A stretch of DNA of 64,000 nucleotides, from contig JAGATX010000033.1 in assembly GCA_017621055.1 (NCBI GenBank), forward strand, positions 44,100 to 108,099. Reading direction: 5' to 3'. Below are positions 1 through 64,000 of this stretch, piece by piece. How positions within the stretch are numbered: position 1 is the stretch's first letter; each line of letters begins with the position of its first letter. The stretch comes from Muribaculaceae bacterium. GTDB taxonomy: Bacteria; Bacteroidota; Bacteroidia; Bacteroidales; Muribaculaceae. The notes below the pieces were generated by a model. That model worked only from the letters and a program-made list of their open reading frames with translations, was not told the DNA's origin and made no database searches. The position numbers and the translations under genes were made by a program.

Positions 1-983
1 CCGCCTGGTTCTACAGCTACCTCAAAGGTTACCGCTACGACAGCCGTCAGGTCCGGATATCGCAAGGCGACGACGGCCGGCTGGAGATAGAGTTCGAGGG
101 TTGTTGGAGCGACACCATCCTGCTGGAGGTAAAGGTGCTGGCGATAGTGTCGGAACTATACTACATCATGACAGGTCAGGCCGGGGCATTGGATTACGAT
201 GCATATTATCAGAAATCGCAAGCCAAGGCACGCCGACTCATCGCCGCCGGCTGCTCGTTCAGCGACTTCGGCACGCGCCGCCGCGCCTCGTTCCGCGCGC
301 AGGATACGTCAATAAGGGCGATGGCCGACTGCGGCAAGGCTATGGGCGGTCCGGGCACATTTATGGGCTCGAGTAACGTCTATTTCGCCATGAAATACGG
401 CCTGACGCCCGTAGGCACCATGGCTCACGAGCTCATATGCGCCATAGCAGGTATGTACGGCCCGCAGATGGCTAACAATCTGGCTATGGAGACGTGGGCG
501 AAAACCTATCGCGGCGCCCTCGGCACTTTTCTTTACGATACTTACGGCTGGCGCATTTTCAGCCTCAATTTCTCGGAAGACTATGCCAATATGTTCAAGG
601 GACTGAGGGTTGACAGCGGCGACAACTACAAGGAGCTCGATATGATAGTGGAAAAATACCGCAGTCTGAAAATCGACCCGCGGACAAAGCAGATAGTGTT
701 CAGCAACGGTCTGGATGTGGACACCGCCATAGCCATTCAGAACTATGCGCAGGGTAAATGCATACCGTCGTTCGGCATCGGCACGCATTTCACCAACGAC
801 TTCGAGGGCTTGCGGCCGATGAACATAGTGATCAAGCTTGTCGCCGTGAAAATCACCGAGTCATGGCCATTCTATTGCGATACGTGCAAGCTCAGCGAGG
901 ATGCCGGCAAATATTCGGGCGATCGTGCCACGGTGGAACGTTTCCTCGAAACCCTTCACCTGCCGGGCCTTCAGAACGAGTAA
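1..983 (+). CDS. pncB: Nicotinate phosphoribosyltransferase, 5' partial
   Basis: The reading frame is open from base 3 to the stop at 981-983, so the N-terminal part lies outside the window. The enzyme makes nicotinate mononucleotide from nicotinate and PRPP in the NAD salvage pathway (family knowledge). Visible family signatures are a VLAIVSELYY helix, the FGTRRR(A)SF motif, a GTMAHE motif carrying the residue equivalent to the autophosphorylated His, and VDSGD with a following SNGLD segment. An internal GTG at 135 is not the start, because homologous sequence continues upstream of it to the window edge. Its last 13 bases overlap the 3' end of the convergent gene on the other strand. Identity is very secure. 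Confidence 0.95.
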   Translation, partial: AWFYSYLKGYRYDSRQVRISQGDDGRLEIEFEGCWSDTILLEVKVLAIVSELYYIMTGQAGALDYDAYYQKSQAKARRLIAAGCSFSDFGTRRRASFRAQDTSIRAMADCGKAMGGPGTFMGSSNVYFAMKYGLTPVGTMAHELICAIAGMYGPQMANNLAMETWAKTYRGALGTFLYDTYGWRIFSLNFSEDYANMFKGLRVDSGDNYKELDMIVEKYRSLKIDPRTKQIVFSNGLDVDTAIAIQNYAQGKCIPSFGIGTHFTNDFEGLRPMNIVIKLVAVKITESWPFYCDTCKLSEDAGKYSGDRATVERFLETLHLPGLQNE

Positions 984-1651
984 CCCAGGGAGATAAACAC
1001 ACTCTGACTCAACTCTTTGGCCGGCACGTGGAATTTTGTGCCGCCGGGAAGGGTGACGTCGCGCCGCGCCGAGTAATAATCCAGATCTGAGAGGGCATAG
1101 CCGGCGCCGACAATCCAGCGGTCGATGGCGAAGTTCACCGACAGGCGCGCATGCCAGTAGAACCAGTGCAATCCCTTGTTCGGGAAGCGACGGTAACCCA
1201 CGGGAATGAGAAAGCCGCCGTCGAGGGCCTGAAGTTCATAGGTCAATGAGTTGTGGGGCGGAAGGGCAAGACTCACGCCCGGTTCTGCCTGAAACCACAG
1301 TTTGAAAAAACCGTCGGACGACGACCACACCGCCGGCGAGATGAAAATCACCGATGGCTTAAAGATAAACCACGCCACATTGCGTTGGTTATCGCACAAT
1401 TCGGCGCGATAGCCGTCGATTTCGGCGGGACGCCCCGGCATGTTGTACTGCGAGGTGAACTCCACGCCGAATGCCACGGCCATGTACTTGTGGAATTGCC
1501 AAGATACCGAAGGCTCGAGTTGCCATGCCTGTTCGTTGTTGATATATATACCGCCATAGAGTGTGGTTCGGAGCGCACGTTCACCCAATCCGGCGGCCGC
1601 AGCGGTGACCATGCTCATGCTCAGGACGATGGCTGTAAGTATGCGCTTCAT
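971..1651 (-). CDS. Predicted outer-membrane beta-barrel protein
   Basis: A 226-residue protein with a clear signal peptide (MKRILTAIVLSMSMVTAAAA). The remainder alternates polar and hydrophobic/aromatic residues with many Trp and Tyr, and it ends in Phe (SLGYSF), the usual last residue of an outer-membrane barrel. No enzymatic motif is visible. Its start overlaps the stop of the upstream CMD/cupin gene by four bases (ATGA), so the two are translationally coupled. The function is unknown; a small porin-like or structural barrel is the most that can be inferred. Its stop codon lies inside the end of pncB, tail to tail. Confidence 0.75.
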   Translation of the reverse strand: MKRILTAIVLSMSMVTAAAAGLGERALRTTLYGGIYINNEQAWQLEPSVSWQFHKYMAVAFGVEFTSQYNMPGRPAEIDGYRAELCDNQRNVAWFIFKPSVIFISPAVWSSSDGFFKLWFQAEPGVSLALPPHNSLTYELQALDGGFLIPVGYRRFPNKGLHWFYWHARLSVNFAIDRWIVGAGYALSDLDYYSARRDVTLPGGTKFHVPAKELSQSVFISLGYSF

Positions 1652-2418
1652 CTTGTGCCGAGGTTGTTGTATTCTTCATCGCTAACGGGATCAAGCCATA
1701 TGTTCTCAGTCTCTTCGCCTGGAATTTCAAAGGCGAGATGTGCGAACCACGAGTCCTTTGCGGCTCCATGCCAGTGCTTGACGTTGGCGGGGATGTGGAT
1801 GACAGTGCCAGGAAGAATATCCACGGCGTCTTTATCTTCCTCCTGATACCATCCCCGGCCGGCAACGCCCACGAGCATCTGTCCGCCTCCGGCAGCGGCT
1901 TTGTGGATATGCCAGTTGTTGCGGCAGCCGGGCTCGAAGGTCACATTGGCAAAGGGTATCTGCTCTGTCGATACGCGGGCCAACCAGCTGCGACCGCTGA
2001 AATATCGGGCATAGGCGGTGTTGGGCTCGCCCAGCGGGAAAATCATGGCGCGCGCAAAGGCTGCGGCATCGTCATTGCCGGTAACATCGTCGGCCCATAC
2101 CTCTTTTGCGATGTTGAAGGCCGCCCAGGCCTTGGGCCAGCCCGCATAGAAAGCTATGTGGGTAATGGTTTCTGCAATCTCCGTGCGGGTAATGCCATTC
2201 CGGCGGCCTGTGGCAAGGTGGTATCGCAGCGAATTGTCGGTGATACCCATGGAGATTAGCGACGTGATGGTCACCAGGCTGCGGTCGCGCAACGACAGCA
2301 GGTCGTTGCGGCTCCATACCTCTCCGAAGAGTATGTCATCGTTGAGGTGCGCGAATTCGGGGGCGAAATCACCGAGCTGCTGTCGACCGGCGGTCTGTAC
2401 TATTTTCTGTTGTGCCAT
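1648..2418 (-). CDS. Carboxymuconolactone decarboxylase-like / cupin fusion protein
   Basis: A 256-residue two-domain protein. Residues about 15-110 form an AhpD/carboxymuconolactone decarboxylase-like helical domain (SLVTITSLISMG, then HIAFYAGWPKAWAAF). Here the Cys pair of AhpD peroxidases is absent, so a thiol peroxidase activity is not supported. Residues about 140-245 are a cupin with metal-binding His spacing (NWHIHKA and VKHWHGA). Such fusions are common in Bacteroidales and are annotated only by domain. It is the first gene of a two-gene minus-strand operon with the barrel protein. A candidate promoter lies about 80 bases upstream. Confidence 0.85.
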   Translation of the reverse strand: MAQQKIVQTAGRQQLGDFAPEFAHLNDDILFGEVWSRNDLLSLRDRSLVTITSLISMGITDNSLRYHLATGRRNGITRTEIAETITHIAFYAGWPKAWAAFNIAKEVWADDVTGNDDAAAFARAMIFPLGEPNTAYARYFSGRSWLARVSTEQIPFANVTFEPGCRNNWHIHKAAAGGGQMLVGVAGRGWYQEEDKDAVDILPGTVIHIPANVKHWHGAAKDSWFAHLAFEIPGEETENIWLDPVSDEEYNNLGTR

Positions 2419-2496
2419 AGCGGTTGTGGTTAATGGAATTAATTAAACAAGTATGACAATTGTGCGGTCCATAGAGGGCAGTTTTGTTTTCCACCA

Positions 2497-2504
2497 CAAA
2501 ATTA
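2497..2504 (-). promoter_or_regulatory. Candidate Bacteroidota -7 box for the CMD/cupin operon
   Basis: The minus strand reads TAATTTTG here, an exact match to TAnnTTTG, about 80 bases upstream of the start codon at 2418. No clear TTTG -33 box is seen at the expected distance. Confidence 0.5.
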
Positions 2505-2573
2505 GTTTTAATTTTTGGAAAACGCTTACCTGTTCCATGGCAAAATATACCCGAAACCCCGTTGTGAAAAACA

Positions 2574-2607
2574 AAAGGCGCCCCGGCGGTGAGGCCGGGG
2601 CGCCTTT
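2574..2607 (-). terminator. Intrinsic terminator of the LRR-protein gene
   Basis: A perfect 14-bp stem, AAAGGCGCCCCGGC paired with GCCGGGGCGCCTTT, around a six-base loop. On the minus strand it is followed by TTTTGTTTTT. It sits just downstream of the stop codon at 2639. Confidence 0.85.
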
Positions 2608-2638
2608 GGCGTGTTTTATGTAAGTATGTAAGGTAGGG

Positions 2639-3694
2639 TTAGTAGTTCCACTGGCATGCTATCATGTTGAGGTTGGGGCATGCAATGGTTCGGAGGTCGG
2701 TAATCATGTTGAAGCGGCAGTTGATGTAAGTAAGAGCCTGGTCGAACGATACATCAAGGGTGGTCAGCTCGTTGTTGTTGCACAGCAGACGCTGCAGGAA
2801 GGTCTGGTTTGTGAGGCTGAGCTGGGTAAGGTCGTTGTACGAGCAGTCGACGAAGACTATGTTGGGACATTCTGACACCTCGAAGGAAGTGAGATTGTTG
2901 TACGAGCAGACAATGTCGAGGAGAGCGGGGCAGTCGCGCATGCCTAAAGTCTTCATGTTGTTGTCGGAGCAGATAAAGCTCGAGAGGGTCGGCAGGCCCG
3001 AAACGATCATGTTTGAGATCTCGTTGTCGTCGAGGTTGAGGTTGGCGAGGGCGGTGACGCCTACCAGGTTGAGTTGAGTGAGCTTGTTGTAACCGCAGTA
3101 GAGGTTCTTGAGGGCCGTGCAGTCGGTGACATTGAGGCTTTCGAGATGGTTGCTCTGGCAGTTGAGGGTTTCGAGCGTGGGCGATGCCGACAGGTCGAGG
3201 GCCGCCAACAGGTTTGAGCTGATGTTGAGGTTTTTGAGCAGAGGAACATTCTCGAGGGTGAACTCGGTGATACGGTTGTTGTTGATGGCAACCTTTGTGA
3301 GGAGCGGGCAGCCTGAGAAATCGACGGCCGTGAGTTTATTGCGCGAGGCGTTGAGGTCGGCAAGAACGGGGTCGCCGCTGACGGTGAGGGAGGTGAGTTT
3401 GTTGCGCGATACATCCACGCTTGTCAGGGCGGTGAAGCCGCTGAGGTCGAGGGTGCCGGCAAGCTTTTTGTCTTTCCACTTGATTTCGGTTACTTTACCA
3501 CCGACTATGGTCACGCCCTCCCATGTGGTAGGGTCGTTGAGGTTGGTGATGTTCAGTGCCGCAGCGTTCGTTGCGGCATGTTCTGCAGGCTGATTGAGGA
3601 ACCCCTGGAGCTGACGGAGCTCGGTGCGGTTCACCTGTGCGAGAGCTGTTGCGGCTGATAGAGCCAGAGCCATGAATAATGCGACTTTTTTCAT
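2639..3694 (-). CDS. Secreted leucine-rich repeat protein
   Basis: A 351-residue protein starting with a typical signal peptide (MKKVALFMALALSAATALAQ). From about residue 80 to the end it is built of about 12 repeats of roughly 21 residues following the pattern LxxLNxSxNxLxxLDxSxxPxL, with Cys often at the turn (LNCQSNHL, LYCGYNKL). It ends abruptly on a repeat (MIACQWNY) with no secretion-type C-terminal domain or anchor. It is probably periplasmic or surface exposed and involved in binding; no ligand can be read from the sequence. The gene is monocistronic with its own terminator. Confidence 0.85.
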   Translation of the reverse strand: MKKVALFMALALSAATALAQVNRTELRQLQGFLNQPAEHAATNAAALNITNLNDPTTWEGVTIVGGKVTEIKWKDKKLAGTLDLSGFTALTSVDVSRNKLTSLTVSGDPVLADLNASRNKLTAVDFSGCPLLTKVAINNNRITEFTLENVPLLKNLNISSNLLAALDLSASPTLETLNCQSNHLESLNVTDCTALKNLYCGYNKLTQLNLVGVTALANLNLDDNEISNMIVSGLPTLSSFICSDNNMKTLGMRDCPALLDIVCSYNNLTSFEVSECPNIVFVDCSYNDLTQLSLTNQTFLQRLLCNNNELTTLDVSFDQALTYINCRFNMITDLRTIACPNLNMIACQWNY

Positions 3695-3839
3695 AACGGT
3701 GGGGGATTTTGATATTTCTTGTTTGATTATAATACGTTTCAGGGCTTTGTTTTTCCTTGATTTGTAATTCTAACAACCTATTGGGAAAAAAGGTTTTTAA
3801 AAATTTTAAAAAATGGACTTTAACATTGAGAAAAATTCG

Positions 3840-3847
3840 TATCTTTG
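3840..3847 (+). promoter_or_regulatory. -7 box for the phosphoesterase gene
   Basis: TATCTTTG matches TAnnTTTG and lies 51 bases before the ATG at 3898. This argues that in-frame starts upstream of it are not used. Confidence 0.6.
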
Positions 3848-3897
3848 CAATGCGTCGTCAGGGCGTTCCTTTTTTTCGACCAATTATCTTAAGCAAT

Positions 3898-5757
3898 ATG
3901 AAACTGAATGTCAAGAAATTAGTCTTAGCGGCCGCGCTTGTGGTCTTTTCCGTGGGTGCCATCTCGGCACAGCGTATAGCAGTATTGAGCGACATCCATG
4001 TCACTCCCGGCAATGCCAACGAGGAGCAGCTCCGGCGCGCCGTCGATGAAATCAACGCCGGCGACTTCGATTTTGTTGTTGTCGACGGTGACCTTACCAA
4101 CGAGGGCTCCGACGAGCAGTTAGCTAATGTGAAGTCCATTCTCGGCGGCATCCGTCATCCGCTGGCCGTGCTCCCCGGCAACCATGAGAACAACTGGAGC
4201 CAGAGCGCCACGCGCACATTCACCGATCTGTGGGGCGCCGACCGTTTTGTGGCGCAGGTAGATTCGCTGGTGCTCATAGGCATAAACTGCGGACCGTTCA
4301 TGAAGATGGGCGACGGTCACATCAAGCAGGAGGACCTCCACTGGCTCGAGAGCACGCTGTCAGCTGCCACTGCCGACAGCACACTGCGCGTACTGTCGTT
4401 CAACCACTATCCTCTTCTCGACGACCTCGACAATTTCCCTGAATATACAGCTATTCTGGAGCGCTATCCCGTGATAGGACATATCAACGGGCACTACCAC
4501 CGCTGGCGGCAGTACACACCCGGCGGCGCCGACGGCGGCAGCGACATTCCGTGTTTCATGGTGCGTGCCCTGGACATGCGCGACGGCAAGTACGGCTATG
4601 CCATTGTAGAGGTCGATTCAGAGTGGATACACCTATATAATAAGAATATCGGCGAGGCCGCCGAACCCATGTTCGCCGCCGCCGCGCGCACACACCACAA
4701 GGCGCTGACCCCGCCGGCACGCCCGACGCTGACCGTTCCGGCCGGCTTTGTCGTCGATAAGGTGTGGACCGACAGCGCATCGATCTTCACGCGTCTGGGC
4801 TTCGACGCCGAGAACATCTATTTCGGCAACTCCACCGGCAAAGCGCGCGCCGTGCGCAAAGCCGACGGCACACTTGCCTGGGAGATAGCCACGGGCGCAC
4901 CGCTGTTCTCGCGGCCTGTGGCTCTCGGCAATGGCCGCGTGGCAGTGCCGACGAACACCGAGATACTCGTTGTCGACGGTGCCGACGGCCGCGTGCGCCG
5001 CCGCTATCCGTCGGCTGATGGTCCCTATGTTGCCGACGGTCTTGTCACCGCCGACGGCCGACGCTACCTTCAGGGCGGTTATTGCCGCTTCGAGTGCCGC
5101 CGCCCCTCCGACGGCCGCCTGATGTGGAGCTATGACTCCATCAACAACTATTGCCAGGCAGCTCCCGCCGTCGACGGCAACGACGTGATATTCGGCGCCT
5201 GGGATACCAAGTTGCGCTGCCTCGATCTGCGCGACGGCACACTGCGCTGGAGCTGGGACAACGGCAAGAGCGCCAACATGCTCGGACCCGGCAACGTGGT
5301 GCCCGTTATCAGCGGCGACAAGGTATTTATCGTCGCTCCCGACCGCTTCATGACAGCCATCGACCGCGCGACAGGGCGGCAGCTGTGGCGCGACAACAGT
5401 CACCGCTATCGCGAGAGCCTCGGTGTCAGCGCCGACGGCAGCCGTGTCTATGCCAAGACCATGGACGGCGAACTTGTGGCCGTCGATGCCAATGCCGACA
5501 CTTTCAACGAACTGTGGACCGTCGACATGGGCCTCGGCTACGAACACGCTCCCTGCATAGTTGCCGAGACCGACGGTCTTGTCTACGCCGGTTCGCGGCG
5601 CGGCGTGGTGACGGTGGTTGACCCCGCTTCTCAGACCATCGTTGCATCGCTGCCCCTCGGTGTGAGCGAAGTCAACGGTATCGACATCGATCCTGCCGAC
5701 GGCGCTGTATATGTATCGCTCGTGGAGGGCACGGTGTTCCGCATATCACGCCGCTGA
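3898..5757 (+). CDS. Calcineurin-like phosphoesterase fused to a PQQ-type beta-propeller
   Basis: A 619-residue exported protein (MKLNVKKLVLAAALVVFSVGAISA signal). The N-terminal half is a metallophosphoesterase carrying DIH (SDIHVTPGN), VVDGDLTNEG, GNHENNW and GHINGHYH, so all metal-binding motifs are intact. From about residue 290 to the end are BamB/PQQ-like blade repeats, for example GTLAWEIATG, GTLRWSWDNG and TGRQLWRDN. The start is chosen at 3898 because the signal peptide begins there and the promoter box lies between it and earlier in-frame codons. The substrate is unknown; the propeller may bind a ligand or partner protein in the periplasm. The next gene follows after 22 bases. Confidence 0.88.
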   Translation: MKLNVKKLVLAAALVVFSVGAISAQRIAVLSDIHVTPGNANEEQLRRAVDEINAGDFDFVVVDGDLTNEGSDEQLANVKSILGGIRHPLAVLPGNHENNWSQSATRTFTDLWGADRFVAQVDSLVLIGINCGPFMKMGDGHIKQEDLHWLESTLSAATADSTLRVLSFNHYPLLDDLDNFPEYTAILERYPVIGHINGHYHRWRQYTPGGADGGSDIPCFMVRALDMRDGKYGYAIVEVDSEWIHLYNKNIGEAAEPMFAAAARTHHKALTPPARPTLTVPAGFVVDKVWTDSASIFTRLGFDAENIYFGNSTGKARAVRKADGTLAWEIATGAPLFSRPVALGNGRVAVPTNTEILVVDGADGRVRRRYPSADGPYVADGLVTADGRRYLQGGYCRFECRRPSDGRLMWSYDSINNYCQAAPAVDGNDVIFGAWDTKLRCLDLRDGTLRWSWDNGKSANMLGPGNVVPVISGDKVFIVAPDRFMTAIDRATGRQLWRDNSHRYRESLGVSADGSRVYAKTMDGELVAVDANADTFNELWTVDMGLGYEHAPCIVAETDGLVYAGSRRGVVTVVDPASQTIVASLPLGVSEVNGIDIDPADGAVYVSLVEGTVFRISRR

Positions 5758-5779
5758 TACAACACGTCGCTGATAAAGT

Positions 5780-7222
5780 ATGGCCGATATACGGCAGATA
5801 CGCGATGGCGAAGAAATAAGGTTCGGCGGTCAGCTTTCGCTGGCCGCCCGCCTTGCCGCGCCGGCGATAATGGCGCAGCTGTCGACCATCGTAATGCAGT
5901 ATATCGACGCCTCGATGGTGGGACGTCTCGGTGCCGACGCCAGCGCGTCGGTAGGTCTTATGAACAGCAGTCTGTGGCTGTTCTGGGGCGTGTGCTCCAT
6001 GCTCACCATGGGCTTCTCCGTGCAGGTTGCGCACCGGCTCGGCGGCGGCGATACCGCAGGTGCGCGTGCCGTGGTGCGCCAGGGCATTACGTCGAGCGCG
6101 GTCGCCGGCACACTGATAGCGCTGACAGGGCTGGCCATAGCGCCCTTCCTGCCGCGCTGGCTGGGCGGCGGTGAAGATATCGCCGGCGGAGCATCGGTCT
6201 ATTTCGCCATCTTTGTGGCTGCGCTCCCCGTGCTGACAATGAACTATCTGGCGTCGGGCATGCTGCGCTGCGCCGGCAACATGAAGGTACCGGGCATGAT
6301 GGCCGTGGCCATGTGCGCTCTCGATGTGCTCTTCAACTTCCTGTTGATCTTCCCCACACGCACCCTCGCAGTCGGCTCTGTGGAATTCACCATGCCGGGC
6401 GCCGGACTGGGTATCTCGGGTGCCGCTCTCGGCACTGTCGCCGCCGAGTGTGTCGCCGCCGGCGCATTGATGTGGTATTTGCTGCGGCGTCAGCCTGAAA
6501 TCAACCTGCGGGACTACGGGCGCGGCTCCTTCCGGCCCACGCACGAGGTGGTTAGGCGCGCCTCGAAGATAGCGCTGCCCATGGCCGCCGAGCATCTCAT
6601 TTTCTGTGGTGCGCAGATATGCGTCACCCGCATCGTGGCGCCGCTGGGCGTTGTAGCCATTGCCGCGAATGCCTTTGCCGTCACCGCCGAGAGCCTCTGC
6701 TATATGCCGGGCTTCGGCATCGGCGATGCCGCCACCACACTCTGCGGTCAGGCCTACGGCGCCGGCCGCCCTGCGCTTGCCCGACGTTTTGCATGGCTCA
6801 CAACCCTGGGCGGCATGGCGATAATGACGGTGATGGGCGTGGCCATGTACATCCTCGCGCCTGTGATGATGGAAATAATGACTCCCGTGCAGGCAATAGT
6901 CGCCGAGGGTACGGAGGTGCTGCGTATCGAGGCCTTTGCCGAGCCGATGTATGCCGCCTCGATAGTTGCCTACGGCGCCTTTGTCGGCGTAGGCGATACC
7001 CTCATACCCGCCGTGATGAACTTTGGCAGCATATGGCTTGTTCGTATACCACTGGCGGCGCTCATGGCGCCCGCCATGGGGCTCAGAGGCGTGTGGATTG
7101 CAATGTGCATCGAGTTGTGTTTCCGCGGCGTTATTTTCCTCTGGCGTATGTGGCGCGGAAACTGGCTAAAACCCGGCAAGAAGCCCTCCGCCGAGGACGC
7201 TTTGCCGGTGGAAGAGGGTTAA
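5780..7222 (+). CDS. MATE family multidrug/cation exporter
   Basis: A 480-residue inner-membrane protein with about 12 hydrophobic segments in two similar halves. Typical MATE features are an early AAPAIMAQLSTIVMQYIDASMVGRLG segment and, in the second half, SLCYMPGFGIGDAATTLCGQAYGAG. This family exports drugs or metabolites in exchange for Na+ or H+. The hydrophilic C-terminus is short. It lies 22 bases after the phosphoesterase gene on the same strand and may share its transcript. The substrate cannot be inferred. Confidence 0.92.
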   Translation: MADIRQIRDGEEIRFGGQLSLAARLAAPAIMAQLSTIVMQYIDASMVGRLGADASASVGLMNSSLWLFWGVCSMLTMGFSVQVAHRLGGGDTAGARAVVRQGITSSAVAGTLIALTGLAIAPFLPRWLGGGEDIAGGASVYFAIFVAALPVLTMNYLASGMLRCAGNMKVPGMMAVAMCALDVLFNFLLIFPTRTLAVGSVEFTMPGAGLGISGAALGTVAAECVAAGALMWYLLRRQPEINLRDYGRGSFRPTHEVVRRASKIALPMAAEHLIFCGAQICVTRIVAPLGVVAIAANAFAVTAESLCYMPGFGIGDAATTLCGQAYGAGRPALARRFAWLTTLGGMAIMTVMGVAMYILAPVMMEIMTPVQAIVAEGTEVLRIEAFAEPMYAASIVAYGAFVGVGDTLIPAVMNFGSIWLVRIPLAALMAPAMGLRGVWIAMCIELCFRGVIFLWRMWRGNWLKPGKKPSAEDALPVEEG

Positions 7223-7310
7223 TTATATTCAAATCTGAATTCAAACCACGGTCGCTGTCGTCTCTTTAGCCTTTTTCACACCGAAATATCAGAACAATAG
7301 GTGCCAAAAA

Positions 7311-7342
7311 TTTGTCTACTTCACAGGAAAAGTCTATATTTG
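7311..7342 (+). promoter_or_regulatory. Promoter of the phosphohexomutase gene (-33 TTTG, -7 TATATTTG)
   Basis: TTTG at 7311-7314 is followed after 20 bases by TATATTTG at 7335-7342, the canonical Bacteroidota arrangement. The TTG inside the -33 box opens a longer in-frame ORF but cannot be a start, which fixes the start at the ATG at 7384. Confidence 0.85.
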
Positions 7343-7383
7343 CAAAAATAAGACAAACATATAACATAACTGACCCCTCAAAA

Positions 7384-9135
7384 ATGGAAAACCAGCAACA
7401 GCTCATCAAAGAAGTGACCGAACGTGCCAAAATATGGCTTACCGACGGCTACGATGCTGAGACACAGGCAGAAGTGCGCCGCATGCTCGACGCCGACGAT
7501 AAAACGGAACTGATAGAATCGTTCTATAAAGACCTCGAATTCGGCACCGGCGGTCTCCGTGGCATAATGGGTGCAGGCACAAACCGCATGAACATCTACA
7601 CAGTGGGCGCCGCTACCCAGGGTCTGGCAAACTATCTCAAGGAAGCCTTCAAGGATCTGCCGCAGATAAGCGTTGCCGTCGGCCACGACGTGCGCCACAA
7701 CAGCCGCAAGTTCGCCGAAATCGTCGCCGATATTTTCAGCGCCAACGGCATCAAGGTATATCTGTTCGACAGCTTCCGTCCCACCCCCGAACTGAGCTTC
7801 GCCATCCGCCAGCTCGGTTGCCAGAGCGGCGTGAACATCACAGCCTCGCACAACCCCAAGGAATACAACGGCTACAAGGCTTACTGGAGCGACGGCGCTC
7901 AGATCATCGCACCCCACGATGTCAACATCATCGACCATGTGAACCGCATCAAGCACGTGGGCGAAATCAAGTTCAAGGGCGACAAGAGCAACATCGAAAT
8001 TATCGGCGAGGAGATGGACAACAAGTTCCTCGCCGCCATCAAGACTCTGAGCCTCGACCCCGACGTGATCAAACGTCATGCCGACCTCAAGATTGTCTAT
8101 ACGCCCATCCACGGCACAGGCGTCAAACTCGTGCCCGCCTCGCTACGCAACTACGGCTTCACGAACATTATCCACGTTCCCGAGCAGGATATCCCCAGCG
8201 GTGACTTCCCCACAGTAGCATCGCCCAATCCCGAGAACCCCGAAGCCATGGCAATGGCTATTGCAAAAGCCAAGGAAGTCGGCGCCGACCTTGTGGTGGC
8301 CTCCGACCCGGACGCCGACCGCATAGGCTGCGTTATCCGCGACAATAACGGCGAATACCAGCTCATCAACGGCAACCAGATAGTGATGATTCTCCTCAAC
8401 TACATCATGCTGCGCAACCGCGAACTCGGCCGCCTCAAAGGCAACGAATATGTAGTGAAAACCATCGTCACCACCGAGACCATCAAGGCTATCGCCGACA
8501 ACCAGAACGTGAAGATGTACGACTCCTACACAGGCTTCAAGTGGATAGCCGCCGTGATCCGCGACCTCGAGGGCACCGAACGTTACCTCGGCGGAGGCGA
8601 AGAGAGTTACGGCTTCCTTGCCGAAGATTTCTGTCGCGACAAGGATTCTGTCAGCGCAATATCCCTCATGGCCGAAATTTGCGCATGGGCCAAGGACCGC
8701 GGCATGGATTTCAACCAGATGCTTCAGGAGATATATCTCAAGAACGGTTACAGCCACGAACAGGGCGTATCGGTGGTACGCACCGGAAAGAGCGGCGCTG
8801 AGGAAATACAGGCTATGATGAAAAAGTTCCGCGAGAACCCTCACAAGAGCCTCGACGGCAGCCCTGTGGTGACCATCAAGGACTATGCCGACCTCAACTG
8901 CACCGATGTTCCCACCGGCAAGGTGACGAAGATGGACTTCCCCGCTACATCGAACGTGCTCCAATACTTCACGGCCGACGGCTCCAAGGTATCCATCCGT
9001 CCTTCCGGAACAGAACCCAAAATCAAATTCTACATCGAGGTGCACGACAAGATGAACGACGCTTCGGAGTATGAGGCTCTCAACACAAAAGCCGCTGCTA
9101 AAATCGAACGCATCAAGAAAGAACTCGGCATCTGA
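7384..9135 (+). CDS. Alpha-D-phosphohexomutase (phosphoglucomutase/phosphomannomutase type)
   Basis: A 583-residue cytoplasmic enzyme that interconverts hexose 1- and 6-phosphates. All four active-site loops are present: the phosphoserine loop TASHNPKEYNGYK, the metal loop DPDADRIG, the sugar-binding loop GGEESYG, and the phosphate-binding loop RPSGTEPKIKFY. The length matches the long bacterial PGM/PMM subfamily. Whether glucose or mannose phosphate is preferred cannot be read from sequence. It has its own promoter and a strong terminator, so it is monocistronic. Confidence 0.93.
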   Translation: MENQQQLIKEVTERAKIWLTDGYDAETQAEVRRMLDADDKTELIESFYKDLEFGTGGLRGIMGAGTNRMNIYTVGAATQGLANYLKEAFKDLPQISVAVGHDVRHNSRKFAEIVADIFSANGIKVYLFDSFRPTPELSFAIRQLGCQSGVNITASHNPKEYNGYKAYWSDGAQIIAPHDVNIIDHVNRIKHVGEIKFKGDKSNIEIIGEEMDNKFLAAIKTLSLDPDVIKRHADLKIVYTPIHGTGVKLVPASLRNYGFTNIIHVPEQDIPSGDFPTVASPNPENPEAMAMAIAKAKEVGADLVVASDPDADRIGCVIRDNNGEYQLINGNQIVMILLNYIMLRNRELGRLKGNEYVVKTIVTTETIKAIADNQNVKMYDSYTGFKWIAAVIRDLEGTERYLGGGEESYGFLAEDFCRDKDSVSAISLMAEICAWAKDRGMDFNQMLQEIYLKNGYSHEQGVSVVRTGKSGAEEIQAMMKKFRENPHKSLDGSPVVTIKDYADLNCTDVPTGKVTKMDFPATSNVLQYFTADGSKVSIRPSGTEPKIKFYIEVHDKMNDASEYEALNTKAAAKIERIKKELGI

Positions 9136-9158
9136 TCGCCCCTTTCCGATACCCTTAC

Positions 9159-9192
9159 ACAAGCCACCCGCCCCGACGGGTGGCTTGTTTTT
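9159..9192 (+). terminator. Intrinsic terminator after the phosphohexomutase gene
   Basis: A 12-bp perfect stem, ACAAGCCACCCG with CGGGTGGCTTGT, around a six-base loop, ending in TTTTT. Confidence 0.9.
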
Positions 9193-9244
9193 AAATAGGG
9201 GGTGATAATGGCGCGGGATATGGCGGGATATGGGAAAAATTTTG

Positions 9245-9252
9245 TAATTTTG
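9245..9252 (+). promoter_or_regulatory. -7 box for the Nfn/Znu operon
   Basis: TAATTTTG, an exact TAnnTTTG match, 19 bases before the ATG at 9272; the predicted leader is only about 15 bases. No clear -33 box. Confidence 0.65.
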
Positions 9253-9271
9253 CGCGTTAATAGAGAAAGAG

Positions 9272-10078
9272 ATGTTCAAAATAGTAGAAAAGACATATTT
9301 TTCGCCCAAGGTGGTGCGCCTTGTGGTAGAGGCGCCGGAAGTCGCCAAGGCGCGGCGTGCCGGCCACTTCGTGATAGTCCGCACTGGTGAGGGCGGAGAA
9401 CGCATACCCCTCACTATCGCCGACGCTGACATCGACGCCGGCACAATAACCCTTGTGGTTCAGGCCGTGGGCCTTTCCACAGAGAAAATATGTGCTCTCA
9501 ATGTAGACGACAGCCTCACCGACCTTGTGGGGCCTCTTGGCCGCGCCACCGATGTAGGGCTTCGTGATGGCACTGTGGTGTGCTGTGGCGGCGGCGTGGG
9601 CGTGGCGCCCCTGCTGCCCATCATCAAGGCTTTCAAGGATGCCGGCAACCGGGTGGTTAGTGTGCTGGCCGCCCGTAACCGCGACCTGATAATCCTTGAG
9701 GATGAAGTGCGCGAATATTCCGACGAAGTGGTGATCATGACCGACGACGGTAGCTATGGCCGCAAGGGTCTTGTCACCGCCGGCGTCGAGGAAGTGCTTA
9801 ACCGCGAGCATGTTGCCGAAGTAGTGGCCATAGGGCCGCCGGTGATGATGAAATTCGTGGCTCTGCTCACCAAGAAGTACGATGTGCCGACAGTGTGCTC
9901 GCTCAACACCATTATGGTCGACGGCACGGGCATGTGCGGCGCCTGCCGAGTGAATGTGGGCGGCAAGATGCGCTTTGTGTGCGTCGACGGCCCCGAATTC
10001 GATGCCCATCAGGTGGATTTCGATGAGATGATAATGCGTATGCGTGCCTACGACGCGCCCAAAAATAATGCAAAATGA
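9272..10078 (+). CDS. FAD/NAD-binding oxidoreductase subunit, NfnA (NfnS)-like
   Basis: A 268-residue protein of the ferredoxin-NADP reductase type. The N-terminal FAD-binding barrel includes ERIPLTIAD. The NAD-binding part has CCGGGVGVAPLLPI. The C-terminus carries the Cys cluster CSLNTIMVDGTGMCGAC plus a later Cys, expected to hold a [2Fe-2S] cluster. Together with the next gene (ATGA overlap) it matches the small and large subunits of NADH-dependent ferredoxin:NADP oxidoreductase, an electron-bifurcating transhydrogenase. A sulfide dehydrogenase or glutamate synthase-like role remains possible, because family members are often annotated that way. Confidence 0.85.
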   Translation: MFKIVEKTYFSPKVVRLVVEAPEVAKARRAGHFVIVRTGEGGERIPLTIADADIDAGTITLVVQAVGLSTEKICALNVDDSLTDLVGPLGRATDVGLRDGTVVCCGGGVGVAPLLPIIKAFKDAGNRVVSVLAARNRDLIILEDEVREYSDEVVIMTDDGSYGRKGLVTAGVEEVLNREHVAEVVAIGPPVMMKFVALLTKKYDVPTVCSLNTIMVDGTGMCGACRVNVGGKMRFVCVDGPEFDAHQVDFDEMIMRMRAYDAPKNNAK

Positions 10079-11538
10079 CAATCGAAAATAATAGTGGACG
10101 CGACAGCGCCGTCCGCGAAAAATTGCGCAAGGCTCTCTCCGCAAAAGAGCGCACGGCAATACCCCGTCAGACCATGCCCACCCTCGACGCCGACTATCGG
10201 CGCCACAGCAACGAGGAGGTGAACTGCGGATTTACAGCCGACCAGGCACAGATAGAGGCTACACGCTGTCTGGATTGCCCCGATCCCGGCTGTGTGAAAG
10301 GCTGCCCCGTAGCCATCGACATCCCCGGGTTCATCAAGGCCGTGCAGACCGACGATATAGCCGGCGCCTATGCCACGCTGCGGCGTACCAGCGCGCTGCC
10401 TGCGGTGTGCGGTCGTGTGTGCCCTCAGGAGAGGCAGTGCGAGAGCAAATGCATATACAACAAGATGAAGAAGGAGCCGGTGGCTATCGGTAACCTCGAG
10501 CGCTATGCCGCCGACACCGCCCGCGGGCGCCATATCGGTGAGAATACCCCCGCCGCTCCGCGAAACGGCCTGAAAGTGGCCGTCATAGGTTCGGGTCCGT
10601 CGGGTCTTTCGTTTGCCGGCGACATGGCGGCGCGAGGATATGATGTAGATGTCTACGAGGCTCTCCATCAGATCGGGGGCGTCCTCAAATATGGCATACC
10701 CGAGTTCCGCCTTCCCAACAGTGTGGTGGATTATGAGCTCGAGGGGCTGCGACGCGCCGGCGTGCATTTCCATACCGACACCATAGCCGGCAAGACCCTG
10801 GGATATGATGATTTCCTCGATATGGGTTACAGCGGCATTTTTGTGGGCTCCGGCGCCGGATTGCCCCGTTTCATGGGAATACCGGGCGAAAACCTCATCG
10901 GGGTGATGAGCTCAAATGAATACCTCACCCGTATAAACCTGATGGGCGCCGGCCGTCCGGGCAGCGACACCCCCGTGCTCAAGGGGCGTTCCGTTGCCGT
11001 CATCGGCGGCGGCAATACCGCCATGGACTCGGCGCGCACGGCAGTGCGAATGGGCGCCGAGAGGGTAGTGATAGTATATCGCCGCAGCGAGAACGAGATG
11101 CCGGCGCGCGCCGAAGAGGTGCGCCATGCCCGCGAGGAGGGTGTGGAATTCCGCACGCTCTGCAATCCCGTGGAGTATATCGGCGACGAAAACGGCCGCG
11201 TGGTGTCCGCACGCCTCCAGCGCATGGAACTCGGCGAGCCCGACGCCAGCGGGCGCCGCAGCCCCGTGCCTGTCGAGGGTGCCGTCGATACCGTGGAGTT
11301 CGACCAGGTGATAGTCAGCGTTGGTGTTTCGCCAAATCCGTTGGTGCCGAGCAGCATCGACGGCCTCGAAACAGAACGGCGCGGCACCCTTGTTGTCGAC
11401 GAGAACCTGCGCACTACCTTGCCCCTGATTTTCGCCGGGGGTGACATCGTTCGCGGGGGCGCCACGGTGATACTGGCCATGGGCGACGGCCGCAAGGCCG
11501 CAGCCGCCATGGCCGCACAGATAGAATCGGGCAGATGA
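10075..11538 (+). CDS. NADPH-dependent glutamate synthase beta-like subunit, NfnB (NfnL)-like
   Basis: A 487-residue protein with two [4Fe-4S] Cys clusters near the N-terminus (CLDCPDPGCVKGCP and CGRVCPQERQCESKC). These are followed by an FAD-binding GSGPSGLSFAGD motif and an NADPH-binding GGGNTAMDSART motif, then a C-terminal FAD-closing segment (FAGGDIVRGGATVI). No glutamate synthase large subunit is nearby. The partner is the upstream NfnA-like gene, so a ferredoxin/NAD(P)H transhydrogenase is the better reading. Its stop overlaps the start of the ZnuA-like gene by four bases. Confidence 0.88.
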   Translation: MTIENNSGRDSAVREKLRKALSAKERTAIPRQTMPTLDADYRRHSNEEVNCGFTADQAQIEATRCLDCPDPGCVKGCPVAIDIPGFIKAVQTDDIAGAYATLRRTSALPAVCGRVCPQERQCESKCIYNKMKKEPVAIGNLERYAADTARGRHIGENTPAAPRNGLKVAVIGSGPSGLSFAGDMAARGYDVDVYEALHQIGGVLKYGIPEFRLPNSVVDYELEGLRRAGVHFHTDTIAGKTLGYDDFLDMGYSGIFVGSGAGLPRFMGIPGENLIGVMSSNEYLTRINLMGAGRPGSDTPVLKGRSVAVIGGGNTAMDSARTAVRMGAERVVIVYRRSENEMPARAEEVRHAREEGVEFRTLCNPVEYIGDENGRVVSARLQRMELGEPDASGRRSPVPVEGAVDTVEFDQVIVSVGVSPNPLVPSSIDGLETERRGTLVVDENLRTTLPLIFAGGDIVRGGATVILAMGDGRKAAAAMAAQIESGR

Positions 11539-12395
11539 GGAATTTCCGGAGTACCATCCCGGCACTTCTGATTGCCGTCCTGGTGTTGGGTTCGTGTTCG
11601 CGCACTGCCGAACGCGACGGACGTCCCGTGCTCGCCGTGAGCATAGCGCCCCAGCGGACGTTGCTTCAGGCTATTGCCGGTTCCGATTACGAAGTGGTTA
11701 CCGTGCTGCCCGGAGGTACCGACCCCGAGAGCTACGACCCCACGCCGGCACAGCGTCGCGCCGTGGCCGATGCCGATGCCTATTTCATTACCGGCGCTTT
11801 CGCCTTTGAGCAGACAATGGCCGATGCGCTGCCCGACAGCGCGGAGGTCATCGACGGTAACGCCGGTATTGAGATGATCTACGGCACACACGGCGAGGAT
11901 GTGCACGGAAACATACATGCCGACCCGCATATCTGGATGTCGGCGAGGAACATGCGCACCATGGCCGCCGGAATGGCCGCCTGCCTTGCGCGCCTTCGCC
12001 CCGATCATGCCCGGATTTACGCACATCGCAGCGACAGCCTCGCTGCCGTTATCGACAGCCTCGACGCCGCCATCGCCGCCATCCTTGCCGGGGCGCCGAC
12101 CCACGCTTTTGCCGTTCGGCATCCGTCGCTGAGCTACTTTGCCCGCGACTACGGTCTGCGGCAGCATGCCATCGGTATGGACGGCAAGGAGATGAGCACT
12201 TCGGGCGTACGCCGCGTCATCGACGAGGCGCGCGCCGACAGCGTGGCCGTATTCTTCGTAGAAACCGACGAGCAGGCGGAGCGCATAGCCTCTGTGGCTC
12301 AGGGTATCGGTGCAAGAACGGTTGTTGTTAATCTTCTCGATGCCGACTGGCAGCGACAGCTTCAAAGCGTAGCCCATGCAATCGCCAGGCCATAG
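11535..12395 (+). CDS. Zinc-binding ABC transporter substrate-binding lipoprotein, ZnuA-like
   Basis: A 286-residue lipoprotein; the lipobox is LVLGSC at about residues 17-22. It has the cluster A-I metal-binding features: a DPESYDPTPAQ segment in place of the usual DPHxYEP, a His/Asp-rich loop (HGEDVHGNIHADPHIW), an RHPSLSYFARDYGL segment with the third His, and a C-terminal acidic position (FFVETDEQ). It delivers Zn2+ (or Mn2+) to an inner-membrane permease. The first metal-site His is replaced by Glu-Ser in DPESYD, which is a little unusual. It is followed with a 20-base overlap by the ATPase gene; no permease gene is next to it. Confidence 0.85.
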   Translation: MRNFRSTIPALLIAVLVLGSCSRTAERDGRPVLAVSIAPQRTLLQAIAGSDYEVVTVLPGGTDPESYDPTPAQRRAVADADAYFITGAFAFEQTMADALPDSAEVIDGNAGIEMIYGTHGEDVHGNIHADPHIWMSARNMRTMAAGMAACLARLRPDHARIYAHRSDSLAAVIDSLDAAIAAILAGAPTHAFAVRHPSLSYFARDYGLRQHAIGMDGKEMSTSGVRRVIDEARADSVAVFFVETDEQAERIASVAQGIGARTVVVNLLDADWQRQLQSVAHAIARP

Positions 12396-13119
12396 CGAAC
12401 ACTGCCGATGCGGCGAATGCCGTCACGACGGGGCGCGTCATGCCCTCATTCGGCTTGAAAACGTGAATTTAGCACGCGAAGGCCGCAGTGTGCTCTCCGA
12501 TATCAACATCACTGTCGACAACGGTGATTTTGTGGCCATCACCGGACCAAACGGCGGCGGAAAGACAACGATACTGCGCATAATACTGGGGCTTCTGCGC
12601 CCTGACAGCGGACGCGTGGAGTTTTTCGGCGCCGACGGCGGCCGCGTACAGGCGCTCCGCTTCGGCTATCTGCCGCAGAAGAATGCCGTCGACTCCCATT
12701 TCCCCATCACCGTCGGCGAAGTTGTGGCTTCCGGTCTTCTCGCTGAGAAGGGGATGAAAAGCGAGACCAAGCGGCGGCTCATCGATGAGTCGCTCGCCGC
12801 TGTGGACCTCGCCGAGCTGTCGAGCCGTCCCATCGGCAAGCTTTCGGGCGGCCAGTTGCAGCGTGCCCTGCTGGCGCGTGCCATAGTGCGCCGCCCGTCG
12901 GTGCTTGTGCTCGACGAGCCACTGAGCTATATCGACAAGCACTTCGAGGATAAGCTTTATCCTCTTATCGAGAACATTGCGCGCAGTGCCACCGTGCTGC
13001 TGGTGAGCCATGAGATGAGCCGCATTGCCGGTATGGCGAACCGGCATATTATCGTGGACCACACGCTCACCGAGTGTACGGCCCGTCACCATTGCCAGCC
13101 ACCGGAGTGCTCCGATTGA
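12376..13119 (+). CDS. Metal ABC transporter ATP-binding protein, ZnuC-like, with His/Cys-rich ends
   Basis: A 247-residue ABC ATPase with Walker A (GPNGGGKTT), Q-loop (YLPQK), signature (LSGGQLQRALLARA), Walker B (VLVLDEP) and switch His (LLVSHEM). The first 20 residues (HSEHCRCGECRHDGARH region) and the last 12 (CTARHHCQPPEC) are rich in His and Cys and could bind metal; this is not typical of ZnuC cores. It overlaps the ZnuA-like gene by 20 bases. The membrane permease expected in such an operon is not found; the next gene is an alkyltransferase-type protein. The role in zinc uptake is inferred from family and neighbour. Confidence 0.85.
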   Translation: MQSPGHSEHCRCGECRHDGARHALIRLENVNLAREGRSVLSDINITVDNGDFVAITGPNGGGKTTILRIILGLLRPDSGRVEFFGADGGRVQALRFGYLPQKNAVDSHFPITVGEVVASGLLAEKGMKSETKRRLIDESLAAVDLAELSSRPIGKLSGGQLQRALLARAIVRRPSVLVLDEPLSYIDKHFEDKLYPLIENIARSATVLLVSHEMSRIAGMANRHIIVDHTLTECTARHHCQPPECSD

Positions 13120-13124
13120 CCGAC

Positions 13125-13427
13125 ATGGATTTTGTCCGTGCCGTGGAGGAAGTGGTTCGCGCCATACCTCGCGGCCGCGTGCTTACCTACGGCGATGTGG
13201 CAGCGCTGGCCGGTATGCCAGGCTATGCCCGACAGGTAGGAAAGACATTGGGAGCCATGGGCTTCGACTCGCCGGTGCCATGCCATCGCGTGGTGACCGT
13301 GCAGGGGCGAACCGCGCCCCACTGGCCCGGGCAGGTAGAATTGCTCCGGGCGGAGGGTGTGGCGTTTGTCGGCGCCGTCAACGTGGATATGAAACGCCAC
13401 CGCTGGCGCCCCGCCGACGAATTCTGA
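13125..13427 (+). CDS. MGMT family protein (O6-alkylguanine-DNA alkyltransferase C-terminal domain)
   Basis: A protein of about 100 residues consisting only of the DNA-binding/active-site domain. It keeps the PCHRV active-site motif (SPVPCHRVV) with the methyl-accepting Cys, the RGRVLTYGDVAALAG helix-turn-helix segment and a conserved arginine finger region. Lone domains of this size are alkyltransferases or, when Cys is replaced, alkyltransferase-like proteins; here Cys is present. The start is taken at the ATG at 13125. A TTG at 13116 overlapping the ZnuC-like stop is an alternative. It converges with trpB2, ending two bases from that stop. Confidence 0.85.
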   Translation: MDFVRAVEEVVRAIPRGRVLTYGDVAALAGMPGYARQVGKTLGAMGFDSPVPCHRVVTVQGRTAPHWPGQVELLRAEGVAFVGAVNVDMKRHRWRPADEF

Positions 13428-13429
13428 AT

Positions 13430-14785
13430 TCAGTCCTTGAGGCTTTTCCGAATGTCGTCGTCCGAGAGAGTGTAGTTCACTAAGTTGCCGGCAAGATACT
13501 GGTCGTAGGCGCTCATGTCGATCAGACCGTGGCCCGACAGGTTGAAGAGAATTACCTTCTTCTCGCCGGTTTCCTTGCATTTTTGCGCTTCCTTAATTGT
13601 TGCGGCGATAGCGTGGCATGATTCGGGTGCGGGAATGATGCCCTCGGCGCGTGCGAAGAGCGTGCCGGCGGCGAACGACTCGAGCTGATCGATATCGACG
13701 GCCTCCATGAGCTTGTCCTTCAGCAGTTGGGACACAATAACTCCGGCGCCGTGGTAGCGCAGGCCGCCGGCGTGGATGTTTGCGGGCGTGAAATTGTGGC
13801 CGAGGGTGAACATGGGCAGGAGGGGAGTGAGACCTGCCTCGTCGCCGAAATCATAGCGGAATTCGCCGCGTGTGAGCTTGGGGCACGATGCCGGTTCGGC
13901 GGCGATGAAACGTGTGGCCTTCGGTGCCGTGCCTTCGTAGCGGTGACGCATGAACGGGAAAGCCAGACCGCCGAAGTTGGAGCCACCTCCGAAGCAGGCA
14001 ATCACTATGTCGGGGTATTCCCCGGCCATTTCCATCTGTTTTTCGGCTTCGAGGCCAATCACGGTCTGATGGAGCGACACATGGGAAAGAACAGAGCCGA
14101 GGGTGTACTTGCAGTTCGGGGTTGTCATGGCCAGCTCGACGGCTTCCGATATGGCGGTGCCGAGCGAACCCTGATGGTGGGGATGGGCTGTGAGGATATC
14201 TTTGCCGGCACGTGTGGACATCGACGGCGATGGCGTTACCTGCGCTCCGAAGGTCTGCATGATGCTGCGGCGGTATGGTTTCTGCTCATAGGAGATTTTC
14301 ACCTGATAGACAGCGGCTTCGAGGCCGAACAGGCTGGCGGCGTAGGCCAGCGACGCGCCCCATTGTCCGGCGCCGGTTTCGGTAGTTATGTTGGTCACGC
14401 CCTCTTCCTTGCAGTAGTATGCCTGCGGTATGGCCGAGTTGAGTTTGTGCGAGCCCATAGGGCTGACGCTCTCGTTCTTGAAGTAAATGTGCGCGGGCGT
14501 TCCGAGAGCTTTTTCGAGCCCGGTGGCACGCACAAGGGGTGTGGAGCGGTAGTATTTGTACATTTCGCGCACGGCGTCGGGAATTTCAATCCAGCGGTCG
14601 GTCTGGTTCAGTTCCTGACGGCACAGTTCCTTGGCGAAAATGGGGTAGAGGTCTTCGGGAGTCAGTGGCTGGTGTGTGGCGGGGTTGAGCGGCGGCATGG
14701 GCTTGGTGGTCATGTCGGCCTGGATGTTGTACCAGTAGCGTGGTATCTGCTCCTCGTCGAGGAGGTAGCGTTTTTTCTGTGACAT
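13430..14785 (-). CDS. trpB2: Tryptophan synthase beta chain, TrpB2 type
   Basis: A 451-residue PLP enzyme of the TrpB2 subfamily, longer than classical TrpB and with the extended N-terminus typical of the group. The PLP-lysine motif is SPMGSHKLNSA. The Glu-containing TTETGAGQWG loop and the CFGGGSNFGG phosphate-binding loop are intact. It converts indole and serine to tryptophan, usually as a stand-alone enzyme without TrpA. No trp genes are nearby, which fits an indole-salvage role. The start is at 14785 (MSQKKRYLL); an upstream TTG would add twelve non-conserved residues. Confidence 0.93.
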   Translation of the reverse strand: MSQKKRYLLDEEQIPRYWYNIQADMTTKPMPPLNPATHQPLTPEDLYPIFAKELCRQELNQTDRWIEIPDAVREMYKYYRSTPLVRATGLEKALGTPAHIYFKNESVSPMGSHKLNSAIPQAYYCKEEGVTNITTETGAGQWGASLAYAASLFGLEAAVYQVKISYEQKPYRRSIMQTFGAQVTPSPSMSTRAGKDILTAHPHHQGSLGTAISEAVELAMTTPNCKYTLGSVLSHVSLHQTVIGLEAEKQMEMAGEYPDIVIACFGGGSNFGGLAFPFMRHRYEGTAPKATRFIAAEPASCPKLTRGEFRYDFGDEAGLTPLLPMFTLGHNFTPANIHAGGLRYHGAGVIVSQLLKDKLMEAVDIDQLESFAAGTLFARAEGIIPAPESCHAIAATIKEAQKCKETGEKKVILFNLSGHGLIDMSAYDQYLAGNLVNYTLSDDDIRKSLKD

Positions 14786-14911
14786 TTTGAAATGGTTTGT
14801 AAAACGGCGTAAAGTTAGCAATTTTATGCCATAGTTGACATATTCGGGCTGAACTTTCGTGGCTGCACCGCGTTATAATTACAGATTTACAAATAAAAAC
14901 TTCATCAAATT

Positions 14912-15388
14912 ATGAAAGAAATAGCACTTACGGGTAATGTCAATCATGTATCGGCTGATATCACCGGCAAACTGCTTGGCGCCGGTCTGAGTGTGGCAGC
15001 CTATGTGGACTATCCCGAAAGGGTGATGCTCGACGACAGTCGCCTAACCGTCGAGGGCGTCGATTTCCATAGCGTCGACAGCTTGGAAAAGGCATTGTCG
15101 GGCTATACCGATGCTATCCTCACCTACAGCGACGACCTCGAGAACCTCTATACCAACGATTTGACGCTCAAAACCTTTGTCGATACCGTGTTTGCGGCAC
15201 GCAAGGCCGGTGTGGCGCGTATCATCGTGGTGGGCTCGCCGCTCTCCGAAGCGTTTTTCGTAACGGAGCTTCGCCGTCTCGACGATATCGACTGGGTATT
15301 CATCAGTACCGAGGGCGATTATCCGGACCGTGTGGTGGAGCAGGTTGTCAATCCCACTCTCCATAAAGAAGAATACAAAGAAGATTGA
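14912..15388 (+). CDS. Small Rossmann-like NAD(P)-binding protein
   Basis: A 158-residue protein resembling a shortened SDR/NmrA-type fold. It has an initial strand and turn (MKEIALTGNVNHVSADITGKLLGAGLSVAAYV), an acidic strand end, a middle segment (TDAILTYSDD) and RIIVVGSPLSEAFF. The usual glycine triplet GxxGxxG is replaced by GNVNHVSADITGKLL, so cofactor binding is uncertain. It is cytoplasmic and of unknown function. It has its own terminator downstream and an unrelated minus-strand gene upstream. Confidence 0.7.
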   Translation: MKEIALTGNVNHVSADITGKLLGAGLSVAAYVDYPERVMLDDSRLTVEGVDFHSVDSLEKALSGYTDAILTYSDDLENLYTNDLTLKTFVDTVFAARKAGVARIIVVGSPLSEAFFVTELRRLDDIDWVFISTEGDYPDRVVEQVVNPTLHKEEYKED

Positions 15389-15435
15389 CTCATTCTCTCT
15401 CTCTTCCCGCAAATAACCTCATTCTCTCTCTCTTC
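15389..15435. repeat. 18-bp tandem direct repeat after a stop codon
   Basis: CTCATTCTCTCTCTCTTC occurs exactly at 15389-15406 and again at 15418-15435, a 29-base period, starting immediately after the TGA at 15388. It is pyrimidine-only apart from one A per copy. Confidence 0.8.
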
Positions 15436-15438
15436 TCT

Positions 15439-15481
15439 GCCGGGGGCTGTCGCCGCAAGCGTAAGCTCCCGGCTTTATTTT
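15439..15481 (+). terminator. Intrinsic terminator for the small Rossmann gene
   Basis: A 10-bp stem, GCCGGGGGCT with AGCTCCCGGC (one G-U), is followed by TTTATTTT. Confidence 0.7.
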
Positions 15482-15510
15482 GGAACCGGGGATTGGGAAC
15501 CGGGAAAAAG

Positions 15511-15541
15511 CAGCCCCGCCGGGAGGGGTTCGGCGGGGCTG
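15511..15541 (-). terminator. Intrinsic terminator of the EF-G2 gene
   Basis: An 11-bp perfect stem, CAGCCCCGCCG with CGGCGGGGCTG. On the minus strand it is followed by CTTTTTCCC. It lies just downstream of the stop at 15564. Confidence 0.8.
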
Positions 15542-15563
15542 AGGTATATGACAATGATTGGAA

Positions 15564-17720
15564 TTATTCCTCGGTGTTCTTTTCGGCGTATTCGCGCAGG
15601 AGCTTTTCCTGAACATCGCCGGGCACGAGTTCATAACCGGCGAACTTCATGGTGAACGACGAGCGTCCGCCGGTGATGGAGCTCAGCGCGGTACTGTAGC
15701 TCGACATTTCCTTGAGAGGCACCTTGGCGGAGATTTTTTCGAAGCCGTTTTCGGAGCTCATGCCCATGATTATGGCACGGCGTCCCTGCAGGTCGCCCAT
15801 CACATCGCCCATCACGTCGGCGGGCACGAAGACTTCCACATCGTAGACGGGCTCGAGCACCTTGGGCGCTGCCTCGCGGAAGGCCTGGCTGAAGGCGTTG
15901 CGTCCGGCAAGACGGAAGGAGATTTCGTTGGAGTCCACCGGGTGCATCTTGCCGTCGTAGATGCACACACGCACGTCGCGGGCGTATGAGCCGGTGAGCG
16001 GCCCCTGTTCCATGCGGTCCATCAGGCCTTTGACGATTGCGGGGATGAAGCGGGTGTCGATGGCGCCGCCGACGATGCAGTTGCACACCACGAGTTTGCC
16101 GCCCCATGCCAGAGGTATTTCCTGGGTATCGCGGACGTTCATCTTGAACTCCTGGTTACCGAAGCGGTAGGTGTCCGGTGCGGGCATGCCCTCGGTGTAG
16201 GGTTCGATGATGATGTGCACTTCGCCGAACTGACCGGCGCCGCCGCTCTGTTTCTTGTGGCGGTAGTCTGCACGCGCTGCCTTGGTGATGGTTTCGCGGT
16301 AGGGTATGCGGGGTTCGTCGAAGACGATGGGGAGTTTGTCGTTGTTCTCCACACGCCATTTGAGGGTGCGCAGGTGGAATTCGCCCTGACCGGAGAGAAT
16401 GGTCTGCTTGAGCTCCTTGCTCTGCTCCACGATCCATGTGGGGTCTTCTTCGTGCATGCGGGTGAGGATGCCGGCAAGTTTCTCGGCGTCGCTCTCGGTG
16501 ACGGGGCGCACGGCGCGCTGATATTTGGGCGCGGGATATTTTATGAAGTCGAAGGCTATGTCGCAGCCCTTTTCATCGAGGGTGTTGCCGGTGCGCACGT
16601 CCTTGAGTTTGACGGTGGCGCCGATATCGCCGGCTTCGAGGACGTCGACGGCAGTCTTTATCTGGCCGCATACGCAGAAGAGCTGTGCAAAGCGCTCTTT
16701 GCTGCCGCGGGTAATGTTCTCGAGGTCGGCGCCGGCCTTGAGGGTGCCGCTCATAACCTTGAAATAACTTACTTCGCCGATATGGGGCTCAACGGTGGTC
16801 TTGAAGATGAACACGCTGAGCGGACCGGCGGCGTCGGCCTTGACTTCGCGGCCTTCGGTGTCGACGGGTGCAGGCATATCGTCCACAAAGGGAACGACGT
16901 TACCTAAGAATTCCATCATGCGGCGCACGCCCATGTCCTTTTCGGCGCTCACACAGAACACCGGATAGATGGAACGGTCGATCAGACCTTTGCGGATACC
17001 TAAGCGCAGCTCGTCCTCCGTGAGATGCTCTTCTTCGAAGAATTTCTCCATCAGGGTGTCGTCGTTCTCGGCGGCGGCCTCTACCAGGGCGCGGTGCAGT
17101 TCCATGGCCTTGGGCATCTCCTCGGCGGGTATGTCTTCGATTTTGGGTACGCCGCCCTCGGGCCCCCACGAGTATTTTTTCATGAGCAGGACGTCGATCA
17201 TGGCATTGAAGCCGGCACCCGATGCCAGCGGATACTGAACGGGCACCACTTTGGGACCGAAGATTTCCTTCATCTGCTCTATCACGTTGTCGTAGTCGGC
17301 TTTTTCGCCGTCGAGCTGGTTGAGGGCGAAGATCACCGGCTTTTTCAGCGAGGTGGCCGTGCGGAAGATGTTCTGCGTGCCTACTTCCACGCCGTACTGG
17401 CCGTTCACCACGATCACGCCCGTATCCGTGACGTTGAGAGCCGTGATGGCGCTGCCTACGAAGTCGTCGGCGCCCGGGCAATCGATCACGTTGAGTTTCT
17501 TGTCGAGGAATTCGGCATAGAACACGGTGGAGAACACCGAGTAGCCATACTCTTTTTCCACGGGGAAATAGTCGCTGACAGTGTTTTTGGCATCGATGGT
17601 GCCGCGACGTTTTATAACTCCACACTCGTAGAGCATAGCTTCAGCGAGTGTGGTTTTACCCGAGCCTTTGCTACCGAGCAAGGCTATGTTTTTGATTTCT
17701 TTGGTTTTGTAGATTTTCAT
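15564..17720 (-). CDS. fusA2: Elongation factor G paralogue EF-G2, probably non-GTP-hydrolysing
   Basis: A 718-residue EF-G homologue with all five domains. Motif G1 is GSKGSGKTT. In G3 the canonical DTPGH sequence reads DCPGADDF, so the catalytic His is Ala. G4 reads NQLD instead of NKxD. Domain IV/V segments (QSGGAGQFGEVHI, GWGGKL-like, PADVMGDVMGDLQGRR) are well kept. Family knowledge: the Bacteroides thetaiotaomicron paralogue EF-G2 supports slow translation without GTP hydrolysis and is needed in carbon-starved gut conditions. The missing His here fits that group. It acts on the ribosome. It is monocistronic with a terminator; no TAnnTTTG box is obvious just upstream, which would fit an activator-dependent promoter (inference). 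Confidence 0.92.
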   Translation of the reverse strand: MKIYKTKEIKNIALLGSKGSGKTTLAEAMLYECGVIKRRGTIDAKNTVSDYFPVEKEYGYSVFSTVFYAEFLDKKLNVIDCPGADDFVGSAITALNVTDTGVIVVNGQYGVEVGTQNIFRTATSLKKPVIFALNQLDGEKADYDNVIEQMKEIFGPKVVPVQYPLASGAGFNAMIDVLLMKKYSWGPEGGVPKIEDIPAEEMPKAMELHRALVEAAAENDDTLMEKFFEEEHLTEDELRLGIRKGLIDRSIYPVFCVSAEKDMGVRRMMEFLGNVVPFVDDMPAPVDTEGREVKADAAGPLSVFIFKTTVEPHIGEVSYFKVMSGTLKAGADLENITRGSKERFAQLFCVCGQIKTAVDVLEAGDIGATVKLKDVRTGNTLDEKGCDIAFDFIKYPAPKYQRAVRPVTESDAEKLAGILTRMHEEDPTWIVEQSKELKQTILSGQGEFHLRTLKWRVENNDKLPIVFDEPRIPYRETITKAARADYRHKKQSGGAGQFGEVHIIIEPYTEGMPAPDTYRFGNQEFKMNVRDTQEIPLAWGGKLVVCNCIVGGAIDTRFIPAIVKGLMDRMEQGPLTGSYARDVRVCIYDGKMHPVDSNEISFRLAGRNAFSQAFREAAPKVLEPVYDVEVFVPADVMGDVMGDLQGRRAIIMGMSSENGFEKISAKVPLKEMSSYSTALSSITGGRSSFTMKFAGYELVPGDVQEKLLREYAEKNTEE

Positions 17721-17848
17721 GCTATCAGGTGTTTGTTTTAGTTCGTAGTTTGGAGCGGAGCCGCCGTGGGCTCTTTTCCTTTTTCGGCTGCAATTTAGTT
17801 ATAATTTTTCAGAAAATGGACTTTTATAAATATGTTATGCAACATAAA

Positions 17849-17880
17849 AAGAGGCTGCGCCCGTGTCCGGGCAGCCTCTT
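17849..17880 (-). terminator. Intrinsic terminator of the BspA-type gene
   Basis: AAGAGGCTGC pairs perfectly with GCAGCCTCTT, and the loop holds a CCCG/CGGG extension. On the minus strand it is followed by TTTTTATG. Confidence 0.8.
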
Positions 17881-17909
17881 GGCTATTGGTGTTCTGTAAA
17901 ATCCTGATA

Positions 17910-18926
17910 TTAACGAACGGCGATCTTTGTTGTCGTATTGCCGCGGCGGACGATGTATATGCCGGGCACGATGGCGTCGGCGCTGACCTGAACACCCTGA
18001 AGGTTGAAGTACTCGGCGGGAGCTTCGACTTCGCCGACTACTATATCATTAACGCCGGTGGGACTATCCTGAGCATGCTGGAATTTTCTGAACCATCCCT
18101 GCTTCTGATAATTGGCCAGTGACCCTTCGGGAACAACAACCAAGGCGTTCTCATATACATTATCGGGGAAAATTCCGGCTGTCTCCGGCGTGTTGGTGGG
18201 GTCGCCAAGCTGATACCAGTGAGGCGCGGTGGGAGATGTGAACTCTATATATTCGATTGCGTTGCTCTGGCTGAATACCCCGGTGCCGAATTCATCCAGT
18301 GATGTTCCGAATGTAACTTTCTCGAGATTGGGGCAGAAAGCTACAGAATTCTGACCCATTGTTGTCACCTTATCCGGTACCACCGGAGTCTTGAGGTTAT
18401 CGCAGCCGTACAGAGCATTCTTGCCGACTGTCACGGCATTGACGGGCAGCGTAGCGTCGACAAGCGACTCGCAATCCATGAAACAGTATTGTGGCACTTC
18501 GGTCATGCCGGGGAGCGCCGGTATCTCGGTGAGCTGGAAGCCGCGGAATGTGATTTTCGTCACCCATTCGGGGATGTCGATGGTCTTTACGGCAGAGTAA
18601 TCGAGAAGCCCTTCGAGTTCTGTCAGGGTCTGCGGAATATCGAGTTCTGCGATGGGGGTGTGGCCGAACGGAGATTCTGCCTTGAAGTACTTCATGCCCT
18701 CGGCGAAGGTTACATTGGTGAAGTTGGGGCAGTCCGCGAACATATTCGCGCCGCAGAGCTTCGTGTTCTCTATTGTCAGCGCCCGTACCTCGCAGGGTAC
18801 GTCCAGGTGGCTAAGGCGCGTACTTCTGCGAGGTTCCTCTCGGACGGAACAAAAAAAGTGGGGCGGCGGGGCGGCAATATGAAGGAAATTTTGTAATTTT
18901 GCGATGTGAACACCACGATAGCACAT
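17910..18926 (-). CDS. BspA-type LRR protein with secretion-type C-terminus, apparently 5'-truncated
   Basis: The frame encodes BspA/LRR_5-type repeats (MFADCPNFTNVTFAEGM, YCFMDCESLVDATLP, GKNALYGCDNLKTPVVP) and ends in a Bacteroidales C-terminal tail (EYFNLQGVQV through PGIYIVRRGNTTTKIAVR) like that of proteins exported across the outer membrane. It has no signal peptide. The first 30-40 codons (including FCSVREEPRR) look non-coding and run under the promoter of the divergent gene. The repeats begin abruptly at about 18840. The most likely reading is a remnant that lost its 5' end with the signal sequence. A usable start has not been identified. Confidence 0.65.
   Translation of the reverse strand: MCYRGVHIAKLQNFLHIAAPPPHFFCSVREEPRRSTRLSHLDVPCEVRALTIENTKLCGANMFADCPNFTNVTFAEGMKYFKAESPFGHTPIAELDIPQTLTELEGLLDYSAVKTIDIPEWVTKITFRGFQLTEIPALPGMTEVPQYCFMDCESLVDATLPVNAVTVGKNALYGCDNLKTPVVPDKVTTMGQNSVAFCPNLEKVTFGTSLDEFGTGVFSQSNAIEYIEFTSPTAPHWYQLGDPTNTPETAGIFPDNVYENALVVVPEGSLANYQKQGWFRKFQHAQDSPTGVNDIVVGEVEAPAEYFNLQGVQVSADAIVPGIYIVRRGNTTTKIAVR
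18894..18901 (+). promoter_or_regulatory. -7 box overlapping the start of the HU/SPOR gene
   Basis: TAATTTTG ends only four bases before the GTG start at 18906, so the predicted transcript would begin at or within a few bases of the start codon. Confidence 0.6.
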
Positions 18927-19865
18927 ATCAACCGGCTGTTGGCCGAGGGCGGCATTGTTGCCGTACCCGGTCTCGGCGTGTTCGTGCCGACGGCCTCGGG
19001 CGCGCAGTACTGCGAGGCCACGGGGTTAGTTACGCCGCCGCATTCGCGTATCGTCTACGAGCGTTGCGACGAAGTGGACGGTACGACCTTGTGCGCCTCA
19101 GTGATGCGCGGCGAGAGCATCGACGCCGATAGTGCCCGCACCATTATCGATGCCGATGTGGCCGCTATAATGGGTGAACTGGCAACGACCGGTGAGGCGA
19201 AACTCGGCGACGCCGGCACTATGGTTCTCGACGGCGACGGCGCTCCCGCATTCGTGCAGTCTGCCTCGTTCGTAGATTACAGCGGCAGCGCATGGCTGAG
19301 TCCTCTGCGTCTTGAAGCACTGGATGCCGTTGCCGAAGTTGAGCCTTCTACTCCTGCCGCCTCCACGCTGTCGCACCGTTGGCTGCGCTGGGCCGGCACC
19401 ACGGCCGCGGCAATGATAGTGTTCGGCATGGTGGCTCTGATAACAGTGTTTGCCAACCGCTTTATAGGCAGCGGCGGTCCCGTCGAAGCCGGCATGGTGT
19501 CGGCCGGCGGTTCGGCAGCGGTAGGCCTTGTCGACAATTCGCCGGTAGGGCAGCCCGGCTCGCTGGTGCTAATCCTCAATACGCCGGCCGACGGCATATC
19601 GCCCGTGGAGCCGCGCAATGTGGGGCGCCCGTCACTTACTCCCGATACTTATTGCCTGATAGTGGCGTCGCTCGCCACCGAAGCCGAGGCTGAAGCCTTC
19701 TGCCGTTCGCATTCCACCATAGATATTCCCCTGGCCGTGCTCGTCACCGACGGCCGCTACCGCGTCTATGCCGCCAGCGCGCCGACCATGCCCGAAGTGA
19801 TGGCCATTGCTGCCGATCGCGGAATTCAGGATGTCTTCGCCTCCGCATGGGTTTGCCGCAATTGA
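18906..19865 (+). CDS. HU-like (CCDC81 type) domain protein with transmembrane segment and SPOR domain
   Basis: A 319-residue protein. Residues 1-75 resemble the HU-CCDC81 fold (INRLLAEGGIVAVPGLGVFVP). A single transmembrane helix lies at about 163-188 (WAGTTAAAMIVFGMVALITVF). The C-terminal 75 residues are SPOR-like (YCLIVASLATEAEAEAFCRS through VFASAWVCRN), a domain that binds denuded peptidoglycan at division sites. It is therefore likely a bitopic division or envelope protein, with the SPOR part in the periplasm. The start is GTG at 18906; an ATG two bases earlier is out of frame and no later Met precedes the conserved N-terminus. Confidence 0.82.
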   Translation: MNTTIAHINRLLAEGGIVAVPGLGVFVPTASGAQYCEATGLVTPPHSRIVYERCDEVDGTTLCASVMRGESIDADSARTIIDADVAAIMGELATTGEAKLGDAGTMVLDGDGAPAFVQSASFVDYSGSAWLSPLRLEALDAVAEVEPSTPAASTLSHRWLRWAGTTAAAMIVFGMVALITVFANRFIGSGGPVEAGMVSAGGSAAVGLVDNSPVGQPGSLVLILNTPADGISPVEPRNVGRPSLTPDTYCLIVASLATEAEAEAFCRSHSTIDIPLAVLVTDGRYRVYAASAPTMPEVMAIAADRGIQDVFASAWVCRN

Positions 19866-19925
19866 GCGCAACCTCAAGTGCGTTTATATTGTTTACAAGA
19901 TGTAACAACCCGCTAATGAATAATT

Positions 19926-20477
19926 ATGGAAAATCTGCATCAATTGCTCCTTGAGCGCCACAGCATACGCCGTTACACCGAACAAACCATCTCTCCGGAT
20001 GATGTACGCACCATTCTGGAGGCCGGCCTGCTGGCGCCCACTTCGAAGAGCGCCCGCGACTGGAATTTCGTAGTCGTCGAGGACCGTGAAGTCCTCCTCA
20101 AACTCGCCGAATGCAAAAAATTCGGCACGGCGCCGATAAAGAACTGTGTGCTCGCCATAGTGGTGACCTCCAACCCGGCAAAGAGCGACTGCTTCATCGA
20201 AGATGCGTCGATAGCCGCCATGTTCATGCACCTTCAGGCCGCCGACCTTGGCATAGGGTCGTGCTGGATACAGGTGCGCAACCGCTACGACGAGGTCGGC
20301 GAACCCGCCGAGGCGATCGTGCAGGAAACACTCGGCATACCGGCCGATATGCCCGTTGAGTGCATCATGACCTTCGGATATTCGGCGGAAACGCGCCGGC
20401 CCGTGGATCCCGACAAACTGCTTTGGGAAAAAGTGCATCTTGGCCGCTGGAGCGACGTTCAGGCCGATGGCGAATAA
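19926..20477 (+). CDS. Nitroreductase family protein
   Basis: A 183-residue FMN-dependent oxidoreductase. It has the opening RHSIRRYTEQTIS with the FMN-phosphate-binding Arg residues, ILEAGLLAPTSKSARDWNFVVV, and DASIAAMFMHLQAADLGIGSCWIQV near the FMN ring. The physiological substrate of these small nitroreductases is usually unknown. It is the first gene of a four-gene plus-strand run and overlaps the next gene by 11 bases. Confidence 0.9.
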   Translation: MENLHQLLLERHSIRRYTEQTISPDDVRTILEAGLLAPTSKSARDWNFVVVEDREVLLKLAECKKFGTAPIKNCVLAIVVTSNPAKSDCFIEDASIAAMFMHLQAADLGIGSCWIQVRNRYDEVGEPAEAIVQETLGIPADMPVECIMTFGYSAETRRPVDPDKLLWEKVHLGRWSDVQADGE

Positions 20478-21264
20478 ACGCATAGCACTTGCGGGCGCCG
20501 GCAATGTGGCCACTCACCTTGCAGCGGCTTTCGCCCGCGCCGAGAGTATTGACCTTATATATATAGGAGACCGCACAGCAGAGCATGCCCGCGCCCTTGC
20601 CGACGAAGTGGGTGTTTCAGCCGCCGGCAGTCTCGGCGCCATATCCCAGCTGGCCGACCTCGATGTTATCGTCGTGAGCGTTGCCGACAGCGGAATTGAG
20701 GACGTTGCCGCCGCCATAGGTCCCCACGTCGCCGAGCCATTGACGGTGCACACTTCCGGTACGGTGTCGAAACACGTATTGGAGGCCGTCAGCCCCCGCA
20801 CCGGCATCCTTTATCCGCTTCAGAGCTTTACGGCAGGCGTTGCCGCAGACCTCGGCCGCGTGCCGTTCTTCATCGAGACAGCGCAGGCTGCTGATTATCC
20901 TCTTCTCGAAGACCTTGCCCGTTCGTTGTCGCCGAGGGTATATCATGCCGACGAGCGGCTGCGCGGCATACTGCATATCGCCGGAGTATATACCAACAAT
21001 TTTGTCAACGTTATGCTGTTGGAGGCCGAAAGGCTTCTTGGCAGGGAGGGCCTCGGTCTTGAAGTGGTTGAGCCACTGGTGCGCGCAACCGTCGACAAAG
21101 CTTTTGCAATAGGCCCTCTGGCGGCACAGACAGGTCCGGCACGCCGCGGCGACAGCGAGGTTGTGCGTCGTCAACTCGAGCGTTTGCCCGACGATATGAA
21201 ACCGGTATACGAGACGGTATCGCAACTTATTACCGACACTTTTTCAAAAACGAAGCGCGAATGA
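20467..21264 (+). CDS. Rossmann-like / DUF2520 protein (ProC-like dehydrogenase family)
   Basis: A 265-residue protein with an N-terminal NADP-binding motif (IALAGAGNVATHLAAAFA) and a C-terminal all-helical DUF2520 domain (HIAGVYTNNFVNVMLLEAERLL; GPARRGDSEVVRRQLERL). It resembles pyrroline-5-carboxylate reductase and F420-dependent NADP oxidoreductases. The reaction is unknown. The start at 20467 gives the canonical N-terminus; an earlier in-frame start would add nine residues inside the upstream gene. It overlaps KdsC by four bases. Confidence 0.85.
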   Translation: MANKRIALAGAGNVATHLAAAFARAESIDLIYIGDRTAEHARALADEVGVSAAGSLGAISQLADLDVIVVSVADSGIEDVAAAIGPHVAEPLTVHTSGTVSKHVLEAVSPRTGILYPLQSFTAGVAADLGRVPFFIETAQAADYPLLEDLARSLSPRVYHADERLRGILHIAGVYTNNFVNVMLLEAERLLGREGLGLEVVEPLVRATVDKAFAIGPLAAQTGPARRGDSEVVRRQLERLPDDMKPVYETVSQLITDTFSKTKRE

Positions 21265-21785
21265 GCAAGATAGATTACGACCTGCGGAAGATACGCGGCG
21301 TGGCCTTTGATGTCGACGGTGTGTTGTCGCCATCGACGGTGCCTATGTCCGAGAATGGCGAACCCATGCGCATGGTAAACATCAAGGATGGCTACGCCAT
21401 GCAACTCGCCGTGAAATGCGGTATCAAGATAGCCATCATCACGGGGGCGCGCACCCCCGGCATAGTTGCCCGCTACAATGCCCTGGGCATCCACGACGTT
21501 TTCCTCGGAGCATCAGATAAATTGCCCATCCTGGCCCAGTGGATGTCTACCAACGGTCTGAAAAGGGAAGAAGTGGCATTCGTAGGCGACGATATCCCCG
21601 ACCTGCCGTGCCTGCGCGGCGTAGGCCTGCCGGCCACGCCAGCCGACGGTGCCGTGGAGCTGCGCATCGAGGCGCGGTACATCAGCGGATGTGCGGGCGG
21701 CTACGGCGTGGCCCGCGATATTCTCGAAGAAATCCTCAAGGCCCGTGGCCAATGGCTCGAAAATGCCGAGGCCTTCGGCTGGTGA
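21261..21785 (+). CDS. kdsC: 3-deoxy-D-manno-octulosonate 8-phosphate phosphatase (HAD family)
   Basis: A 174-residue HAD phosphatase of the cap-less C0 type. The nucleophile motif is FDVDGVL, motif II is IITGA, and motif III/IV is KREEVAFVGDDIPDLPCL. It releases phosphate from KDO-8-P in lipopolysaccharide core synthesis. The C-terminal SGCAGGYGVARDILEEIL fits KdsC tetramers. ATGA overlap with the DUF2520 gene; Maf follows after 15 bases. Confidence 0.92.
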   Translation: MSKIDYDLRKIRGVAFDVDGVLSPSTVPMSENGEPMRMVNIKDGYAMQLAVKCGIKIAIITGARTPGIVARYNALGIHDVFLGASDKLPILAQWMSTNGLKREEVAFVGDDIPDLPCLRGVGLPATPADGAVELRIEARYISGCAGGYGVARDILEEILKARGQWLENAEAFGW

Positions 21786-21800
21786 TTGCAACAGTAAGAT

Positions 21801-22433
21801 ATGGAATGTGCTGATTTTAACAATAAAATACTTCCTCCCAATCCGTTTGGCGCACAGGCGCACATAAAGGTGCTTCTGGCGTCCAATTCGCCACGGCGCC
21901 GCGAACTGCTGGGCCTGATAGTTCCCGGTTTCACCATTGCGCAGAGCCGCGAGGTTGACGAAAGCTATCCTTCAGACCTCGCAGCTGCCGAGGTGCCGGC
22001 TTTCATATCGAAAAAGAAGGCTGCGGCATATGCAGACCTGCTGTGCCCCGACGAGATGGTGATAACGGCCGATACAGTGGTGATCCTCGGCGACAAAATC
22101 CTCGGCAAGCCCAAAGATTACGACGATGCCTGCCATATGCTCGCCGATCTGGCAGGGCGCGAGCATACTGTTGTTACGGGTGTTACCCTCACCACCGTCA
22201 ATGCCGCAAAAACCTTCTCTGAGAGCACAAAAGTGGAATTCGCGCCCCTCAGTCGCGAGGAAATAGAGGAATATGTGCGCATCTACCGGCCTTTCGACAA
22301 GGCCGGCGCCTACGGAATTCAGGAATGGATAGGAGCCGCCGCCATAAAGCGCATCGACGGCTGTTTCTACAATGTGATGGGTCTTCCGCTGCACCGTCTC
22401 TATGCGGAATTGCGGTCATTTGCCGGTAAATAA
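21801..22433 (+). CDS. maf: Maf-like nucleoside triphosphate pyrophosphatase
   Basis: A 210-residue house-cleaning enzyme that hydrolyses non-canonical nucleotides such as dTTP/UTP analogues. It carries the SNSPRRRELL substrate-binding loop, ADTVVILGDKILGKP with the catalytic Asp, and YVRIYRPFDKAGAYGIQEW. The first ~20 residues are a non-conserved extension, so a later start is possible. It is the last gene of the operon; its stop directly abuts the convergent capA gene. Confidence 0.93.
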   Translation: MECADFNNKILPPNPFGAQAHIKVLLASNSPRRRELLGLIVPGFTIAQSREVDESYPSDLAAAEVPAFISKKKAAAYADLLCPDEMVITADTVVILGDKILGKPKDYDDACHMLADLAGREHTVVTGVTLTTVNAAKTFSESTKVEFAPLSREEIEEYVRIYRPFDKAGAYGIQEWIGAAAIKRIDGCFYNVMGLPLHRLYAELRSFAGK

Positions 22434-23492
22434 TCAGCGGATTTCGTCCACAGCTATGTTGTGGATGTCGAAAATGCGGCGTGCGCTCTCCGCGAAGGCC
22501 GCCGCGCGGCGGTCGTCTGCGTATCTCACTTCCACAACATGGAAGTTATTGTCGGGCGATGTTCCCGGTACGGTGAACAGTAGCCGGTAACCGGCTTCGA
22601 CGATGGTCGGCACGCCGTTGTCGAGGCGACGCACCAGCACGCGCGCCATGGCGCCGCCGCGGGTATCCGGCTTCTTCATGTTCGATATGAAATTGCCCAG
22701 AGAATAGACTAAGAACACGTTTTTACCGGGGAGATAGCGGTTTGCACGCAGCTCCATGGGCTGGATGACATGAGGATGGCCTCCGATAATCATATCGACG
22801 CCCAGACTCTCGAGGTATTCGGCGAGAGAGCGCTGCGCCGCATTGGGCAGGAGGTGGTATTCATCGCCCCAATGGATGCAGACCGCGATAATCTCGGCGC
22901 CGGCGCTGCGCGTGCGCTCCACATCGTCGGCAATAAGATCGCGGTCGATGTAATCCACTACCACGCCGTCGCGAGGGTTGATACCGTTGGTGCCGTAGGT
23001 ATAGTTCAGAAAACCGAAGCGTATGTTCTCGACGGTGCGGAGCAGGGGCAGGGCGGCGGTGCGTGCCGAATCGTCGGAATAAGTTCCCACATGGTCGAGC
23101 CCGCGTCGGTCGAGTTCGGCGATGGTTGCACGCAGGCCGCGCGGGCCGCGGTCGAGGGTGTGGTTGTTAGCTGTGAGAAAGAGGTCGAAACCGGCGTCGC
23201 TAAGGGCATCGACATAGCTCGGCGGCGCGTTGAAGCAGGGATAGCCGGAGTATGGTCCCGGTCCGACGGGTGTTTCGAGATTTACCACGGCATAGTCGGC
23301 GCTCTCGACTATGGGTTTTACCTGTTCGAAGCACTGGCTGAAGTCATAGGTGCCGTCAGGCCGATGGGCGGCGTCGCGCTGAGCCACGTGCTGCATGGCG
23401 TCGCCTACAAATACCAGTTCGGCCTCGTCGTAGCCGCCGACGAGGCTCCACAGGCTGATGAACAGCGGGAGGAGAAACGTTGCGACGTTCAT
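22434..23492 (-). CDS. CapA family (poly-gamma-glutamate-type) metallophosphatase-like protein
   Basis: A 352-residue exported protein with an N-terminal signal/anchor ([20 protein letters not shown]). It keeps the CapA motifs: FVGDAMQH (metal site), NLETPVG, LTANNHTLDRG, HWGDEYH and GGHPHVIQPME. CapA proteins are needed for poly-gamma-glutamate capsule in Bacilli; in Bacteroidales the substrate is unknown. It is the last gene of the panC-panD-ffh-folD-capA run and overlaps folD by a single base. Confidence 0.88.
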   Translation of the reverse strand: MNVATFLLPLFISLWSLVGGYDEAELVFVGDAMQHVAQRDAAHRPDGTYDFSQCFEQVKPIVESADYAVVNLETPVGPGPYSGYPCFNAPPSYVDALSDAGFDLFLTANNHTLDRGPRGLRATIAELDRRGLDHVGTYSDDSARTAALPLLRTVENIRFGFLNYTYGTNGINPRDGVVVDYIDRDLIADDVERTRSAGAEIIAVCIHWGDEYHLLPNAAQRSLAEYLESLGVDMIIGGHPHVIQPMELRANRYLPGKNVFLVYSLGNFISNMKKPDTRGGAMARVLVRRLDNGVPTIVEAGYRLLFTVPGTSPDNNFHVVEVRYADDRRAAAFAESARRIFDIHNIAVDEIR

Positions 23493-24370
23493 CAGCGTTT
23501 ATTCCAGGCCTGGAGGGTGTTTGCCATGAGCATGGCTATCGTCATGGGTCCTACACCTCCTGGGACAGGGGTGATGAAGCTGCATTTTGGAGCCACGGCG
23601 TTGTAATCCACATCGCCGCTGAGGCGGAAGCCCGATTTGCGCGAGGCGTCGGCCACCCGTGTGGTGCCTACATCGATAACCACGGCGCCGTCGGCCACCA
23701 TATCGGCAGTGACGAAAGCCGGCCTGCCGAGGGCTGCGACAAGGATGTCGGCCCGCCGGCATATCTCCGCAAGGTTGCGCGTGCGAGAATGGCACAGCGT
23801 TACCGTGGCGTCGACGCCTTTCTGCGCCAGCATTGTGGCCAGGGGCTTGCCGACGATGTTGCTGCGTCCTATTATCACGGCATGTCGCCCGGCGGTGGGT
23901 ATGTTGTAGCGTTTCAGCAACTCGACGATGCCGGCTGGCGTGGCCGGACGGAAGGAGGGCAGACCTATGGCATGACGCCCTACGTTGACGGGGTGGAAGC
24001 CGTCGACGTCCTTTGCGGGGTCGATGGCCTCGATGATTTTTTGTTCGTCGATGTGGGAGGGGAGGGGGAGCTGCACGATGAAGCCGTCGACGTCGGGGTC
24101 GGCGTTAAGTGTCCGGATGGCGTCGAGCAGCGTTCCCTCCGATAGCGGTTCGGTGTCGGTGCTCTCGAAACGTATCAACGACGAGCGGAAGCCGCAGGCC
24201 TCGCATGCCTTGATTTTATTGGCTACATAAGTCTCGCTGCCGCCGTCGTGACCCACCAGAATGGCGGCAAGATGTGGCGCGCGCCGGCCGGCGGCCACAG
24301 CCGCCGCTACCGTGGCGGCGATTTCGGCCTTGATATCCGCCGCCGTCTGTTTGCCGTCGATAACAGTCAT
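23492..24370 (-). CDS. folD: Bifunctional methylenetetrahydrofolate dehydrogenase/cyclohydrolase
   Basis: A 292-residue enzyme of one-carbon metabolism. It has the Tyr/Lys catalytic segment ([16 protein letters not shown]), the [13 protein letters not shown] motif, [12 protein letters not shown], and the NADP-binding [14 protein letters not shown]. It ends with [18 protein letters not shown]. The length is normal. One-base overlaps on both sides (with ffh and capA) show tight translational coupling. Confidence 0.96.
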
Positions 24371-25713
24371 CAGCGACGGCGTTGTTGCTGGCGCATCTGT
24401 CGCATCAGCGCCGCCGGATTATTGCCCATGGTGCTGACTGTATGCATCATTTTGCGCATCTGGTCGAACTGCTTGAGCAGACGGTTCACCTCCTGGATGG
24501 GGCGTCCCGAGCCCTTGGCGATACGCTGTACACGGCTGCCGCGCAGTACGTCGGGATGTTCGCGCTCATAGGGCGTCATACTCATTATTATAGCCTCGAT
24601 GCCCTTGAAGGCGTCGTTGTCGATTTCCACATCCTTGAGGGCCTTGCTGACGCCGGGTATCATGGCGGCGAGGTCCTTGAGGTTGCCCATCTTCTTTATC
24701 TGGTTTATCTGTTTGAGGAAGTCGGTGAAGGTAAACTGGTTCTTGCGCAGTTTTTTGGCGAGTTCCTCGGCCTCCTTTTCGTCGTACTGAGCCTGCGCCT
24801 TCTCAACGAGGCTGACGATATCGCCCATGCCGAGAATACGGTCGGCCATGCGCTCGGGGTGGAAGACGTCGATGCCGTCGAGACTCTCGCCGGTACCAAC
24901 GAATTTAATGGGTTTGTCGACCACCGAGCGGATGGACAGAGCGGCGCCGCCGCGGGTGTCGCCGTCGAGCTTGGTGAGCACCACGCCCGTAAAGTCGAGG
25001 CGCTCATTGAAGGCCTTTGCGGTGTTTACGGCATCCTGACCAGTCATGGCATCCACCACGAAGAGGATTTCCTGGGGCGACACGGCGTTCCTGATAGCTT
25101 CGATTTCGTCCATCATCTGCTCGTCGACGGCCAGACGGCCGGCGGTATCGATAATGACGATGTCGTTGCGGTTGGCCTTAGCCTGTTCGATGCCGCGGCG
25201 CGCTATTCCCACGGGGTCCTTCACACCATCTTCGGTATAGACTTCCACCCCTATGCTGTCGGCCAGCACCTTGAGCTGGTCGATAGCGGCGGGACGGTAT
25301 ACGTCGCCGGCTATGAGCAGCGGGCGTGCGGCTTTTTCGCTTTTGAGTTTCTTTGCGAGCTTGCCGGTGAATGTTGTCTTGCCGGATCCCTGCAGGCCGC
25401 TCATGAGGATGACGGAAGGTTTGCCGTCGAGCTTCATAGGCACAGCCTGACCGCCCATCAGCGACGCCAGTTCGTCGTGAACGATCTTTACCATCAGTTC
25501 CGAGGGCTTGATGGCGTTTATCACGTTCTGACCCAGGGCTTTCTGCTTGACGGTGTCGGTAAAGGTCTTTGCTACCTTATAGTTGACGTCGGCATCGAGG
25601 AGTGCGCGGCGCACGTCTTTGAGCGTTTCGGCAACGTTGATTTCGGTAATTCGGCCTTGGCCTTTGAGGAGCTTGAAACTGCGTTCAAGTCTGTCGGATA
25701 GTTTTTCGAACAT
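24370..25713 (-). CDS. ffh: Signal recognition particle protein Ffh
   Basis: A 447-residue SRP54 GTPase: N domain, G domain (Walker [41 protein letters not shown]) and a methionine-rich M domain that binds 4.5S RNA and signal peptides ([23 protein letters not shown]...MRQMRQQ). It targets nascent membrane proteins to FtsY. It sits 27 bases after panD and overlaps folD by one base. No 4.5S RNA gene was recognised in the window. Confidence 0.96.
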
Positions 25714-25740
25714 TTATGGGATGACGGGCTGTTAAGGTGG

Positions 25741-26088
25741 TTAGAGCTTGTTGGTTGCGGTATCGGGGAATATCACTTTCGGCGAGAAAGCGGCGGCCTC
25801 GTCGGGCGTCATCATCGCGTAGGCCATGATGATGACGATGTCGCCGGGCTGTACCAGACGTGCGGCGGCGCCGTTGAGGCATATCACGCCGGAACCGCTC
25901 TCGCCGGCGATGGTGTAGGTGTCGAGGCGCGCGCCGTTGTTGTTGTTGACAATGAACACTCTCTCGCCGGGCACTATTCCGGCGGCGTCGAGCAGGTCTT
26001 TGTCGATAGTAATGCTCCCTATGTAGTCGAGGCGCGCCTCCGTGACGGTGACGCGGTGTATTTTCGATTTGAGAACCTGAATGAGCAT
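25741..26088 (-). CDS. panD: Aspartate 1-decarboxylase proenzyme
   Basis: 115 residues. PanD makes beta-alanine for pantothenate synthesis and self-cleaves at Gly24-Ser25 to form a pyruvoyl group; the site is present as DYIGSIT. Other conserved parts are [22 protein letters not shown] and [20 protein letters not shown]. It lies eight bases after panC, so the two beta-alanine/pantoate genes are co-transcribed. Confidence 0.95.
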
Positions 26089-26095
26089 GGCGGTG

Positions 26096-26947
26096 TCAGA
26101 AATATCTTATATTGTCGATGAGGCGCACGTCGCCGTCGTAGACCGTTATGCAGCCGACGGCGCCGTTCTGCCGGGCGTCGTTCCAGCAGGCGATGGGCTG
26201 CATGGTGAGCGCGTCGACAATCTGATAGTATTCGAGTTCGAGGCCGTCGGTGGCGGCGATGGAGCTGCGTACATAGTCGGCTACGGCAGCCACGTCGGCG
26301 CCGCTGCCGGCCAGGGCCACGCTTTCGCGCAGTATGCGGTGGATGGCTGGGGCTATGGCGCGCCCTTCGGCGGTGAGGCGTACGTTGCGCGAACTCAGCG
26401 CCAGACCGTCGGACTCGCGGACGATGGGACACGGCACGATTTCGAGGTCAAATCCTTCGAGGGCCACCATGCGGCGGATGACGGCGATCTGCTGAAAGTC
26501 CTTTTCGCCGAAGTAGGCACGTGTGGGCTGTGTGATGGCAAAGAGTTTGCTCACTATCTGTGCCACACCGTTGAAATGGCCGGGGCGCATGGCGCCTTCC
26601 ATCACTTCGGCAACGGGGCCGAGGTCGAACGTGCGGGTATCAGGCTCGGGGTACATCTCCTCGACAGTAGGTATGAAGGCGAAATCCACGCCGCAGCCTT
26701 GCAGCATGGCGCAGTCGGCTTCTTCGGTGCGGGGATAGGTGGCCAGGTCGGTGGCGTTGTTGAACTGAGTGGGGTTGACGAACACGCTGACAACGACAAT
26801 GTCGTTCTCGGCGCGTGCACGGTCCACAAGGCTCTTGTGGCCGGCATGGAGAGCGCCCATGGTGGGCACCAGACCGATGGAAAGCCCTTTGGCTCGGGCT
26901 TCCGCCAGTGCTTCGCTTATGCGTTTGGTAGTACGGACTATTTCCAT
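26096..26947 (-). CDS. panC: Pantothenate synthetase
   Basis: 283 residues. It joins pantoate and beta-alanine with ATP. Signatures are [15 protein letters not shown] (HxGH adenylation motif), [18 protein letters not shown] and the second nucleotide-binding loop [10 protein letters not shown]. It is the first gene of the operon panC-panD-ffh-folD-capA, about 50 bases downstream of a well-formed promoter. Confidence 0.96.
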
Positions 26948-26999
26948 GTTAAATAAGCCGGCATACGGGCATGGCCCCGCCGGCGGTTGTTTTCGCCTG

Positions 27000-27030
27000 C
27001 AAAATTACATAATAATACTCAATTGGCAAA
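27000..27030 (-). promoter_or_regulatory. Promoter of the panC operon (-33 TTTG, -7 TAATTTTG)
   Basis: On the minus strand TTTG (27030-27027) is followed after 19 bases by TAATTTTG (27007-27000), a complete Bacteroidota promoter. Confidence 0.85.
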
Positions 27031-27071
27031 AAAGAGTTGGCATCTATGCTGCAAAGTTGCCGATTTTGCGT

Positions 27072-27079
27072 TAACTTTG
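27072..27079 (+). promoter_or_regulatory. -7 box of recR, five bases before the start codon
   Basis: TAACTTTG ends at 27079 and the recR ATG is at 27085, implying a leader of only a few bases or none. It is divergent from the panC promoter. Confidence 0.6.
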
Positions 27080-27084
27080 CACTA

Positions 27085-27705
27085 ATGGAACCAACATATT
27101 CTTCAACCCTACTGGAGGATGCAGTCAGCGCCTTGTCGAGATTTCCGGGCATAGGCCGGAAAACGGCGCTGCGGCTGGCGCTATACCTGCTTCGCCGTCC
27201 CGCCGAGGAGGCCGACACAATAGGCGAGGCTATCATGCGTCTGCGTCAGGGCGTGCGTTATTGCCGGGTGTGCCACAACATCAGCGAAAAAGAGGTGTGC
27301 GACATCTGCGCCTCGCCGGTGCGCGACGCCGCCACGGTGTGCGTGGTCGAAACGGTGCGCGACGTCATGAGTCTGGAGGCTACCGGCCAGTACAACGGTC
27401 TTTACCACGTGCTCGGAGGCGTGATTTCGCCCATCGACGGCATAGGGCCCGATCAACTCGAGCTGGCGTCGCTGGCGCAGCGCGTGGCTGAAACCAATAC
27501 CGTGCGCGAGGTCATCCTCGCCACCAGCCCCACCGTGGAGGGCGATACTACGAATTACTATATCTACCGACTGCTCAGCCGCCTGCCACGGCAGGTGAAG
27601 ATCACCCAACTTGCACGCGGCGTGGCCGTAGGCAACGACATCGAATATACCGACGAGGCCACCCTTGCCCGCTCGCTGGTGGGCCGCATTCCATTTGAAT
27701 TATGA
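27085..27705 (+). CDS. recR: Recombination protein RecR
   Basis: A 206-residue RecFOR-pathway protein. It has an N-terminal helix-hairpin-helix (LSRFPGIGRKTALRLALYLL), a four-Cys zinc finger (CRVCHNISEKEVCDIC), and a Toprim domain (VCVVETVRDVMSLEATGQY, YHVLGG, ATSPTVEGDTT). The start at 27085 gives the family N-terminus; the frame is open further upstream but crosses the promoter. It overlaps the acetyltransferase gene by four bases. Confidence 0.95.
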   Translation: MEPTYSSTLLEDAVSALSRFPGIGRKTALRLALYLLRRPAEEADTIGEAIMRLRQGVRYCRVCHNISEKEVCDICASPVRDAATVCVVETVRDVMSLEATGQYNGLYHVLGGVISPIDGIGPDQLELASLAQRVAETNTVREVILATSPTVEGDTTNYYIYRLLSRLPRQVKITQLARGVAVGNDIEYTDEATLARSLVGRIPFEL

Positions 27706-28220
27706 AACTGGACGGAAACAACATCTACCTTCGGGCAGTGGAGCCCGACGATATCGATTTTCTTTACCGCCTTGAAAACGAGGGAGGCAAGGAGGAGACA
27801 GGCTTCGCCACGGCTCCGCTGAGCCGGCAGCAACTCCATGAATACATTGTCGGTTACAGCGCCGACATTCATGCCGAGCGCCAGCTCAGGCTGATGATAT
27901 GCAGTGCTACCGACGGCGCCGCGGTGGGCACTGTCGACATCACCGATTACGAGCCTCGCGACAGGCGCGGGTTTGTGGGCATCGCCATCGGCGCGGCGCA
28001 CCGCCGCAAAGGTTACGGGCTCGAGGCTCTGATGATTTTATGCCGATATGCGGCCACGACTCTGGGGATGCATCAGCTCGCCGCCATGGTGGCAGTCGAC
28101 AATGAGGTGTCGCGCCACCTCTTTGTCCGTGCCGGCTTCAAACCCTGCGGGCGCCTGCGCAGCTGGCTGCGGCGAGGCAACACCTACGCCGACGCCCTCC
28201 TTTTCCAGAAACTTTTCTGA
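27702..28220 (+). CDS. GNAT family N-acetyltransferase
   Basis: A 172-residue acetyltransferase similar to RimJ/SpeG-type enzymes: IYLRAVEPDDIDFLYRLEN at the start, the acetyl-CoA-binding loop AHRRKGYGLEAL, and VDNEVSRHLFVRAGF. The acceptor (amine or protein N-terminus) is unknown. ATGA overlap with recR; a bidirectional terminator follows. Confidence 0.88.
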   Translation: MKLDGNNIYLRAVEPDDIDFLYRLENEGGKEETGFATAPLSRQQLHEYIVGYSADIHAERQLRLMICSATDGAAVGTVDITDYEPRDRRGFVGIAIGAAHRRKGYGLEALMILCRYAATTLGMHQLAAMVAVDNEVSRHLFVRAGFKPCGRLRSWLRRGNTYADALLFQKLF

Positions 28221-28260
28221 TTTTTTTTGCCGGGCATTTAAGAAAAGAACTACTCAATAA

Positions 28261-28307
28261 AATAACAGAGGCTGCGTCGCGGATTTTGCGGCGCAGCCTC
28301 TGTTATT
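28261..28307. terminator. Bidirectional terminator between recR/GNAT and aquaporin genes
   Basis: A 20-bp stem, AATAACAGAGGCTGCGTCGC paired with GCGGCGCAGCCTCTGTTATT (one G-U), lies between convergent genes. T-rich tracts follow in both directions. Confidence 0.85.
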
Positions 28308-28322
28308 GCGTTGGAGTCTTGG

Positions 28323-29024
28323 TCAGGCTATCGATTTGTTACCGCCGGCCATAGCTTTCCAGCAGAGCACGGCAATTACGGCGCCCACGACGGGACCGAC
28401 GATCATAATCCAGAAATCACCCCATGCGGAGGGATCGAACACGGCGGGGCCGAAGCTGCGGGCAGGGTTCACCGAGCAGTTGTCCACGGGTATTCCCACG
28501 GTGTTGACAAGACCGAGTGCCAGACCGATGGCGAGGCCGGCGAATTTGCCGAAGCCCTTGTTGGCATCGGTGGTGCCGAGGACTACCAGCACGAAGAAGA
28601 AGGTGAGGAGACCTTCGCTCAGCAGTGCCATGCCGGGTGTGGCTCCTGGCTGCAGTACGTTGGTTGCCAGATAACTCTGGCCGTTATCGTTCATGGTAAT
28701 ACCGCCGAAATCGAAGTCGGGGGCAAGTTGCATGAATGCATAGAGAAGACCGGCGCCTATTGTGGCACCGATGAGCTGGGCCACGATATAGCCCACACAT
28801 TCCTTAAAGCTCATGCGGCCCGACAGGAACACGGCGAGCGATACTGCCGGATTGACGTGGCAACCCGAGATGTTGCCGATAGCGTAGCACAGACAAACGA
28901 GTACCAGGCCGAAGCACAAGCCGATGCCGAGCACCCCGATGTGAGGACCGGCAAGAACAGCGCTTCCGCAGGCGAGGAGCACCAGAAACATTGTTCCGAT
29001 TCCTTCTGCTAACAGTTTCTTCAT
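28323..29024 (-). CDS. aqpZ: Aquaporin Z-like MIP channel
   Basis: A 233-residue inner-membrane channel with six transmembrane helices and two pore NPA motifs (CHVNPAVSLAVFLSGR and SVNPARSFGPAVF). The Arg of the selectivity filter follows the second NPA. The water-type rather than glycerol-type assignment rests on SFGPAVF and the absence of the GlpF Asp (NPARD); it is likely but not proven. It lies between terminators and so is monocistronic. Confidence 0.9.
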   Translation of the reverse strand: MKKLLAEGIGTMFLVLLACGSAVLAGPHIGVLGIGLCFGLVLVCLCYAIGNISGCHVNPAVSLAVFLSGRMSFKECVGYIVAQLIGATIGAGLLYAFMQLAPDFDFGGITMNDNGQSYLATNVLQPGATPGMALLSEGLLTFFFVLVVLGTTDANKGFGKFAGLAIGLALGLVNTVGIPVDNCSVNPARSFGPAVFDPSAWGDFWIMIVGPVVGAVIAVLCWKAMAGGNKSIA

Positions 29025-29126
29025 AATGTTATGTAGTTGAATAGTGAGTAAAACAGGGTAGGAGAGTGCCCTTTTAAGTTAAAACGCAGTTGCGGAAGTT
29101 TGGTTTTTCCGAGAGGCTAAAAAAAA

Positions 29127-29159
29127 CGGTCCCCTGTCGTGAATTAAGACAGGAGACCG
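29127..29159 (-). terminator. Intrinsic terminator of the Wza/Wzc operon
   Basis: A 12-bp stem, CGGTCCCCTGTC with GACAGGAGACCG (one mismatch). On the minus strand it is followed by TTTTTTTT, a strong terminator 27 bases after the stop at 29186. Confidence 0.9.
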
Positions 29160-29185
29160 ATAATCTTGTGGTCTATAATCCGGCG

Positions 29186-31549
29186 TCAACCGTGGGGATA
29201 TCCGTAGCCGTACGATTTGTGGTTGTTGTACGAGCCGTAGCGGCGGTAGAGATAAGCGCTGCTCTTGATATCCACGCCGTTGAGGACGACGTATACATGT
29301 TTGAGTTTCTTCAGAGCCGTAGCGTCGTGGAGAGTCTTGAGGCTACCGCGGCTCGAATAGTTGGCGCGGGTGACAAACAGCTGCAGATCGGAATGACGGA
29401 GGATGAGGTAAGTGTCGGAAATCACGCCGATAGGCGCCGAGTCGATAATCACATAGTCGAATTCCTTACGGAGCAGGCTCATGAGTTCGTCCATGTTTGG
29501 CGACATCAGAAGCTCGTTGGGGTTCGGGGGGATGGGGCCGGCCGGCAGGATGTAGAGGTTGGGGTTGAGGTTGCTCTGAACTATCAGCCGATCGATGTTG
29601 TGCTCCTGGCCCGAAAGGAAGGTGGTGAGGCCTCGCTGGTTGTCGAGCCCGAAGCGCTTGGCCAGCACCGGACGGCGGATATCAGCGCCTATCACCACCA
29701 CTTTCTTACCGGCGAGGGCATATGTGAGCGCAAGGTTGGTAGCGACGAAAGTCTTGCCTTCGCCCGATATGGCGGAGGTCAGGAGTATCACATTGTTGTC
29801 GTCGGGACGGCGTGCAAAGCTGATGTTGTTGCGCAGCAGGCGGAAGAGCTCGGCGATGGGCGTGGAAACATTCTCGCCGACAACGATATCGTCGTGTGTG
29901 CCTTTGTCGGCAGCGCATATCTCACCGACGATGGGCACGGATGTGAAGCGGCGCAGTTCCTCCTGGTCGCCAAAACGCGGGAACAGGTAGCGGCGCACAA
30001 AGATCCACAATGCAGGGATGCCCAGACCGATGATGAGCGAGGCAAGAAGGATGAGGAATTTGCGGGGTGCTACGGGCGTCTCGCCGATGGGGTCATCGAT
30101 AAGGCGTGCGGTATTTGTGGCGAGGGTCTTCTGAAGAGCTATTTCTTCACGTCGCTGCAGCAGGAAGGTGTAAATGTTGACTTTCACCTGCTGTTCGCGG
30201 AATATTTCCTGAAGACCTTTGTCGACGGTAGGTGTTGATGCCAGCTGGCCTACACTCCGGTTCTCAAGAGCGTTGATGTTTGCGATGCGTGATTCAAGAT
30301 TTCGTTTGGCAGATACGATGGTCTGAAGTATGCGCACTTTCTGGCGCGACAGATCTTCCTGAATCGATGCCACGATGGGGCTGTTCTGAGTGGTTCCGTC
30401 GAGCGTGCGGTGAAGAATGTTCACACGGTTGTTGTACTGCTCGATGGCGGCGGTGATGGAGGGGTCCTCGACGGCCGACGGCAGGAGCTCGTAGGTTCCG
30501 GCGGTGGTAACCAGGCGTTCTATTTCATTAAGCACGCTCATGTTGGCCTCGGCCTCGGCAAGCTGTGTCTGATAGTTGCTCTGGAGGTTGAGGTTGAGAT
30601 TGCTCTGGGCCTGAAGGTCGGTGATGTTGTGAGCCTGGCGATAGGATTGCAGGCGGTTCTCGACATCGCGCAACTCGTCGTTGATCATCACCAGACGGTC
30701 GAGAATGAATGCCTCGGTCTGTATTGCCGAGCGGTTCTTGTCCTCTATGATGTCGCGGTTGTAGAAGTCGAGCAAGGCATTGATTATATCCACGCCTTTT
30801 GCCACCACATCCGACGTATATGCCACCCGGATAATCTTTTCGCTATTCTTTGCGAACTCGATGTTTAGGTTCGACGAAACTATCTTGGCCATTGCACGCG
30901 GGCTGCGGATAACGGCTATCTCCGTGCCTTCCATCTCGGCAATCATGGGGTTGCGTGATACAGTGATGGTACCGTGCGAAAGTTCGACGGTATACGGCAG
31001 GCTGACGTCCTTGAATTCTTTTTCCTCCTTTACCTTGTTGTATGTGGTCTTTGCCTCGATGTTGTATGTTCCGTCATCGTTCATCTTCACGCTGAGTTTG
31101 ATGGGTGCCTGCAGCGAAGGCAGCGATGCCGAATCAAGCGATGCTATGATGGCATTGTTCAGATACAGAGGTTTGTTGCGGAGTGTGCCTTTCTTATAAT
31201 ATGTATAGCAAAGATTGAGCGAATCCACAATCTTTATCACATTGTTGCGGCTCTTGAGAATTTCTATCTCCGTTTCGTCGATATAGTTCTTCATGGCCAC
31301 CAGAGGATCCGACGAATCAAGCGTCAGAGCACTCATGGGTGAGCTTTCGCTGTCGCCGCTGAGGTAGATCGACGATTCCACACGATATACGGGGATGACG
31401 GTGGCGATATAGAAAATGCCGAGGCCGATGAAGATTATGGCGCTGAGGAGAAACCACTTCCAGTGCGAGAGGTAGTCCAGCAACAGGCCGGTAGTATCGA
31501 AATTCTCGGAGGAGTCCACACCCTCCTTGTTCTTGAGGTCTTCTGCCAT
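29186..31549 (-). CDS. Polysaccharide co-polymerase / tyrosine autokinase (Wzc-like)
   Basis: A 787-residue inner-membrane protein. It has an N-terminal Wzz part with transmembrane helix at about 35-58, a long periplasmic coiled-coil region (to ~500), and a second helix (LILLASLIIGLGIPALWIFV). A cytoplasmic BY-kinase follows, with Walker A SAISGEGKTFVATNL, VVVIGADIRRP (Walker A') and YVIIDSAPIGV. It ends in a Tyr cluster (YLYRRYGSYNNHKSYGYGY), the expected autophosphorylation tail. It controls export and chain length of capsule or exopolysaccharide. It follows the Wza-like gene by two bases. No glycosyltransferases are next to it. Confidence 0.93.
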   Translation of the reverse strand: MAEDLKNKEGVDSSENFDTTGLLLDYLSHWKWFLLSAIIFIGLGIFYIATVIPVYRVESSIYLSGDSESSPMSALTLDSSDPLVAMKNYIDETEIEILKSRNNVIKIVDSLNLCYTYYKKGTLRNKPLYLNNAIIASLDSASLPSLQAPIKLSVKMNDDGTYNIEAKTTYNKVKEEKEFKDVSLPYTVELSHGTITVSRNPMIAEMEGTEIAVIRSPRAMAKIVSSNLNIEFAKNSEKIIRVAYTSDVVAKGVDIINALLDFYNRDIIEDKNRSAIQTEAFILDRLVMINDELRDVENRLQSYRQAHNITDLQAQSNLNLNLQSNYQTQLAEAEANMSVLNEIERLVTTAGTYELLPSAVEDPSITAAIEQYNNRVNILHRTLDGTTQNSPIVASIQEDLSRQKVRILQTIVSAKRNLESRIANINALENRSVGQLASTPTVDKGLQEIFREQQVKVNIYTFLLQRREEIALQKTLATNTARLIDDPIGETPVAPRKFLILLASLIIGLGIPALWIFVRRYLFPRFGDQEELRRFTSVPIVGEICAADKGTHDDIVVGENVSTPIAELFRLLRNNISFARRPDDNNVILLTSAISGEGKTFVATNLALTYALAGKKVVVIGADIRRPVLAKRFGLDNQRGLTTFLSGQEHNIDRLIVQSNLNPNLYILPAGPIPPNPNELLMSPNMDELMSLLRKEFDYVIIDSAPIGVISDTYLILRHSDLQLFVTRANYSSRGSLKTLHDATALKKLKHVYVVLNGVDIKSSAYLYRRYGSYNNHKSYGYGYPHG

Positions 31550-31551
31550 GA

Positions 31552-32403
31552 TCAGTTCTTAGTAAGATTAAGGATGCCGATAACCAGCGAAGCGAGCGAC
31601 GAAATACCACCCACAATGGTGATTGTCGAGGCTACGCCGGGGTTCATCTGCCACGCCTGCGCGCGCATGGATTTATTGGGTTGCACGTAAATGAAGTCGT
31701 TCTGCTGAAGATTGAAGTAAGGCGACAGCAGCAGATTCTTGTCCTGCAGGTTGAGACGGTGAACCTCGCGCGTGCCGTCGGGATTGGTGCGGTAGAGCAG
31801 CACGTTTTCGCGGTCACCCTTGATGTCGAGGTCGCCGGCCATGGAGATCGCTTCAAGGAATGTCATGCGCTCATTGCGACTCTGATAGATGCCGGGGTTC
31901 TTGACGGCGCCGGCCACCGATACGCGGAAATTCATCAGGCGGATATCTACGTTGGGTTGCTCAGTGACGTAACGCGGATATATGGCGTCTACTATCTCCT
32001 GGGCTACCTGTTGCTTCGTAAGACCACCTACATGGATTCTGCCCACGATGGGGAACTCTATGTTGCCGTCAGCGCCCACAAGGTAATAGTCGGTGGAGAC
32101 TTCCAGGCCGCTGTTGTTGTAGTTGGTAGTCTGGCGGTTGATCTGCACTATTTTGCCCTCGGAGTCGACATAGCGCCCTTTGTTGAACGGCGCTACTGCG
32201 GCCATGTTGGCAGAGGTAACTTCGATATTGAGGAGGTCGCCCGGAGCGATTACCGGGTCACTTACCATCTGTACATCGGAGAGGACTTCCGAGGGTATGG
32301 TCTCGGCATCAATAAGATAGGGCACTTTTTTGGGTGCGGAGCAGCTTGTTGCCAATATCATGGCGACGGCGGCGCAGCAGCTCAGACGAGTCAGCATTTT
32401 CAT
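31552..32403 (-). CDS. Polysaccharide export lipoprotein (Wza-like)
   Basis: A 283-residue outer-membrane lipoprotein with lipobox LATSC at about residues 17-21. A polysaccharide export domain follows (VIAPGDLLNIEV, YLVGADGNIEFPIVGRIHVGGLT), then a SLBB-type segment (VSVAGAVKNPGIYQSRNERMTFLEAI), and a C-terminal hydrophobic helix (ITIVGGISSLASLVIGILNL). It forms the channel partner of the downstream tyrosine autokinase. Confidence 0.92.
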   Translation of the reverse strand: MKMLTRLSCCAAVAMILATSCSAPKKVPYLIDAETIPSEVLSDVQMVSDPVIAPGDLLNIEVTSANMAAVAPFNKGRYVDSEGKIVQINRQTTNYNNSGLEVSTDYYLVGADGNIEFPIVGRIHVGGLTKQQVAQEIVDAIYPRYVTEQPNVDIRLMNFRVSVAGAVKNPGIYQSRNERMTFLEAISMAGDLDIKGDRENVLLYRTNPDGTREVHRLNLQDKNLLLSPYFNLQQNDFIYVQPNKSMRAQAWQMNPGVASTITIVGGISSLASLVIGILNLTKN

Positions 32404-32449
32404 TGCTATATTCTGTGTTCTTTAATGAAAGGTCGATTTTTATGCGCGG

Positions 32450-32481
32450 CAAAATTACATAAAATTTGTTAGAAGAACAAA
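32450..32481 (-). promoter_or_regulatory. Promoter of the Wza/Wzc operon
   Basis: On the minus strand TTTG (32481-32478), 20 bases, then TAATTTTG (32457-32450): a complete -33/-7 pair about 45 bases before the start codon. Confidence 0.85.
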
Positions 32482-32584
32482 TGTTTATGCGGAATGTGAC
32501 CGAAAAATCACTCTTAAATACTCAAATCGACAATCACGGTGATTTTTGAACGTTATATTATATACATTTATAAAAAACATCCCT

Positions 32585-33190
32585 ATGGACCGGACAAATA
32601 TGAATACAGCAACCGACAGACAAGTTGAAAGTCACCCATGGGCTCCCTTTGTGCCCGAAAATGCCAGAGTTATAGTTTTGGGCGCATTCCCGCCCGGACG
32701 CCATCGCTGGAGCATGGAGTTCTATTATCCCAATCCTCAAAACGACTTCTGGAGAATAATGGGCCTGCTCTTTTTCGGCGACAAAGATGCGCTGTACGAC
32801 AGCCGGACGCGCACATTTCGCCTCGACGATATCAAACAGCTCCTTACCGTCAAAGGAATAGCCATGGCCGATACAGCAGCCGAGGCCGTGCGGTTGCGCA
32901 ACAACGCCTCTGATAAATATCTCCAGCCGGTACGCCCCCTCGACCTCGTCGCCGTCCTGGCCCGGATGCCCAACTGCCGCGCCATGGGAACCACCGGCGA
33001 GCGTGCTGCCGGTATCCTTGCCAAGATCACCGGCACAGAAGTACCTCCAATAGGACAGCCACTGATGGTCGACGCATTGCCCGCTATCTGGCGCCTTCCA
33101 TCGTCGTCGAGGGCTTATCCCCTTGCTCTCGACAAAAAAGCTGCTGTCTACCATAGATTTTTTGAAAGTGCCGGCGTAGAACTTTTATAG
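32585..33190 (+). CDS. Uracil-DNA glycosylase superfamily protein (Mug/deoxyinosine-type)
   Basis: A 201-residue protein of the UDG fold: VIVLGAFPPGRHRWSMEFYYPNPQNDFWRIMG (motif 1 and the base-stacking Phe region), GIAMADTAAEAVR, and a C-terminal LPSSSRA motif. It excises deaminated bases in DNA repair; the exact base is not readable. The start at 32585 is preferred over an upstream in-frame ATG that adds hydrophobic, non-conserved residues. Confidence 0.8.
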   Translation: MDRTNMNTATDRQVESHPWAPFVPENARVIVLGAFPPGRHRWSMEFYYPNPQNDFWRIMGLLFFGDKDALYDSRTRTFRLDDIKQLLTVKGIAMADTAAEAVRLRNNASDKYLQPVRPLDLVAVLARMPNCRAMGTTGERAAGILAKITGTEVPPIGQPLMVDALPAIWRLPSSSRAYPLALDKKAAVYHRFFESAGVELL

Positions 33191-33270
33191 TCCCGACGGT
33201 GTTCTAAAATCAAAGAATGCCGGGCGCCAACCCCGCTCAGGAAGCAAGTACCTCTAATAATTATTCCGTC

Positions 33271-33879
33271 ATGAAAGATTTAGCCGCAATGCTCTTCAAG
33301 GTCGACAGCCCGCGAAAGGCTCCCGTAGCCGGCGGTCTGCTCATCGCCGAGCCCTTTCTGCGAGAATCGTATTTTTCTCACGGCGTAATTACGGTAATAG
33401 ACTATGCCCCCCGGGACGGCGCCACCGGCGTAGTGATGAACACCTCGTCCGGCTATAATCTCGATGACCTCCTTGACGGAGTAAAAGTCACGGAAAAAAT
33501 TCCGGTATTCTGCGGGGGTCCTCTGGAGCAGGATCGCCTTTTCTTTATCCATACCCTCGGCGACGATATCCTGCCGGGAGCCCGCCGCTTTTGCGACAAC
33601 CTGTATATCGGGGGCGATTTCGGGGCTATGCGCGACTATCTCGCCGCCGGATATCCCACAGCAGGATGCGTCCGGTTCTTTATCGGATACAGCTGTTGGG
33701 GCGAAGGTCAGCTTGAAGAAGAAATCAACCGCGCAACATGGGTGAGTCTGCCTCAGATCACCGATACAACAGCGCTCCTCACCGGTGGAGGCGACACATA
33801 TTGGCACAAAGCCGTGCGCCGTCTGGGCGACAGCCACCGCTCGTGGAACCTGCTCCCTCTCGACCCTCAGTGCAACTGA
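33271..33879 (+). CDS. YqgE/AlgH family protein
   Basis: A 202-residue protein of the UPF0301 family: GGLLIAEPFLRESYFSHGVITVID, GATGVVMNTSSGYNLDDLL, FCGGPLEQDRLFFIHTL and FFIGYSCWGEGQLEEEI. The biochemical role is unknown. The start at 33271 matches the family N-terminus; an in-frame ATG at 33217 would add 18 polar residues and cannot be excluded. Confidence 0.88.
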   Translation: MKDLAAMLFKVDSPRKAPVAGGLLIAEPFLRESYFSHGVITVIDYAPRDGATGVVMNTSSGYNLDDLLDGVKVTEKIPVFCGGPLEQDRLFFIHTLGDDILPGARRFCDNLYIGGDFGAMRDYLAAGYPTAGCVRFFIGYSCWGEGQLEEEINRATWVSLPQITDTTALLTGGGDTYWHKAVRRLGDSHRSWNLLPLDPQCN

Positions 33880-34241
33880 CCGCCCCGTCGAGTTGCACAG
33901 TCCATTACTGCAATCCTAATTCGCGACGCTTCTTTTTAGAGCCGGCTCTTAGCCAGACTGGCGGCAATCATATCATAGCCGCCTTTATTCATCCTGCATT
34001 TCGGCCACCTGTTCAGGCGAACATTTTACATCGGTAAATTTCTATTTTCATGGCATCTGTATTTGGTTTTTGTGGATAGTAACAGAAAAGTAGTGGCACT
34101 TGTAGGACTGTCCGATTTCGCAATCTCCCCGATAAACCACCGAAAATACACGGACTTGCCATTTTTCAACATCTTACTTTACTGAGGGCCACATATTTAT
34201 GGAAAATATTAACAGCACATGCAAAAAAATCAACGCGAAAA
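33880..34241. other. Intergenic stretch without a recognised gene
   Basis: No credible protein or RNA gene is seen. A minus-strand frame beginning MNKGGYDMIAASLAKSRL ends after 18 codons and may be a gene relic beside the tRNA integration target. Confidence 0.4.
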
Positions 34242-34273
34242 TTTGGCAAATACAAAAATAAAGACTAACTTTG
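34242..34273 (+). promoter_or_regulatory. Promoter of tRNA-Ser
   Basis: TTTG at 34242-34245, a 20-base gap, then TAACTTTG at 34266-34273, about 60 bases before the tRNA. Confidence 0.85.
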
Positions 34274-34335
34274 CACTCACAAAACGGGAAGCAACCCCGC
34301 CGGCAAAGCAGCTCAGCTCTTTTGCCGCATAAATT

Positions 34336-34422
34336 GGAGAGGTGGGTGAGTGGCTGAAACCACCAGTTTGCTAAACTGACGTAGGAGAATTCCTACCACG
34401 AGTTCGAATCTCGTCCTCTCCG
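34336..34422 (+). tRNA. tRNA-Ser (anticodon GCU)
   Basis: The acceptor stem GGAGAGG pairs with CCTCTCC, followed by the discriminator G. The D-arm region is GGTGAGTGGCTGAAACC. The anticodon loop is TTGCTAA with anticodon GCT. A long variable arm (GTAGGAGAATTCCTAC) marks a class II tRNA, and the T arm is ACGAGTTCGAATCTCGT. CCA is not encoded. The 3' side borders the AT-rich island, so this is its probable attachment site. Confidence 0.95.
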
Positions 34423-34426
34423 CAAT

Positions 34427-34451
34427 AAAGCCTGATTTTCAGGCTTTTATT
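34427..34451 (+). terminator. Terminator of tRNA-Ser
   Basis: AAAGCCTGA pairs perfectly with TCAGGCTTT around a TTT loop, followed by TATTG. Confidence 0.7.
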
Positions 34452-34469
34452 GTATCTACACCCAATTTT

Positions 34470-34500
34470 ACACCCAAATCCTGTAAAGTTGGGTGTTTTT
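34470..34500 (+). terminator. Second hairpin with T-tract downstream of tRNA-Ser
   Basis: ACACCCAA pairs with TTGGGTGT and is followed by TTTTT. The same ACACCCAA occurs once more 13 bases upstream, giving a short tandem pair. Confidence 0.5.
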
Positions 34501-34623
34501 ATATATTCTTAACTCCGTGGGCTAGTCAAAAAGAAAACGGCATTAACATTTAACGCACAACTTGGCTACCCCCACTACCCCTTCCACTCCAACTCCTTAT
34601 TATTTTGCCCAGCCCTCTACATA

Positions 34624-34669
34624 TTGGTTTAGGTTTAGTCGGGCATATATAAAGCCCGAACCAAACCAA
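34624..34669. repeat. Palindromic element with GGGCATATATAA core (copy 1)
   Basis: TTGGTTT at the left end pairs with AAACCAA at the right, and inside it TCGGGC pairs with GCCCGA around ATATATAAA. A related element with the same core in opposite orientation lies at 47431-47470. Confidence 0.55.
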
Positions 34670-34735
34670 ATTTACAAAACAAGCCTCGGCAACCACCAAC
34701 GTTGGCACCAAAGTCCGGAAACTATTTCTAACATT

Positions 34736-36664
34736 TCATTTTATATTAACAGAATATGATTTTAGCATATCCTCTATTTCAACCATAAATATATCACAAT
34801 CAGAATATAATTTTATGATTGCGTCTTCTACAGTTAGCCCATTAGATGTTGAGATTGCTAATATCGCATTAAATAGACTTGATGCATAAAATAAGGCTCG
34901 ATTGGCATAATAGGGTAACTGCCGGTCAATTAAATTAGCATCGTGGACTATATAATTTCGTAAACGATATATATAAGTTAATTCATTCTTTACTTCATTC
35001 CTAAATGAGCTAATTCCGTTGCCTGACATATTATAGTAATCCACAAATGAAATCAGGTCATCAACAACACTCTTCTCTGTTATACTTTCAATGATTGTTG
35101 GAAGCATTTTGAAGAAAATGGGAAAATCAATATTGTCACTACCAAATAACGAAGTGTTGACTTCGTCTGGAACGTGCCATCTATTCTGCATTATCTTTGT
35201 GTTGTAGTATAGCCTGTCAATAAAATCGCGTTTGCATGTAATAAAATGATTTCTATTAACAAGAGGCACTATGATTTCATGGACAAAGTCCAAAATCCCA
35301 TTCTCATTTTTAGAGATTAAGGATTTCTTATAATTTTCTGATAACTTGATTAAACTTTCAATTGCAAACCAACTAAATAGTAATTTATCAGAAGCTGTGT
35401 TGGCATTTTCAGCAGATGTAATCCATTTTGCTGAATTAGAAAGTCGTCCAAACTCTTTTAAAGATATTCTCCTTAGTTTAGCTATCCTATCCGAATAGTC
35501 TGTAAGAGCTGTTGTATTGCGGCTTGCATCATTGCTATAATATAGATATTTAATATCCGGTGTGGGTTCCTCTTTTCTGTTTGGGAGGCTAATTTCAATA
35601 ATATTTTCTTGGCTAATTACGATAGTTATTTTGTTAGTATTTAATGTGATAGGAAGCTGAAAACTATTCCAAATTTGAATCATCGAAAGAATCTCATTGA
35701 CTTTGATTACAGCATTCTCAACAGTGGTTTTAATAGATTTGTGGAGAATAGGTACAGCAACATTCACCAATTGTTGGTCTTTCGATGGCGTTTCTATCCA
35801 ATAATGCTCGTTATTCGTGATGTATCGTTTTTCAGTGCTTTCACAATTTATGGTATAAAATTCAATATCATTGACGGTTAGCTGTAACGGGCCCTTAATC
35901 CCTTCTAACCTTAGTAATACTTTGGCAGGCTTACCCTTTTCTTCATAATATAGATTAAGTATTTCCACCTTATCTTTCGGTGAAAGTTCTCTAAAATATT
36001 TTGATAATATTGTTTCGTATTCTTGTACAGAGGCATAATCTTGTTTATTAAACCCACAAACATTATCTTCAGCAGCGATTACATCCCATGTGTCCGCCAT
36101 AATAATTTGCGGATGATATATCATATTAGCAATGTCATCTAAAACGAAGCCCTTACTAAGTAATTCCCCTATTAATATATCCGTATAGATATGTATATGT
36201 TTCCTTTCAGAAATAGAAATAGCCGCATCTATGCTCAATATCTCAGATAGTTTGCGAATGGTTGCATAATACAATTCGCCATTATCCATCTTACTGAGAA
36301 TCTGAGAACAAATAGAAGAAACCAAAACTGGTTTTTGAAACCAGTTGTTTAATGCCAAAGCACAATATTTTTTGAAAGAGCTAAAAACATCAGTTTTTTC
36401 CCAATTACTTAATAATTGTTCATAGACTTTCCAAACTGCCTTATTAGGTGAATTTAAGGATTTAACATCCGAAACAATACTCTCTAAAAGGAAACGTGGG
36501 CTTTCAATCTTTGAGCCCAATTTAGCAGAGTCCATTATGTCAAGAACTCTCGCCGGCCAATATCTCTGCCAATAATCTACTCGTGTAGAAATGGGGGCAA
36601 AATTATACTCATCCCTATTCATATGGATATTGCCTCTAATTACTTTTGTTTGAATAAAGTTCAT
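34736..36664 (-). CDS. HEPN-type (Apea-like) hypothetical protein of the defence cargo
   Basis: A 642-residue AT-rich gene with no close match that I recognise. The C-terminal ~200 residues look like an ApeA/HEPN helical domain: SWFAIESLIKLSENYKKS, later YRLRNYIVHDA. Residues R569 to H574 (RNYIVH) fit the R-x4-6-H RNase motif of HEPN toxins. The N-terminal 400 residues show no motif I can name. It follows the methyltransferase gene with a 29-base overlap; a second ATG at 36622 would remove the overlap. Its place at the end of a methyltransferase/helicase cluster suggests an effector or accessory of phage defence (inference). Confidence 0.7.
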   Translation of the reverse strand: MNFIQTKVIRGNIHMNRDEYNFAPISTRVDYWQRYWPARVLDIMDSAKLGSKIESPRFLLESIVSDVKSLNSPNKAVWKVYEQLLSNWEKTDVFSSFKKYCALALNNWFQKPVLVSSICSQILSKMDNGELYYATIRKLSEILSIDAAISISERKHIHIYTDILIGELLSKGFVLDDIANMIYHPQIIMADTWDVIAAEDNVCGFNKQDYASVQEYETILSKYFRELSPKDKVEILNLYYEEKGKPAKVLLRLEGIKGPLQLTVNDIEFYTINCESTEKRYITNNEHYWIETPSKDQQLVNVAVPILHKSIKTTVENAVIKVNEILSMIQIWNSFQLPITLNTNKITIVISQENIIEISLPNRKEEPTPDIKYLYYSNDASRNTTALTDYSDRIAKLRRISLKEFGRLSNSAKWITSAENANTASDKLLFSWFAIESLIKLSENYKKSLISKNENGILDFVHEIIVPLVNRNHFITCKRDFIDRLYYNTKIMQNRWHVPDEVNTSLFGSDNIDFPIFFKMLPTIIESITEKSVVDDLISFVDYYNMSGNGISSFRNEVKNELTYIYRLRNYIVHDANLIDRQLPYYANRALFYASSLFNAILAISTSNGLTVEDAIIKLYSDCDIFMVEIEDMLKSYSVNIK

Positions 36665-39488
36665 TGACTAAATTATTCAACTCTTGCTCCAGTAGTGAAG
36701 AATCCACATTGGCATTTTTTGAAGAAATAATACTACGTACTAATTCTTCTATTTTGTGCATTGTATCAGGTTCGGCAATCATTATAGGGAGCGGTTTTAG
36801 CTTTTCAAGTTTTACCTGAGGGAAAACACGACCACCCTCTTTGACAATTTGCTCATATTTAGAACGTAAAACCGAAGAATTTAAGAGGCCGCAAAGATAC
36901 TCATAAGATACTTTATCCTTATAAGATTCTTTTATAATGCCTGCCTGAATAGTATTGCCAAAGAAAATTGGTTCAGAAAGAATGGTTCCAATAAAATAAG
37001 GGGCTGTTTGCCTCCAAATTAATTTAACTGGAGATTCCATAATTTCTTTATTGAAATACGTGGTTTCATTTTCACGTAAAACACTTTGATAGTTATACCG
37101 AAGACGTTTAGATGGATTAGTTGAGTGATAAAATGAGTTAATCTCTTTCCCAATTAAAATTGGTATATCACGGTCTGATTCTAAACTATCAGAGGCATAG
37201 AATAACCGATTCGGTAAATCACTTTTACCTTTTTGAGATAGGCCAACATTCTTACGCTGATACTTGAATCCAGCGTCTTTCATTTCCAATATTTCATCAA
37301 GCATTATGAAATTGCTATTCGTTGAAATATTTTCTTCAATAAATATGTTATTGATTGTTTCATTCCAATAACATTGTTCTACAAAGTTAAATGTAATTGA
37401 GTATAAACATTCCTTTGTATTTTCACAATTAATATGTTTTGTTAAATCGACAAATTCAACTTGGTTAGAGTGGCCATTTTTTGTCAATATAGATATAGCA
37501 ACTGGGACAACTGCTTCCTCAAAAATAACTTCTCCTAAATCAAGTATTTGAAGAATATTATACTTGAGAAGCACACGTCTCACATCTCCGTATCGAGGTT
37601 GACGGAGATATGTACTTGGGGTAATATACGAGAGTATTCCGTTATTTCTTAACAAACGTAAACCTTGATCAAAGAAATATTTGTATATGTCCTTATACCC
37701 TTTTGATGTTGCAGGGTATTCTTTTTCGTATACAGAAATTAAATCATCAATATTAGCGCCATATGGAGGATTACCGATGACGATATCGAAACCGCCGTTA
37801 GCGAACACATCAGAAAACCAAGTATGCCACAGAAAGAAATCTTCATTTGCCGATGGGTCCATTCCCTCAGGTAAGGTGATGTTTTTTTCAAGAAGCTGGC
37901 GACGTACATTTTTAATTATCTCATTAAAAAGACGATCACGCTCGGCATGGTCGGAGGTTTCATAATATTTCTTTAAGTCAGCAACGAGTGTTTCTCGTTC
38001 GGAGTCTTCGGAGTCAAAAAGGTTGCGAATGACAGGCTTGACTTTCGTCATATCGCTCAAATCCACACCCTGATAGCTTTCAAGGAGGGAATTACCCTGC
38101 ATAATTTTGAAGTGAAGATTAGGCAGTGGTATCGGGTCTTTTTCTTCTACAATCATCGCAAGCCAAAAGCGGAGGCGTGCAATGTCAACGGCTCCCTTTT
38201 CTATATCTACACCGTAGATATTTTGCTCCATAATATGGCGCTTGATAACGGCTGCGTCAGTAGATAGGTGTAGGGCCGAGTATAACTTAGAAAGCAAATT
38301 TACGAGACCCATGGGAAAAGCACCTGAACCAATGGCTGGGTCACAAATCTTTACAGATTTGAGTTTATCTTTAAGGTACTTGCGTTGTTCTACGGATAAT
38401 GAGGCACCGTCGTAAGTTTCTACAAACTTATGAATTGTCTCATTACCGCTATCTGTAAATCTTTCGTTTTGCAGATAAGCGATAATAGACTCGCGGCACA
38501 TATAGTCAACAATCTCTTTGGGGGTGTAAAATGCGCCCTTGTCCTTATTGTCTTCGAGCAGGTTTTCAAAAATGCGACCAAGCATTTCCGGATCGATACC
38601 GATTTCGGCGTCGTCGGTATCGTTTTCGTCAATAGTGAAGTTATAGCTATCGAGGAAGTTAAAGAACTTTGAGAACAAAGACTCAGGGAATTTGCAGTCA
38701 AGTTCATCAATTTCATCAGCTGCAAAAAGGCCACCGTTGAGATATGGGATATTATCACTACCTGGCAGAGCTTTAGCGGCGGCTGTTCGATAAGGCTTGT
38801 CAGTATTCAGGATTTCAAAAAACAGAGGTTCAAGAACGCCATCAAGAAAATCATCCTTTTTGTCGGAATTGACAAAGAGGTCGTGCATATAATTGCGGTT
38901 TCCGTCGAGCCATTCCTTACGTTGAAGGAAGTACAGGAACACAATACGTCCGAACATCTTCTTGATGTAGTCACGCACAAGTTTATCGTCGCACCCAAAT
39001 GTATCGCTATATTGATAATTTGGTTTGTGGATTACGCGCTCCACCCATTTCGTGCCTTCCTTTACATATCGTTTCCCTGTTATAAATTCGACAAAATCAG
39101 CATAATGGTCACGGAATTGGTCGAAGAAATCATCGCTCAATGCTTCAACGGAGAAAGCCTTATGTATATTTTTAAACGTAGGTTCCTCATCTTGAAGTGT
39201 GGTGAAGCGTTCAATCGGAGTACGGTAGAAATTATCTTTTTCACCGAACACAAACGTGAAACGTTTGGGTGAGGTTGCAACGTCTTTGATGTCGCATACA
39301 AAAGATAATCTCCAATCTGTACCATCACTGAATACTACAATAGCAGCATCAAACTCACCCCAATTAGGGTTAACCCACGACTTAACCAAATTGCGTAACC
39401 CGACTTTTTTGTGGGCTACGGAACCTGAGTTTATACGGTAAAAGAACAGACCAATGCGGTAGTTATCGGGAGTCTCAATATTACCCAT
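36636..39488 (-). CDS. Eco57I-type N6-adenine DNA methyltransferase, 950-residue open part of an interrupted gene
   Basis: This protein of the Eco57I/type IIG-like class carries motif I CDPAIGSGAFPMG (about residue 383) and motif IV NPPYG (about 569). It ends with a TaqI-like specificity region (GRVFPQVKLEKLKPLP). The Met at 39488 is not the natural start. In-frame coding continues upstream to ATG 39647, one base after the helicase stop, but is broken by TAA at 39606-39608. Translation of this piece would need reinitiation at 39488, losing 53 codons, or read-through. It probably modifies self DNA for the nuclease-helicase encoded just upstream. Confidence 0.85.
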   Translation of the reverse strand: MGNIETPDNYRIGLFFYRINSGSVAHKKVGLRNLVKSWVNPNWGEFDAAIVVFSDGTDWRLSFVCDIKDVATSPKRFTFVFGEKDNFYRTPIERFTTLQDEEPTFKNIHKAFSVEALSDDFFDQFRDHYADFVEFITGKRYVKEGTKWVERVIHKPNYQYSDTFGCDDKLVRDYIKKMFGRIVFLYFLQRKEWLDGNRNYMHDLFVNSDKKDDFLDGVLEPLFFEILNTDKPYRTAAAKALPGSDNIPYLNGGLFAADEIDELDCKFPESLFSKFFNFLDSYNFTIDENDTDDAEIGIDPEMLGRIFENLLEDNKDKGAFYTPKEIVDYMCRESIIAYLQNERFTDSGNETIHKFVETYDGASLSVEQRKYLKDKLKSVKICDPAIGSGAFPMGLVNLLSKLYSALHLSTDAAVIKRHIMEQNIYGVDIEKGAVDIARLRFWLAMIVEEKDPIPLPNLHFKIMQGNSLLESYQGVDLSDMTKVKPVIRNLFDSEDSERETLVADLKKYYETSDHAERDRLFNEIIKNVRRQLLEKNITLPEGMDPSANEDFFLWHTWFSDVFANGGFDIVIGNPPYGANIDDLISVYEKEYPATSKGYKDIYKYFFDQGLRLLRNNGILSYITPSTYLRQPRYGDVRRVLLKYNILQILDLGEVIFEEAVVPVAISILTKNGHSNQVEFVDLTKHINCENTKECLYSITFNFVEQCYWNETINNIFIEENISTNSNFIMLDEILEMKDAGFKYQRKNVGLSQKGKSDLPNRLFYASDSLESDRDIPILIGKEINSFYHSTNPSKRLRYNYQSVLRENETTYFNKEIMESPVKLIWRQTAPYFIGTILSEPIFFGNTIQAGIIKESYKDKVSYEYLCGLLNSSVLRSKYEQIVKEGGRVFPQVKLEKLKPLPIMIAEPDTMHKIEELVRSIISSKNANVDSSLLEQELNNLVNELYSNKSN

Positions 39489-39647
39489 GTACCAGCCGGT
39501 TTCTGACTGGCTCGGGTCTGTAAACTTCTCCGGCTCTACACGTACATTCTTGGCACGGAAGATGTCAATAAGTATGGTTTTCCATGTGTCTTTATTGAAA
39601 GGGCGTTAAAAAACGGAACGAAGTTGTTCTTTAGTATATTTGCTCAT
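39489..39647 (-). pseudogene. 5' end of the methyltransferase gene, interrupted by TAA at codon 14
   Basis: From ATG 39647 the frame reads MSKYTKEQLRSVF, then TAA (39608-39606). It continues in the same frame with RPFNKDTWKTILIDIF and on into WYMGNIETPDNYRIG of the long open part. This segment matches the normal N-terminal style of Eco57I-type enzymes (KPFxxxxW, then GNIET). The start lies one base after the stop of the helicase gene, as expected for a coupled pair. So the gene is full length except for one premature stop. Confidence 0.8.
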
Positions 39648-39648
39648 A

Positions 39649-42600
39649 TTATAGGAAAGTCTCGGAGATGATAATTGATGGAGTGCCTATTTCGGTCTTG
39701 TCGGCCGCAGAAGATGTGTCGTTATGATATTCTTCTACGAGTTCAGCAATACGCCCGGCAAGTATTCGGGCATCTTGCTTCATTTTCAAGCGGTCGTTCT
39801 TATATTCCTGTGAGATGGTTTTAAGAGTCCTGGGCAAGCGTGAATAAGTTCCCTCTTTAAGATATGTGCGGAGAATATTGCAATCCCTGGTAAGAGTGGA
39901 GCCCTCGCACACTTGCATCAAGCTGCGGAGGAACTTGTCGGCTGCTTGCGCTGTTTTGTCAAGGTTTGCAGTCTGAATTGAATTGCTATCTGTTTGAGTC
40001 TGCAACTCATCGCGGAATTGATTAACGGCCTTGTTGACGTGTAGGTAATGAGTTTCATCAGGTACTCCGGCGGCCTGTTCTTCCGGCTTGGCTTTGAGAT
40101 ATGCTACTGCCGAAAGGAAATCCATAGCTTCGGGCGGAAATTCACCTTTGACGTGATAAAACTCAGTTTTGAGTCTTGTCGCAACATATACAATGGTTTC
40201 GCCGGAATGTTTGCCTGTATCACGCATTACTCGGCTCTTGAGCGGTAATGCCTTGATACGATGATACCACTCGCGGTCGGTGTTATAGAGATGGCGAAGT
40301 TCACGGAGCAATGCGATTTTCTTATCAACGACATCACGCACATTGGAGTCAAAGAGCTGAAAATCTTTGACGATTTCTTCGCGAGAATAAATCTGTGCGT
40401 CCTCACCAAACGCGGAATGAAAACCTTGAAGTTTGATGAGCGCGTTTTTATATAGTTGAATCTCTTTGTCGCCCTCCTTAGAAGGATAGAACATATAGTT
40501 GTATATGTTATCGGCAACGGAGCCTATACGGTTTACACGACCTATTCGTTGCATCAGCCTTGAAGCGTTCCAGGGAGAGTCGTAATTTACTATGACATTG
40601 GAGCGGTGAAGATTGACGCCCTCTGCAAGTACATCTGACGTGATGATAATGGAGTATTTGTCCTTCTGCTCTCCGCCCGGTACGTTAGCATCGAAGTTCT
40701 CTTTGATGCAATCGAACAGCGACTTGCGGTTAGATGCGGAAACTCGTAGCACGTCTGTTCTGCCAAGTTGCTCGGTAAAATATTCATAAAGATAGTTGAC
40801 GGTGTCAACGCTTTCCGAGAATATTACGAGTTTGCCGGTAGGGTTGATGGCGCTATCAGTGAGAGTCGGTAGAATTGTAACAAACTTATCGAGTTTGGGG
40901 TCTTCAACCACATTGGCCCAGCGATTATTGAGTTGCACCAATAAATCACGGTCGCGGCGAAGCATCTCAATGAAATTTTCATCAAAATCCTCTGCTTTAT
41001 AAAGGAAGTCGCCGCGAGTGTAACCTTTTTCCTCGACTTTAGCTATAATCTCGTCAAGTTCCATGCCACTGAACATCATATCTTTGATATTAAGTTCAGG
41101 TGCGATAACGACTTTGTTCTCATCGAACATCTTAATCATGTCCTCAGTGATGCGAAGCAACGTGCTCAACGACCTCTTGAAAGCGTAAAAGCTGCTTTCA
41201 AGTCGTTTCACCATGTGAACACGATAAATGCCGGCAAGGCTTTGTCCCGTTTGAACAGCATGTTTATATCTGTCCCGAAATTCGGGTTTAAGGAACTCTA
41301 CGGCACGATAACGAGCGTAGGTAAGATGCTCCGGAGCTTTTTCGTCAGTCAAAGCAATCAGAGTATCTGTAAAGTTCTGGCAAAGGTTTTCCGTCAACTC
41401 ATACGACACATCTTCCGGCGGAAGAATATGTGGAAACACGATACCTTGCCTTTCGAGGTCTTTTCGATAGTCAGGGTCATTCAAAATGTTATTACGGGTT
41501 CTACGCACAGTGACTTTATCAATGACCCTGTCTCGAATTTGAGCATATATTCGATCGACTTCGGGGCCAACATCACGCGTATCTCGTTCGCGCATGAGTT
41601 TTTTGTAGTTGGCTATATGTTCTGCAAAGAACTGCTTTAGATTGGTAATGCCATCGATGGTTGAACGTTGCGCATCTTGGAATAAGAGAAGTTGATTAAG
41701 CAAATCGTCGGGGCGATTGTTGAGCGGTGTCGCCGAAAGAAGCATTACTTTCTTTCGGATAGACTTCAACAAGCCCGGATTAGTACAGGGCGATTTGCAA
41801 ATCTTTTGGAGTTCATCATAACGACCGGCGGTGTCGGAGCGGAATTGATGAGCCTCGTCAACAATAATGAGGTCGAATTCTTCTTTGTCGGCATACTGGT
41901 CGCGTCCTTCAAGAATTTTCGACAAACTGCCGTTTGTGATAAATTGAGCTTTTTTATAGATGCCAAACAACTTGAAAGTACTACGCCAGTTGTCTTCAAG
42001 TGCCGGAGGATAGACCACGAGGATTTTCGTGTTTTTTCCGTTCGCTTCGATAAAACGTTTGGCAATCATCGTGGCAATCATCGTTTTACCAAGACCTACA
42101 ACATCAGAAAGGAAAAGTCCATTGTGTTGTAAAAGCATTTGATAGCCTTGTATTACAGCGTCTTTCTGATATTTCAGTTCCTTCACTCCATCGGGAAGCT
42201 GAATATTGAAATCTTCCTCTACTTGATCGCCGAAGGCCTCTATAAGGACTTTGATGTAAATTTCATAAGGGGTCGGTTGATAGCCGAAGTATGTTCCGTT
42301 AACCGGAGCTTCGAGGTCTTCGGGTTTCAATGGTACACTTTGCGCCCATAGTTTTTCAAATTCTTCATGGCAAAAATGCACATCGTCGTAATCTTTCATT
42401 GCCACATTGAGTTCATAACGAGGTGCTTGGCCGGTACCGAGTCCGGGGTCTGAGATATTCGACGACCCCATTATAACCCAGCCATCAGAATTTTCATTAT
42501 GAGTTTGAGGCAAGCATAAATAGAATTTTGCATGAAGATTTTTGTCGGGCATTATGCGAAGTTGCAACCGACCGTCAACTATATCCTGACATAGTTGGAA

Positions 42601-42927
42601 AATACCGTCTTCAATTTCCTTAGAATAATTGGCATCAATAATATCTTGACGGAATTGCTCGCTATACAACTGTTTTGCCTTTTCAGGCGCTTCGAGCATT
42701 TCCCAACCAAGATTATGTTTGCGGAAAATATTGTCAGCATTAATGCCAATTAAGATGCGAATATCAGAAATATCACCTAATTCTTTGCGAAGTTTAAAAT
42801 AACCCGATGAGCGAAAATAGCCGACAACTGCAAGGAAACGCTGGAATCCATGCATGTTTTCGGCTATACCTTTTAGCTTCTCAAAAAGGGTATTAGAGGA
42901 TGAATTATTGAAGAATTTGGTGCTCAT
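39649..42927 (-). CDS. PLD-nuclease / SNF2-type helicase fusion
   Basis: About 1,092 residues. The N-terminal region (about 20-190) is a phospholipase D-like nuclease domain with a single HKD motif (LHAKFYLCL, then GSSNIS). It is followed by an SF2/SNF2 ATPase: GLFLSDVVGLGKTMIA (Walker A), IIVDEAHQFR (DEAH), LLSATPLNNRPDDLL, and the second RecA-like domain with VIFSESVDTVNYL and WNASRLMQRIGRVNRIGS. The combination with an adjacent adenine methyltransferase resembles ATP-dependent restriction systems and the DrmD-DrmMI part of DISARM. An ATG at 42945 is an alternative start; both lie in an inverted repeat. Confidence 0.88.
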   Translation of the reverse strand: MSTKFFNNSSSNTLFEKLKGIAENMHGFQRFLAVVGYFRSSGYFKLRKELGDISDIRILIGINADNIFRKHNLGWEMLEAPEKAKQLYSEQFRQDIIDANYSKEIEDGIFQLCQDIVDGRLQLRIMPDKNLHAKFYLCLPQTHNENSDGWVIMGSSNISDPGLGTGQAPRYELNVAMKDYDDVHFCHEEFEKLWAQSVPLKPEDLEAPVNGTYFGYQPTPYEIYIKVLIEAFGDQVEEDFNIQLPDGVKELKYQKDAVIQGYQMLLQHNGLFLSDVVGLGKTMIATMIAKRFIEANGKNTKILVVYPPALEDNWRSTFKLFGIYKKAQFITNGSLSKILEGRDQYADKEEFDLIIVDEAHQFRSDTAGRYDELQKICKSPCTNPGLLKSIRKKVMLLSATPLNNRPDDLLNQLLLFQDAQRSTIDGITNLKQFFAEHIANYKKLMRERDTRDVGPEVDRIYAQIRDRVIDKVTVRRTRNNILNDPDYRKDLERQGIVFPHILPPEDVSYELTENLCQNFTDTLIALTDEKAPEHLTYARYRAVEFLKPEFRDRYKHAVQTGQSLAGIYRVHMVKRLESSFYAFKRSLSTLLRITEDMIKMFDENKVVIAPELNIKDMMFSGMELDEIIAKVEEKGYTRGDFLYKAEDFDENFIEMLRRDRDLLVQLNNRWANVVEDPKLDKFVTILPTLTDSAINPTGKLVIFSESVDTVNYLYEYFTEQLGRTDVLRVSASNRKSLFDCIKENFDANVPGGEQKDKYSIIITSDVLAEGVNLHRSNVIVNYDSPWNASRLMQRIGRVNRIGSVADNIYNYMFYPSKEGDKEIQLYKNALIKLQGFHSAFGEDAQIYSREEIVKDFQLFDSNVRDVVDKKIALLRELRHLYNTDREWYHRIKALPLKSRVMRDTGKHSGETIVYVATRLKTEFYHVKGEFPPEAMDFLSAVAYLKAKPEEQAAGVPDETHYLHVNKAVNQFRDELQTQTDSNSIQTANLDKTAQAADKFLRSLMQVCEGSTLTRDCNILRTYLKEGTYSRLPRTLKTISQEYKNDRLKMKQDARILAGRIAELVEEYHNDTSSAADKTEIGTPSIIISETFL

Positions 42928-42960
42928 TCGGATGACGGGACCCATGAATCTCCGAATGAG
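42923..42960 (-). promoter_or_regulatory. Inverted repeat enclosing the helicase start codon
   Basis: CTCATTCGGA (42923-42932) and TCCGAATGAG (42951-42960) are perfect 10-bp arms. The ATG at 42927 lies inside the promoter-distal arm and an alternative ATG at 42945 in the loop. In RNA it would hide the start codon; in DNA it could be an operator. Confidence 0.55.
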
Positions 42961-43012
42961 TCGATATGTTTAGTTTATTCCAGTCCATATTACAAAAACG
43001 TGGAGCCTCAAT

Positions 43013-43069
43013 CGTTGCTCGCTCCACCGCGTAAGGTTCTGGTATACCCGTTCGTCGAAACGAGCAACG
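43013..43069. repeat. 9-bp inverted repeat upstream of the defence genes
   Basis: CGTTGCTCG at 43013-43021 and CGAGCAACG at 43061-43069 are perfect arms around a 39-base loop. Confidence 0.6.
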
Positions 43070-43362
43070 CCAGCCCCACGCTGTGTATATATAATCTCTT
43101 TGCATACCTCCGGCTATACACCTGAGATCAGCAACTGTGATATAATACACACCCATAGGGCGTAACGTTGCCTCTTTTCTCCTGACGAACTTTTGAATTT
43201 ACCAGATTCTACGCGGTCAGAACAAAAGCGCAAATTACGCCTTGTAATATGTCTACCCTCCCTGCAAGAATATGGTGTGAACCCTCTCGCGTGGGCTGGT
43301 AATGCAAAATTACAAATAAATCCTGATATGACAATCGAATATGCTGAGAAACATAATTGTAG

Positions 43363-43575
43363 TCATGGTACGATATAACCAAAATATTCCAAAGCAGTCA
43401 TTACTACATCCTGACACATTTGTCCCCAGTCTCCAAAATCAATTATGAGATTTACCATTAGCATCGAAAATACATACCCGTTTTGAGCATCCCATATTAT
43501 GACGCGTGAAATCCACTCCTTAGAGTGTTGCAACATCCGATAAACGGTCAGTCGACTATTATGAATCGCCTTCAT
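43363..43575 (-). CDS. Small hypothetical ORF, doubtful
   Basis: A 70-codon minus-strand frame (MKAIHNSRLTVYRMLQHSKE start) with protein-like composition, ending in EYFGYIVP. It is the only frame in this spacer that looks plausible. No motif, no recognisable promoter, and no homologue that I know. Confidence 0.25.
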   Translation of the reverse strand: MKAIHNSRLTVYRMLQHSKEWISRVIIWDAQNGYVFSMLMVNLIIDFGDWGQMCQDVVMTALEYFGYIVP

Positions 43576-43784
43576 GTGAAAGAATAGCCGATTCGGAATT
43601 GGCAGGTTGAATTTGACCTATTGCCCCCGAAAAGACATTCTTTCACGCGGTGCTTCGCGGTGCGAAAACAACGACTATAAACAGAACTACTATTTTAACT
43701 TTTGAGTCACGTTACGACAAATATAGAATAGTCGTGAAAAATGCCACCGACAACTATCGAAGCTGACGGTGGCATTGGCTGGGA

Positions 43785-44519
43785 TTAGAGATTGGAGGGG
43801 TAATAGTAGATGAAGGTGGTATCAGTGTTGACTCGTTGTTCGTGGTGACGAATCAGCGATTTCAAGCTATCAACTTCATGGATGGTACCGTGAAGCATCT
43901 GGCGTTCACGATGCATCACGACATTCAGGTCGCGGTTGAGTCCTCGCTCATAACGGTAGAGCCATTCGACATCTTTCAGCTTGGAGTTTTCGTTGAGCTG
44001 GTGGAAGAAGCCATAACCGAAGCCTCCGGCAGCAAGAACCGCAATTGCGAAAAAGATATATACCCATTTAGGGATTGCCGCCCAGACAGCACCGTTGACA
44101 AGATTGTACATACGGTGCATGAGTGTTTCCGCTGTGGCTTCAAGCTTGGTATGGCGCTTCGAGGCTGCTTTATCAGCCGCCTTCTGAGCTATCTCTTCAA
44201 GTCTGGCTTCGTCAATCCCTTGTGATGTCTTGCCATTGGGGAACAGCATCTTGAACATATCGGAGATTGTCTTGATGGTTATCTTTGTCTGCTTTTCAAT
44301 CGCAGTCTCCAACAGTCCGTTGATGTTTTCTTTGGTGGCAATGTTGTCCGGGACTGTCACGGTCACTTTGGGTGCCGGGATATTGACGGGCGATTGTGGA
44401 GGTGTCGCCATCGCCTGAGTTTCCAAAGTCTCGATGCGTGTGCCGTGTTCGCTTACTTTCTCTTGCAGGTCGTCAATCTGCGAGCCTTGTTTTTTGACGT
44501 CATCGTAGAGTTTCGACAT
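43785..44519 (-). CDS. Coiled-coil transmembrane protein of the mobilization region
   Basis: A 244-residue protein. The N-terminal coiled coil (VKKQGSQIDDLQEKVSEHGTRIETLE) is followed by a Pro-rich linker, a helical part, one transmembrane helix at about 150-175 (PKWVYIFFAIAVLAAGGFGYGFF), and a C-terminal region with HEQRV near the end. Such proteins follow relaxase genes in Bacteroidales mobilizable elements; the function is unknown and may link the relaxosome to the membrane. It starts two bases after the relaxase stop. Confidence 0.75.
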   Translation of the reverse strand: MSKLYDDVKKQGSQIDDLQEKVSEHGTRIETLETQAMATPPQSPVNIPAPKVTVTVPDNIATKENINGLLETAIEKQTKITIKTISDMFKMLFPNGKTSQGIDEARLEEIAQKAADKAASKRHTKLEATAETLMHRMYNLVNGAVWAAIPKWVYIFFAIAVLAAGGFGYGFFHQLNENSKLKDVEWLYRYERGLNRDLNVVMHRERQMLHGTIHEVDSLKSLIRHHEQRVNTDTTFIYYYPSNL

Positions 44520-44521
44520 AT

Positions 44522-45478
44522 TCAGATTTTTCTTGATTTACGTTTACGTTTGGCTTCTTCTCTCTTGATGGCGTTCTGAAACGCCTGTTCATCGGGGTCG
44601 AAACCGGGACCGAGAGTGAACAGATTTCCTATCGCTCCTATGGTTGCCTCAGCAACATTTTCAACCAGAGTGGATGTTTTCTGTTGGGTATATTCAACCT
44701 TGACTTTGGGCTGCGGTGTCGGAGATGCGGCACGGCTCTGTCCCTGCTTCCGGTTCAGCTCAAATAGATTATTCAGTCGGCGGTATGTGAACGCTCGGTC
44801 TATTTTGAAGCCATTCATCGTTATATCGCCATCGGAATATTTCACGCCGATGTGCTCACCGGTGTTGTGGTCATCGTGGAATTTCACATCAATTCCGGCA
44901 CAGGCGAGACGGCGAGAGAACTCATTCCATGACTTGCAGCCGTATATGGCGGCTGAAATTTTAGCCTTGAATACGGGCTTTTTCTGCTCATATTTTTCTT
45001 TGAGAGGTGAGTATGTAAGTCCGTATTTATCTTTCAGAGCCTTGACAACCTTGTCGCTCCGATTGAAATTGTTGCGCTCGTTGACTGCCTTTCCCGACAT
45101 ATTCACACGGTTATAGACGATATGAAAATGAGGATGCCCGGTTTCAAGATGGCGCACAACGAGATACTGAGTGCCCTTTATGCCCATGCCTTCCATATAC
45201 TCTTTTGCGAGTTGAGCCATGAACTCATCGGTCAGACGAGGCGCGTCGGCGTTGTCAAAACTGACGGAGATATGTCCCGCCGGGTTCTCTTTGCCGGGCA
45301 TAAACCCGTGTACCGCTTCAAACGACTGTACCATTTTTGCATAGTCGTATGTGAAAACATTTTCGCTTGCGATGATGCGCCATGTGTCGGGTGTGTATTC
45401 TTTCGGGTCGTGAAACTGGCGTGTCACATACCCCACGACATCGTGAAACGTGCCGCTTTTAAGGATTCTTGCAAACAT
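44522..45478 (-). CDS. Relaxase/mobilization nuclease (MobA/VirD2 type)
   Basis: A 318-residue relaxase. The N-terminal catalytic domain has conserved segments FDNADAPRLTDEFMAQLAKEY, YLVVRHLETGHPHFHIVYNRVN with the metal-binding HPHFH triad, and the NERNNFNRSDKVV region. It nicks oriT and pilots DNA during conjugal mobilization. A start at 45478 (MFARILKSG) gives the family N-terminus; it overlaps the end of mobC by 20 bases. The basic C-terminus (KREEAKRKRKSRKI) is typical. Confidence 0.9.
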   Translation of the reverse strand: MFARILKSGTFHDVVGYVTRQFHDPKEYTPDTWRIIASENVFTYDYAKMVQSFEAVHGFMPGKENPAGHISVSFDNADAPRLTDEFMAQLAKEYMEGMGIKGTQYLVVRHLETGHPHFHIVYNRVNMSGKAVNERNNFNRSDKVVKALKDKYGLTYSPLKEKYEQKKPVFKAKISAAIYGCKSWNEFSRRLACAGIDVKFHDDHNTGEHIGVKYSDGDITMNGFKIDRAFTYRRLNNLFELNRKQGQSRAASPTPQPKVKVEYTQQKTSTLVENVAEATIGAIGNLFTLGPGFDPDEQAFQNAIKREEAKRKRKSRKI

Positions 45479-45845
45479 AGTCGGTCTCCTTGTTGGGTTT
45501 GAGTTTTTTGAGAATGTCAAACATTCTGTCAACGACAGCTGCTAATTTATTGGCCGCGCTGCGGAGTTTGAGTTGATGAAAACATTTCATTGCCTGATTG
45601 AAATCTGAACTGAGACGCAGTATTCCTTGGGCTATCTCAGTCTCGATTTCGTTCAGACGGCTGACGATAGTGAGGCGGAACGCACCGTGTCTGACAAACT
45701 CTGCTATCTTCACGCCGGCTGCTTTCGACCGCTTTTTGAGGTCGGCATGTTCGGCATCTGTCAGCTTGATTGTCACCACACGGGTTCGCTTCTCTTCGGT
45801 CGGTTTAGAGGGTCGACCGCCCTTCCTGAAAGTTGATTTACTCAT
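45459..45845 (-). CDS. mobC: MobC-like relaxosome accessory protein
   Basis: A protein of about 128 residues. It has an N-terminal basic stretch (FRKGGRPSKPTEEKRTRVVTIKLTDAEHADLKKRSKAAGVKIAEFVRHGA), a ribbon-helix-helix DNA-binding fold typical of MobC, and a helical C-terminus. It assists relaxase nicking at oriT. An in-frame ATG at 45854 is an alternative start. It lies just downstream of a candidate oriT and overlaps the relaxase gene. Confidence 0.85.
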   Translation of the reverse strand: MSKSTFRKGGRPSKPTEEKRTRVVTIKLTDAEHADLKKRSKAAGVKIAEFVRHGAFRLTIVSRLNEIETEIAQGILRLSSDFNQAMKCFHQLKLRSAANKLAAVVDRMFDILKKLKPNKETDYVCKNP

Positions 45846-45904
45846 TATGGTCATTATGATGGTTTATGTGGATTGGGAGGCAAAGAGCGTTTGTTAACGC
45901 GCAG

Positions 45905-45942
45905 TTTCGGGAGACGTTTTCGGAGAAAAAGAAATCCCGAAA
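45905..45942. other. Candidate oriT inverted repeat upstream of mobC
   Basis: TTTCGGGA (45905-45912) and TCCCGAAA (45935-45942) form perfect 8-bp arms about 60 bases upstream of mobC, in the usual place for oriT in this class of element. No nick-site consensus was verified. Confidence 0.4.
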
Positions 45943-46028
45943 CATATCCTTGCCTTCCCAATTCACTACGATGATCGGGAAGCTGCCCCACGATGTACCG
46001 GGTGCAGTGGTTCCCCGAAATTCTTGTC

Positions 46029-46526
46029 TCAGAGCTTGCGCCAGATTTCGGTGTCGTCGGCATACATTGTGAGATGCTCGACAAGGATGGCGTTGATGTA
46101 GCTGCCGACAGTAGTGTCGCGGTCGCCGAGGATGCGGGCGATGCGTTCCAGCTTCTCCCATACGCTGTCCTCGATGTTAACCGGATGACGCTTCAACAGC
46201 TTAGACGGCGCAAGGAATGTAGCCTTGAACTCGGCGAAGTCCGATTTGCGCTGTTGCTTGCCGATACGCTGTTGCTTCGGTGGCTCGGTTGTGGCGGTTA
46301 CGGCTGTTACTTCGGTTGCTGTCTGCTCGTTGTCAAACAGATTGTCAGCGTTGGCAGGTGTGGTGCAGTTAACAGTGTTATCGCTGTTAACTGAGGATGT
46401 GGAGATGATTGAATTAGTTGAGTTATCTGGTTGCATAATAATTTGTGGGTTAGAGGTTGATACTTCGGATTTGGTTGCATCGGTCAACTCGGTTGACTTG
46501 GATGCGGTGGATTTATTTGTTTTCAT
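46029..46526 (-). CDS. DUF3408 domain protein
   Basis: A protein of about 165 residues. The N-terminal half is Ser/Thr/Asn-rich and disordered. The C-terminal DUF3408 domain (HPVNIEDSVWEKLERIARILGDRDTTVGSYINAILVEHL) is a probable ribbon-helix-helix-like DNA-binding unit found in Bacteroidales conjugative and mobilizable elements. The start at 46526 (MKTNKSTASK) overlaps the natural end of the primase gene by 14 bases. Confidence 0.8.
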   Translation of the reverse strand: MKTNKSTASKSTELTDATKSEVSTSNPQIIMQPDNSTNSIISTSSVNSDNTVNCTTPANADNLFDNEQTATEVTAVTATTEPPKQQRIGKQQRKSDFAEFKATFLAPSKLLKRHPVNIEDSVWEKLERIARILGDRDTTVGSYINAILVEHLTMYADDTEIWRKL

Positions 46527-46677
46527 TGGAAATTGTGTTTGGAGTGAAACTTCGATTGACAAGAAAATCATTCAAGTCGTTGAACTCGGAGTAGAGAGTG
46601 AAGCGGTCAATCACGGTTGAGCTATATATGGCTGTCAACTCGGCGAGTGCGGTTTTCCCGGCATTGTCGTTGTCAAG
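46513..46677 (-). pseudogene. 3' end of the CHC2/Toprim primase gene after a premature TAA
   Basis: Directly after the TAA at 46680-46678 the same frame continues with LDNDNAGKTALAELTAIYSS and on to a stop at 46515-46513. NC-x-LDNDNAG is the classic Toprim acidic motif, normally with Tyr at x, so the TAA sits where a Tyr codon is expected. The full gene would encode 295 residues, the usual length for these primases. Confidence 0.8.
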
Positions 46678-47400
46678 TTAGCAGTTGATGGCGGTATAGC
46701 CTTTGAGATAAGGCACGGCCTTGATGACATTGACAACCGAGTTGAGTATGATTGCATCGGCTCCGCTGATGATGCCGAGTGCGATGGCAGAGAGATAATC
46801 TATAAATCCCTCGAACACGGCACACTCTGCTGACGGGCCATCTCTCGCCCACGGAAGATATGAGATGTCCTTACGTCCCCGGCAACCTTTGAAATATCTG
46901 TTGCGCAGTTCCCAGCCTCCGCTGACATTCTCAAATGCCACGGCAAAATAAAACTTGCCGTTGACGCTGTAATGAGCCTCCTTGCAGTTCGCCGTGGCGA
47001 TGTGTGCCGGGATACCACGCTCTTGGAGGTATGCGACAAGTGCGCGGTGTTCCAGTGGCATGACCTCAAACTGTTCCATACTCGGTGCAGATTGTCGCGG
47101 AGCTAAAGAAGAAGCGACTGTCGGCACCGATGGCACCGGGTAGCTGTCAGCGATGCAGCGCAGTATATGGCGCAGGTCGGTTGACTGATACAACTCGGCA
47201 GCAAGGTCGATGATGTTGCCGCCTCTGCCAAGTCCGAAATCATACCAGCAGTTGAGCGTGGTATCGACCTTGAAGGACGGCGTATGCTCCTGTCGCAAAG
47301 GCGACTTATACCAGAGCCTTGTTCCTTTCCTCGCCGTAGGCTCATGTCCGAGTCGGGACAAGAAGGAGGCTAAAGGGATTGATTTAATCTCTTTGATCAT
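46678..47400 (-). CDS. CHC2 zinc-finger/Toprim DNA primase, truncated by TAA
   Basis: The open part has 240 residues. It contains a CHC2-like zinc-finger segment (HTPSFKVDTTLNCWYDFGLGRGGNIIDLAAEL), a middle domain, and the start of Toprim (ECAVFEGFIDYLSAIALG with the catalytic Glu). It stops at KGYTAINC, just before the Toprim LDNDNAG metal site, so the product would be inactive unless the stop is read through. It primes replication of the mobilizable element. It lies between the RepA-like and DUF3408 genes. Confidence 0.85.
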   Translation of the reverse strand: MIKEIKSIPLASFLSRLGHEPTARKGTRLWYKSPLRQEHTPSFKVDTTLNCWYDFGLGRGGNIIDLAAELYQSTDLRHILRCIADSYPVPSVPTVASSLAPRQSAPSMEQFEVMPLEHRALVAYLQERGIPAHIATANCKEAHYSVNGKFYFAVAFENVSGGWELRNRYFKGCRGRKDISYLPWARDGPSAECAVFEGFIDYLSAIALGIISGADAIILNSVVNVIKAVPYLKGYTAINC

Positions 47401-47430
47401 GGGTGCTAAAATGTTTGGGTGAGATGATTC

Positions 47431-47470
47431 TTGGTTTAGCGCCTATTATATATGCCCTTTTCTAAACCAG
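47431..47470. repeat. Palindromic element with GGGCATATATAA core (copy 2, inverted)
   Basis: TGGTTTAG (47432-47439) pairs with CTAAACCA (47462-47469). The reverse strand carries GGTTTAG, then GGGCATATATAA, in the same order as the element at 34624-34669. Confidence 0.55.
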
Positions 47471-47486
47471 ACCAGAATTGTGGTTT

Positions 47487-48530
47487 TCAATAGTAGAAAT
47501 CCGGATTGTAGATATACTCGCGGTTCTCGTAACGAATCATGCCTTTATTGTCAAGAAAGGTCTTCAAGCCCTTTACCTTGTTGTTGGAATACGAATGTCC
47601 ACAGGCGGCATATCCGCTTTTGAGGGCAGCCTCGCAGTTTCGGCATCCTTTTATCGGGCCATTGGCGAATACCACGCCCAATGCCTCGCGATGCTGTTCC
47701 TCAGTCAACTCCTTGTATGGATAAGGGTCTTTGGTTTTCTTACCCGGCTCGGTGAACACATATCCGCCGGCAATCTCCGGCAGTCCACAATCATTTACAC
47801 GGAAGGCGAATGGATCGAATTCGGCGGCGCGGATCATGGCGGCGCATACTTCCGACACGGTATCATCAGTCTTGCTTCGGCTCACCTGAAGGACTGTTTC
47901 AGCCTTGTTGTTCAGCTCGGTTCCGACATGGCCACGGGCATTGTCGTCGCTTTTGTTGAGATGCAGAACCGTGTGGATATGTATCTGGAACTTGTCAGTC
48001 CATTCCATCAGCTTTCCGATAAGGTCAGTCGATTCTTTGGCGCAGTTGATGTCATACATCAGGTCGCGCACACCGTCGATGATTACAAGTCCTACTCCGG
48101 GAGTGTTGATTATCGCCTGTTCGATAACTTCAAGGCGCAAGGTGGGTGTTAGCTGGCGCAGAGCGGCGAACTTCAGATGTTCCGGATGGGTGTCGGTCGG
48201 GAGTTTCGCCAGGCGCAACGCACGTTCCATAACTTTCTGACAGTGATACGGACTTTGCTCGGTGTCAAAATAGAGGATTGTGCGCTTGTCCTCGGGGAAC
48301 TCGGCGGTATATCCCAATACCTTACCGTTGACGAGCGATGCTCCGACGATGGCAGCGACATTGGAGGTCTTTTTACTCTTTGCCTTACCAGTCGATGCAG
48401 AGAAGTTGCCGAGAGTGCCTATGACACTGCCATTGGCATACAGCACCTCCGGTGCGGTCTGAATCTCATCAGTGATACGCAACTGCTTTTCCTCCCAAAG
48501 TCGGAGAATATCCTCTTTCACTTTTTGCAT
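47487..48530 (-). CDS. RepA-like AAA ATPase (AAA_25 type)
   Basis: A 347-residue RecA-fold ATPase: GTLGNFSASTGKAKSKKTSNVAAIV (variant Walker A), TILYFDTEQSPYH, VGLVIIDGVRDLMYDI (Walker B) and IHTVLHLNKSDDNARGHVG. Proteins like this serve as the replicative helicase/initiator in Bacteroidales mobilizable elements and sit beside a CHC2 primase, as here. It overlaps the upstream DUF3853 gene by 13 bases. Confidence 0.85.
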   Translation of the reverse strand: MQKVKEDILRLWEEKQLRITDEIQTAPEVLYANGSVIGTLGNFSASTGKAKSKKTSNVAAIVGASLVNGKVLGYTAEFPEDKRTILYFDTEQSPYHCQKVMERALRLAKLPTDTHPEHLKFAALRQLTPTLRLEVIEQAIINTPGVGLVIIDGVRDLMYDINCAKESTDLIGKLMEWTDKFQIHIHTVLHLNKSDDNARGHVGTELNNKAETVLQVSRSKTDDTVSEVCAAMIRAAEFDPFAFRVNDCGLPEIAGGYVFTEPGKKTKDPYPYKELTEEQHREALGVVFANGPIKGCRNCEAALKSGYAACGHSYSNNKVKGLKTFLDNKGMIRYENREYIYNPDFYY

Positions 48531-48865
48531 CGGCGACCTCCTTTTCTTTGGGCGTTGTGTTCCTGTACAAGCGCGAGAGCCTTATGCCTGTCAACGACGA
48601 TAGTTCGCTCATTCTGAATGATAGCCCCGTCAATGACACCGCTTTTCTTTAGACGCTGGGCCGTGGGCTTGCTGCATCCGAATATCTCACAGATGCCGGA
48701 AATGCCGTAAGCATATTTTTGTCCGTCGGAAAAATCGTTGACGTTTGCAACCTGTGTCTCCGGCTGATGGCGGTATTTGAGAGCCTCAGCCATAAGAGTT
48801 AGAAACTGTGCCCCTGTCATAAGGCCCAGAGGCAGGCCTAAAATGCTGGATAACTCCATACGCAA
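48518..48865 (-). CDS. DUF3853 helix-turn-helix protein
   Basis: A 115-residue protein with a predicted winged HTH in its C-terminal half (YGISGICEIFGCSKPTAQRLKKSGVIDGAIIQNERTIVV), similar to excisionases and MerR-like domains. It is the first gene of the replication block. Its neighbours and the repeat array just upstream suggest a role in excision or in replication control (inference). Confidence 0.8.
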   Translation of the reverse strand: MRMELSSILGLPLGLMTGAQFLTLMAEALKYRHQPETQVANVNDFSDGQKYAYGISGICEIFGCSKPTAQRLKKSGVIDGAIIQNERTIVVDRHKALALVQEHNAQRKGGRRCKK

Positions 48866-49285
48866 ATCGGTTTTGGTTTGACATACCCTCTCCTAAGATC
48901 GCTCCGTTGAGAGGCATCGGGAAGTGTTCCTCGACAATGCAAAGTTAACACCTGATTTGAGTGGTATCCCAGTGGTAAAAATCAGGAAAATGCAGTTGAA
49001 AATATAAATTTTTTAGTGCGGATTCTAATGCTGTTTTTCAGTTAATTAGCTATAAATATAAGCCAAATTTCATGGGTGGTATCCGATTTTTTGAGTGGTA
49101 AAAGGGTGGTAGCTCACTACCACTCATAGACTATCACTGCCGATTATGAAGCCTCATAACAGAAATAGCCCTGCCGAAGCAGAGCTTTTCTATGTGGTCG
49201 AGGCTGCGCCTATTTTGACACAGCCTCGTTAGGTAGGATGAGGTCCGAACGAGTAGAGCCATTGCCCGCCATTTCGGCGCATGGT
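48866..49285. other. Non-coding stretch at the right side of the mobilization region
   Basis: Very AT-rich to about 49135, with the GTGGTA array, then changing to GC-rich sequence that leads into the giant frame. A hairpin, CGAGGCTG/CAGCCTCG (49199-49228), may be a terminator. No integrase gene is seen; the sequence transition lies at about 49130-49285. Confidence 0.5.
48951..49123. repeat. GTGGTA repeat array upstream of the DUF3853 gene
   Basis: GTGGTA occurs at 48961, 48972, 49076, 49095 and 49106, with an inverted TACCAC at 49118-49123. Neighbours within a cluster are 11-19 bases apart. The first pair is framed by CCTGATTT (48951-48958) and AAATCAGG (48979-48986). Confidence 0.7.
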
Positions 49286-49368
49286 AAAAATTTAGCGTTG
49301 TCATTGTCGATAACGCACGTGGCGATGTCACTGTCGACGAGGATGGCAACGTACACCGCGAAAATGCC

Positions 49369-52300
49369 ATGGGCTGGGGTTCCGCTATCTGGGAGGCCAC
49401 TGCCGACAATGTGATAGAGAATTACTCGGAGATGGCGGGCGCCCGCTTTCCGTCGCTCGTGGGTGTGGGCAAAGCTTTCGGCGCCCGCAGTCTCACGGCG
49501 GGCTATCTGCGTAATGTGCGCAGCGGCGCCGGCACCGTGGTGTCGAAGAGTGTCGATTTCATGCGCCGGCTGGGTCTCAACGGCTACGTCGGCGAGGTCG
49601 GCGAGGAATACTACGGTCAGGGGCTGCGCACTCTCTGCGGCCTTAGAGCCGCCGAAAACGCCGAGCGCGAGAACCTGCTGACCGACGGCCAGTTCCACGG
49701 CGACATATGGGGCGGCATGCTGATGAGCGTAGGTATCACCGGCGGCGTCACCGCCACGGCCGTCGGAGGGTTGAATTACGGCTCTCGGGCGGTGGAGCGG
49801 CATAAGGCTCAGTCGGACGTCAACAAGACGGCGTCGGCCGCCGCTGCCGTCTATCTCACCGACGAGACGTGGAATGCCATGCGCCTTACCGTGGACAACA
49901 CCGACAACGACCATATCGGAGAACTTATAGCACGCGTAAGCTATGACAATACGCTCAACGATAACCAACGCGAGCGCACGCTCGACTACATAGGCGCCAC
50001 CATGAGACTGCGCGGCGTCAATATGGGTATTCTCGCCAGGGACATTCAGTTCCTGCGCGAAGGGAGTGCCGATGATGGCGCTTTACTGTTAGGGAGCGCC
50101 TACGAGGCCGGTGCCAACGGTACGGCCTCCGACAGCCACCGTATCTACATGGAGGCTCAGCGACGCGGCGAGACTCTGGCGGCTGCATGGGGCGTGCCGG
50201 AAAGTGACACCCGCAGCGCCGCGCAGATACTGAGCGACCGCTACCGCTCGCAGGATGTCGAGGCGCTGTACTCCCTTGCGGAGCACGACCGCAACCTCAC
50301 CCCACAGCAAAGAGAGGCGGCGCTTCGCTATCTGGAGGCGCACACCCGCTATATGGGCGCCCGCAATGCCTTCACCGCCGACCTTGAAGCTGATGTCGCC
50401 GAGGCTCAAGGCCGTCTTGCCGCTCAGGCCGACCGACGCACGGGCACGCTGCGGCCCGCAGTGCTCCGCAGCCACAATGAGCAAGGCACCGAGGATGTGC
50501 ATATTGTCGACGGCTATGTGTTCACCAACCGCGACGGCAGCATAGACACCGGCGCATCGTCGGAAACTGTGTGGATCCGCGATGCCCGGGGCGAGGTCAG
50601 GTGCATAAAGCCCGAGGAAATAGAGTCGCTGGGCGCTGCCATGCCGCTACCCGACGCGCAGCAGCGCGCCGAGCGAGATCTTCGCCGGCAGCGCGAGGAA
50701 GCTTTCAACGCGCGTTTCGCGCACGCCCGCCTCGACCTTTCGCCTAACGCCAAGGTCGCCGTTGAGGGCGCCGACGGCTTTGTGGAGGCGACGGTGGTAG
50801 GCACTCGCGACGGTGGCGTGGTCGATGTTGTCATGCCCGATGGCTCCCTCGGCTCCTACACTCCCGAGCAGCTGCAGGCCGCGGCCGATGCCGCCGAAAG
50901 GCAGGCGTTCGACAATGAGATGAACATCCCCGTGCCCATGCCACCGACGTCTCAGGAACAGCCGCAAAGCGCCGCCACCGAGTCTAATCAGCCGGAAGAG
51001 GCAGCGCCCAATCAAGGCGCCGGAGAGGCAGCCTCCAATCAGCCCGAAGCTGCCGCCCCTGCCGAGCCGCAAAGCGCACCTGCCGAACCTTATCAGCCGG
51101 AAATGGGCGACCCTGTCATCCTTGTTGGAGGCGGCAGGGGTACGGTTATCGGCGTGGAAGACGAAGGCAATGGCGAACGTCGTTACACGGTGGCCGTGGA
51201 GGGTCCCAACGGCGCCGACGAGCGTGTCGACATCTTTACCATCGAGGACTTTGTCACTCCCGAACCGGCTCCCGCGGAGACTCCCGAACCTGCTGCCGCA
51301 CCGACGGGCGCAGAGGCATCGGCCTCTGAACAAGGCACTCCCGTGTTGACGCCTCCGGTAACTCCGCCTGCGCTTCCGTCGGCCCTGGAGCGGATGCCTA
51401 CTATTACCGACCGTCGCGGGCGCCAGACAATCGACTGGACAGGCGCCGACCCGGCACTGGCTTGGGAGGCTTTCGTCGAGCAATCGGGCGGTGACGCCGA
51501 GGTCGCCCGCGGTGCTGTCGACAATATGGTGAGAGCCGCAAAGAATGCGCTCAAGGCTGCCAAGAGAACCACAGCGACCGACGACGTAGACCGAGCTATC
51601 GCCAACGAGACAAAGCGCCAGACGGCCATCGTCGAGGCCACGCGTGTCGTCGCCGCATGGGAGGCCATCGCCGCCGTAGGGAACCGAGAGAAACAACGCG
51701 CACTGATATCCCAGATAATTCGGGTTGCGCGCAAGATTAAAGATCGGGTGGAACGCGCCGTTATTGGAGCCGTTACTACACGACAGTTAAAGGATTTAGA
51801 GGAGCAAGGAGTCAATATCGATGACTCTTGGGTTCATTCTTTCGAAACTTCTGCAGTAATACATAATCAGAAGCAACATGGCAATGCTCGTCTGGAAGCT
51901 AACAGAGGACAGATAGCCATAACAGACGAAGACTATGCCCGCATTCCTGAAATTCTTGCCTCTTACGACAAGGTGACGAAATCTCCCAACCGTTCTCGAA
52001 GTACCGGGAACGAAGTCTTAATATATGAAAAGGATTTTGGCGATGGCTATGTGTATTATCTGGAAGAAAAACGGGATAAGCGCAAATCGCTCGCATTCCA
52101 GACCATGTATAAAAAGAAGCAAGGAACTGATAGTCCCGACGGGTTGATGCCTAATGCCTCTCCCTCCACGCCCATAGCGCTTTCGGACAATCTCAGTTCC
52201 TTTTCCGAGCGCAAAGATAGCGACTCTTCGGAGGAAAAACAAGAGGTGGGCGGTGAAAGTTCGGCGGCCCTGCCGCGGATGCCGCGTCGGCGCACTGCCA

Positions 52301-55300
52301 AGGGCAAGGAGGTTATCGACTGGGGCGGCGCCGAGACTTCTCTGGCGTGGGACGCTCTTGTGGAGACTGCCGGCGGTGATGCCGAATTGGCGCAGTCGTT
52401 GGCCGAAAAGAGGCTGGCGGCCGCCGAGAAGGCGCTTGCCGCCGCCAAAAAGGCCAATGTCAATGGCGACGAGGACTTCGAGGGTTATATTGCAGCTTTC
52501 AAGGAGGCCGAACGGATGGTGGGCGTATGGAAGGCCATCGCCGGCGAGAACGCACGCCGTGCCGAGGCCGCGCTTATCGCCGAACTGGAGGCTGCACGCG
52601 AGCGTGAGCGTCTCCGGAACGCGGAAAATGCCCGCGACGCTGCCGCCGAGCTTGGCTCTGTTCCGCCAATAGACCTCGACGTGGCGGCCAATGCACGTAC
52701 GCGCGGTTTCCGTCGTGTCGACGACGAGCGCGTGGAACGACAGCAGCCACTGACGCCTGCCACTGTTGGCAATGAGGTTGAGGTGCGCTTCACCAAGACC
52801 AAAACGCAGAAGTGCCGTGTTGCGGTTATTGATGCTTCGGAGCTGCAGCCCAGCCACCGGCAGGGGCACCGCAATCCCATGCACTTCATCGACGAGGCTC
52901 AGCCCAAGGAACGCACCAACCGCCAAGACGGCGGCGTCAGCGCCCAGGCAGCGCGCGACATTGCCAACAATGTGCGCCCGGCAGAAATTACCGGCAGCGT
53001 GTCGGCATATGTCGGCGCGCCGGTGGTCAATGGCCGCGGCGAGGTTATCCAGGGCAACAACCGCGCCGACGCCTTGACGTGGATGTGGCGCAACAACGCC
53101 GGCTCGGCTACGCGCTACAAGCAATATCTGATCGACCATGCCGACGAATTCGGTATCGATGCGGCAGCAGTAGCGGCCATGGAAGCGCCGGTGCTGGTGA
53201 ATATGGCCGACGTCACCGACGACGAGGCCATAGCTCTTGGTCAGCATACCTCCACGGAGAACGAGAGCGGAGGCAGCGAACGCATATCGGCTGTTCACAC
53301 GGCCTCTAAACTCGGCAGGATGGCTGCGGAGTTTGTCGGCCGGATTATGCGTGGCGACGAGGCGATGTCGATAGTCGACCGCATATCGACCAACGGCGAG
53401 GACGTGCTGAACTGGCTCGCCGAAAAGGGCATTATCACGGAAACTCAGCTCAACACCGCAACCTATGGCGGAGCGATAACCCGCGAAGGCGCCGCCGACC
53501 TGCTGGAGGTTGTCAAGCGTCTGGCCTTTGCCGACGCCGCTCCGGTGGTAGAGCGCGTTTTCGAGCAACTGCCTGTCGCCGCTCAGAATGCCATATTGTC
53601 GGTGGCGTACCGCGACAATCGTTCGTCCGAGGGCCAGCGTCTTCTGCCGGAGATACAGGCGAGCATACTTGCCTACTCGATGCTGCTCAACTACAAGCCG
53701 TTCCACGACGCCAAAACCGTGGATGCAGCCCGCGAAGCCATGGAGAAGTGGAGCGCCCAGACGGAGTTTGACACTTTAACCGGCGAGAGCGTGCATCCTT
53801 CGGATAATTTCAGTAACTTCGCGCTCGAACTGGCGGTGCTCTACCGCAAGGGCACGCAGAAGAACATCCTTGTGGTGTTCAACGACATCTTCGACCTCAT
53901 TCAGGGCCAGCCGCGTCTTGACTACGCGGCAGAGGGTGTGACTGGCGCCGTGAGCCTTGCCGAGGCTGTGCGCCGAGTTTTAAATATAGAATATACAACA
54001 GCAAGAAACAATGGACAAAAACAGAACGATGGAGCCGCTGGAGGCTCTGATGTGGGCATCGATGGTGAGACAGGCCAGCCAGGGCGACCCGGAAGCCATG
54101 GAGATGCTGCAGGCAGCCAACAAGAGCCGCGCAGCCCGCAACCTGCCGACGGTGGAGGACGAACTGCAGACGATAGCGGAGCAGCAGGAGAAAGCAGCTT
54201 ATCAGAGGGAAGTAGCTCGGGAATTCAAGAGGTTCATGTAGGACTTCAAGACAGCGAAGATGAGGTAGTCATGCCTCATACACTTCGATGGAGCGACGAA
54301 CGAGCAGGGAATGGTGAGCCATTCTTAATAGGAGCCGACGGCACTATAAACTTGGTTGAAATCAGTCAAGATGTGTTCGAAAGGATGGGCATTAAAAGGG
54401 CACCATTCCGTCTCACACCATCCATGGTTGCTCATGTTTATGAGCGCCACAAAAAAGAACTCGGACTTAACTCTCCCGAAGAAGCAGTCGAGGCAGTCCT
54501 CGATGTTATGAATAATTTTGACCATGTCCGACAAGGGAAAGGTGAAACCTTTATCTTCTCAGTAGAGGGTGCCCGCAAAAATTCCGCACGTCGTGCTGTT
54601 ACATTCGTTCTTGAATATGATAAAGGGCAATGGCTCGGCATTAAGACTGTCGGGTATGACAGAGTCGCCAATATAAAAGAATTGACCACGCTTTGGGAGA
54701 AGGGCGAGGATAAAACTTCTACTACAGGCGTTGCTCCTGCAAATGTTTCTTCCGAACAGCCCTCCCAAGGCAACCAGACTGCCGGCATCGCTTCAAACCA
54801 AAGTGCGGCCATTTCTGAGCGCAAAGGTACTAACTCTGCATCAGGTAAACAAGAGGCGGAGGTCGAAAGTTCGGAAAAAAGTGTTAACTTAGCGGAGCGG
54901 GAGGCTCGTGGTGAGCAATCCGACGGCGCTGTGAGCGCAGAAATTACCGCAAAACTTGTGGAATTTGCCCGCAAATTCAAAGGCGCAGGCGCGCGTGGCA
55001 TACCGGCTATTGAGCGCGATATGTCGAAATGGATGTCGGGGTGTACAGCGGAAGATCTTGTCGGTCTTGACGCAAGGTCGCTTGCCGAAGTCTGCAACCG
55101 TGCCGGCCTCGACAAGGGGAAAGCGTGGGCTTTCAGAATGTCGATAGACAAGGCTACGCCAAAGGGTCTTGTCGAGGAGGTTTTCGAGCTAAGGGACCGG
55201 CGCCGCAGAGAAGTCCGCGGGCCGCAGTTTGCTGTCGGCGCCGGAAGTCCGGGGAATGCCGAGGTCTATGAGACCGCCAAGGGTCTGCTCGAGCGCGCGG

Positions 55301-58300
55301 GCATAACCTTTCATGAGGTCAGCGACGTGGAGGCTCAGGCTATGCTTGCGCCCAAATCCGATGGCACGCAACTGATGGGTAGCCGCACCGACCGGAAGAT
55401 GGCCGAGGTTGGCAGTCACTTCGCCGGCAGGGAACTTGATGGGAACGCTCAGGCGGTTGTCGATGTGTTCTCCGGCAAGCGCGACAATGTTGCTGTCGAG
55501 GTTGAGCGGCCTGAAGGAAAGAAGCGCGTCGTCATGCGTCAGGGTCGAGAGTCCAAGGCAGGAACGAAGCATTCGCTGTTCAGGCACTTCAGAACTTCGA
55601 GCAACTATATCACCGCTGATGACATTGCGCTGATACCGGAAATCATTGCCAAAGGCGAACGAAGTGTCACCGGCAATAAAATTGCGTATGACTATACTAT
55701 AGAAGACGGGGTGCGACTGAGGGTGACGACCGAAAAGCACGGCATGAACGAGCGTTTTACCAACTTCCTTTCAAATAGGGAACCTCGACAGGAGAAGAGG
55801 GCAGAAAACACGCAATCAAGCGCGCCCAGATCTGATGCCGAGGTTTCGGCTGCAAAGGTAAGCAATAATTCCGAGGACGGCAAACCCCAGCTGCTCAGAA
55901 CCGCCGATGGCGTGGTGTATGGTTGGACGGTAAACGGCGAGGTTTGGCTGAACCGCGATGCGATGAACCCCGAGACGCCGCTGCATGAGTATACCCATCT
56001 GTGGGATGCCATGGTGCGGAGGGAGAACCCGGAGCTGTGGGCCCGCGGCAAGGAGCTGATGAAGCAGACTCCGCTGTGGCAGGAAGTCCTCGACGACTCC
56101 AACTATGCCGATATCCGCGAGAACGAGGACGCCGTGGCCAGCGAGGTTCACGCGCGGCTGACCGGGCGGCGCGGTGCCGGGCGCTTGGAGTCGATGATTG
56201 AAGGGGCCCGCAAGGAAGACCCCCTCACCATGGCGCGCAAAGTGGCGCTTGTCGAACGCCTCAAAGGATGGCTGCACGATATGTTCAAGGAGATCAAGGC
56301 GACTCTTGGCAAATGGAGCGGCCGCGACCTGCGCGGGCTGACAGCAGAACAGTTCGCCGACATGACACTCCGCGACCTGGCCGAGGGCGTGAACCCACGT
56401 TCCGGCGATAAGACACTTGTCGCGGTTCACAACATCAGCGAGGCCAAGCTTCGTGAGGCGCTGGATCTGGGCGGCCTGCCGATGCCCAGTATCGCCATAA
56501 CGAAAGCAGCGACTGGCCATGGAGAGTTTGGCGAGATTTCGCTGGTTTTCGGCAAAGAGAGCATCGACCCTTCTGACAGACGCAATAAGGTATACAGCGG
56601 AGATGCATGGACTCCGAGGTTTCCGACAGTGGGATATAAATTCAATAGCGCAAAGACTTCGGAGATATATGAACGGGCCAATAGGGCAGGTCATCTGCCT
56701 CTGTTCAGAGCTGTTGATTTTCACCCCGACAATTATGAGCGCCGCATTGACGGCAACGGAGACAGTAGCCTTGTGGATGCCTTCATGAATGATTACAGCG
56801 CCAAGCAGCTTTTTCTGTCGGAGAAAGGGAAGGCCGTCACTGAGTATGAATGGCATGAGGTCGAGAAATATACTCCTGAAAATATCGGCTTATATGAGAA
56901 GATGCTCGAACAGATCGGTTTGGAGCGTCTCAGAAACGACAGCTACGAGACTCTGCTGCCCGAACTCAAAAAGCTCATTGGTGAATATCGCGGCGAAGAT
57001 TTTGACTCGCTGAAACCCTTCGTGGCTAAGACTTTGGTCAGAGGCTCGATAAGAAATGCTGTTGATTATGCCGACAACGGCAATCTCAAGACGGAGACGG
57101 ATTTAGCGGCTACCGAGGCTAAGATTGACGGGCGTATCGATCTGCAAGAGTACAGAGAGTGGCTTGAACAACTGTTTGCGGGTGTTGTCGAGAAGAAAGG
57201 CATCCGCAACGACCGTGATATGTTCACCCCCTCCGGTAGCAGCCGCAAGTGGGAGTCGCTCTATGATGCGGTGACGCTTGACAACGTTGTCAGCGCTATG
57301 CAGCGGCAGGCGCCGAAAGGTGGCGAAGGGTTCTTTGGCAGCAGCATCTTCGGTGCATCGACCAAGGAACTGAAGGATATCGGTGACATACGCCGGGAGG
57401 CTGCGGCAAGGATAGCGTCGATGCCGGAAGAGGAACACGAGGCGGAAGTGGCTCGGATAAACGAGCGTCTTGTAAAAGTGAGTTTGCCTTCGGCATCGCA
57501 AAGCATCTCGGCCTCAATGGATTTTGTGGAGAATGTCAAAGACGCGGTAACCCGAACGCACACAGCGGCGGGAATTTATCGTTACCTGAAAGGTATTTAC
57601 CCGGACATGACAATGGAGGCAGCCGATGAGATTGCCGACATTGTCGGCGACATACAGAAGATGGCCACTCGTTATCTCGAAGCCAAGCCACAGCGCGCTG
57701 TAGGCTTTGAAGAAGTGAAGCTGGCGGTCGTCCCCGATGGCACCGCCTCAGAAGTCGTGGGGCAGCTCGAACGTCTCGGCATACCTGTAAGAACCTATGA
57801 ACGTGGCAACGAGCATCAGCGAAGTACAATTATCAGCCATGAGACTGCGGAACAGGGCTTGCGGTTCCATGTCGCGATGGCGCGTGACCGAGAAGACTTC
57901 GATGCCATGTTAGAGCGCGCTGTCAGGGAACGCGGCATTGTCATGCCGGGGCTGAATGAGGCAACCGTTCGCGTTATCGATGTTGCGCCGCATGACTTCA
58001 CGGGTGAAAAGCCGATAGCCCAGGCTCGTCAATGGGCAAAATCACATATCGTAGGCGAACACACACTTGTCGATAGCGATGGTGTTGAGCAACCATACAT
58101 CATTAGTGGGAGGGCTGTCGACAAATATCTAAGTTCAAGTGCCATTGACAAGAGTGCCAATTTAGGCGCCCATCTATCGGTGCTGACAAGGCTGCCCGAA
58201 GTGATAGATGCAAGCATCGAGGCCGAAGTCCATCCCGACTTCAAGAAAAAAACAGGCGGTATACGTCTTGTTGAGAATGGCTATAATAAAGATCTTCTGA

Positions 58301-61300
58301 TACATCGTCTTTATGGCGCCGTGAACATAGTGGGTGAGACGTATAGGGTAAAAACCACCATAAAGGAGTCTCGGATACCTTCTGAGGAATTGACGGCCCA
58401 CAGTTTCGAGGTAACAGAAATCGAGCTACTGTCGGAAGACAATAGCCCGATGGATTTGGAGCCCACGGCGTCTGACTATCAGGGTCAGCTCCCACATGGG
58501 ACTGCAAATTTACTTCAAGGAGTTGAAAAATCCTACGAACCGGGCAAAAAAATTTTGGACGAGAGCGAAAATGCCGGCATGGTGCGCGAGGAAAACTCAC
58601 ATTTCGCTGACCGGATGGGGCGCCCGCACAAGGTCATGGGAAGTGGGAATAGGCAACTCAGTCTTTTCGAGGCAATGGAGGATGAGGGCGCCCAGGCAAA
58701 TCTGTTCACCTACTCCGACGGCACTACCGAGGAGGATGAGGCTGCCGGGGCTGTCAATGCCGAGATAGATAATTACATGGAGGCCTTCGGCGCCTTCCTC
58801 GGCGACTATGCCGCCGTGGAGGAAGATGCCGACCTCACCGACGAGCAGCGCGCCGCCCGTTTCGAAGAGCTCGAGGATGCTATCTTCGACCGTCGCGACG
58901 CCGTTATCAACCTCGTCGCCGCCTATTACAGCGAACGGGGCGTCGCTGCCGCCGATGCACGTCTGCAGGCCCGCGACCTTGTGAGCAATGTTCAGGCGCA
59001 GGTCAGCGCCGAACTCGGCGGTAAGGCTATGCTACGCGCTGCCGTCGAGAACCAGCGCGCGGCCACCACCGCTCCCGCCCCTGCCACGCCCTCCTATCGC
59101 ACCCTCGGCGGCGACGTGATAACGTACAGCCACACCGGTGCTCTCGGCGAACGGGGCGACGGCGAGTTCTGCCTTGTGGAGCGCCGCTTTGCCGAGGATC
59201 GGCAGTTCGCTTTCAGCGGCAGTGCCAAGGTGGAGAGCGCCGACGATGTGGCTTATATCTTCCGCCAGCTCGAAAACTCGGCGGTGGAGAATACTTTCGT
59301 TGCCTTTGTCAAGGACGGCAAGCCCTATGTGGTGCATGTCGGCATGGGCAGCGCCGTGGCGTCGATGGTCGACGGTATCGCCGTGCGCGGTGCCTGGGAT
59401 GCCCTCGGCGGTGCCGACGCGGTGTACTTCGTGCACAATCATCCCAGCGGTAACCTCAGAGCCAGCTCGCAGGACCATGCTCTTCTCAAAGCCGTTGAGG
59501 GTATGTTCCCCGGCGTCAAGGTAGGTGGCGTGATTATCGACACCCGCAGCGCAAAATACGGCACATTCGGGCAACTGCTGGGCGACGGGACAACCTTACG
59601 CCCCGCATCGGCGCGCGGCGGAGAAACGCCGGTAACAGTATCGCAGTTCAGCGGCTACGAGTTCTCGGCCGACTCCAACCCCGACAACCTCACGCAGATA
59701 GGCAACTCCGGGGATATCGCCAAGTTCGTGTCCACTCAGCGGCTGGGGACCCGCGGCAAGGTCGGCGCTCTTATATTGAGCCAGCAGAACGGCATAGTGG
59801 CCAACTTCCATCTGCCGTTCGCCGACATATCGGATGCCGAAGCGGTGGCCGAGACAATCGCCCGCCTGTGCACGCGCTATGGCGGCGCGCGTGCCGTGCT
59901 CTACGGCAACTACACCAACCGCCGCGACGAGGTCGGGCCGCTGTCGGCCACCGTGCGCCGCAAGACCAACGGCGCCGTCAGAATACTCGACAGCGTGACG
60001 GTGAACAACGGCATCAGAGAGTCGGCTTTCGACAACGGCATGATAGGCGAAGCGAGCTTGCCTTACAGCGATGCCCGGTCAGAGAGCGGTAACTCCTTTA
60101 ATGGCGAGAATGCCCAAGAGAGAGGCAGAGCATTCATGCAATTAAATAGCGAGGAGGCCATGGCTCTTGTTTCCAAAATGGAAGTATCGGCAGTAGATGA
60201 TCCTAAGATTGAACTAACTCCCGAAAGTTGGTATAATTCGTTTGGTCTAAGTAACTCTATTGACACTCCGTTAGGAAAGGTTAAGATGGGTGAAAGCCAG
60301 TATCAGAAATTGGTAGATAAAAAGCGGTCTGCCGAATTCGGAATGGTTGTTCAGACGCTTCAAGACCCCGATGTAGTCTTTATAGAGCCAAGCGAGGCCA
60401 AAGAGGGACAGACCGCTGAACGTAACTTCTCCTACGTCTTTGTCAAAACCTTTATCCGTGACGGCAAGAAGTTCAAATATTACACATCCGTTTCTGTCAT
60501 GAAAGACGGCATGGAGGTGTCTGTAAGCAGCCACATTGCAAGTAAGACGGCAATAATGAAGAAGCTGCAGAATATGGAGCGAGCATATACAAAAGTATCG
60601 CTTCTCCCCAACAGCTCTGAATGGCACTTAGCTGAACATCCTACGGATGTGCCGGACCTCCTTCCTACGCAAGGGAAAAGCGAACTTTCTGGCCGCAAAG
60701 ATAGCGACTCTTCTCAAGAAAAACAAGAGGCAGAGGGTGAAAGTTCCGAGAGCGACGATATTCTCTATCGCGTTCGCGAAAAAGAGGCGCCGAAGGCTAC
60801 CCGCAACGCTGAAATCGAGAGCGCAGTCGAGATGTTCAAGACTCGTTATCGCTGTCAGCCCACCGTGATATTGACCAATGCCGCCGACATCGAAAAAGAG
60901 CAGCTGAGCGTCACAACTAAGAAAAAACTCCGCCAACTTTTTGAAAGCGGCGAAGCTGCCGCATCGTATTGCCCGGAGAACAAAAAAATATATATCTTTG
61001 CAGACGCATTCAACAAGGAACGCTCTGCCGATGTGGTTCTCTATCATGAAAACGTACATGCGGCAGTAGACGCAATTGGCAACAAGTCACGTTCAGCATT
61101 GCGTTCGCTGGCAAAGGCTATGATAACCGACGATGCCCGTTTCGGAGAGCTTTACGGCGCCATCCGGAGCGAATACGGGGACTTCGAAGCAGATGAGGAA
61201 TTTGCAGCGTTTGTGCTTTCCGAAGCACTGCGGCGTCCATACTTCAGTCAGGTATGCAGTTCAATAGCAGGCCGAGCATCCGAAGTTGTTGGATTAATTA

Positions 61301-62349
61301 CGAAACAAATAGAACGAAATGACGAGCAATATCAAAATAACGGAACTAATAGAGGACCTCTTCGGAGAAGAGGAAGTGCAGCCCAGAGCACAGAAGCCGA
61401 TAACGGCAATGGAAGCCGCGCCCACAGAGGAGCAGCCAGCCCAGCCGGAGGCAGAGAGCGCACCGACTCCCGACTGAAAGCAGACGAAATCCATGGCGCC
61501 GTTGCCGCTGCCGCGGCGCTCAACCTCGATAATGTGGAGGTGGTTGCCGACGGTAGCGGTCTGAGCGGACGGCGCGCGTCGGCCAAAGGCTTCTACAACC
61601 GACGCACCGGCAAGATAACCATCGTCGCGTCCAACAACGAGACTGTGGCCGACGCCATGGCCACGCTCCTGCACGAGGCCGTGGCGCACTACGGCCTGCG
61701 CGCCCTCTTCGGCGAGCGGTTCTATACGTTCATCGACAACGTCTATTCCGCCGCATCGCCCGAGGTGCGCCGCCGCATCGATGCCCTCGCCGCCGAAAAC
61801 GGCTGGAACGTGCGCACCGCCACCGAGGAATATATGGCCACGCTGGCCGAAGACATGAACTTCGAGCAGGCAAAGCGCACCGGCTGGTGGGCGAAGATAC
61901 GTCAGGCATTCGCCGATATGCTCGCCGCCTTGTGCGTGCCCGGCTTCGACGGCGCCGCCATCACCGACAACGAGTTGCGCTATATCCTGTGGCGCAGCTA
62001 CCGCAACCTCACCGAACGCGCCGACGACAGCCTGATAGCCGCCCGCGACGTCGCCCGCCGCGCCGAACTCGGCCTCACATCTGCCGAACAGTATCAGCCC
62101 GTGCTGCCCCAGAGCACCTCCGTCGCCCGTGCCAACGAGGAAGATGACGTGCTTCTGCGCTCCGGGCGTAAGTACGCCGACGCCCGCGAGGAGTACGACG
62201 ACGCCGTGCGCACCATCAACGAGCGCAACAAAGTCACCGACGAAGTCCGCAGTCAGGGGATAAGGATTTTGGTGGTTGCGGAGCCTTGGCGGCGAAGGTA
62301 TACGCCGGGGAGGGTGGGGTTGGCTACGGAGCGGCCGGTGAGGTCGTAA
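49369..62349 (+). CDS. Giant polyvalent mobile-element protein, truncated at both ends
   Basis: 4,326 codons from the first in-frame ATG. Protein-like sequence (VTVDEDGNVHRENA) runs upstream to a stop at 49285-49287. Real coding ends near 62252; the last ~30 codons are antisense to a host gene. Visible parts: a glycine-rich helix (115-134), an SH3/KOW-like segment (579-625), a duplicated unit (672 and 967), a DdrB-like ParB domain (1105-1300, GEVIQGNNRADAL), zincin motifs HEYTH (2206), HENVH (3893) and HEAVAH (4102), an LPD3-like domain (2834-3024), clamp motif QLSLF (3096) and RadC/JAMM HNHPSGNLRASSQD (3356). PBECR-like nuclease modules lie at about 803-918, 1640-1782, 2043-2136 and 3639-3758. 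Such proteins are injected or expressed by phages and conjugative elements. Confidence 0.8.
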   Translation: MGWGSAIWEATADNVIENYSEMAGARFPSLVGVGKAFGARSLTAGYLRNVRSGAGTVVSKSVDFMRRLGLNGYVGEVGEEYYGQGLRTLCGLRAAENAERENLLTDGQFHGDIWGGMLMSVGITGGVTATAVGGLNYGSRAVERHKAQSDVNKTASAAAAVYLTDETWNAMRLTVDNTDNDHIGELIARVSYDNTLNDNQRERTLDYIGATMRLRGVNMGILARDIQFLREGSADDGALLLGSAYEAGANGTASDSHRIYMEAQRRGETLAAAWGVPESDTRSAAQILSDRYRSQDVEALYSLAEHDRNLTPQQREAALRYLEAHTRYMGARNAFTADLEADVAEAQGRLAAQADRRTGTLRPAVLRSHNEQGTEDVHIVDGYVFTNRDGSIDTGASSETVWIRDARGEVRCIKPEEIESLGAAMPLPDAQQRAERDLRRQREEAFNARFAHARLDLSPNAKVAVEGADGFVEATVVGTRDGGVVDVVMPDGSLGSYTPEQLQAAADAAERQAFDNEMNIPVPMPPTSQEQPQSAATESNQPEEAAPNQGAGEAASNQPEAAAPAEPQSAPAEPYQPEMGDPVILVGGGRGTVIGVEDEGNGERRYTVAVEGPNGADERVDIFTIEDFVTPEPAPAETPEPAAAPTGAEASASEQGTPVLTPPVTPPALPSALERMPTITDRRGRQTIDWTGADPALAWEAFVEQSGGDAEVARGAVDNMVRAAKNALKAAKRTTATDDVDRAIANETKRQTAIVEATRVVAAWEAIAAVGNREKQRALISQIIRVARKIKDRVERAVIGAVTTRQLKDLEEQGVNIDDSWVHSFETSAVIHNQKQHGNARLEANRGQIAITDEDYARIPEILASYDKVTKSPNRSRSTGNEVLIYEKDFGDGYVYYLEEKRDKRKSLAFQTMYKKKQGTDSPDGLMPNASPSTPIALSDNLSSFSERKDSDSSEEKQEVGGESSAALPRMPRRRTAKGKEVIDWGGAETSLAWDALVETAGGDAELAQSLAEKRLAAAEKALAAAKKANVNGDEDFEGYIAAFKEAERMVGVWKAIAGENARRAEAALIAELEAARERERLRNAENARDAAAELGSVPPIDLDVAANARTRGFRRVDDERVERQQPLTPATVGNEVEVRFTKTKTQKCRVAVIDASELQPSHRQGHRNPMHFIDEAQPKERTNRQDGGVSAQAARDIANNVRPAEITGSVSAYVGAPVVNGRGEVIQGNNRADALTWMWRNNAGSATRYKQYLIDHADEFGIDAAAVAAMEAPVLVNMADVTDDEAIALGQHTSTENESGGSERISAVHTASKLGRMAAEFVGRIMRGDEAMSIVDRISTNGEDVLNWLAEKGIITETQLNTATYGGAITREGAADLLEVVKRLAFADAAPVVERVFEQLPVAAQNAILSVAYRDNRSSEGQRLLPEIQASILAYSMLLNYKPFHDAKTVDAAREAMEKWSAQTEFDTLTGESVHPSDNFSNFALELAVLYRKGTQKNILVVFNDIFDLIQGQPRLDYAAEGVTGAVSLAEAVRRVLNIEYTTARNNGQKQNDGAAGGSDVGIDGETGQPGRPGSHGDAAGSQQEPRSPQPADGGGRTADDSGAAGESSLSEGSSSGIQEVHVGLQDSEDEVVMPHTLRWSDERAGNGEPFLIGADGTINLVEISQDVFERMGIKRAPFRLTPSMVAHVYERHKKELGLNSPEEAVEAVLDVMNNFDHVRQGKGETFIFSVEGARKNSARRAVTFVLEYDKGQWLGIKTVGYDRVANIKELTTLWEKGEDKTSTTGVAPANVSSEQPSQGNQTAGIASNQSAAISERKGTNSASGKQEAEVESSEKSVNLAEREARGEQSDGAVSAEITAKLVEFARKFKGAGARGIPAIERDMSKWMSGCTAEDLVGLDARSLAEVCNRAGLDKGKAWAFRMSIDKATPKGLVEEVFELRDRRRREVRGPQFAVGAGSPGNAEVYETAKGLLERAGITFHEVSDVEAQAMLAPKSDGTQLMGSRTDRKMAEVGSHFAGRELDGNAQAVVDVFSGKRDNVAVEVERPEGKKRVVMRQGRESKAGTKHSLFRHFRTSSNYITADDIALIPEIIAKGERSVTGNKIAYDYTIEDGVRLRVTTEKHGMNERFTNFLSNREPRQEKRAENTQSSAPRSDAEVSAAKVSNNSEDGKPQLLRTADGVVYGWTVNGEVWLNRDAMNPETPLHEYTHLWDAMVRRENPELWARGKELMKQTPLWQEVLDDSNYADIRENEDAVASEVHARLTGRRGAGRLESMIEGARKEDPLTMARKVALVERLKGWLHDMFKEIKATLGKWSGRDLRGLTAEQFADMTLRDLAEGVNPRSGDKTLVAVHNISEAKLREALDLGGLPMPSIAITKAATGHGEFGEISLVFGKESIDPSDRRNKVYSGDAWTPRFPTVGYKFNSAKTSEIYERANRAGHLPLFRAVDFHPDNYERRIDGNGDSSLVDAFMNDYSAKQLFLSEKGKAVTEYEWHEVEKYTPENIGLYEKMLEQIGLERLRNDSYETLLPELKKLIGEYRGEDFDSLKPFVAKTLVRGSIRNAVDYADNGNLKTETDLAATEAKIDGRIDLQEYREWLEQLFAGVVEKKGIRNDRDMFTPSGSSRKWESLYDAVTLDNVVSAMQRQAPKGGEGFFGSSIFGASTKELKDIGDIRREAAARIASMPEEEHEAEVARINERLVKVSLPSASQSISASMDFVENVKDAVTRTHTAAGIYRYLKGIYPDMTMEAADEIADIVGDIQKMATRYLEAKPQRAVGFEEVKLAVVPDGTASEVVGQLERLGIPVRTYERGNEHQRSTIISHETAEQGLRFHVAMARDREDFDAMLERAVRERGIVMPGLNEATVRVIDVAPHDFTGEKPIAQARQWAKSHIVGEHTLVDSDGVEQPYIISGRAVDKYLSSSAIDKSANLGAHLSVLTRLPEVIDASIEAEVHPDFKKKTGGIRLVENGYNKDLLIHRLYGAVNIVGETYRVKTTIKESRIPSEELTAHSFEVTEIELLSEDNSPMDLEPTASDYQGQLPHGTANLLQGVEKSYEPGKKILDESENAGMVREENSHFADRMGRPHKVMGSGNRQLSLFEAMEDEGAQANLFTYSDGTTEEDEAAGAVNAEIDNYMEAFGAFLGDYAAVEEDADLTDEQRAARFEELEDAIFDRRDAVINLVAAYYSERGVAAADARLQARDLVSNVQAQVSAELGGKAMLRAAVENQRAATTAPAPATPSYRTLGGDVITYSHTGALGERGDGEFCLVERRFAEDRQFAFSGSAKVESADDVAYIFRQLENSAVENTFVAFVKDGKPYVVHVGMGSAVASMVDGIAVRGAWDALGGADAVYFVHNHPSGNLRASSQDHALLKAVEGMFPGVKVGGVIIDTRSAKYGTFGQLLGDGTTLRPASARGGETPVTVSQFSGYEFSADSNPDNLTQIGNSGDIAKFVSTQRLGTRGKVGALILSQQNGIVANFHLPFADISDAEAVAETIARLCTRYGGARAVLYGNYTNRRDEVGPLSATVRRKTNGAVRILDSVTVNNGIRESAFDNGMIGEASLPYSDARSESGNSFNGENAQERGRAFMQLNSEEAMALVSKMEVSAVDDPKIELTPESWYNSFGLSNSIDTPLGKVKMGESQYQKLVDKKRSAEFGMVVQTLQDPDVVFIEPSEAKEGQTAERNFSYVFVKTFIRDGKKFKYYTSVSVMKDGMEVSVSSHIASKTAIMKKLQNMERAYTKVSLLPNSSEWHLAEHPTDVPDLLPTQGKSELSGRKDSDSSQEKQEAEGESSESDDILYRVREKEAPKATRNAEIESAVEMFKTRYRCQPTVILTNAADIEKEQLSVTTKKKLRQLFESGEAAASYCPENKKIYIFADAFNKERSADVVLYHENVHAAVDAIGNKSRSALRSLAKAMITDDARFGELYGAIRSEYGDFEADEEFAAFVLSEALRRPYFSQVCSSIAGRASEVVGLITKQIERNDEQYQNNGTNRGPLRRRGSAAQSTEADNGNGSRAHRGAASPAGGRERTDSRLKADEIHGAVAAAAALNLDNVEVVADGSGLSGRRASAKGFYNRRTGKITIVASNNETVADAMATLLHEAVAHYGLRALFGERFYTFIDNVYSAASPEVRRRIDALAAENGWNVRTATEEYMATLAEDMNFEQAKRTGWWAKIRQAFADMLAALCVPGFDGAAITDNELRYILWRSYRNLTERADDSLIAARDVARRAELGLTSAEQYQPVLPQSTSVARANEEDDVLLRSGRKYADAREEYDDAVRTINERNKVTDEVRSQGIRILVVAEPWRRRYTPGRVGLATERPVRS
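51775..52120 (+). other. PBECR-like nuclease module 1 inside the giant protein
   Basis: The core SAVIHNQKQHGNARLEANRG, ITDEDYARIPEILASYD and a following strand-rich part (VYYLEEKRDKRK) resemble the phage Barnase-EndoU-ColicinE5/D-RelE-like fold. The DNA is clearly more AT-rich than the sequence on either side. Confidence 0.55.
52207..52263 (+). repeat. Module linker repeat, copy 1
   Basis: Encodes ERKDSDSSEEKQEVGGESS. It contains the 20-mer CGCAAAGATAGCGACTCTTC, shared exactly with copy 3 at 60694. Confidence 0.8.
54011..54241 (+). CDS. Small +1-frame ORF overlapping the giant frame
   Basis: 76 codons (MDKNRTMEPLEALMWASMVR through AYQREVAREFKRFM) with a normal, helical, charged composition and GC-rich third positions. 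The giant frame over the same bases gives a Gly/Ser/Pro-rich low-complexity peptide. It starts where the ParB-containing part ends and stops just before nuclease module 2. It may be a real small gene, or the original continuation shifted by an indel. Confidence 0.45.
   Translation: MDKNRTMEPLEALMWASMVRQASQGDPEAMEMLQAANKSRAARNLPTVEDELQTIAEQQEKAAYQREVAREFKRFM
54286..54714 (+). other. PBECR-like nuclease module 2 inside the giant protein
   Basis: FRLTPSMVAHVYERHKKELG, then VLDVMNNFDHVRQGKGETF and a strand-rich end (RRAVTFVLEYDKGQWLGIKT) resemble phage PBECR nucleases. AT-rich relative to the flanks, and followed by linker copy 2. Confidence 0.5.
54817..54874 (+). repeat. Module linker repeat, copy 2 (diverged)
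   Basis: Encodes ERKGTNSASGKQEAEVESS. GAGCGCAAAG at the start and AAACAAGAGG near the end match copy 1. Confidence 0.7.
55494..55776 (+). other. PBECR-like nuclease module 3 inside the giant protein
   Basis: HSLFRHFRTSSNYITADD, ALIPEIIAKGE and DGVRLRVTTEKHGMNERF have the same order of features as module 1 (His, IP-EI, strands). It is not followed by the linker repeat. Confidence 0.5.
60283..60640 (+). other. PBECR-like nuclease module 4 inside the giant protein
   Basis: LGKVKMGESQYQKLVDKKRS, VVQTLQDPDVVFIE and KKFKYYTSVSVMKDGMEVSV form a pattern common in phage polyvalent proteins and assigned to the PBECR superfamily. AT-rich, and followed by linker copy 3. Confidence 0.55.
60691..60750 (+). 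repeat. Module linker repeat, copy 3
   Basis: Encodes GRKDSDSSQEKQEAEGESS; close to copy 1 in DNA as well as in protein. Confidence 0.8.
61319..61477 (+). CDS. Second small +1-frame ORF overlapping the giant frame
   Basis: 52 codons, MTSNIKITELIEDLFGEEEV through AESAPTPD, ended by TGA. The giant frame over the same bases is an Arg/Gly/Ser-rich low-complexity peptide. It lies between zincin motifs 2 and 3, in the same +1 frame relation as the ORF at 54011. Confidence 0.35.
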   Translation: MTSNIKITELIEDLFGEEEVQPRAQKPITAMEAAPTEEQPAQPEAESAPTPD

Positions 62350-63662
62350 TATTCGACGGGGACGTCGGGGTCGGGCGTTGCTATCTGCGGCGCTGTGGTC
62401 GATTTTCCGCTGTAAGACAACCGGTAATGCGCCATCGAGCCGTGGTTCGACGAGATGTAGAGGTCGGCGCTGCTGCCGTCGGCCGAGGGTATGGCGCATG
62501 CACAGGTGTTGTGGTTGTGGCGGATGCCGTTTTCGGAGGAATCGTCGCCGCGGGCAGCGAAATTATCGGTGAGGGTCCACAGGGGCTGCACGGCGGCGGT
62601 CGCCCGGGAAGCGGAGGAGGGCAGGATGCCCACGGAATAGCGGGGCTGCTCGGCCCCGATATTGTAAACCACTATGTTGTAGCCTCCAAGAACGAAAGCA
62701 GTGGCACCTGAGTCGTAGACGTCGGCTGCCACACCGGGCAGTTCGTTTATGACAGTCATCTCCGGGCCGTCGATGGCGGCGACAACGGGGGTGGTGGTCA
62801 CGAAATCGTTGCGGCCGGTGCTGACAAATGTCCATCCGCGGTTGCTGTCGGCATATCGGCCGTTGTCGTCGAATACAAACGTCCCCGTACCGGCTATGGG
62901 ACTGACGGTGGCATAGGTTGTGTTGAGATGTATCACGCTGTGGCTCTGAACGTCGCCGTCCAAGCTCCACCGCACCAGCCACTTGTGCGACAGGGCATAA
63001 TCCACGTTCCACGTCGGGCTGAATCTGTCGCGCATCACAGCCGTTGCAGTGAACTTCCCGGCACGGACGTCGCCGTCGACAAACACCTTGCCGGCAAACA
63101 TACCATCTTCAACCTCAAGCTGATATCTGCCGACTATGGCAACGTTGCCGTCGGCGTCGATTTCGAGCGGGAACACCAGCAGGGCGAGACCGTTGGCGGT
63201 GTTCGGCGTGCTCATATAGGCGTTTCCGGCGGTATCGGTTCCGACGTAGACATAATTGGGATAACAATCCGTCAGACTGTAATCCCCTGCGCTTATTTGT
63301 GTTATCGCTCCCTTGGCTGTGCCGGAGGCGTTATGGTTCACGCCGTCGATGCGCGTGAGATACGGCGCGCTCCCCTTGGGAACGTGAACACCTTCGCCGC
63401 CGAAAAACAGATAGTTGCCTGACACCACAAAGTCGCCGAACTTGTCGGGCGAGCCGACAATGAAAGGCTGCTCCAGCAGTATATCGCCGCCGTCCCAATT
63501 GTAGAACTCGGGATTGAACTCAACCAGTTCGATTGAAAATTCGCCGTCCTCGGTGCTCACCTTGTCGTAAGCGTCAGCCTGCAGACCGCCGGCAGCCGCG
63601 GACGCCGCAACGAAACACACCGGGAGCATCTTCGTAACAAAGAGATTTTCAATCAGTTTCAT
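62253..63662 (-). CDS. Secreted protein with Bacteroidales C-terminal secretion tail
   Basis: A 469-residue exported protein with a signal peptide (VTKMLPVCFVAASAAAGG region). The body is beta-strand-rich with repeating strand-turn patterns (GNYLFFGGEGVH; YVYVGTDTAGNAYMSTPN; DLYISSNHGSMAHYRL), likely a propeller-like fold. The end YYDLTGRSVANPTLPGVYLR through TKILIP is the short C-terminal sorting-type tail common in this order, also present in the gene at 17910. It has its own promoter. Its stop codon abuts the end of the giant frame, with no terminator of its own. Confidence 0.8.
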   Translation of the reverse strand: MKLIENLFVTKMLPVCFVAASAAAGGLQADAYDKVSTEDGEFSIELVEFNPEFYNWDGGDILLEQPFIVGSPDKFGDFVVSGNYLFFGGEGVHVPKGSAPYLTRIDGVNHNASGTAKGAITQISAGDYSLTDCYPNYVYVGTDTAGNAYMSTPNTANGLALLVFPLEIDADGNVAIVGRYQLEVEDGMFAGKVFVDGDVRAGKFTATAVMRDRFSPTWNVDYALSHKWLVRWSLDGDVQSHSVIHLNTTYATVSPIAGTGTFVFDDNGRYADSNRGWTFVSTGRNDFVTTTPVVAAIDGPEMTVINELPGVAADVYDSGATAFVLGGYNIVVYNIGAEQPRYSVGILPSSASRATAAVQPLWTLTDNFAARGDDSSENGIRHNHNTCACAIPSADGSSADLYISSNHGSMAHYRLSYSGKSTTAPQIATPDPDVPVEYYDLTGRSVANPTLPGVYLRRQGSATTKILIP

Positions 63663-64000
63663 GGTATTATTAGATGGCTTTTTGTTAAATTTACTAAATG
63701 CAAAGGTATATCAAAACGATGAAATATGGCGCATAGCGGTGGTTAAACAATGTTAATGCGTCCAAATATTCACACGCCCAACACCAAACGCATTAACCTC
63801 CTTGCCGATGCACTATCCTTATATCGTTGATAGCGTGCTACTTGAACTTTTATAATACAGAGGCAGGTTGCATTTCTGATTTTTGAGGATTTCGGGCCTC
63901 CCGGCCGGCTTCTTCTTCAGGAAATGACCTCTTTCTCGTACATCTTGTACAAATGCAAAGATAGTGATTTTCTGCGAAATAGACAATTAAAATACGAGAA
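63663..64000. other. Intergenic end of the window
   Basis: No gene recognised. A second minus-strand TATCTTTG at 63956-63963 could be a promoter for a short transcript; the only frame behind it is MYEKEVIS followed by a stop. Confidence 0.4.
63701..63708 (-). promoter_or_regulatory. -7 box of the secreted-protein gene
   Basis: The minus strand reads TACCTTTG, an exact TAnnTTTG match about 40 bases upstream of the start at 63662. Confidence 0.65.

What the first reader, a model, noticed from the sequence alone, without database searches (positions are those of the whole stretch)
49286..62252. A 13-kb uninterrupted frame for a multi-domain polyvalent protein, standing alone in the chromosome
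One frame stays open for over 4,300 codons and joins ParB-like, three zincin-like, JAMM, LPD3-like and several nuclease-like domains. Phage polyvalent proteins of this kind are known, but here there are no phage structural genes, no conjugation genes of matching type, no start and no natural stop. An open frame of this length implies recent arrival or selection.
Basis: partly seen in the sequence, partly recalled or inferred. Interest (0 to 1): 0.8.

Follow-up and report, generated by a model that had tools for sequence, protein, structure and literature searches.

The report
Orphaned slice of phage ejection gene
The 13-kb open frame is the middle of a giant multi-enzyme gene that phages of gut Bacteroidales carry beside their DNA-ejection genes, stranded in a bacterial genome without its ends, and the intact family often carries host-style promoter signals pointing backwards behind its RNase modules, possibly a built-in safety lock.

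Summary
Confirmed: one frame is open from 49288 to 62349 (4,353 codons). Its ATG and TAA are fortuitous: homology to intact relatives begins at the first codon and stops near 62238, beside a host gene. Intact relatives have about 525-540 more N-terminal and about 1,000 more C-terminal residues. In relatives the gene lies between T7-gp14/gp15-like ejection genes and a P22-type portal, the place of ejection protein gp16. The window copy stands beside a mobilizable element lacking its integrase, 1.7 kb from a contig end: a prophage remnant or a chimeric contig. A solitary broken remnant also occurs in a cultured isolate. It belongs to the known polyvalent proteins (Iyer 2017).

New: the giant genes carry Bacteroidales-type promoter motifs on the opposite strand, often just behind BECR-type RNase modules: 117 antisense sites against 21.7 in synonymous shuffles; spacing peaks at 19/20 as in intergenic DNA; near-invariant codons (AAA 46/48, CAA 47/48); two reading frames. 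The window has four. I suggest antisense RNA silences RNase modules in lysogens. No transcript has been seen; 30 of 92 frames lack a strict site, and only 99 of 500 module ends have one.

The parts
49288..62238 (+). internal fragment of a giant phage polyvalent gene (frame continues to the fortuitous TAA at 62349)
   Evidence: homology to other giants from 49288 to 62238; frame residues 6 and 1 align to residues 525 and 541 of the G018 and G029 giants
51796..52128 (+). PBECR3 RNase-like module
   Evidence: Pfam PF18812, 4.1e-22
52795..53205 (+). ddrB-ParB module
   Evidence: Pfam PF18763, 2.4e-22
54220..54813 (+). RNase-like module, weak PBECR3 similarity (E 0.15, below cut-off); H72, H77 and N99 invariant in the 6 aligned sequences
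55252..55845 (+). unnamed module (KHS..HF motif), aligned with 3 other giants, no Pfam match
55984..55998 (+). zincin-like motif HEYTH
56407..57009 (+). PBECR5 module
   Evidence: Pfam PF18814, 3.2e-49
58021..58374 (+). LPD3 module
   Evidence: Pfam PF18798, 1e-6
59410..59499 (+). RadC/JAB-like module
   Evidence: Pfam PF04002, 2.3e-4 on the whole protein, 3.1e-6 on a piece
60259..60582 (+). PBECR2 RNase-like module
   Evidence: Pfam PF18810, 4.2e-6 on a piece, 27.4 bits against cut-off 27.1
61045..61059 (+). zincin-like motif HENVH
61672..61689 (+). zincin-like motif HEAVAH (HExxxH form)
   Evidence: read by eye
52198..52264 (+). linker, copy 1, behind PBECR3
   Evidence: nhmmer
54809..54874 (+). 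linker, copy 2, behind the module at 54220-54813
   Evidence: nhmmer
60683..60748 (+). linker, copy 3, behind PBECR2
   Evidence: nhmmer
52212..52242 (-). antisense promoter-like site
   Evidence: pattern; matrix trained on intergenic sites 20.9, 10th percentile of those sites 19.8
54822..54852 (-). antisense promoter-like site
   Evidence: pattern; matrix 19.9
55853..55883 (-). antisense promoter-like site
   Evidence: pattern; matrix 23.1
60696..60726 (-). antisense promoter-like site
   Evidence: pattern; matrix 20.9
34736..49188 (-). left neighbour: methylase and helicase genes, then a mobilizable element (MobA-type relaxase, DUF3408, weak CHC2/Toprim primase, AAA_25, HTH-like ORF) without an integrase
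   Evidence: Pfam; ORFs; DNA similarity to G023:C25 runs to 49187-49188, and G023 has a 472-aa ORF beyond that point that I read by eye as an integrase
62253..63662 (-). right neighbour: gene apparently complete at its C-terminus, its stop codon lying at the right border of the fragment
   Evidence: alignments in other genomes reach residues 465-469 of 469 in most listed rows

Best explanation
The frame is about three quarters of a giant polyvalent protein gene of a short-tailed Bacteroidales phage, cut at both ends and left in the chromosome. In intact phages the gene follows a T7 gp14-like and a gp15-like gene and mostly precedes a P22-like portal gene, so the product most likely takes the place of the ejection protein gp16: packaged in the head and pushed into the host with the DNA (inferred). 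There its zincins may cut it into parts, and its ParB-, JAB- and BECR-RNase-like modules act on host nucleic acids or defences (inferred, following Iyer 2017). Several RNase modules end in a linker whose opposite strand looks like a Bacteroidales promoter; I infer that antisense RNA from it keeps the RNase part silent while the gene is dormant (odds about even). In the window the gene has no native start or stop and is probably not expressed as a working protein: a prophage remnant, less likely a chimeric contig.
For: Homology spans 49288-62238; giants of 5,804 (G029), 5,480 (G050), 6,994 (G022:C51) and 6,337 aa (G004) lie beside portal and TerL genes. Portal HMM match on the held DNA in 39 of 51 viral loci, gp14 plus gp15 upstream in 5 of 5 N-terminal loci; portal in 25 of 40 genome loci. 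P22_portal in both scanned portals and T7_gp14 above cut-off in 1 of 3 scanned proteins, SU10_MCP, portal and terminase by PHROGs. Missing ends and full-length portal not found in G000. Solitary broken remnant in an isolate, L235. Antisense motif.
Against: No near-identical parent was found in viral contigs, phage records (megablast only) or the genus, so the missing ends are inferred from relatives, about 30% identical at the N-terminal border and 60% near the C-terminal one. No reads were available to exclude a misjoin. No transcript or protein data. gp15-like is named by position; it has no Pfam match in 4 proteins (only an insignificant YHS hit) and no PHROG match in 1. Strict antisense sites lie near only 99 of 500 module ends.
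Confidence: 0.8

Rival explanations
1. Chimeric assembly: the contig joins a piece of a phage gene to two unrelated host pieces, and the solitary state is an artefact.
For: 34-contig draft genome, junction 1.7 kb from the contig end; the mobilizable element stops before the place of its integrase near the left border; no flanking repeat longer than 14 bases in the listed matches; contig G042:C122 ends at the point matching 62181-62200. Solitary intact-frame copies seen elsewhere are from draft metagenome genomes.
Against: The right-hand gene is not cut into but ends at the border. In other truncated or solitary cases (L216, L225, L231, L234, L235, G018, G022:C55) the nearest host genes that I could see look uncut; this was by eye, some borders lay outside the held DNA, and it was no systematic count. 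A cultured isolate has such a remnant, with a broken frame.
Confidence: 0.25
2. Captured and working: the host keeps the fragment under selection as an anti-phage or superinfection-exclusion protein, as Iyer 2017 proposed for polyvalent genes outside elements.
For: 4,353 codons without a stop, while other truncated copies (L235, G041) have broken frames; Iyer 2017 sections 6 and 32.
Against: No native start region: the ATG is internal and upstream codons are coding by homology. Other long open solitary pieces also lack ends, so openness may simply mean recent.
Confidence: 0.1
3. The conserved linker DNA is a recombination handle for swapping modules, not a promoter; its likeness to a promoter is secondary.
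For: Several direct copies per gene; third-codon identity 78-90% in the K-KQ linker blocks against mostly 40-58% in module bodies; similarity between giants is patchy, module by module.
Against: The two boxes have the same spacing optimum as intergenic DNA, 19-20; a matrix trained on 31 intergenic sites finds 54 antisense sites against 1 in shuffles; unrelated peptides in two reading frames carry the same boxes.
Confidence: 0.2

Closest known systems
Polyvalent proteins of phages and conjugative elements (Iyer et al. 2017, PMC5512222; abstract, sections 6, 8, 19, 32, 34 and passages seen), incl. Helicobacter jhp1044
   Same: ddrB-ParB, PBECR, LPD3, RadC and zincin modules in one chain, next to virion genes in the relatives, mosaic modules; their third context (copies in host genomes outside elements) fits the window
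   Different: the gp14-gp15-giant-portal row is not described in the parts I read (gp16 absent from the main text); linkers with antisense promoter motifs are not mentioned (antisense, promoter, linker absent from the main text)
T7/P22 ejection protein gp16 (review PMC8954989, passages seen)
   Same: same place in the row: gp14-like, gp15-like, then the large gene
   Different: 3,373-6,994 aa in the giants with both neighbours here against 609-1,337 aa in the review; sequence homology to gp16 not shown
cis-antisense RNAs of Bacteroides (DonS type, type-I-like pairs; PMC7366714, passages seen)
   Same: sigma-ABfr-type promoter on the strand opposite to the gene it may silence
   Different: promoter-like site lies inside a coding linker, repeated behind several modules of one phage gene; transcript not shown

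Membership tests
polyvalent proteins | several modules of unrelated activity in one chain | tested here: met
   PBECR2, PBECR3, PBECR5, ddrB-ParB, LPD3, RadC, zincin motifs
polyvalent proteins | encoded with virion or conjugation genes, or (third context of Iyer 2017) in a host genome without such genes | tested here: inconclusive
   virion genes beside it in relatives; none recognised in the window, whose left neighbour is a mobilizable element with a relaxase; fits the third context
polyvalent proteins | transfer into the host cell with the DNA | not testable with these tools
   needs virion proteomics
podoviral ejection protein (gp16 slot) | third gene of the gp14-gp15-gp16 row | tested here: met
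   for intact relatives: gp14 and gp15 HMM matches upstream in 5 of 5 N-terminal viral loci; T7_gp14 Pfam above cut-off in G050, below it in G029 and G105
podoviral ejection protein (gp16 slot) | sequence or fold of gp16 | not tested
   no gp16 family among Pfam or PHROG matches of the window piece; the N-terminus of intact giants was not scanned and no structure was predicted
normal chromosomal gene | start and stop at these borders in homologues | tested here: not met
sigma-ABfr-type promoter | TAnnTTTG with an upstream TTG/TTTG box at the spacing seen in intergenic DNA | tested here: met
   antisense counts 41 and 72 at spacings 19 and 20 in giant frames; 11 and 20 in intergenic DNA
cis-antisense RNA / type I-like lock | an antisense transcript that lowers expression | not testable with these tools
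   no RNA data

The most novel reading that the evidence does not exclude
RNase modules of giant phage polyvalent genes in Bacteroidales travel with their own backward-facing host-type promoter, written inside the coding linker behind them. Antisense RNA from it is a built-in antitoxin-like lock that lets a prophage carry many RNases in one gene without harming the lysogen.
Probability: 0.5. Interest if true: 0.8.

Novelty: new variant of a known kind. Interest (0 to 1): 0.6.

Why it matters
The frame itself is a remnant of a known kind, but it led to a DNA signal inside protein-coding linkers of a large phage gene family. If these are working antisense promoters, they would explain how temperate phages keep multi-toxin genes silent, be a cis-antisense control woven into coding sequence, and mark module borders in giant genes. 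It is directly testable with strand-specific RNA-seq of lysogens. The work also places giant polyvalent proteins in the gp16 slot of a T7/P22-like ejection row.

Tried and rejected
A parent of the fragment was sought in viral contigs, phage records (megablast) and the genus; none was near-identical. A shared flanking repeat or insertion site for solitary fragments: not seen; L225 and G022:C55 have short local repeats only. The hairpin at 49200-49227 was considered as an insertion-sequence end; its flanks differ between the copies seen, so it looks like a dispersed repeat. An empty-site test for the window was not possible: the right-hand gene has no close relative (best 25% identity). For G022:C55 it failed because its right-hand gene is poorly conserved. 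Antisense-coded proteins behind the sites: not supported, antisense ORFs are shorter than background (median 20 against 36 aa, 97 sites). Antisense terminators: 23 of 102 sites against 12 of 102 random places, weak. The first codon table used linkers chosen by DNA and showed only the 18 of 25 that fit a protein pattern; it was repeated with linkers chosen by protein pattern alone, patterns that I wrote after seeing the sites.

Results against the lock reading: local 40-codon shuffles still give 31-55 sites (8 shuffles), so part of the signal is local codon make-up; 30 of 92 frames have no strict site; only 99 of 500 module ends have one, the 500 including the sites' own modules; related linkers are not independent and some genes count as two or three frames; the 109 control segments were drawn away from sites; in one linker block (58499-58574) third-codon identity is only 58-79%; the PBECR5 module of the window has no strict site behind it. 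Four of 113 strict sites, with under 150 residues before them, were dropped from the upstream scan.

Full report
OBSERVATION. The frame exists as described. Stop-to-stop it runs from 49288 to 62349, 4,353 codons; the mechanical ORF is 49369-62349, 4,326 aa, ATG to TAA. The window is G000:C8:44100-108099 of a 2.03-Mb, 34-contig draft genome, and the window's right end is the contig's end.

THE ENDS. Codons before the ATG are coding: frame residues 6 and 1 align to residues 525 and 541 of the giants of G018 and G029. Homology to giants covers 49288-62238. The last ~30 codons are read antisense through the C-terminus of the gene 62253-63662(-); matches to that gene in other genomes reach its residues 465-469 of 469 in most listed rows, so its end looks natural. 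The giant of G029 is 5,804 aa. Its C-terminal 1,026 aa have no match in G000; its N-terminal 785 aa match G000 only at the window locus, from query residue 540 on; of the portal only a short portal-like protein is present. Start and stop of the frame are therefore fortuitous.

DOMAINS. Pfam gives PBECR5, ddrB-ParB, PBECR3 and LPD3 above cut-off, RadC and PBECR2 above cut-off on pieces. Two HExxH motifs and one HExxxH motif read by eye give three zincin-like sites; Iyer 2017 describes both forms (section 8).

WHAT IT COMES FROM. In relatives the usual order is integrase, TerS-like (opposite strand), gp14-like, gp15-like, giant, P22-type portal, TerL, scaffold-like, SU10-type capsid. TerS-, gp15- and scaffold-like are named by position and mutual similarity only; T7_gp14 passes the Pfam cut-off in one of three proteins scanned. 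A scan of viral contigs with the C-terminal zincin block gave 51 loci, one with the N-terminal block 5, two others none. A portal match lies on the held DNA in 39 of 51; 12 have none, in a few because the giant reaches the end of the held DNA. All 5 N-terminal loci have gp14 and gp15 directly upstream. In genome contigs 40 loci were found, 25 of them with a portal on the held DNA. Record titles are mainly Bacteroidales, cultured Phocaeicola, Bacteroides, Muribaculaceae and Prevotellamassilia among them; one title says Bacillota, one only bacterium. In podoviruses the ejection genes form a row gp14, gp15, gp16, with gp16 of 609-1,337 aa (PMC8954989, passages). The giant occupies the gp16 place; that it is ejected is inferred.

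WHY ALONE. Left of the fragment lies a mobilizable element; similarity to its relative in G023 stops at 49187-49188, and G023 carries beyond that point an ORF that I read by eye as an integrase. Solitary or truncated giants occur elsewhere: G018 (C-terminal end lost), G022:C55, L216, L225, L231 and L234, and L235 in the isolate Prevotellamassilia timonensis An873, where the remnant is broken into several frames between host genes. L216, L225, L231, L234 and the record matching G018 are titled MAG; G022 is unnamed. In L234 the host gene rplQ is present beside the fragment. So remnants are real, but for the window a chimeric join remains possible. Iyer 2017 already describes polyvalent genes outside elements as captured remnants (sections 6 and 32).

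AN UNEXPECTED SIGNAL. Three 61-base direct repeats in the window proved to be copies of a linker found in-frame in other giants (36 nhmmer hits, duplicates of overlapping loci included, all in frames of 218 codons or more; 34 distinct after iteration). In these linker blocks third-codon identity is 78-90%, against mostly 40-58% in module bodies; another linker block (58499-58574) has 58-79%. On the opposite strand the linker reads TTG-N20-TAnnTTTG, the Bacteroides sigma-ABfr type (PMC7366714, passages). In 92 dereplicated giant frames (330,822 codons; some genes give two or three frames) the pattern with spacing 19-21 occurs 117 times antisense and 14 times sense; gene-wide synonymous shuffles (20) give means of 21.65 and 8.0, maxima 27 and 14. 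Local 40-codon shuffles (8) give 31-55 antisense. The antisense spacing profile has 41 at 19 and 72 at 20 over a background near 9; the sense strand has 8 and 2 there, its largest value being 22 at spacing 43. Intergenic DNA of the fetched stretches (163 pieces) has 11 at 19 and 20 at 20, next highest 12 at spacing 0. Control coding genes (299, 117,712 codons, two pieces of giants left in by oversight): 10 antisense against 8.3 in shuffles; intergenic DNA 33 against about 2. Other genes of the viral loci (159, 64,518 codons): 2 antisense against 3.8 in shuffles, spacing 19-20. A matrix trained on 31 intergenic sites (some from the window's own non-giant DNA) finds 54 antisense and 6 sense sites in the giants at those sites' 10th-percentile score; shuffles give 1.0 and 0.75 (4 shuffles).

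DNA-LEVEL CONSTRAINT. Linkers chosen by protein pattern alone with K and Q nine residues apart (48) use AAA 46 of 48 and CAA 47 of 48 times, backgrounds 0.40 and 0.39. The ten other distances tried together have 62 cases, AAA 43 and CAA 28. A second, unrelated linker (A/T-K-I/V/L-V/I..F) in another reading frame gives the same bases: codon xCA 25 of 25, AAG 22 of 25, next codon xTA 24 of 25. The 117 sites fall 68, 48 and 1 in the three frames.

WHERE THE SITES LIE. Of 109 segments of up to 198 aa directly upstream of strict sites, matches were MuF_C 27, LPD3 13, PBECR1 11, PBECR2 11, PBECR3 6 (68 in all, a member may match twice). Of 109 random segments from the same frames, kept away from sites, one matched PBECR5 and none the five families above. 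MuF-C is a PBECR domain according to Iyer 2017. Conversely only 99 of 500 module instances, found with those same segments, have a strict site near their end, against 5.3% of random places, and 62 of 92 frames have at least one strict site. The window has four, scoring 19.9-23.1.

MECHANISM. Shown: position, strand, spacing, codon constraint, association with RNase-like modules. Inferred: that RNA polymerase starts there, that the RNA runs back through the module, and that this silences it. Antisense ORFs are shorter than background, so a coded antitoxin is unlikely.

PRIOR ART. Full-text searches were: polyvalent protein with antisense (5 of 5 listed), antisense promoter with prophage, lysogen, toxin (12 of 3,028 listed), antisense RNA with Bacteroides, prophage, phage (12 of 24), PBECR (2 of 2), large polyvalent protein with Bacteroides, portal, ejection protein (12 of 5,566), antisense transcription with phage, Bacteroidetes, late genes (10 of 34). 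No listed title or abstract start describes this; only listings were seen. Iyer 2017's main text has no occurrence of antisense, promoter or linker. The library is open-access only, so absence from print is not established.

VERDICT. The finding is a real but ordinary kind of object, an orphaned slice of a polyvalent phage gene. The antisense promoter-like signal in its family is the part worth following.

Noticed in passing
G000:C12:13579-14829; G018:C10:71488-72747 (L096:11477-12811): A short (about 430-460 aa) P22-portal-like gene recurs in most of the 49 genomes of the genus; in G018 and G000 it stands among ORFs that I read as host genes (in G018 near rplM, rpsI and tsf, by eye) without other phage genes that I recognised. 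Possibly domesticated.
   Followed up: partly
window 49200-49227: A 28-base hairpin repeat (GAGGCTG...CAGCCTC) found in many of the searched Bacteroidales genomes, in several of them 20-80 bases from a contig end.
   Followed up: partly
L225:1368-1464 and 12635-12731: Short similar sequences on both sides of a solitary giant fragment, in direct orientation.
   Followed up: no
linkers, e.g. window 52255-52262: GAAAGTTC, 12 bases past the CAA box, is kept in 17 of the 18 linker copies tabulated (chosen for an ES[S/A] peptide; serine codon AGT in all 18) and might bind a regulator.
   Followed up: no
G022:C51 and G004:C18: Giant frames of 6,994 and 6,337 aa, the longest met here.
   Followed up: no
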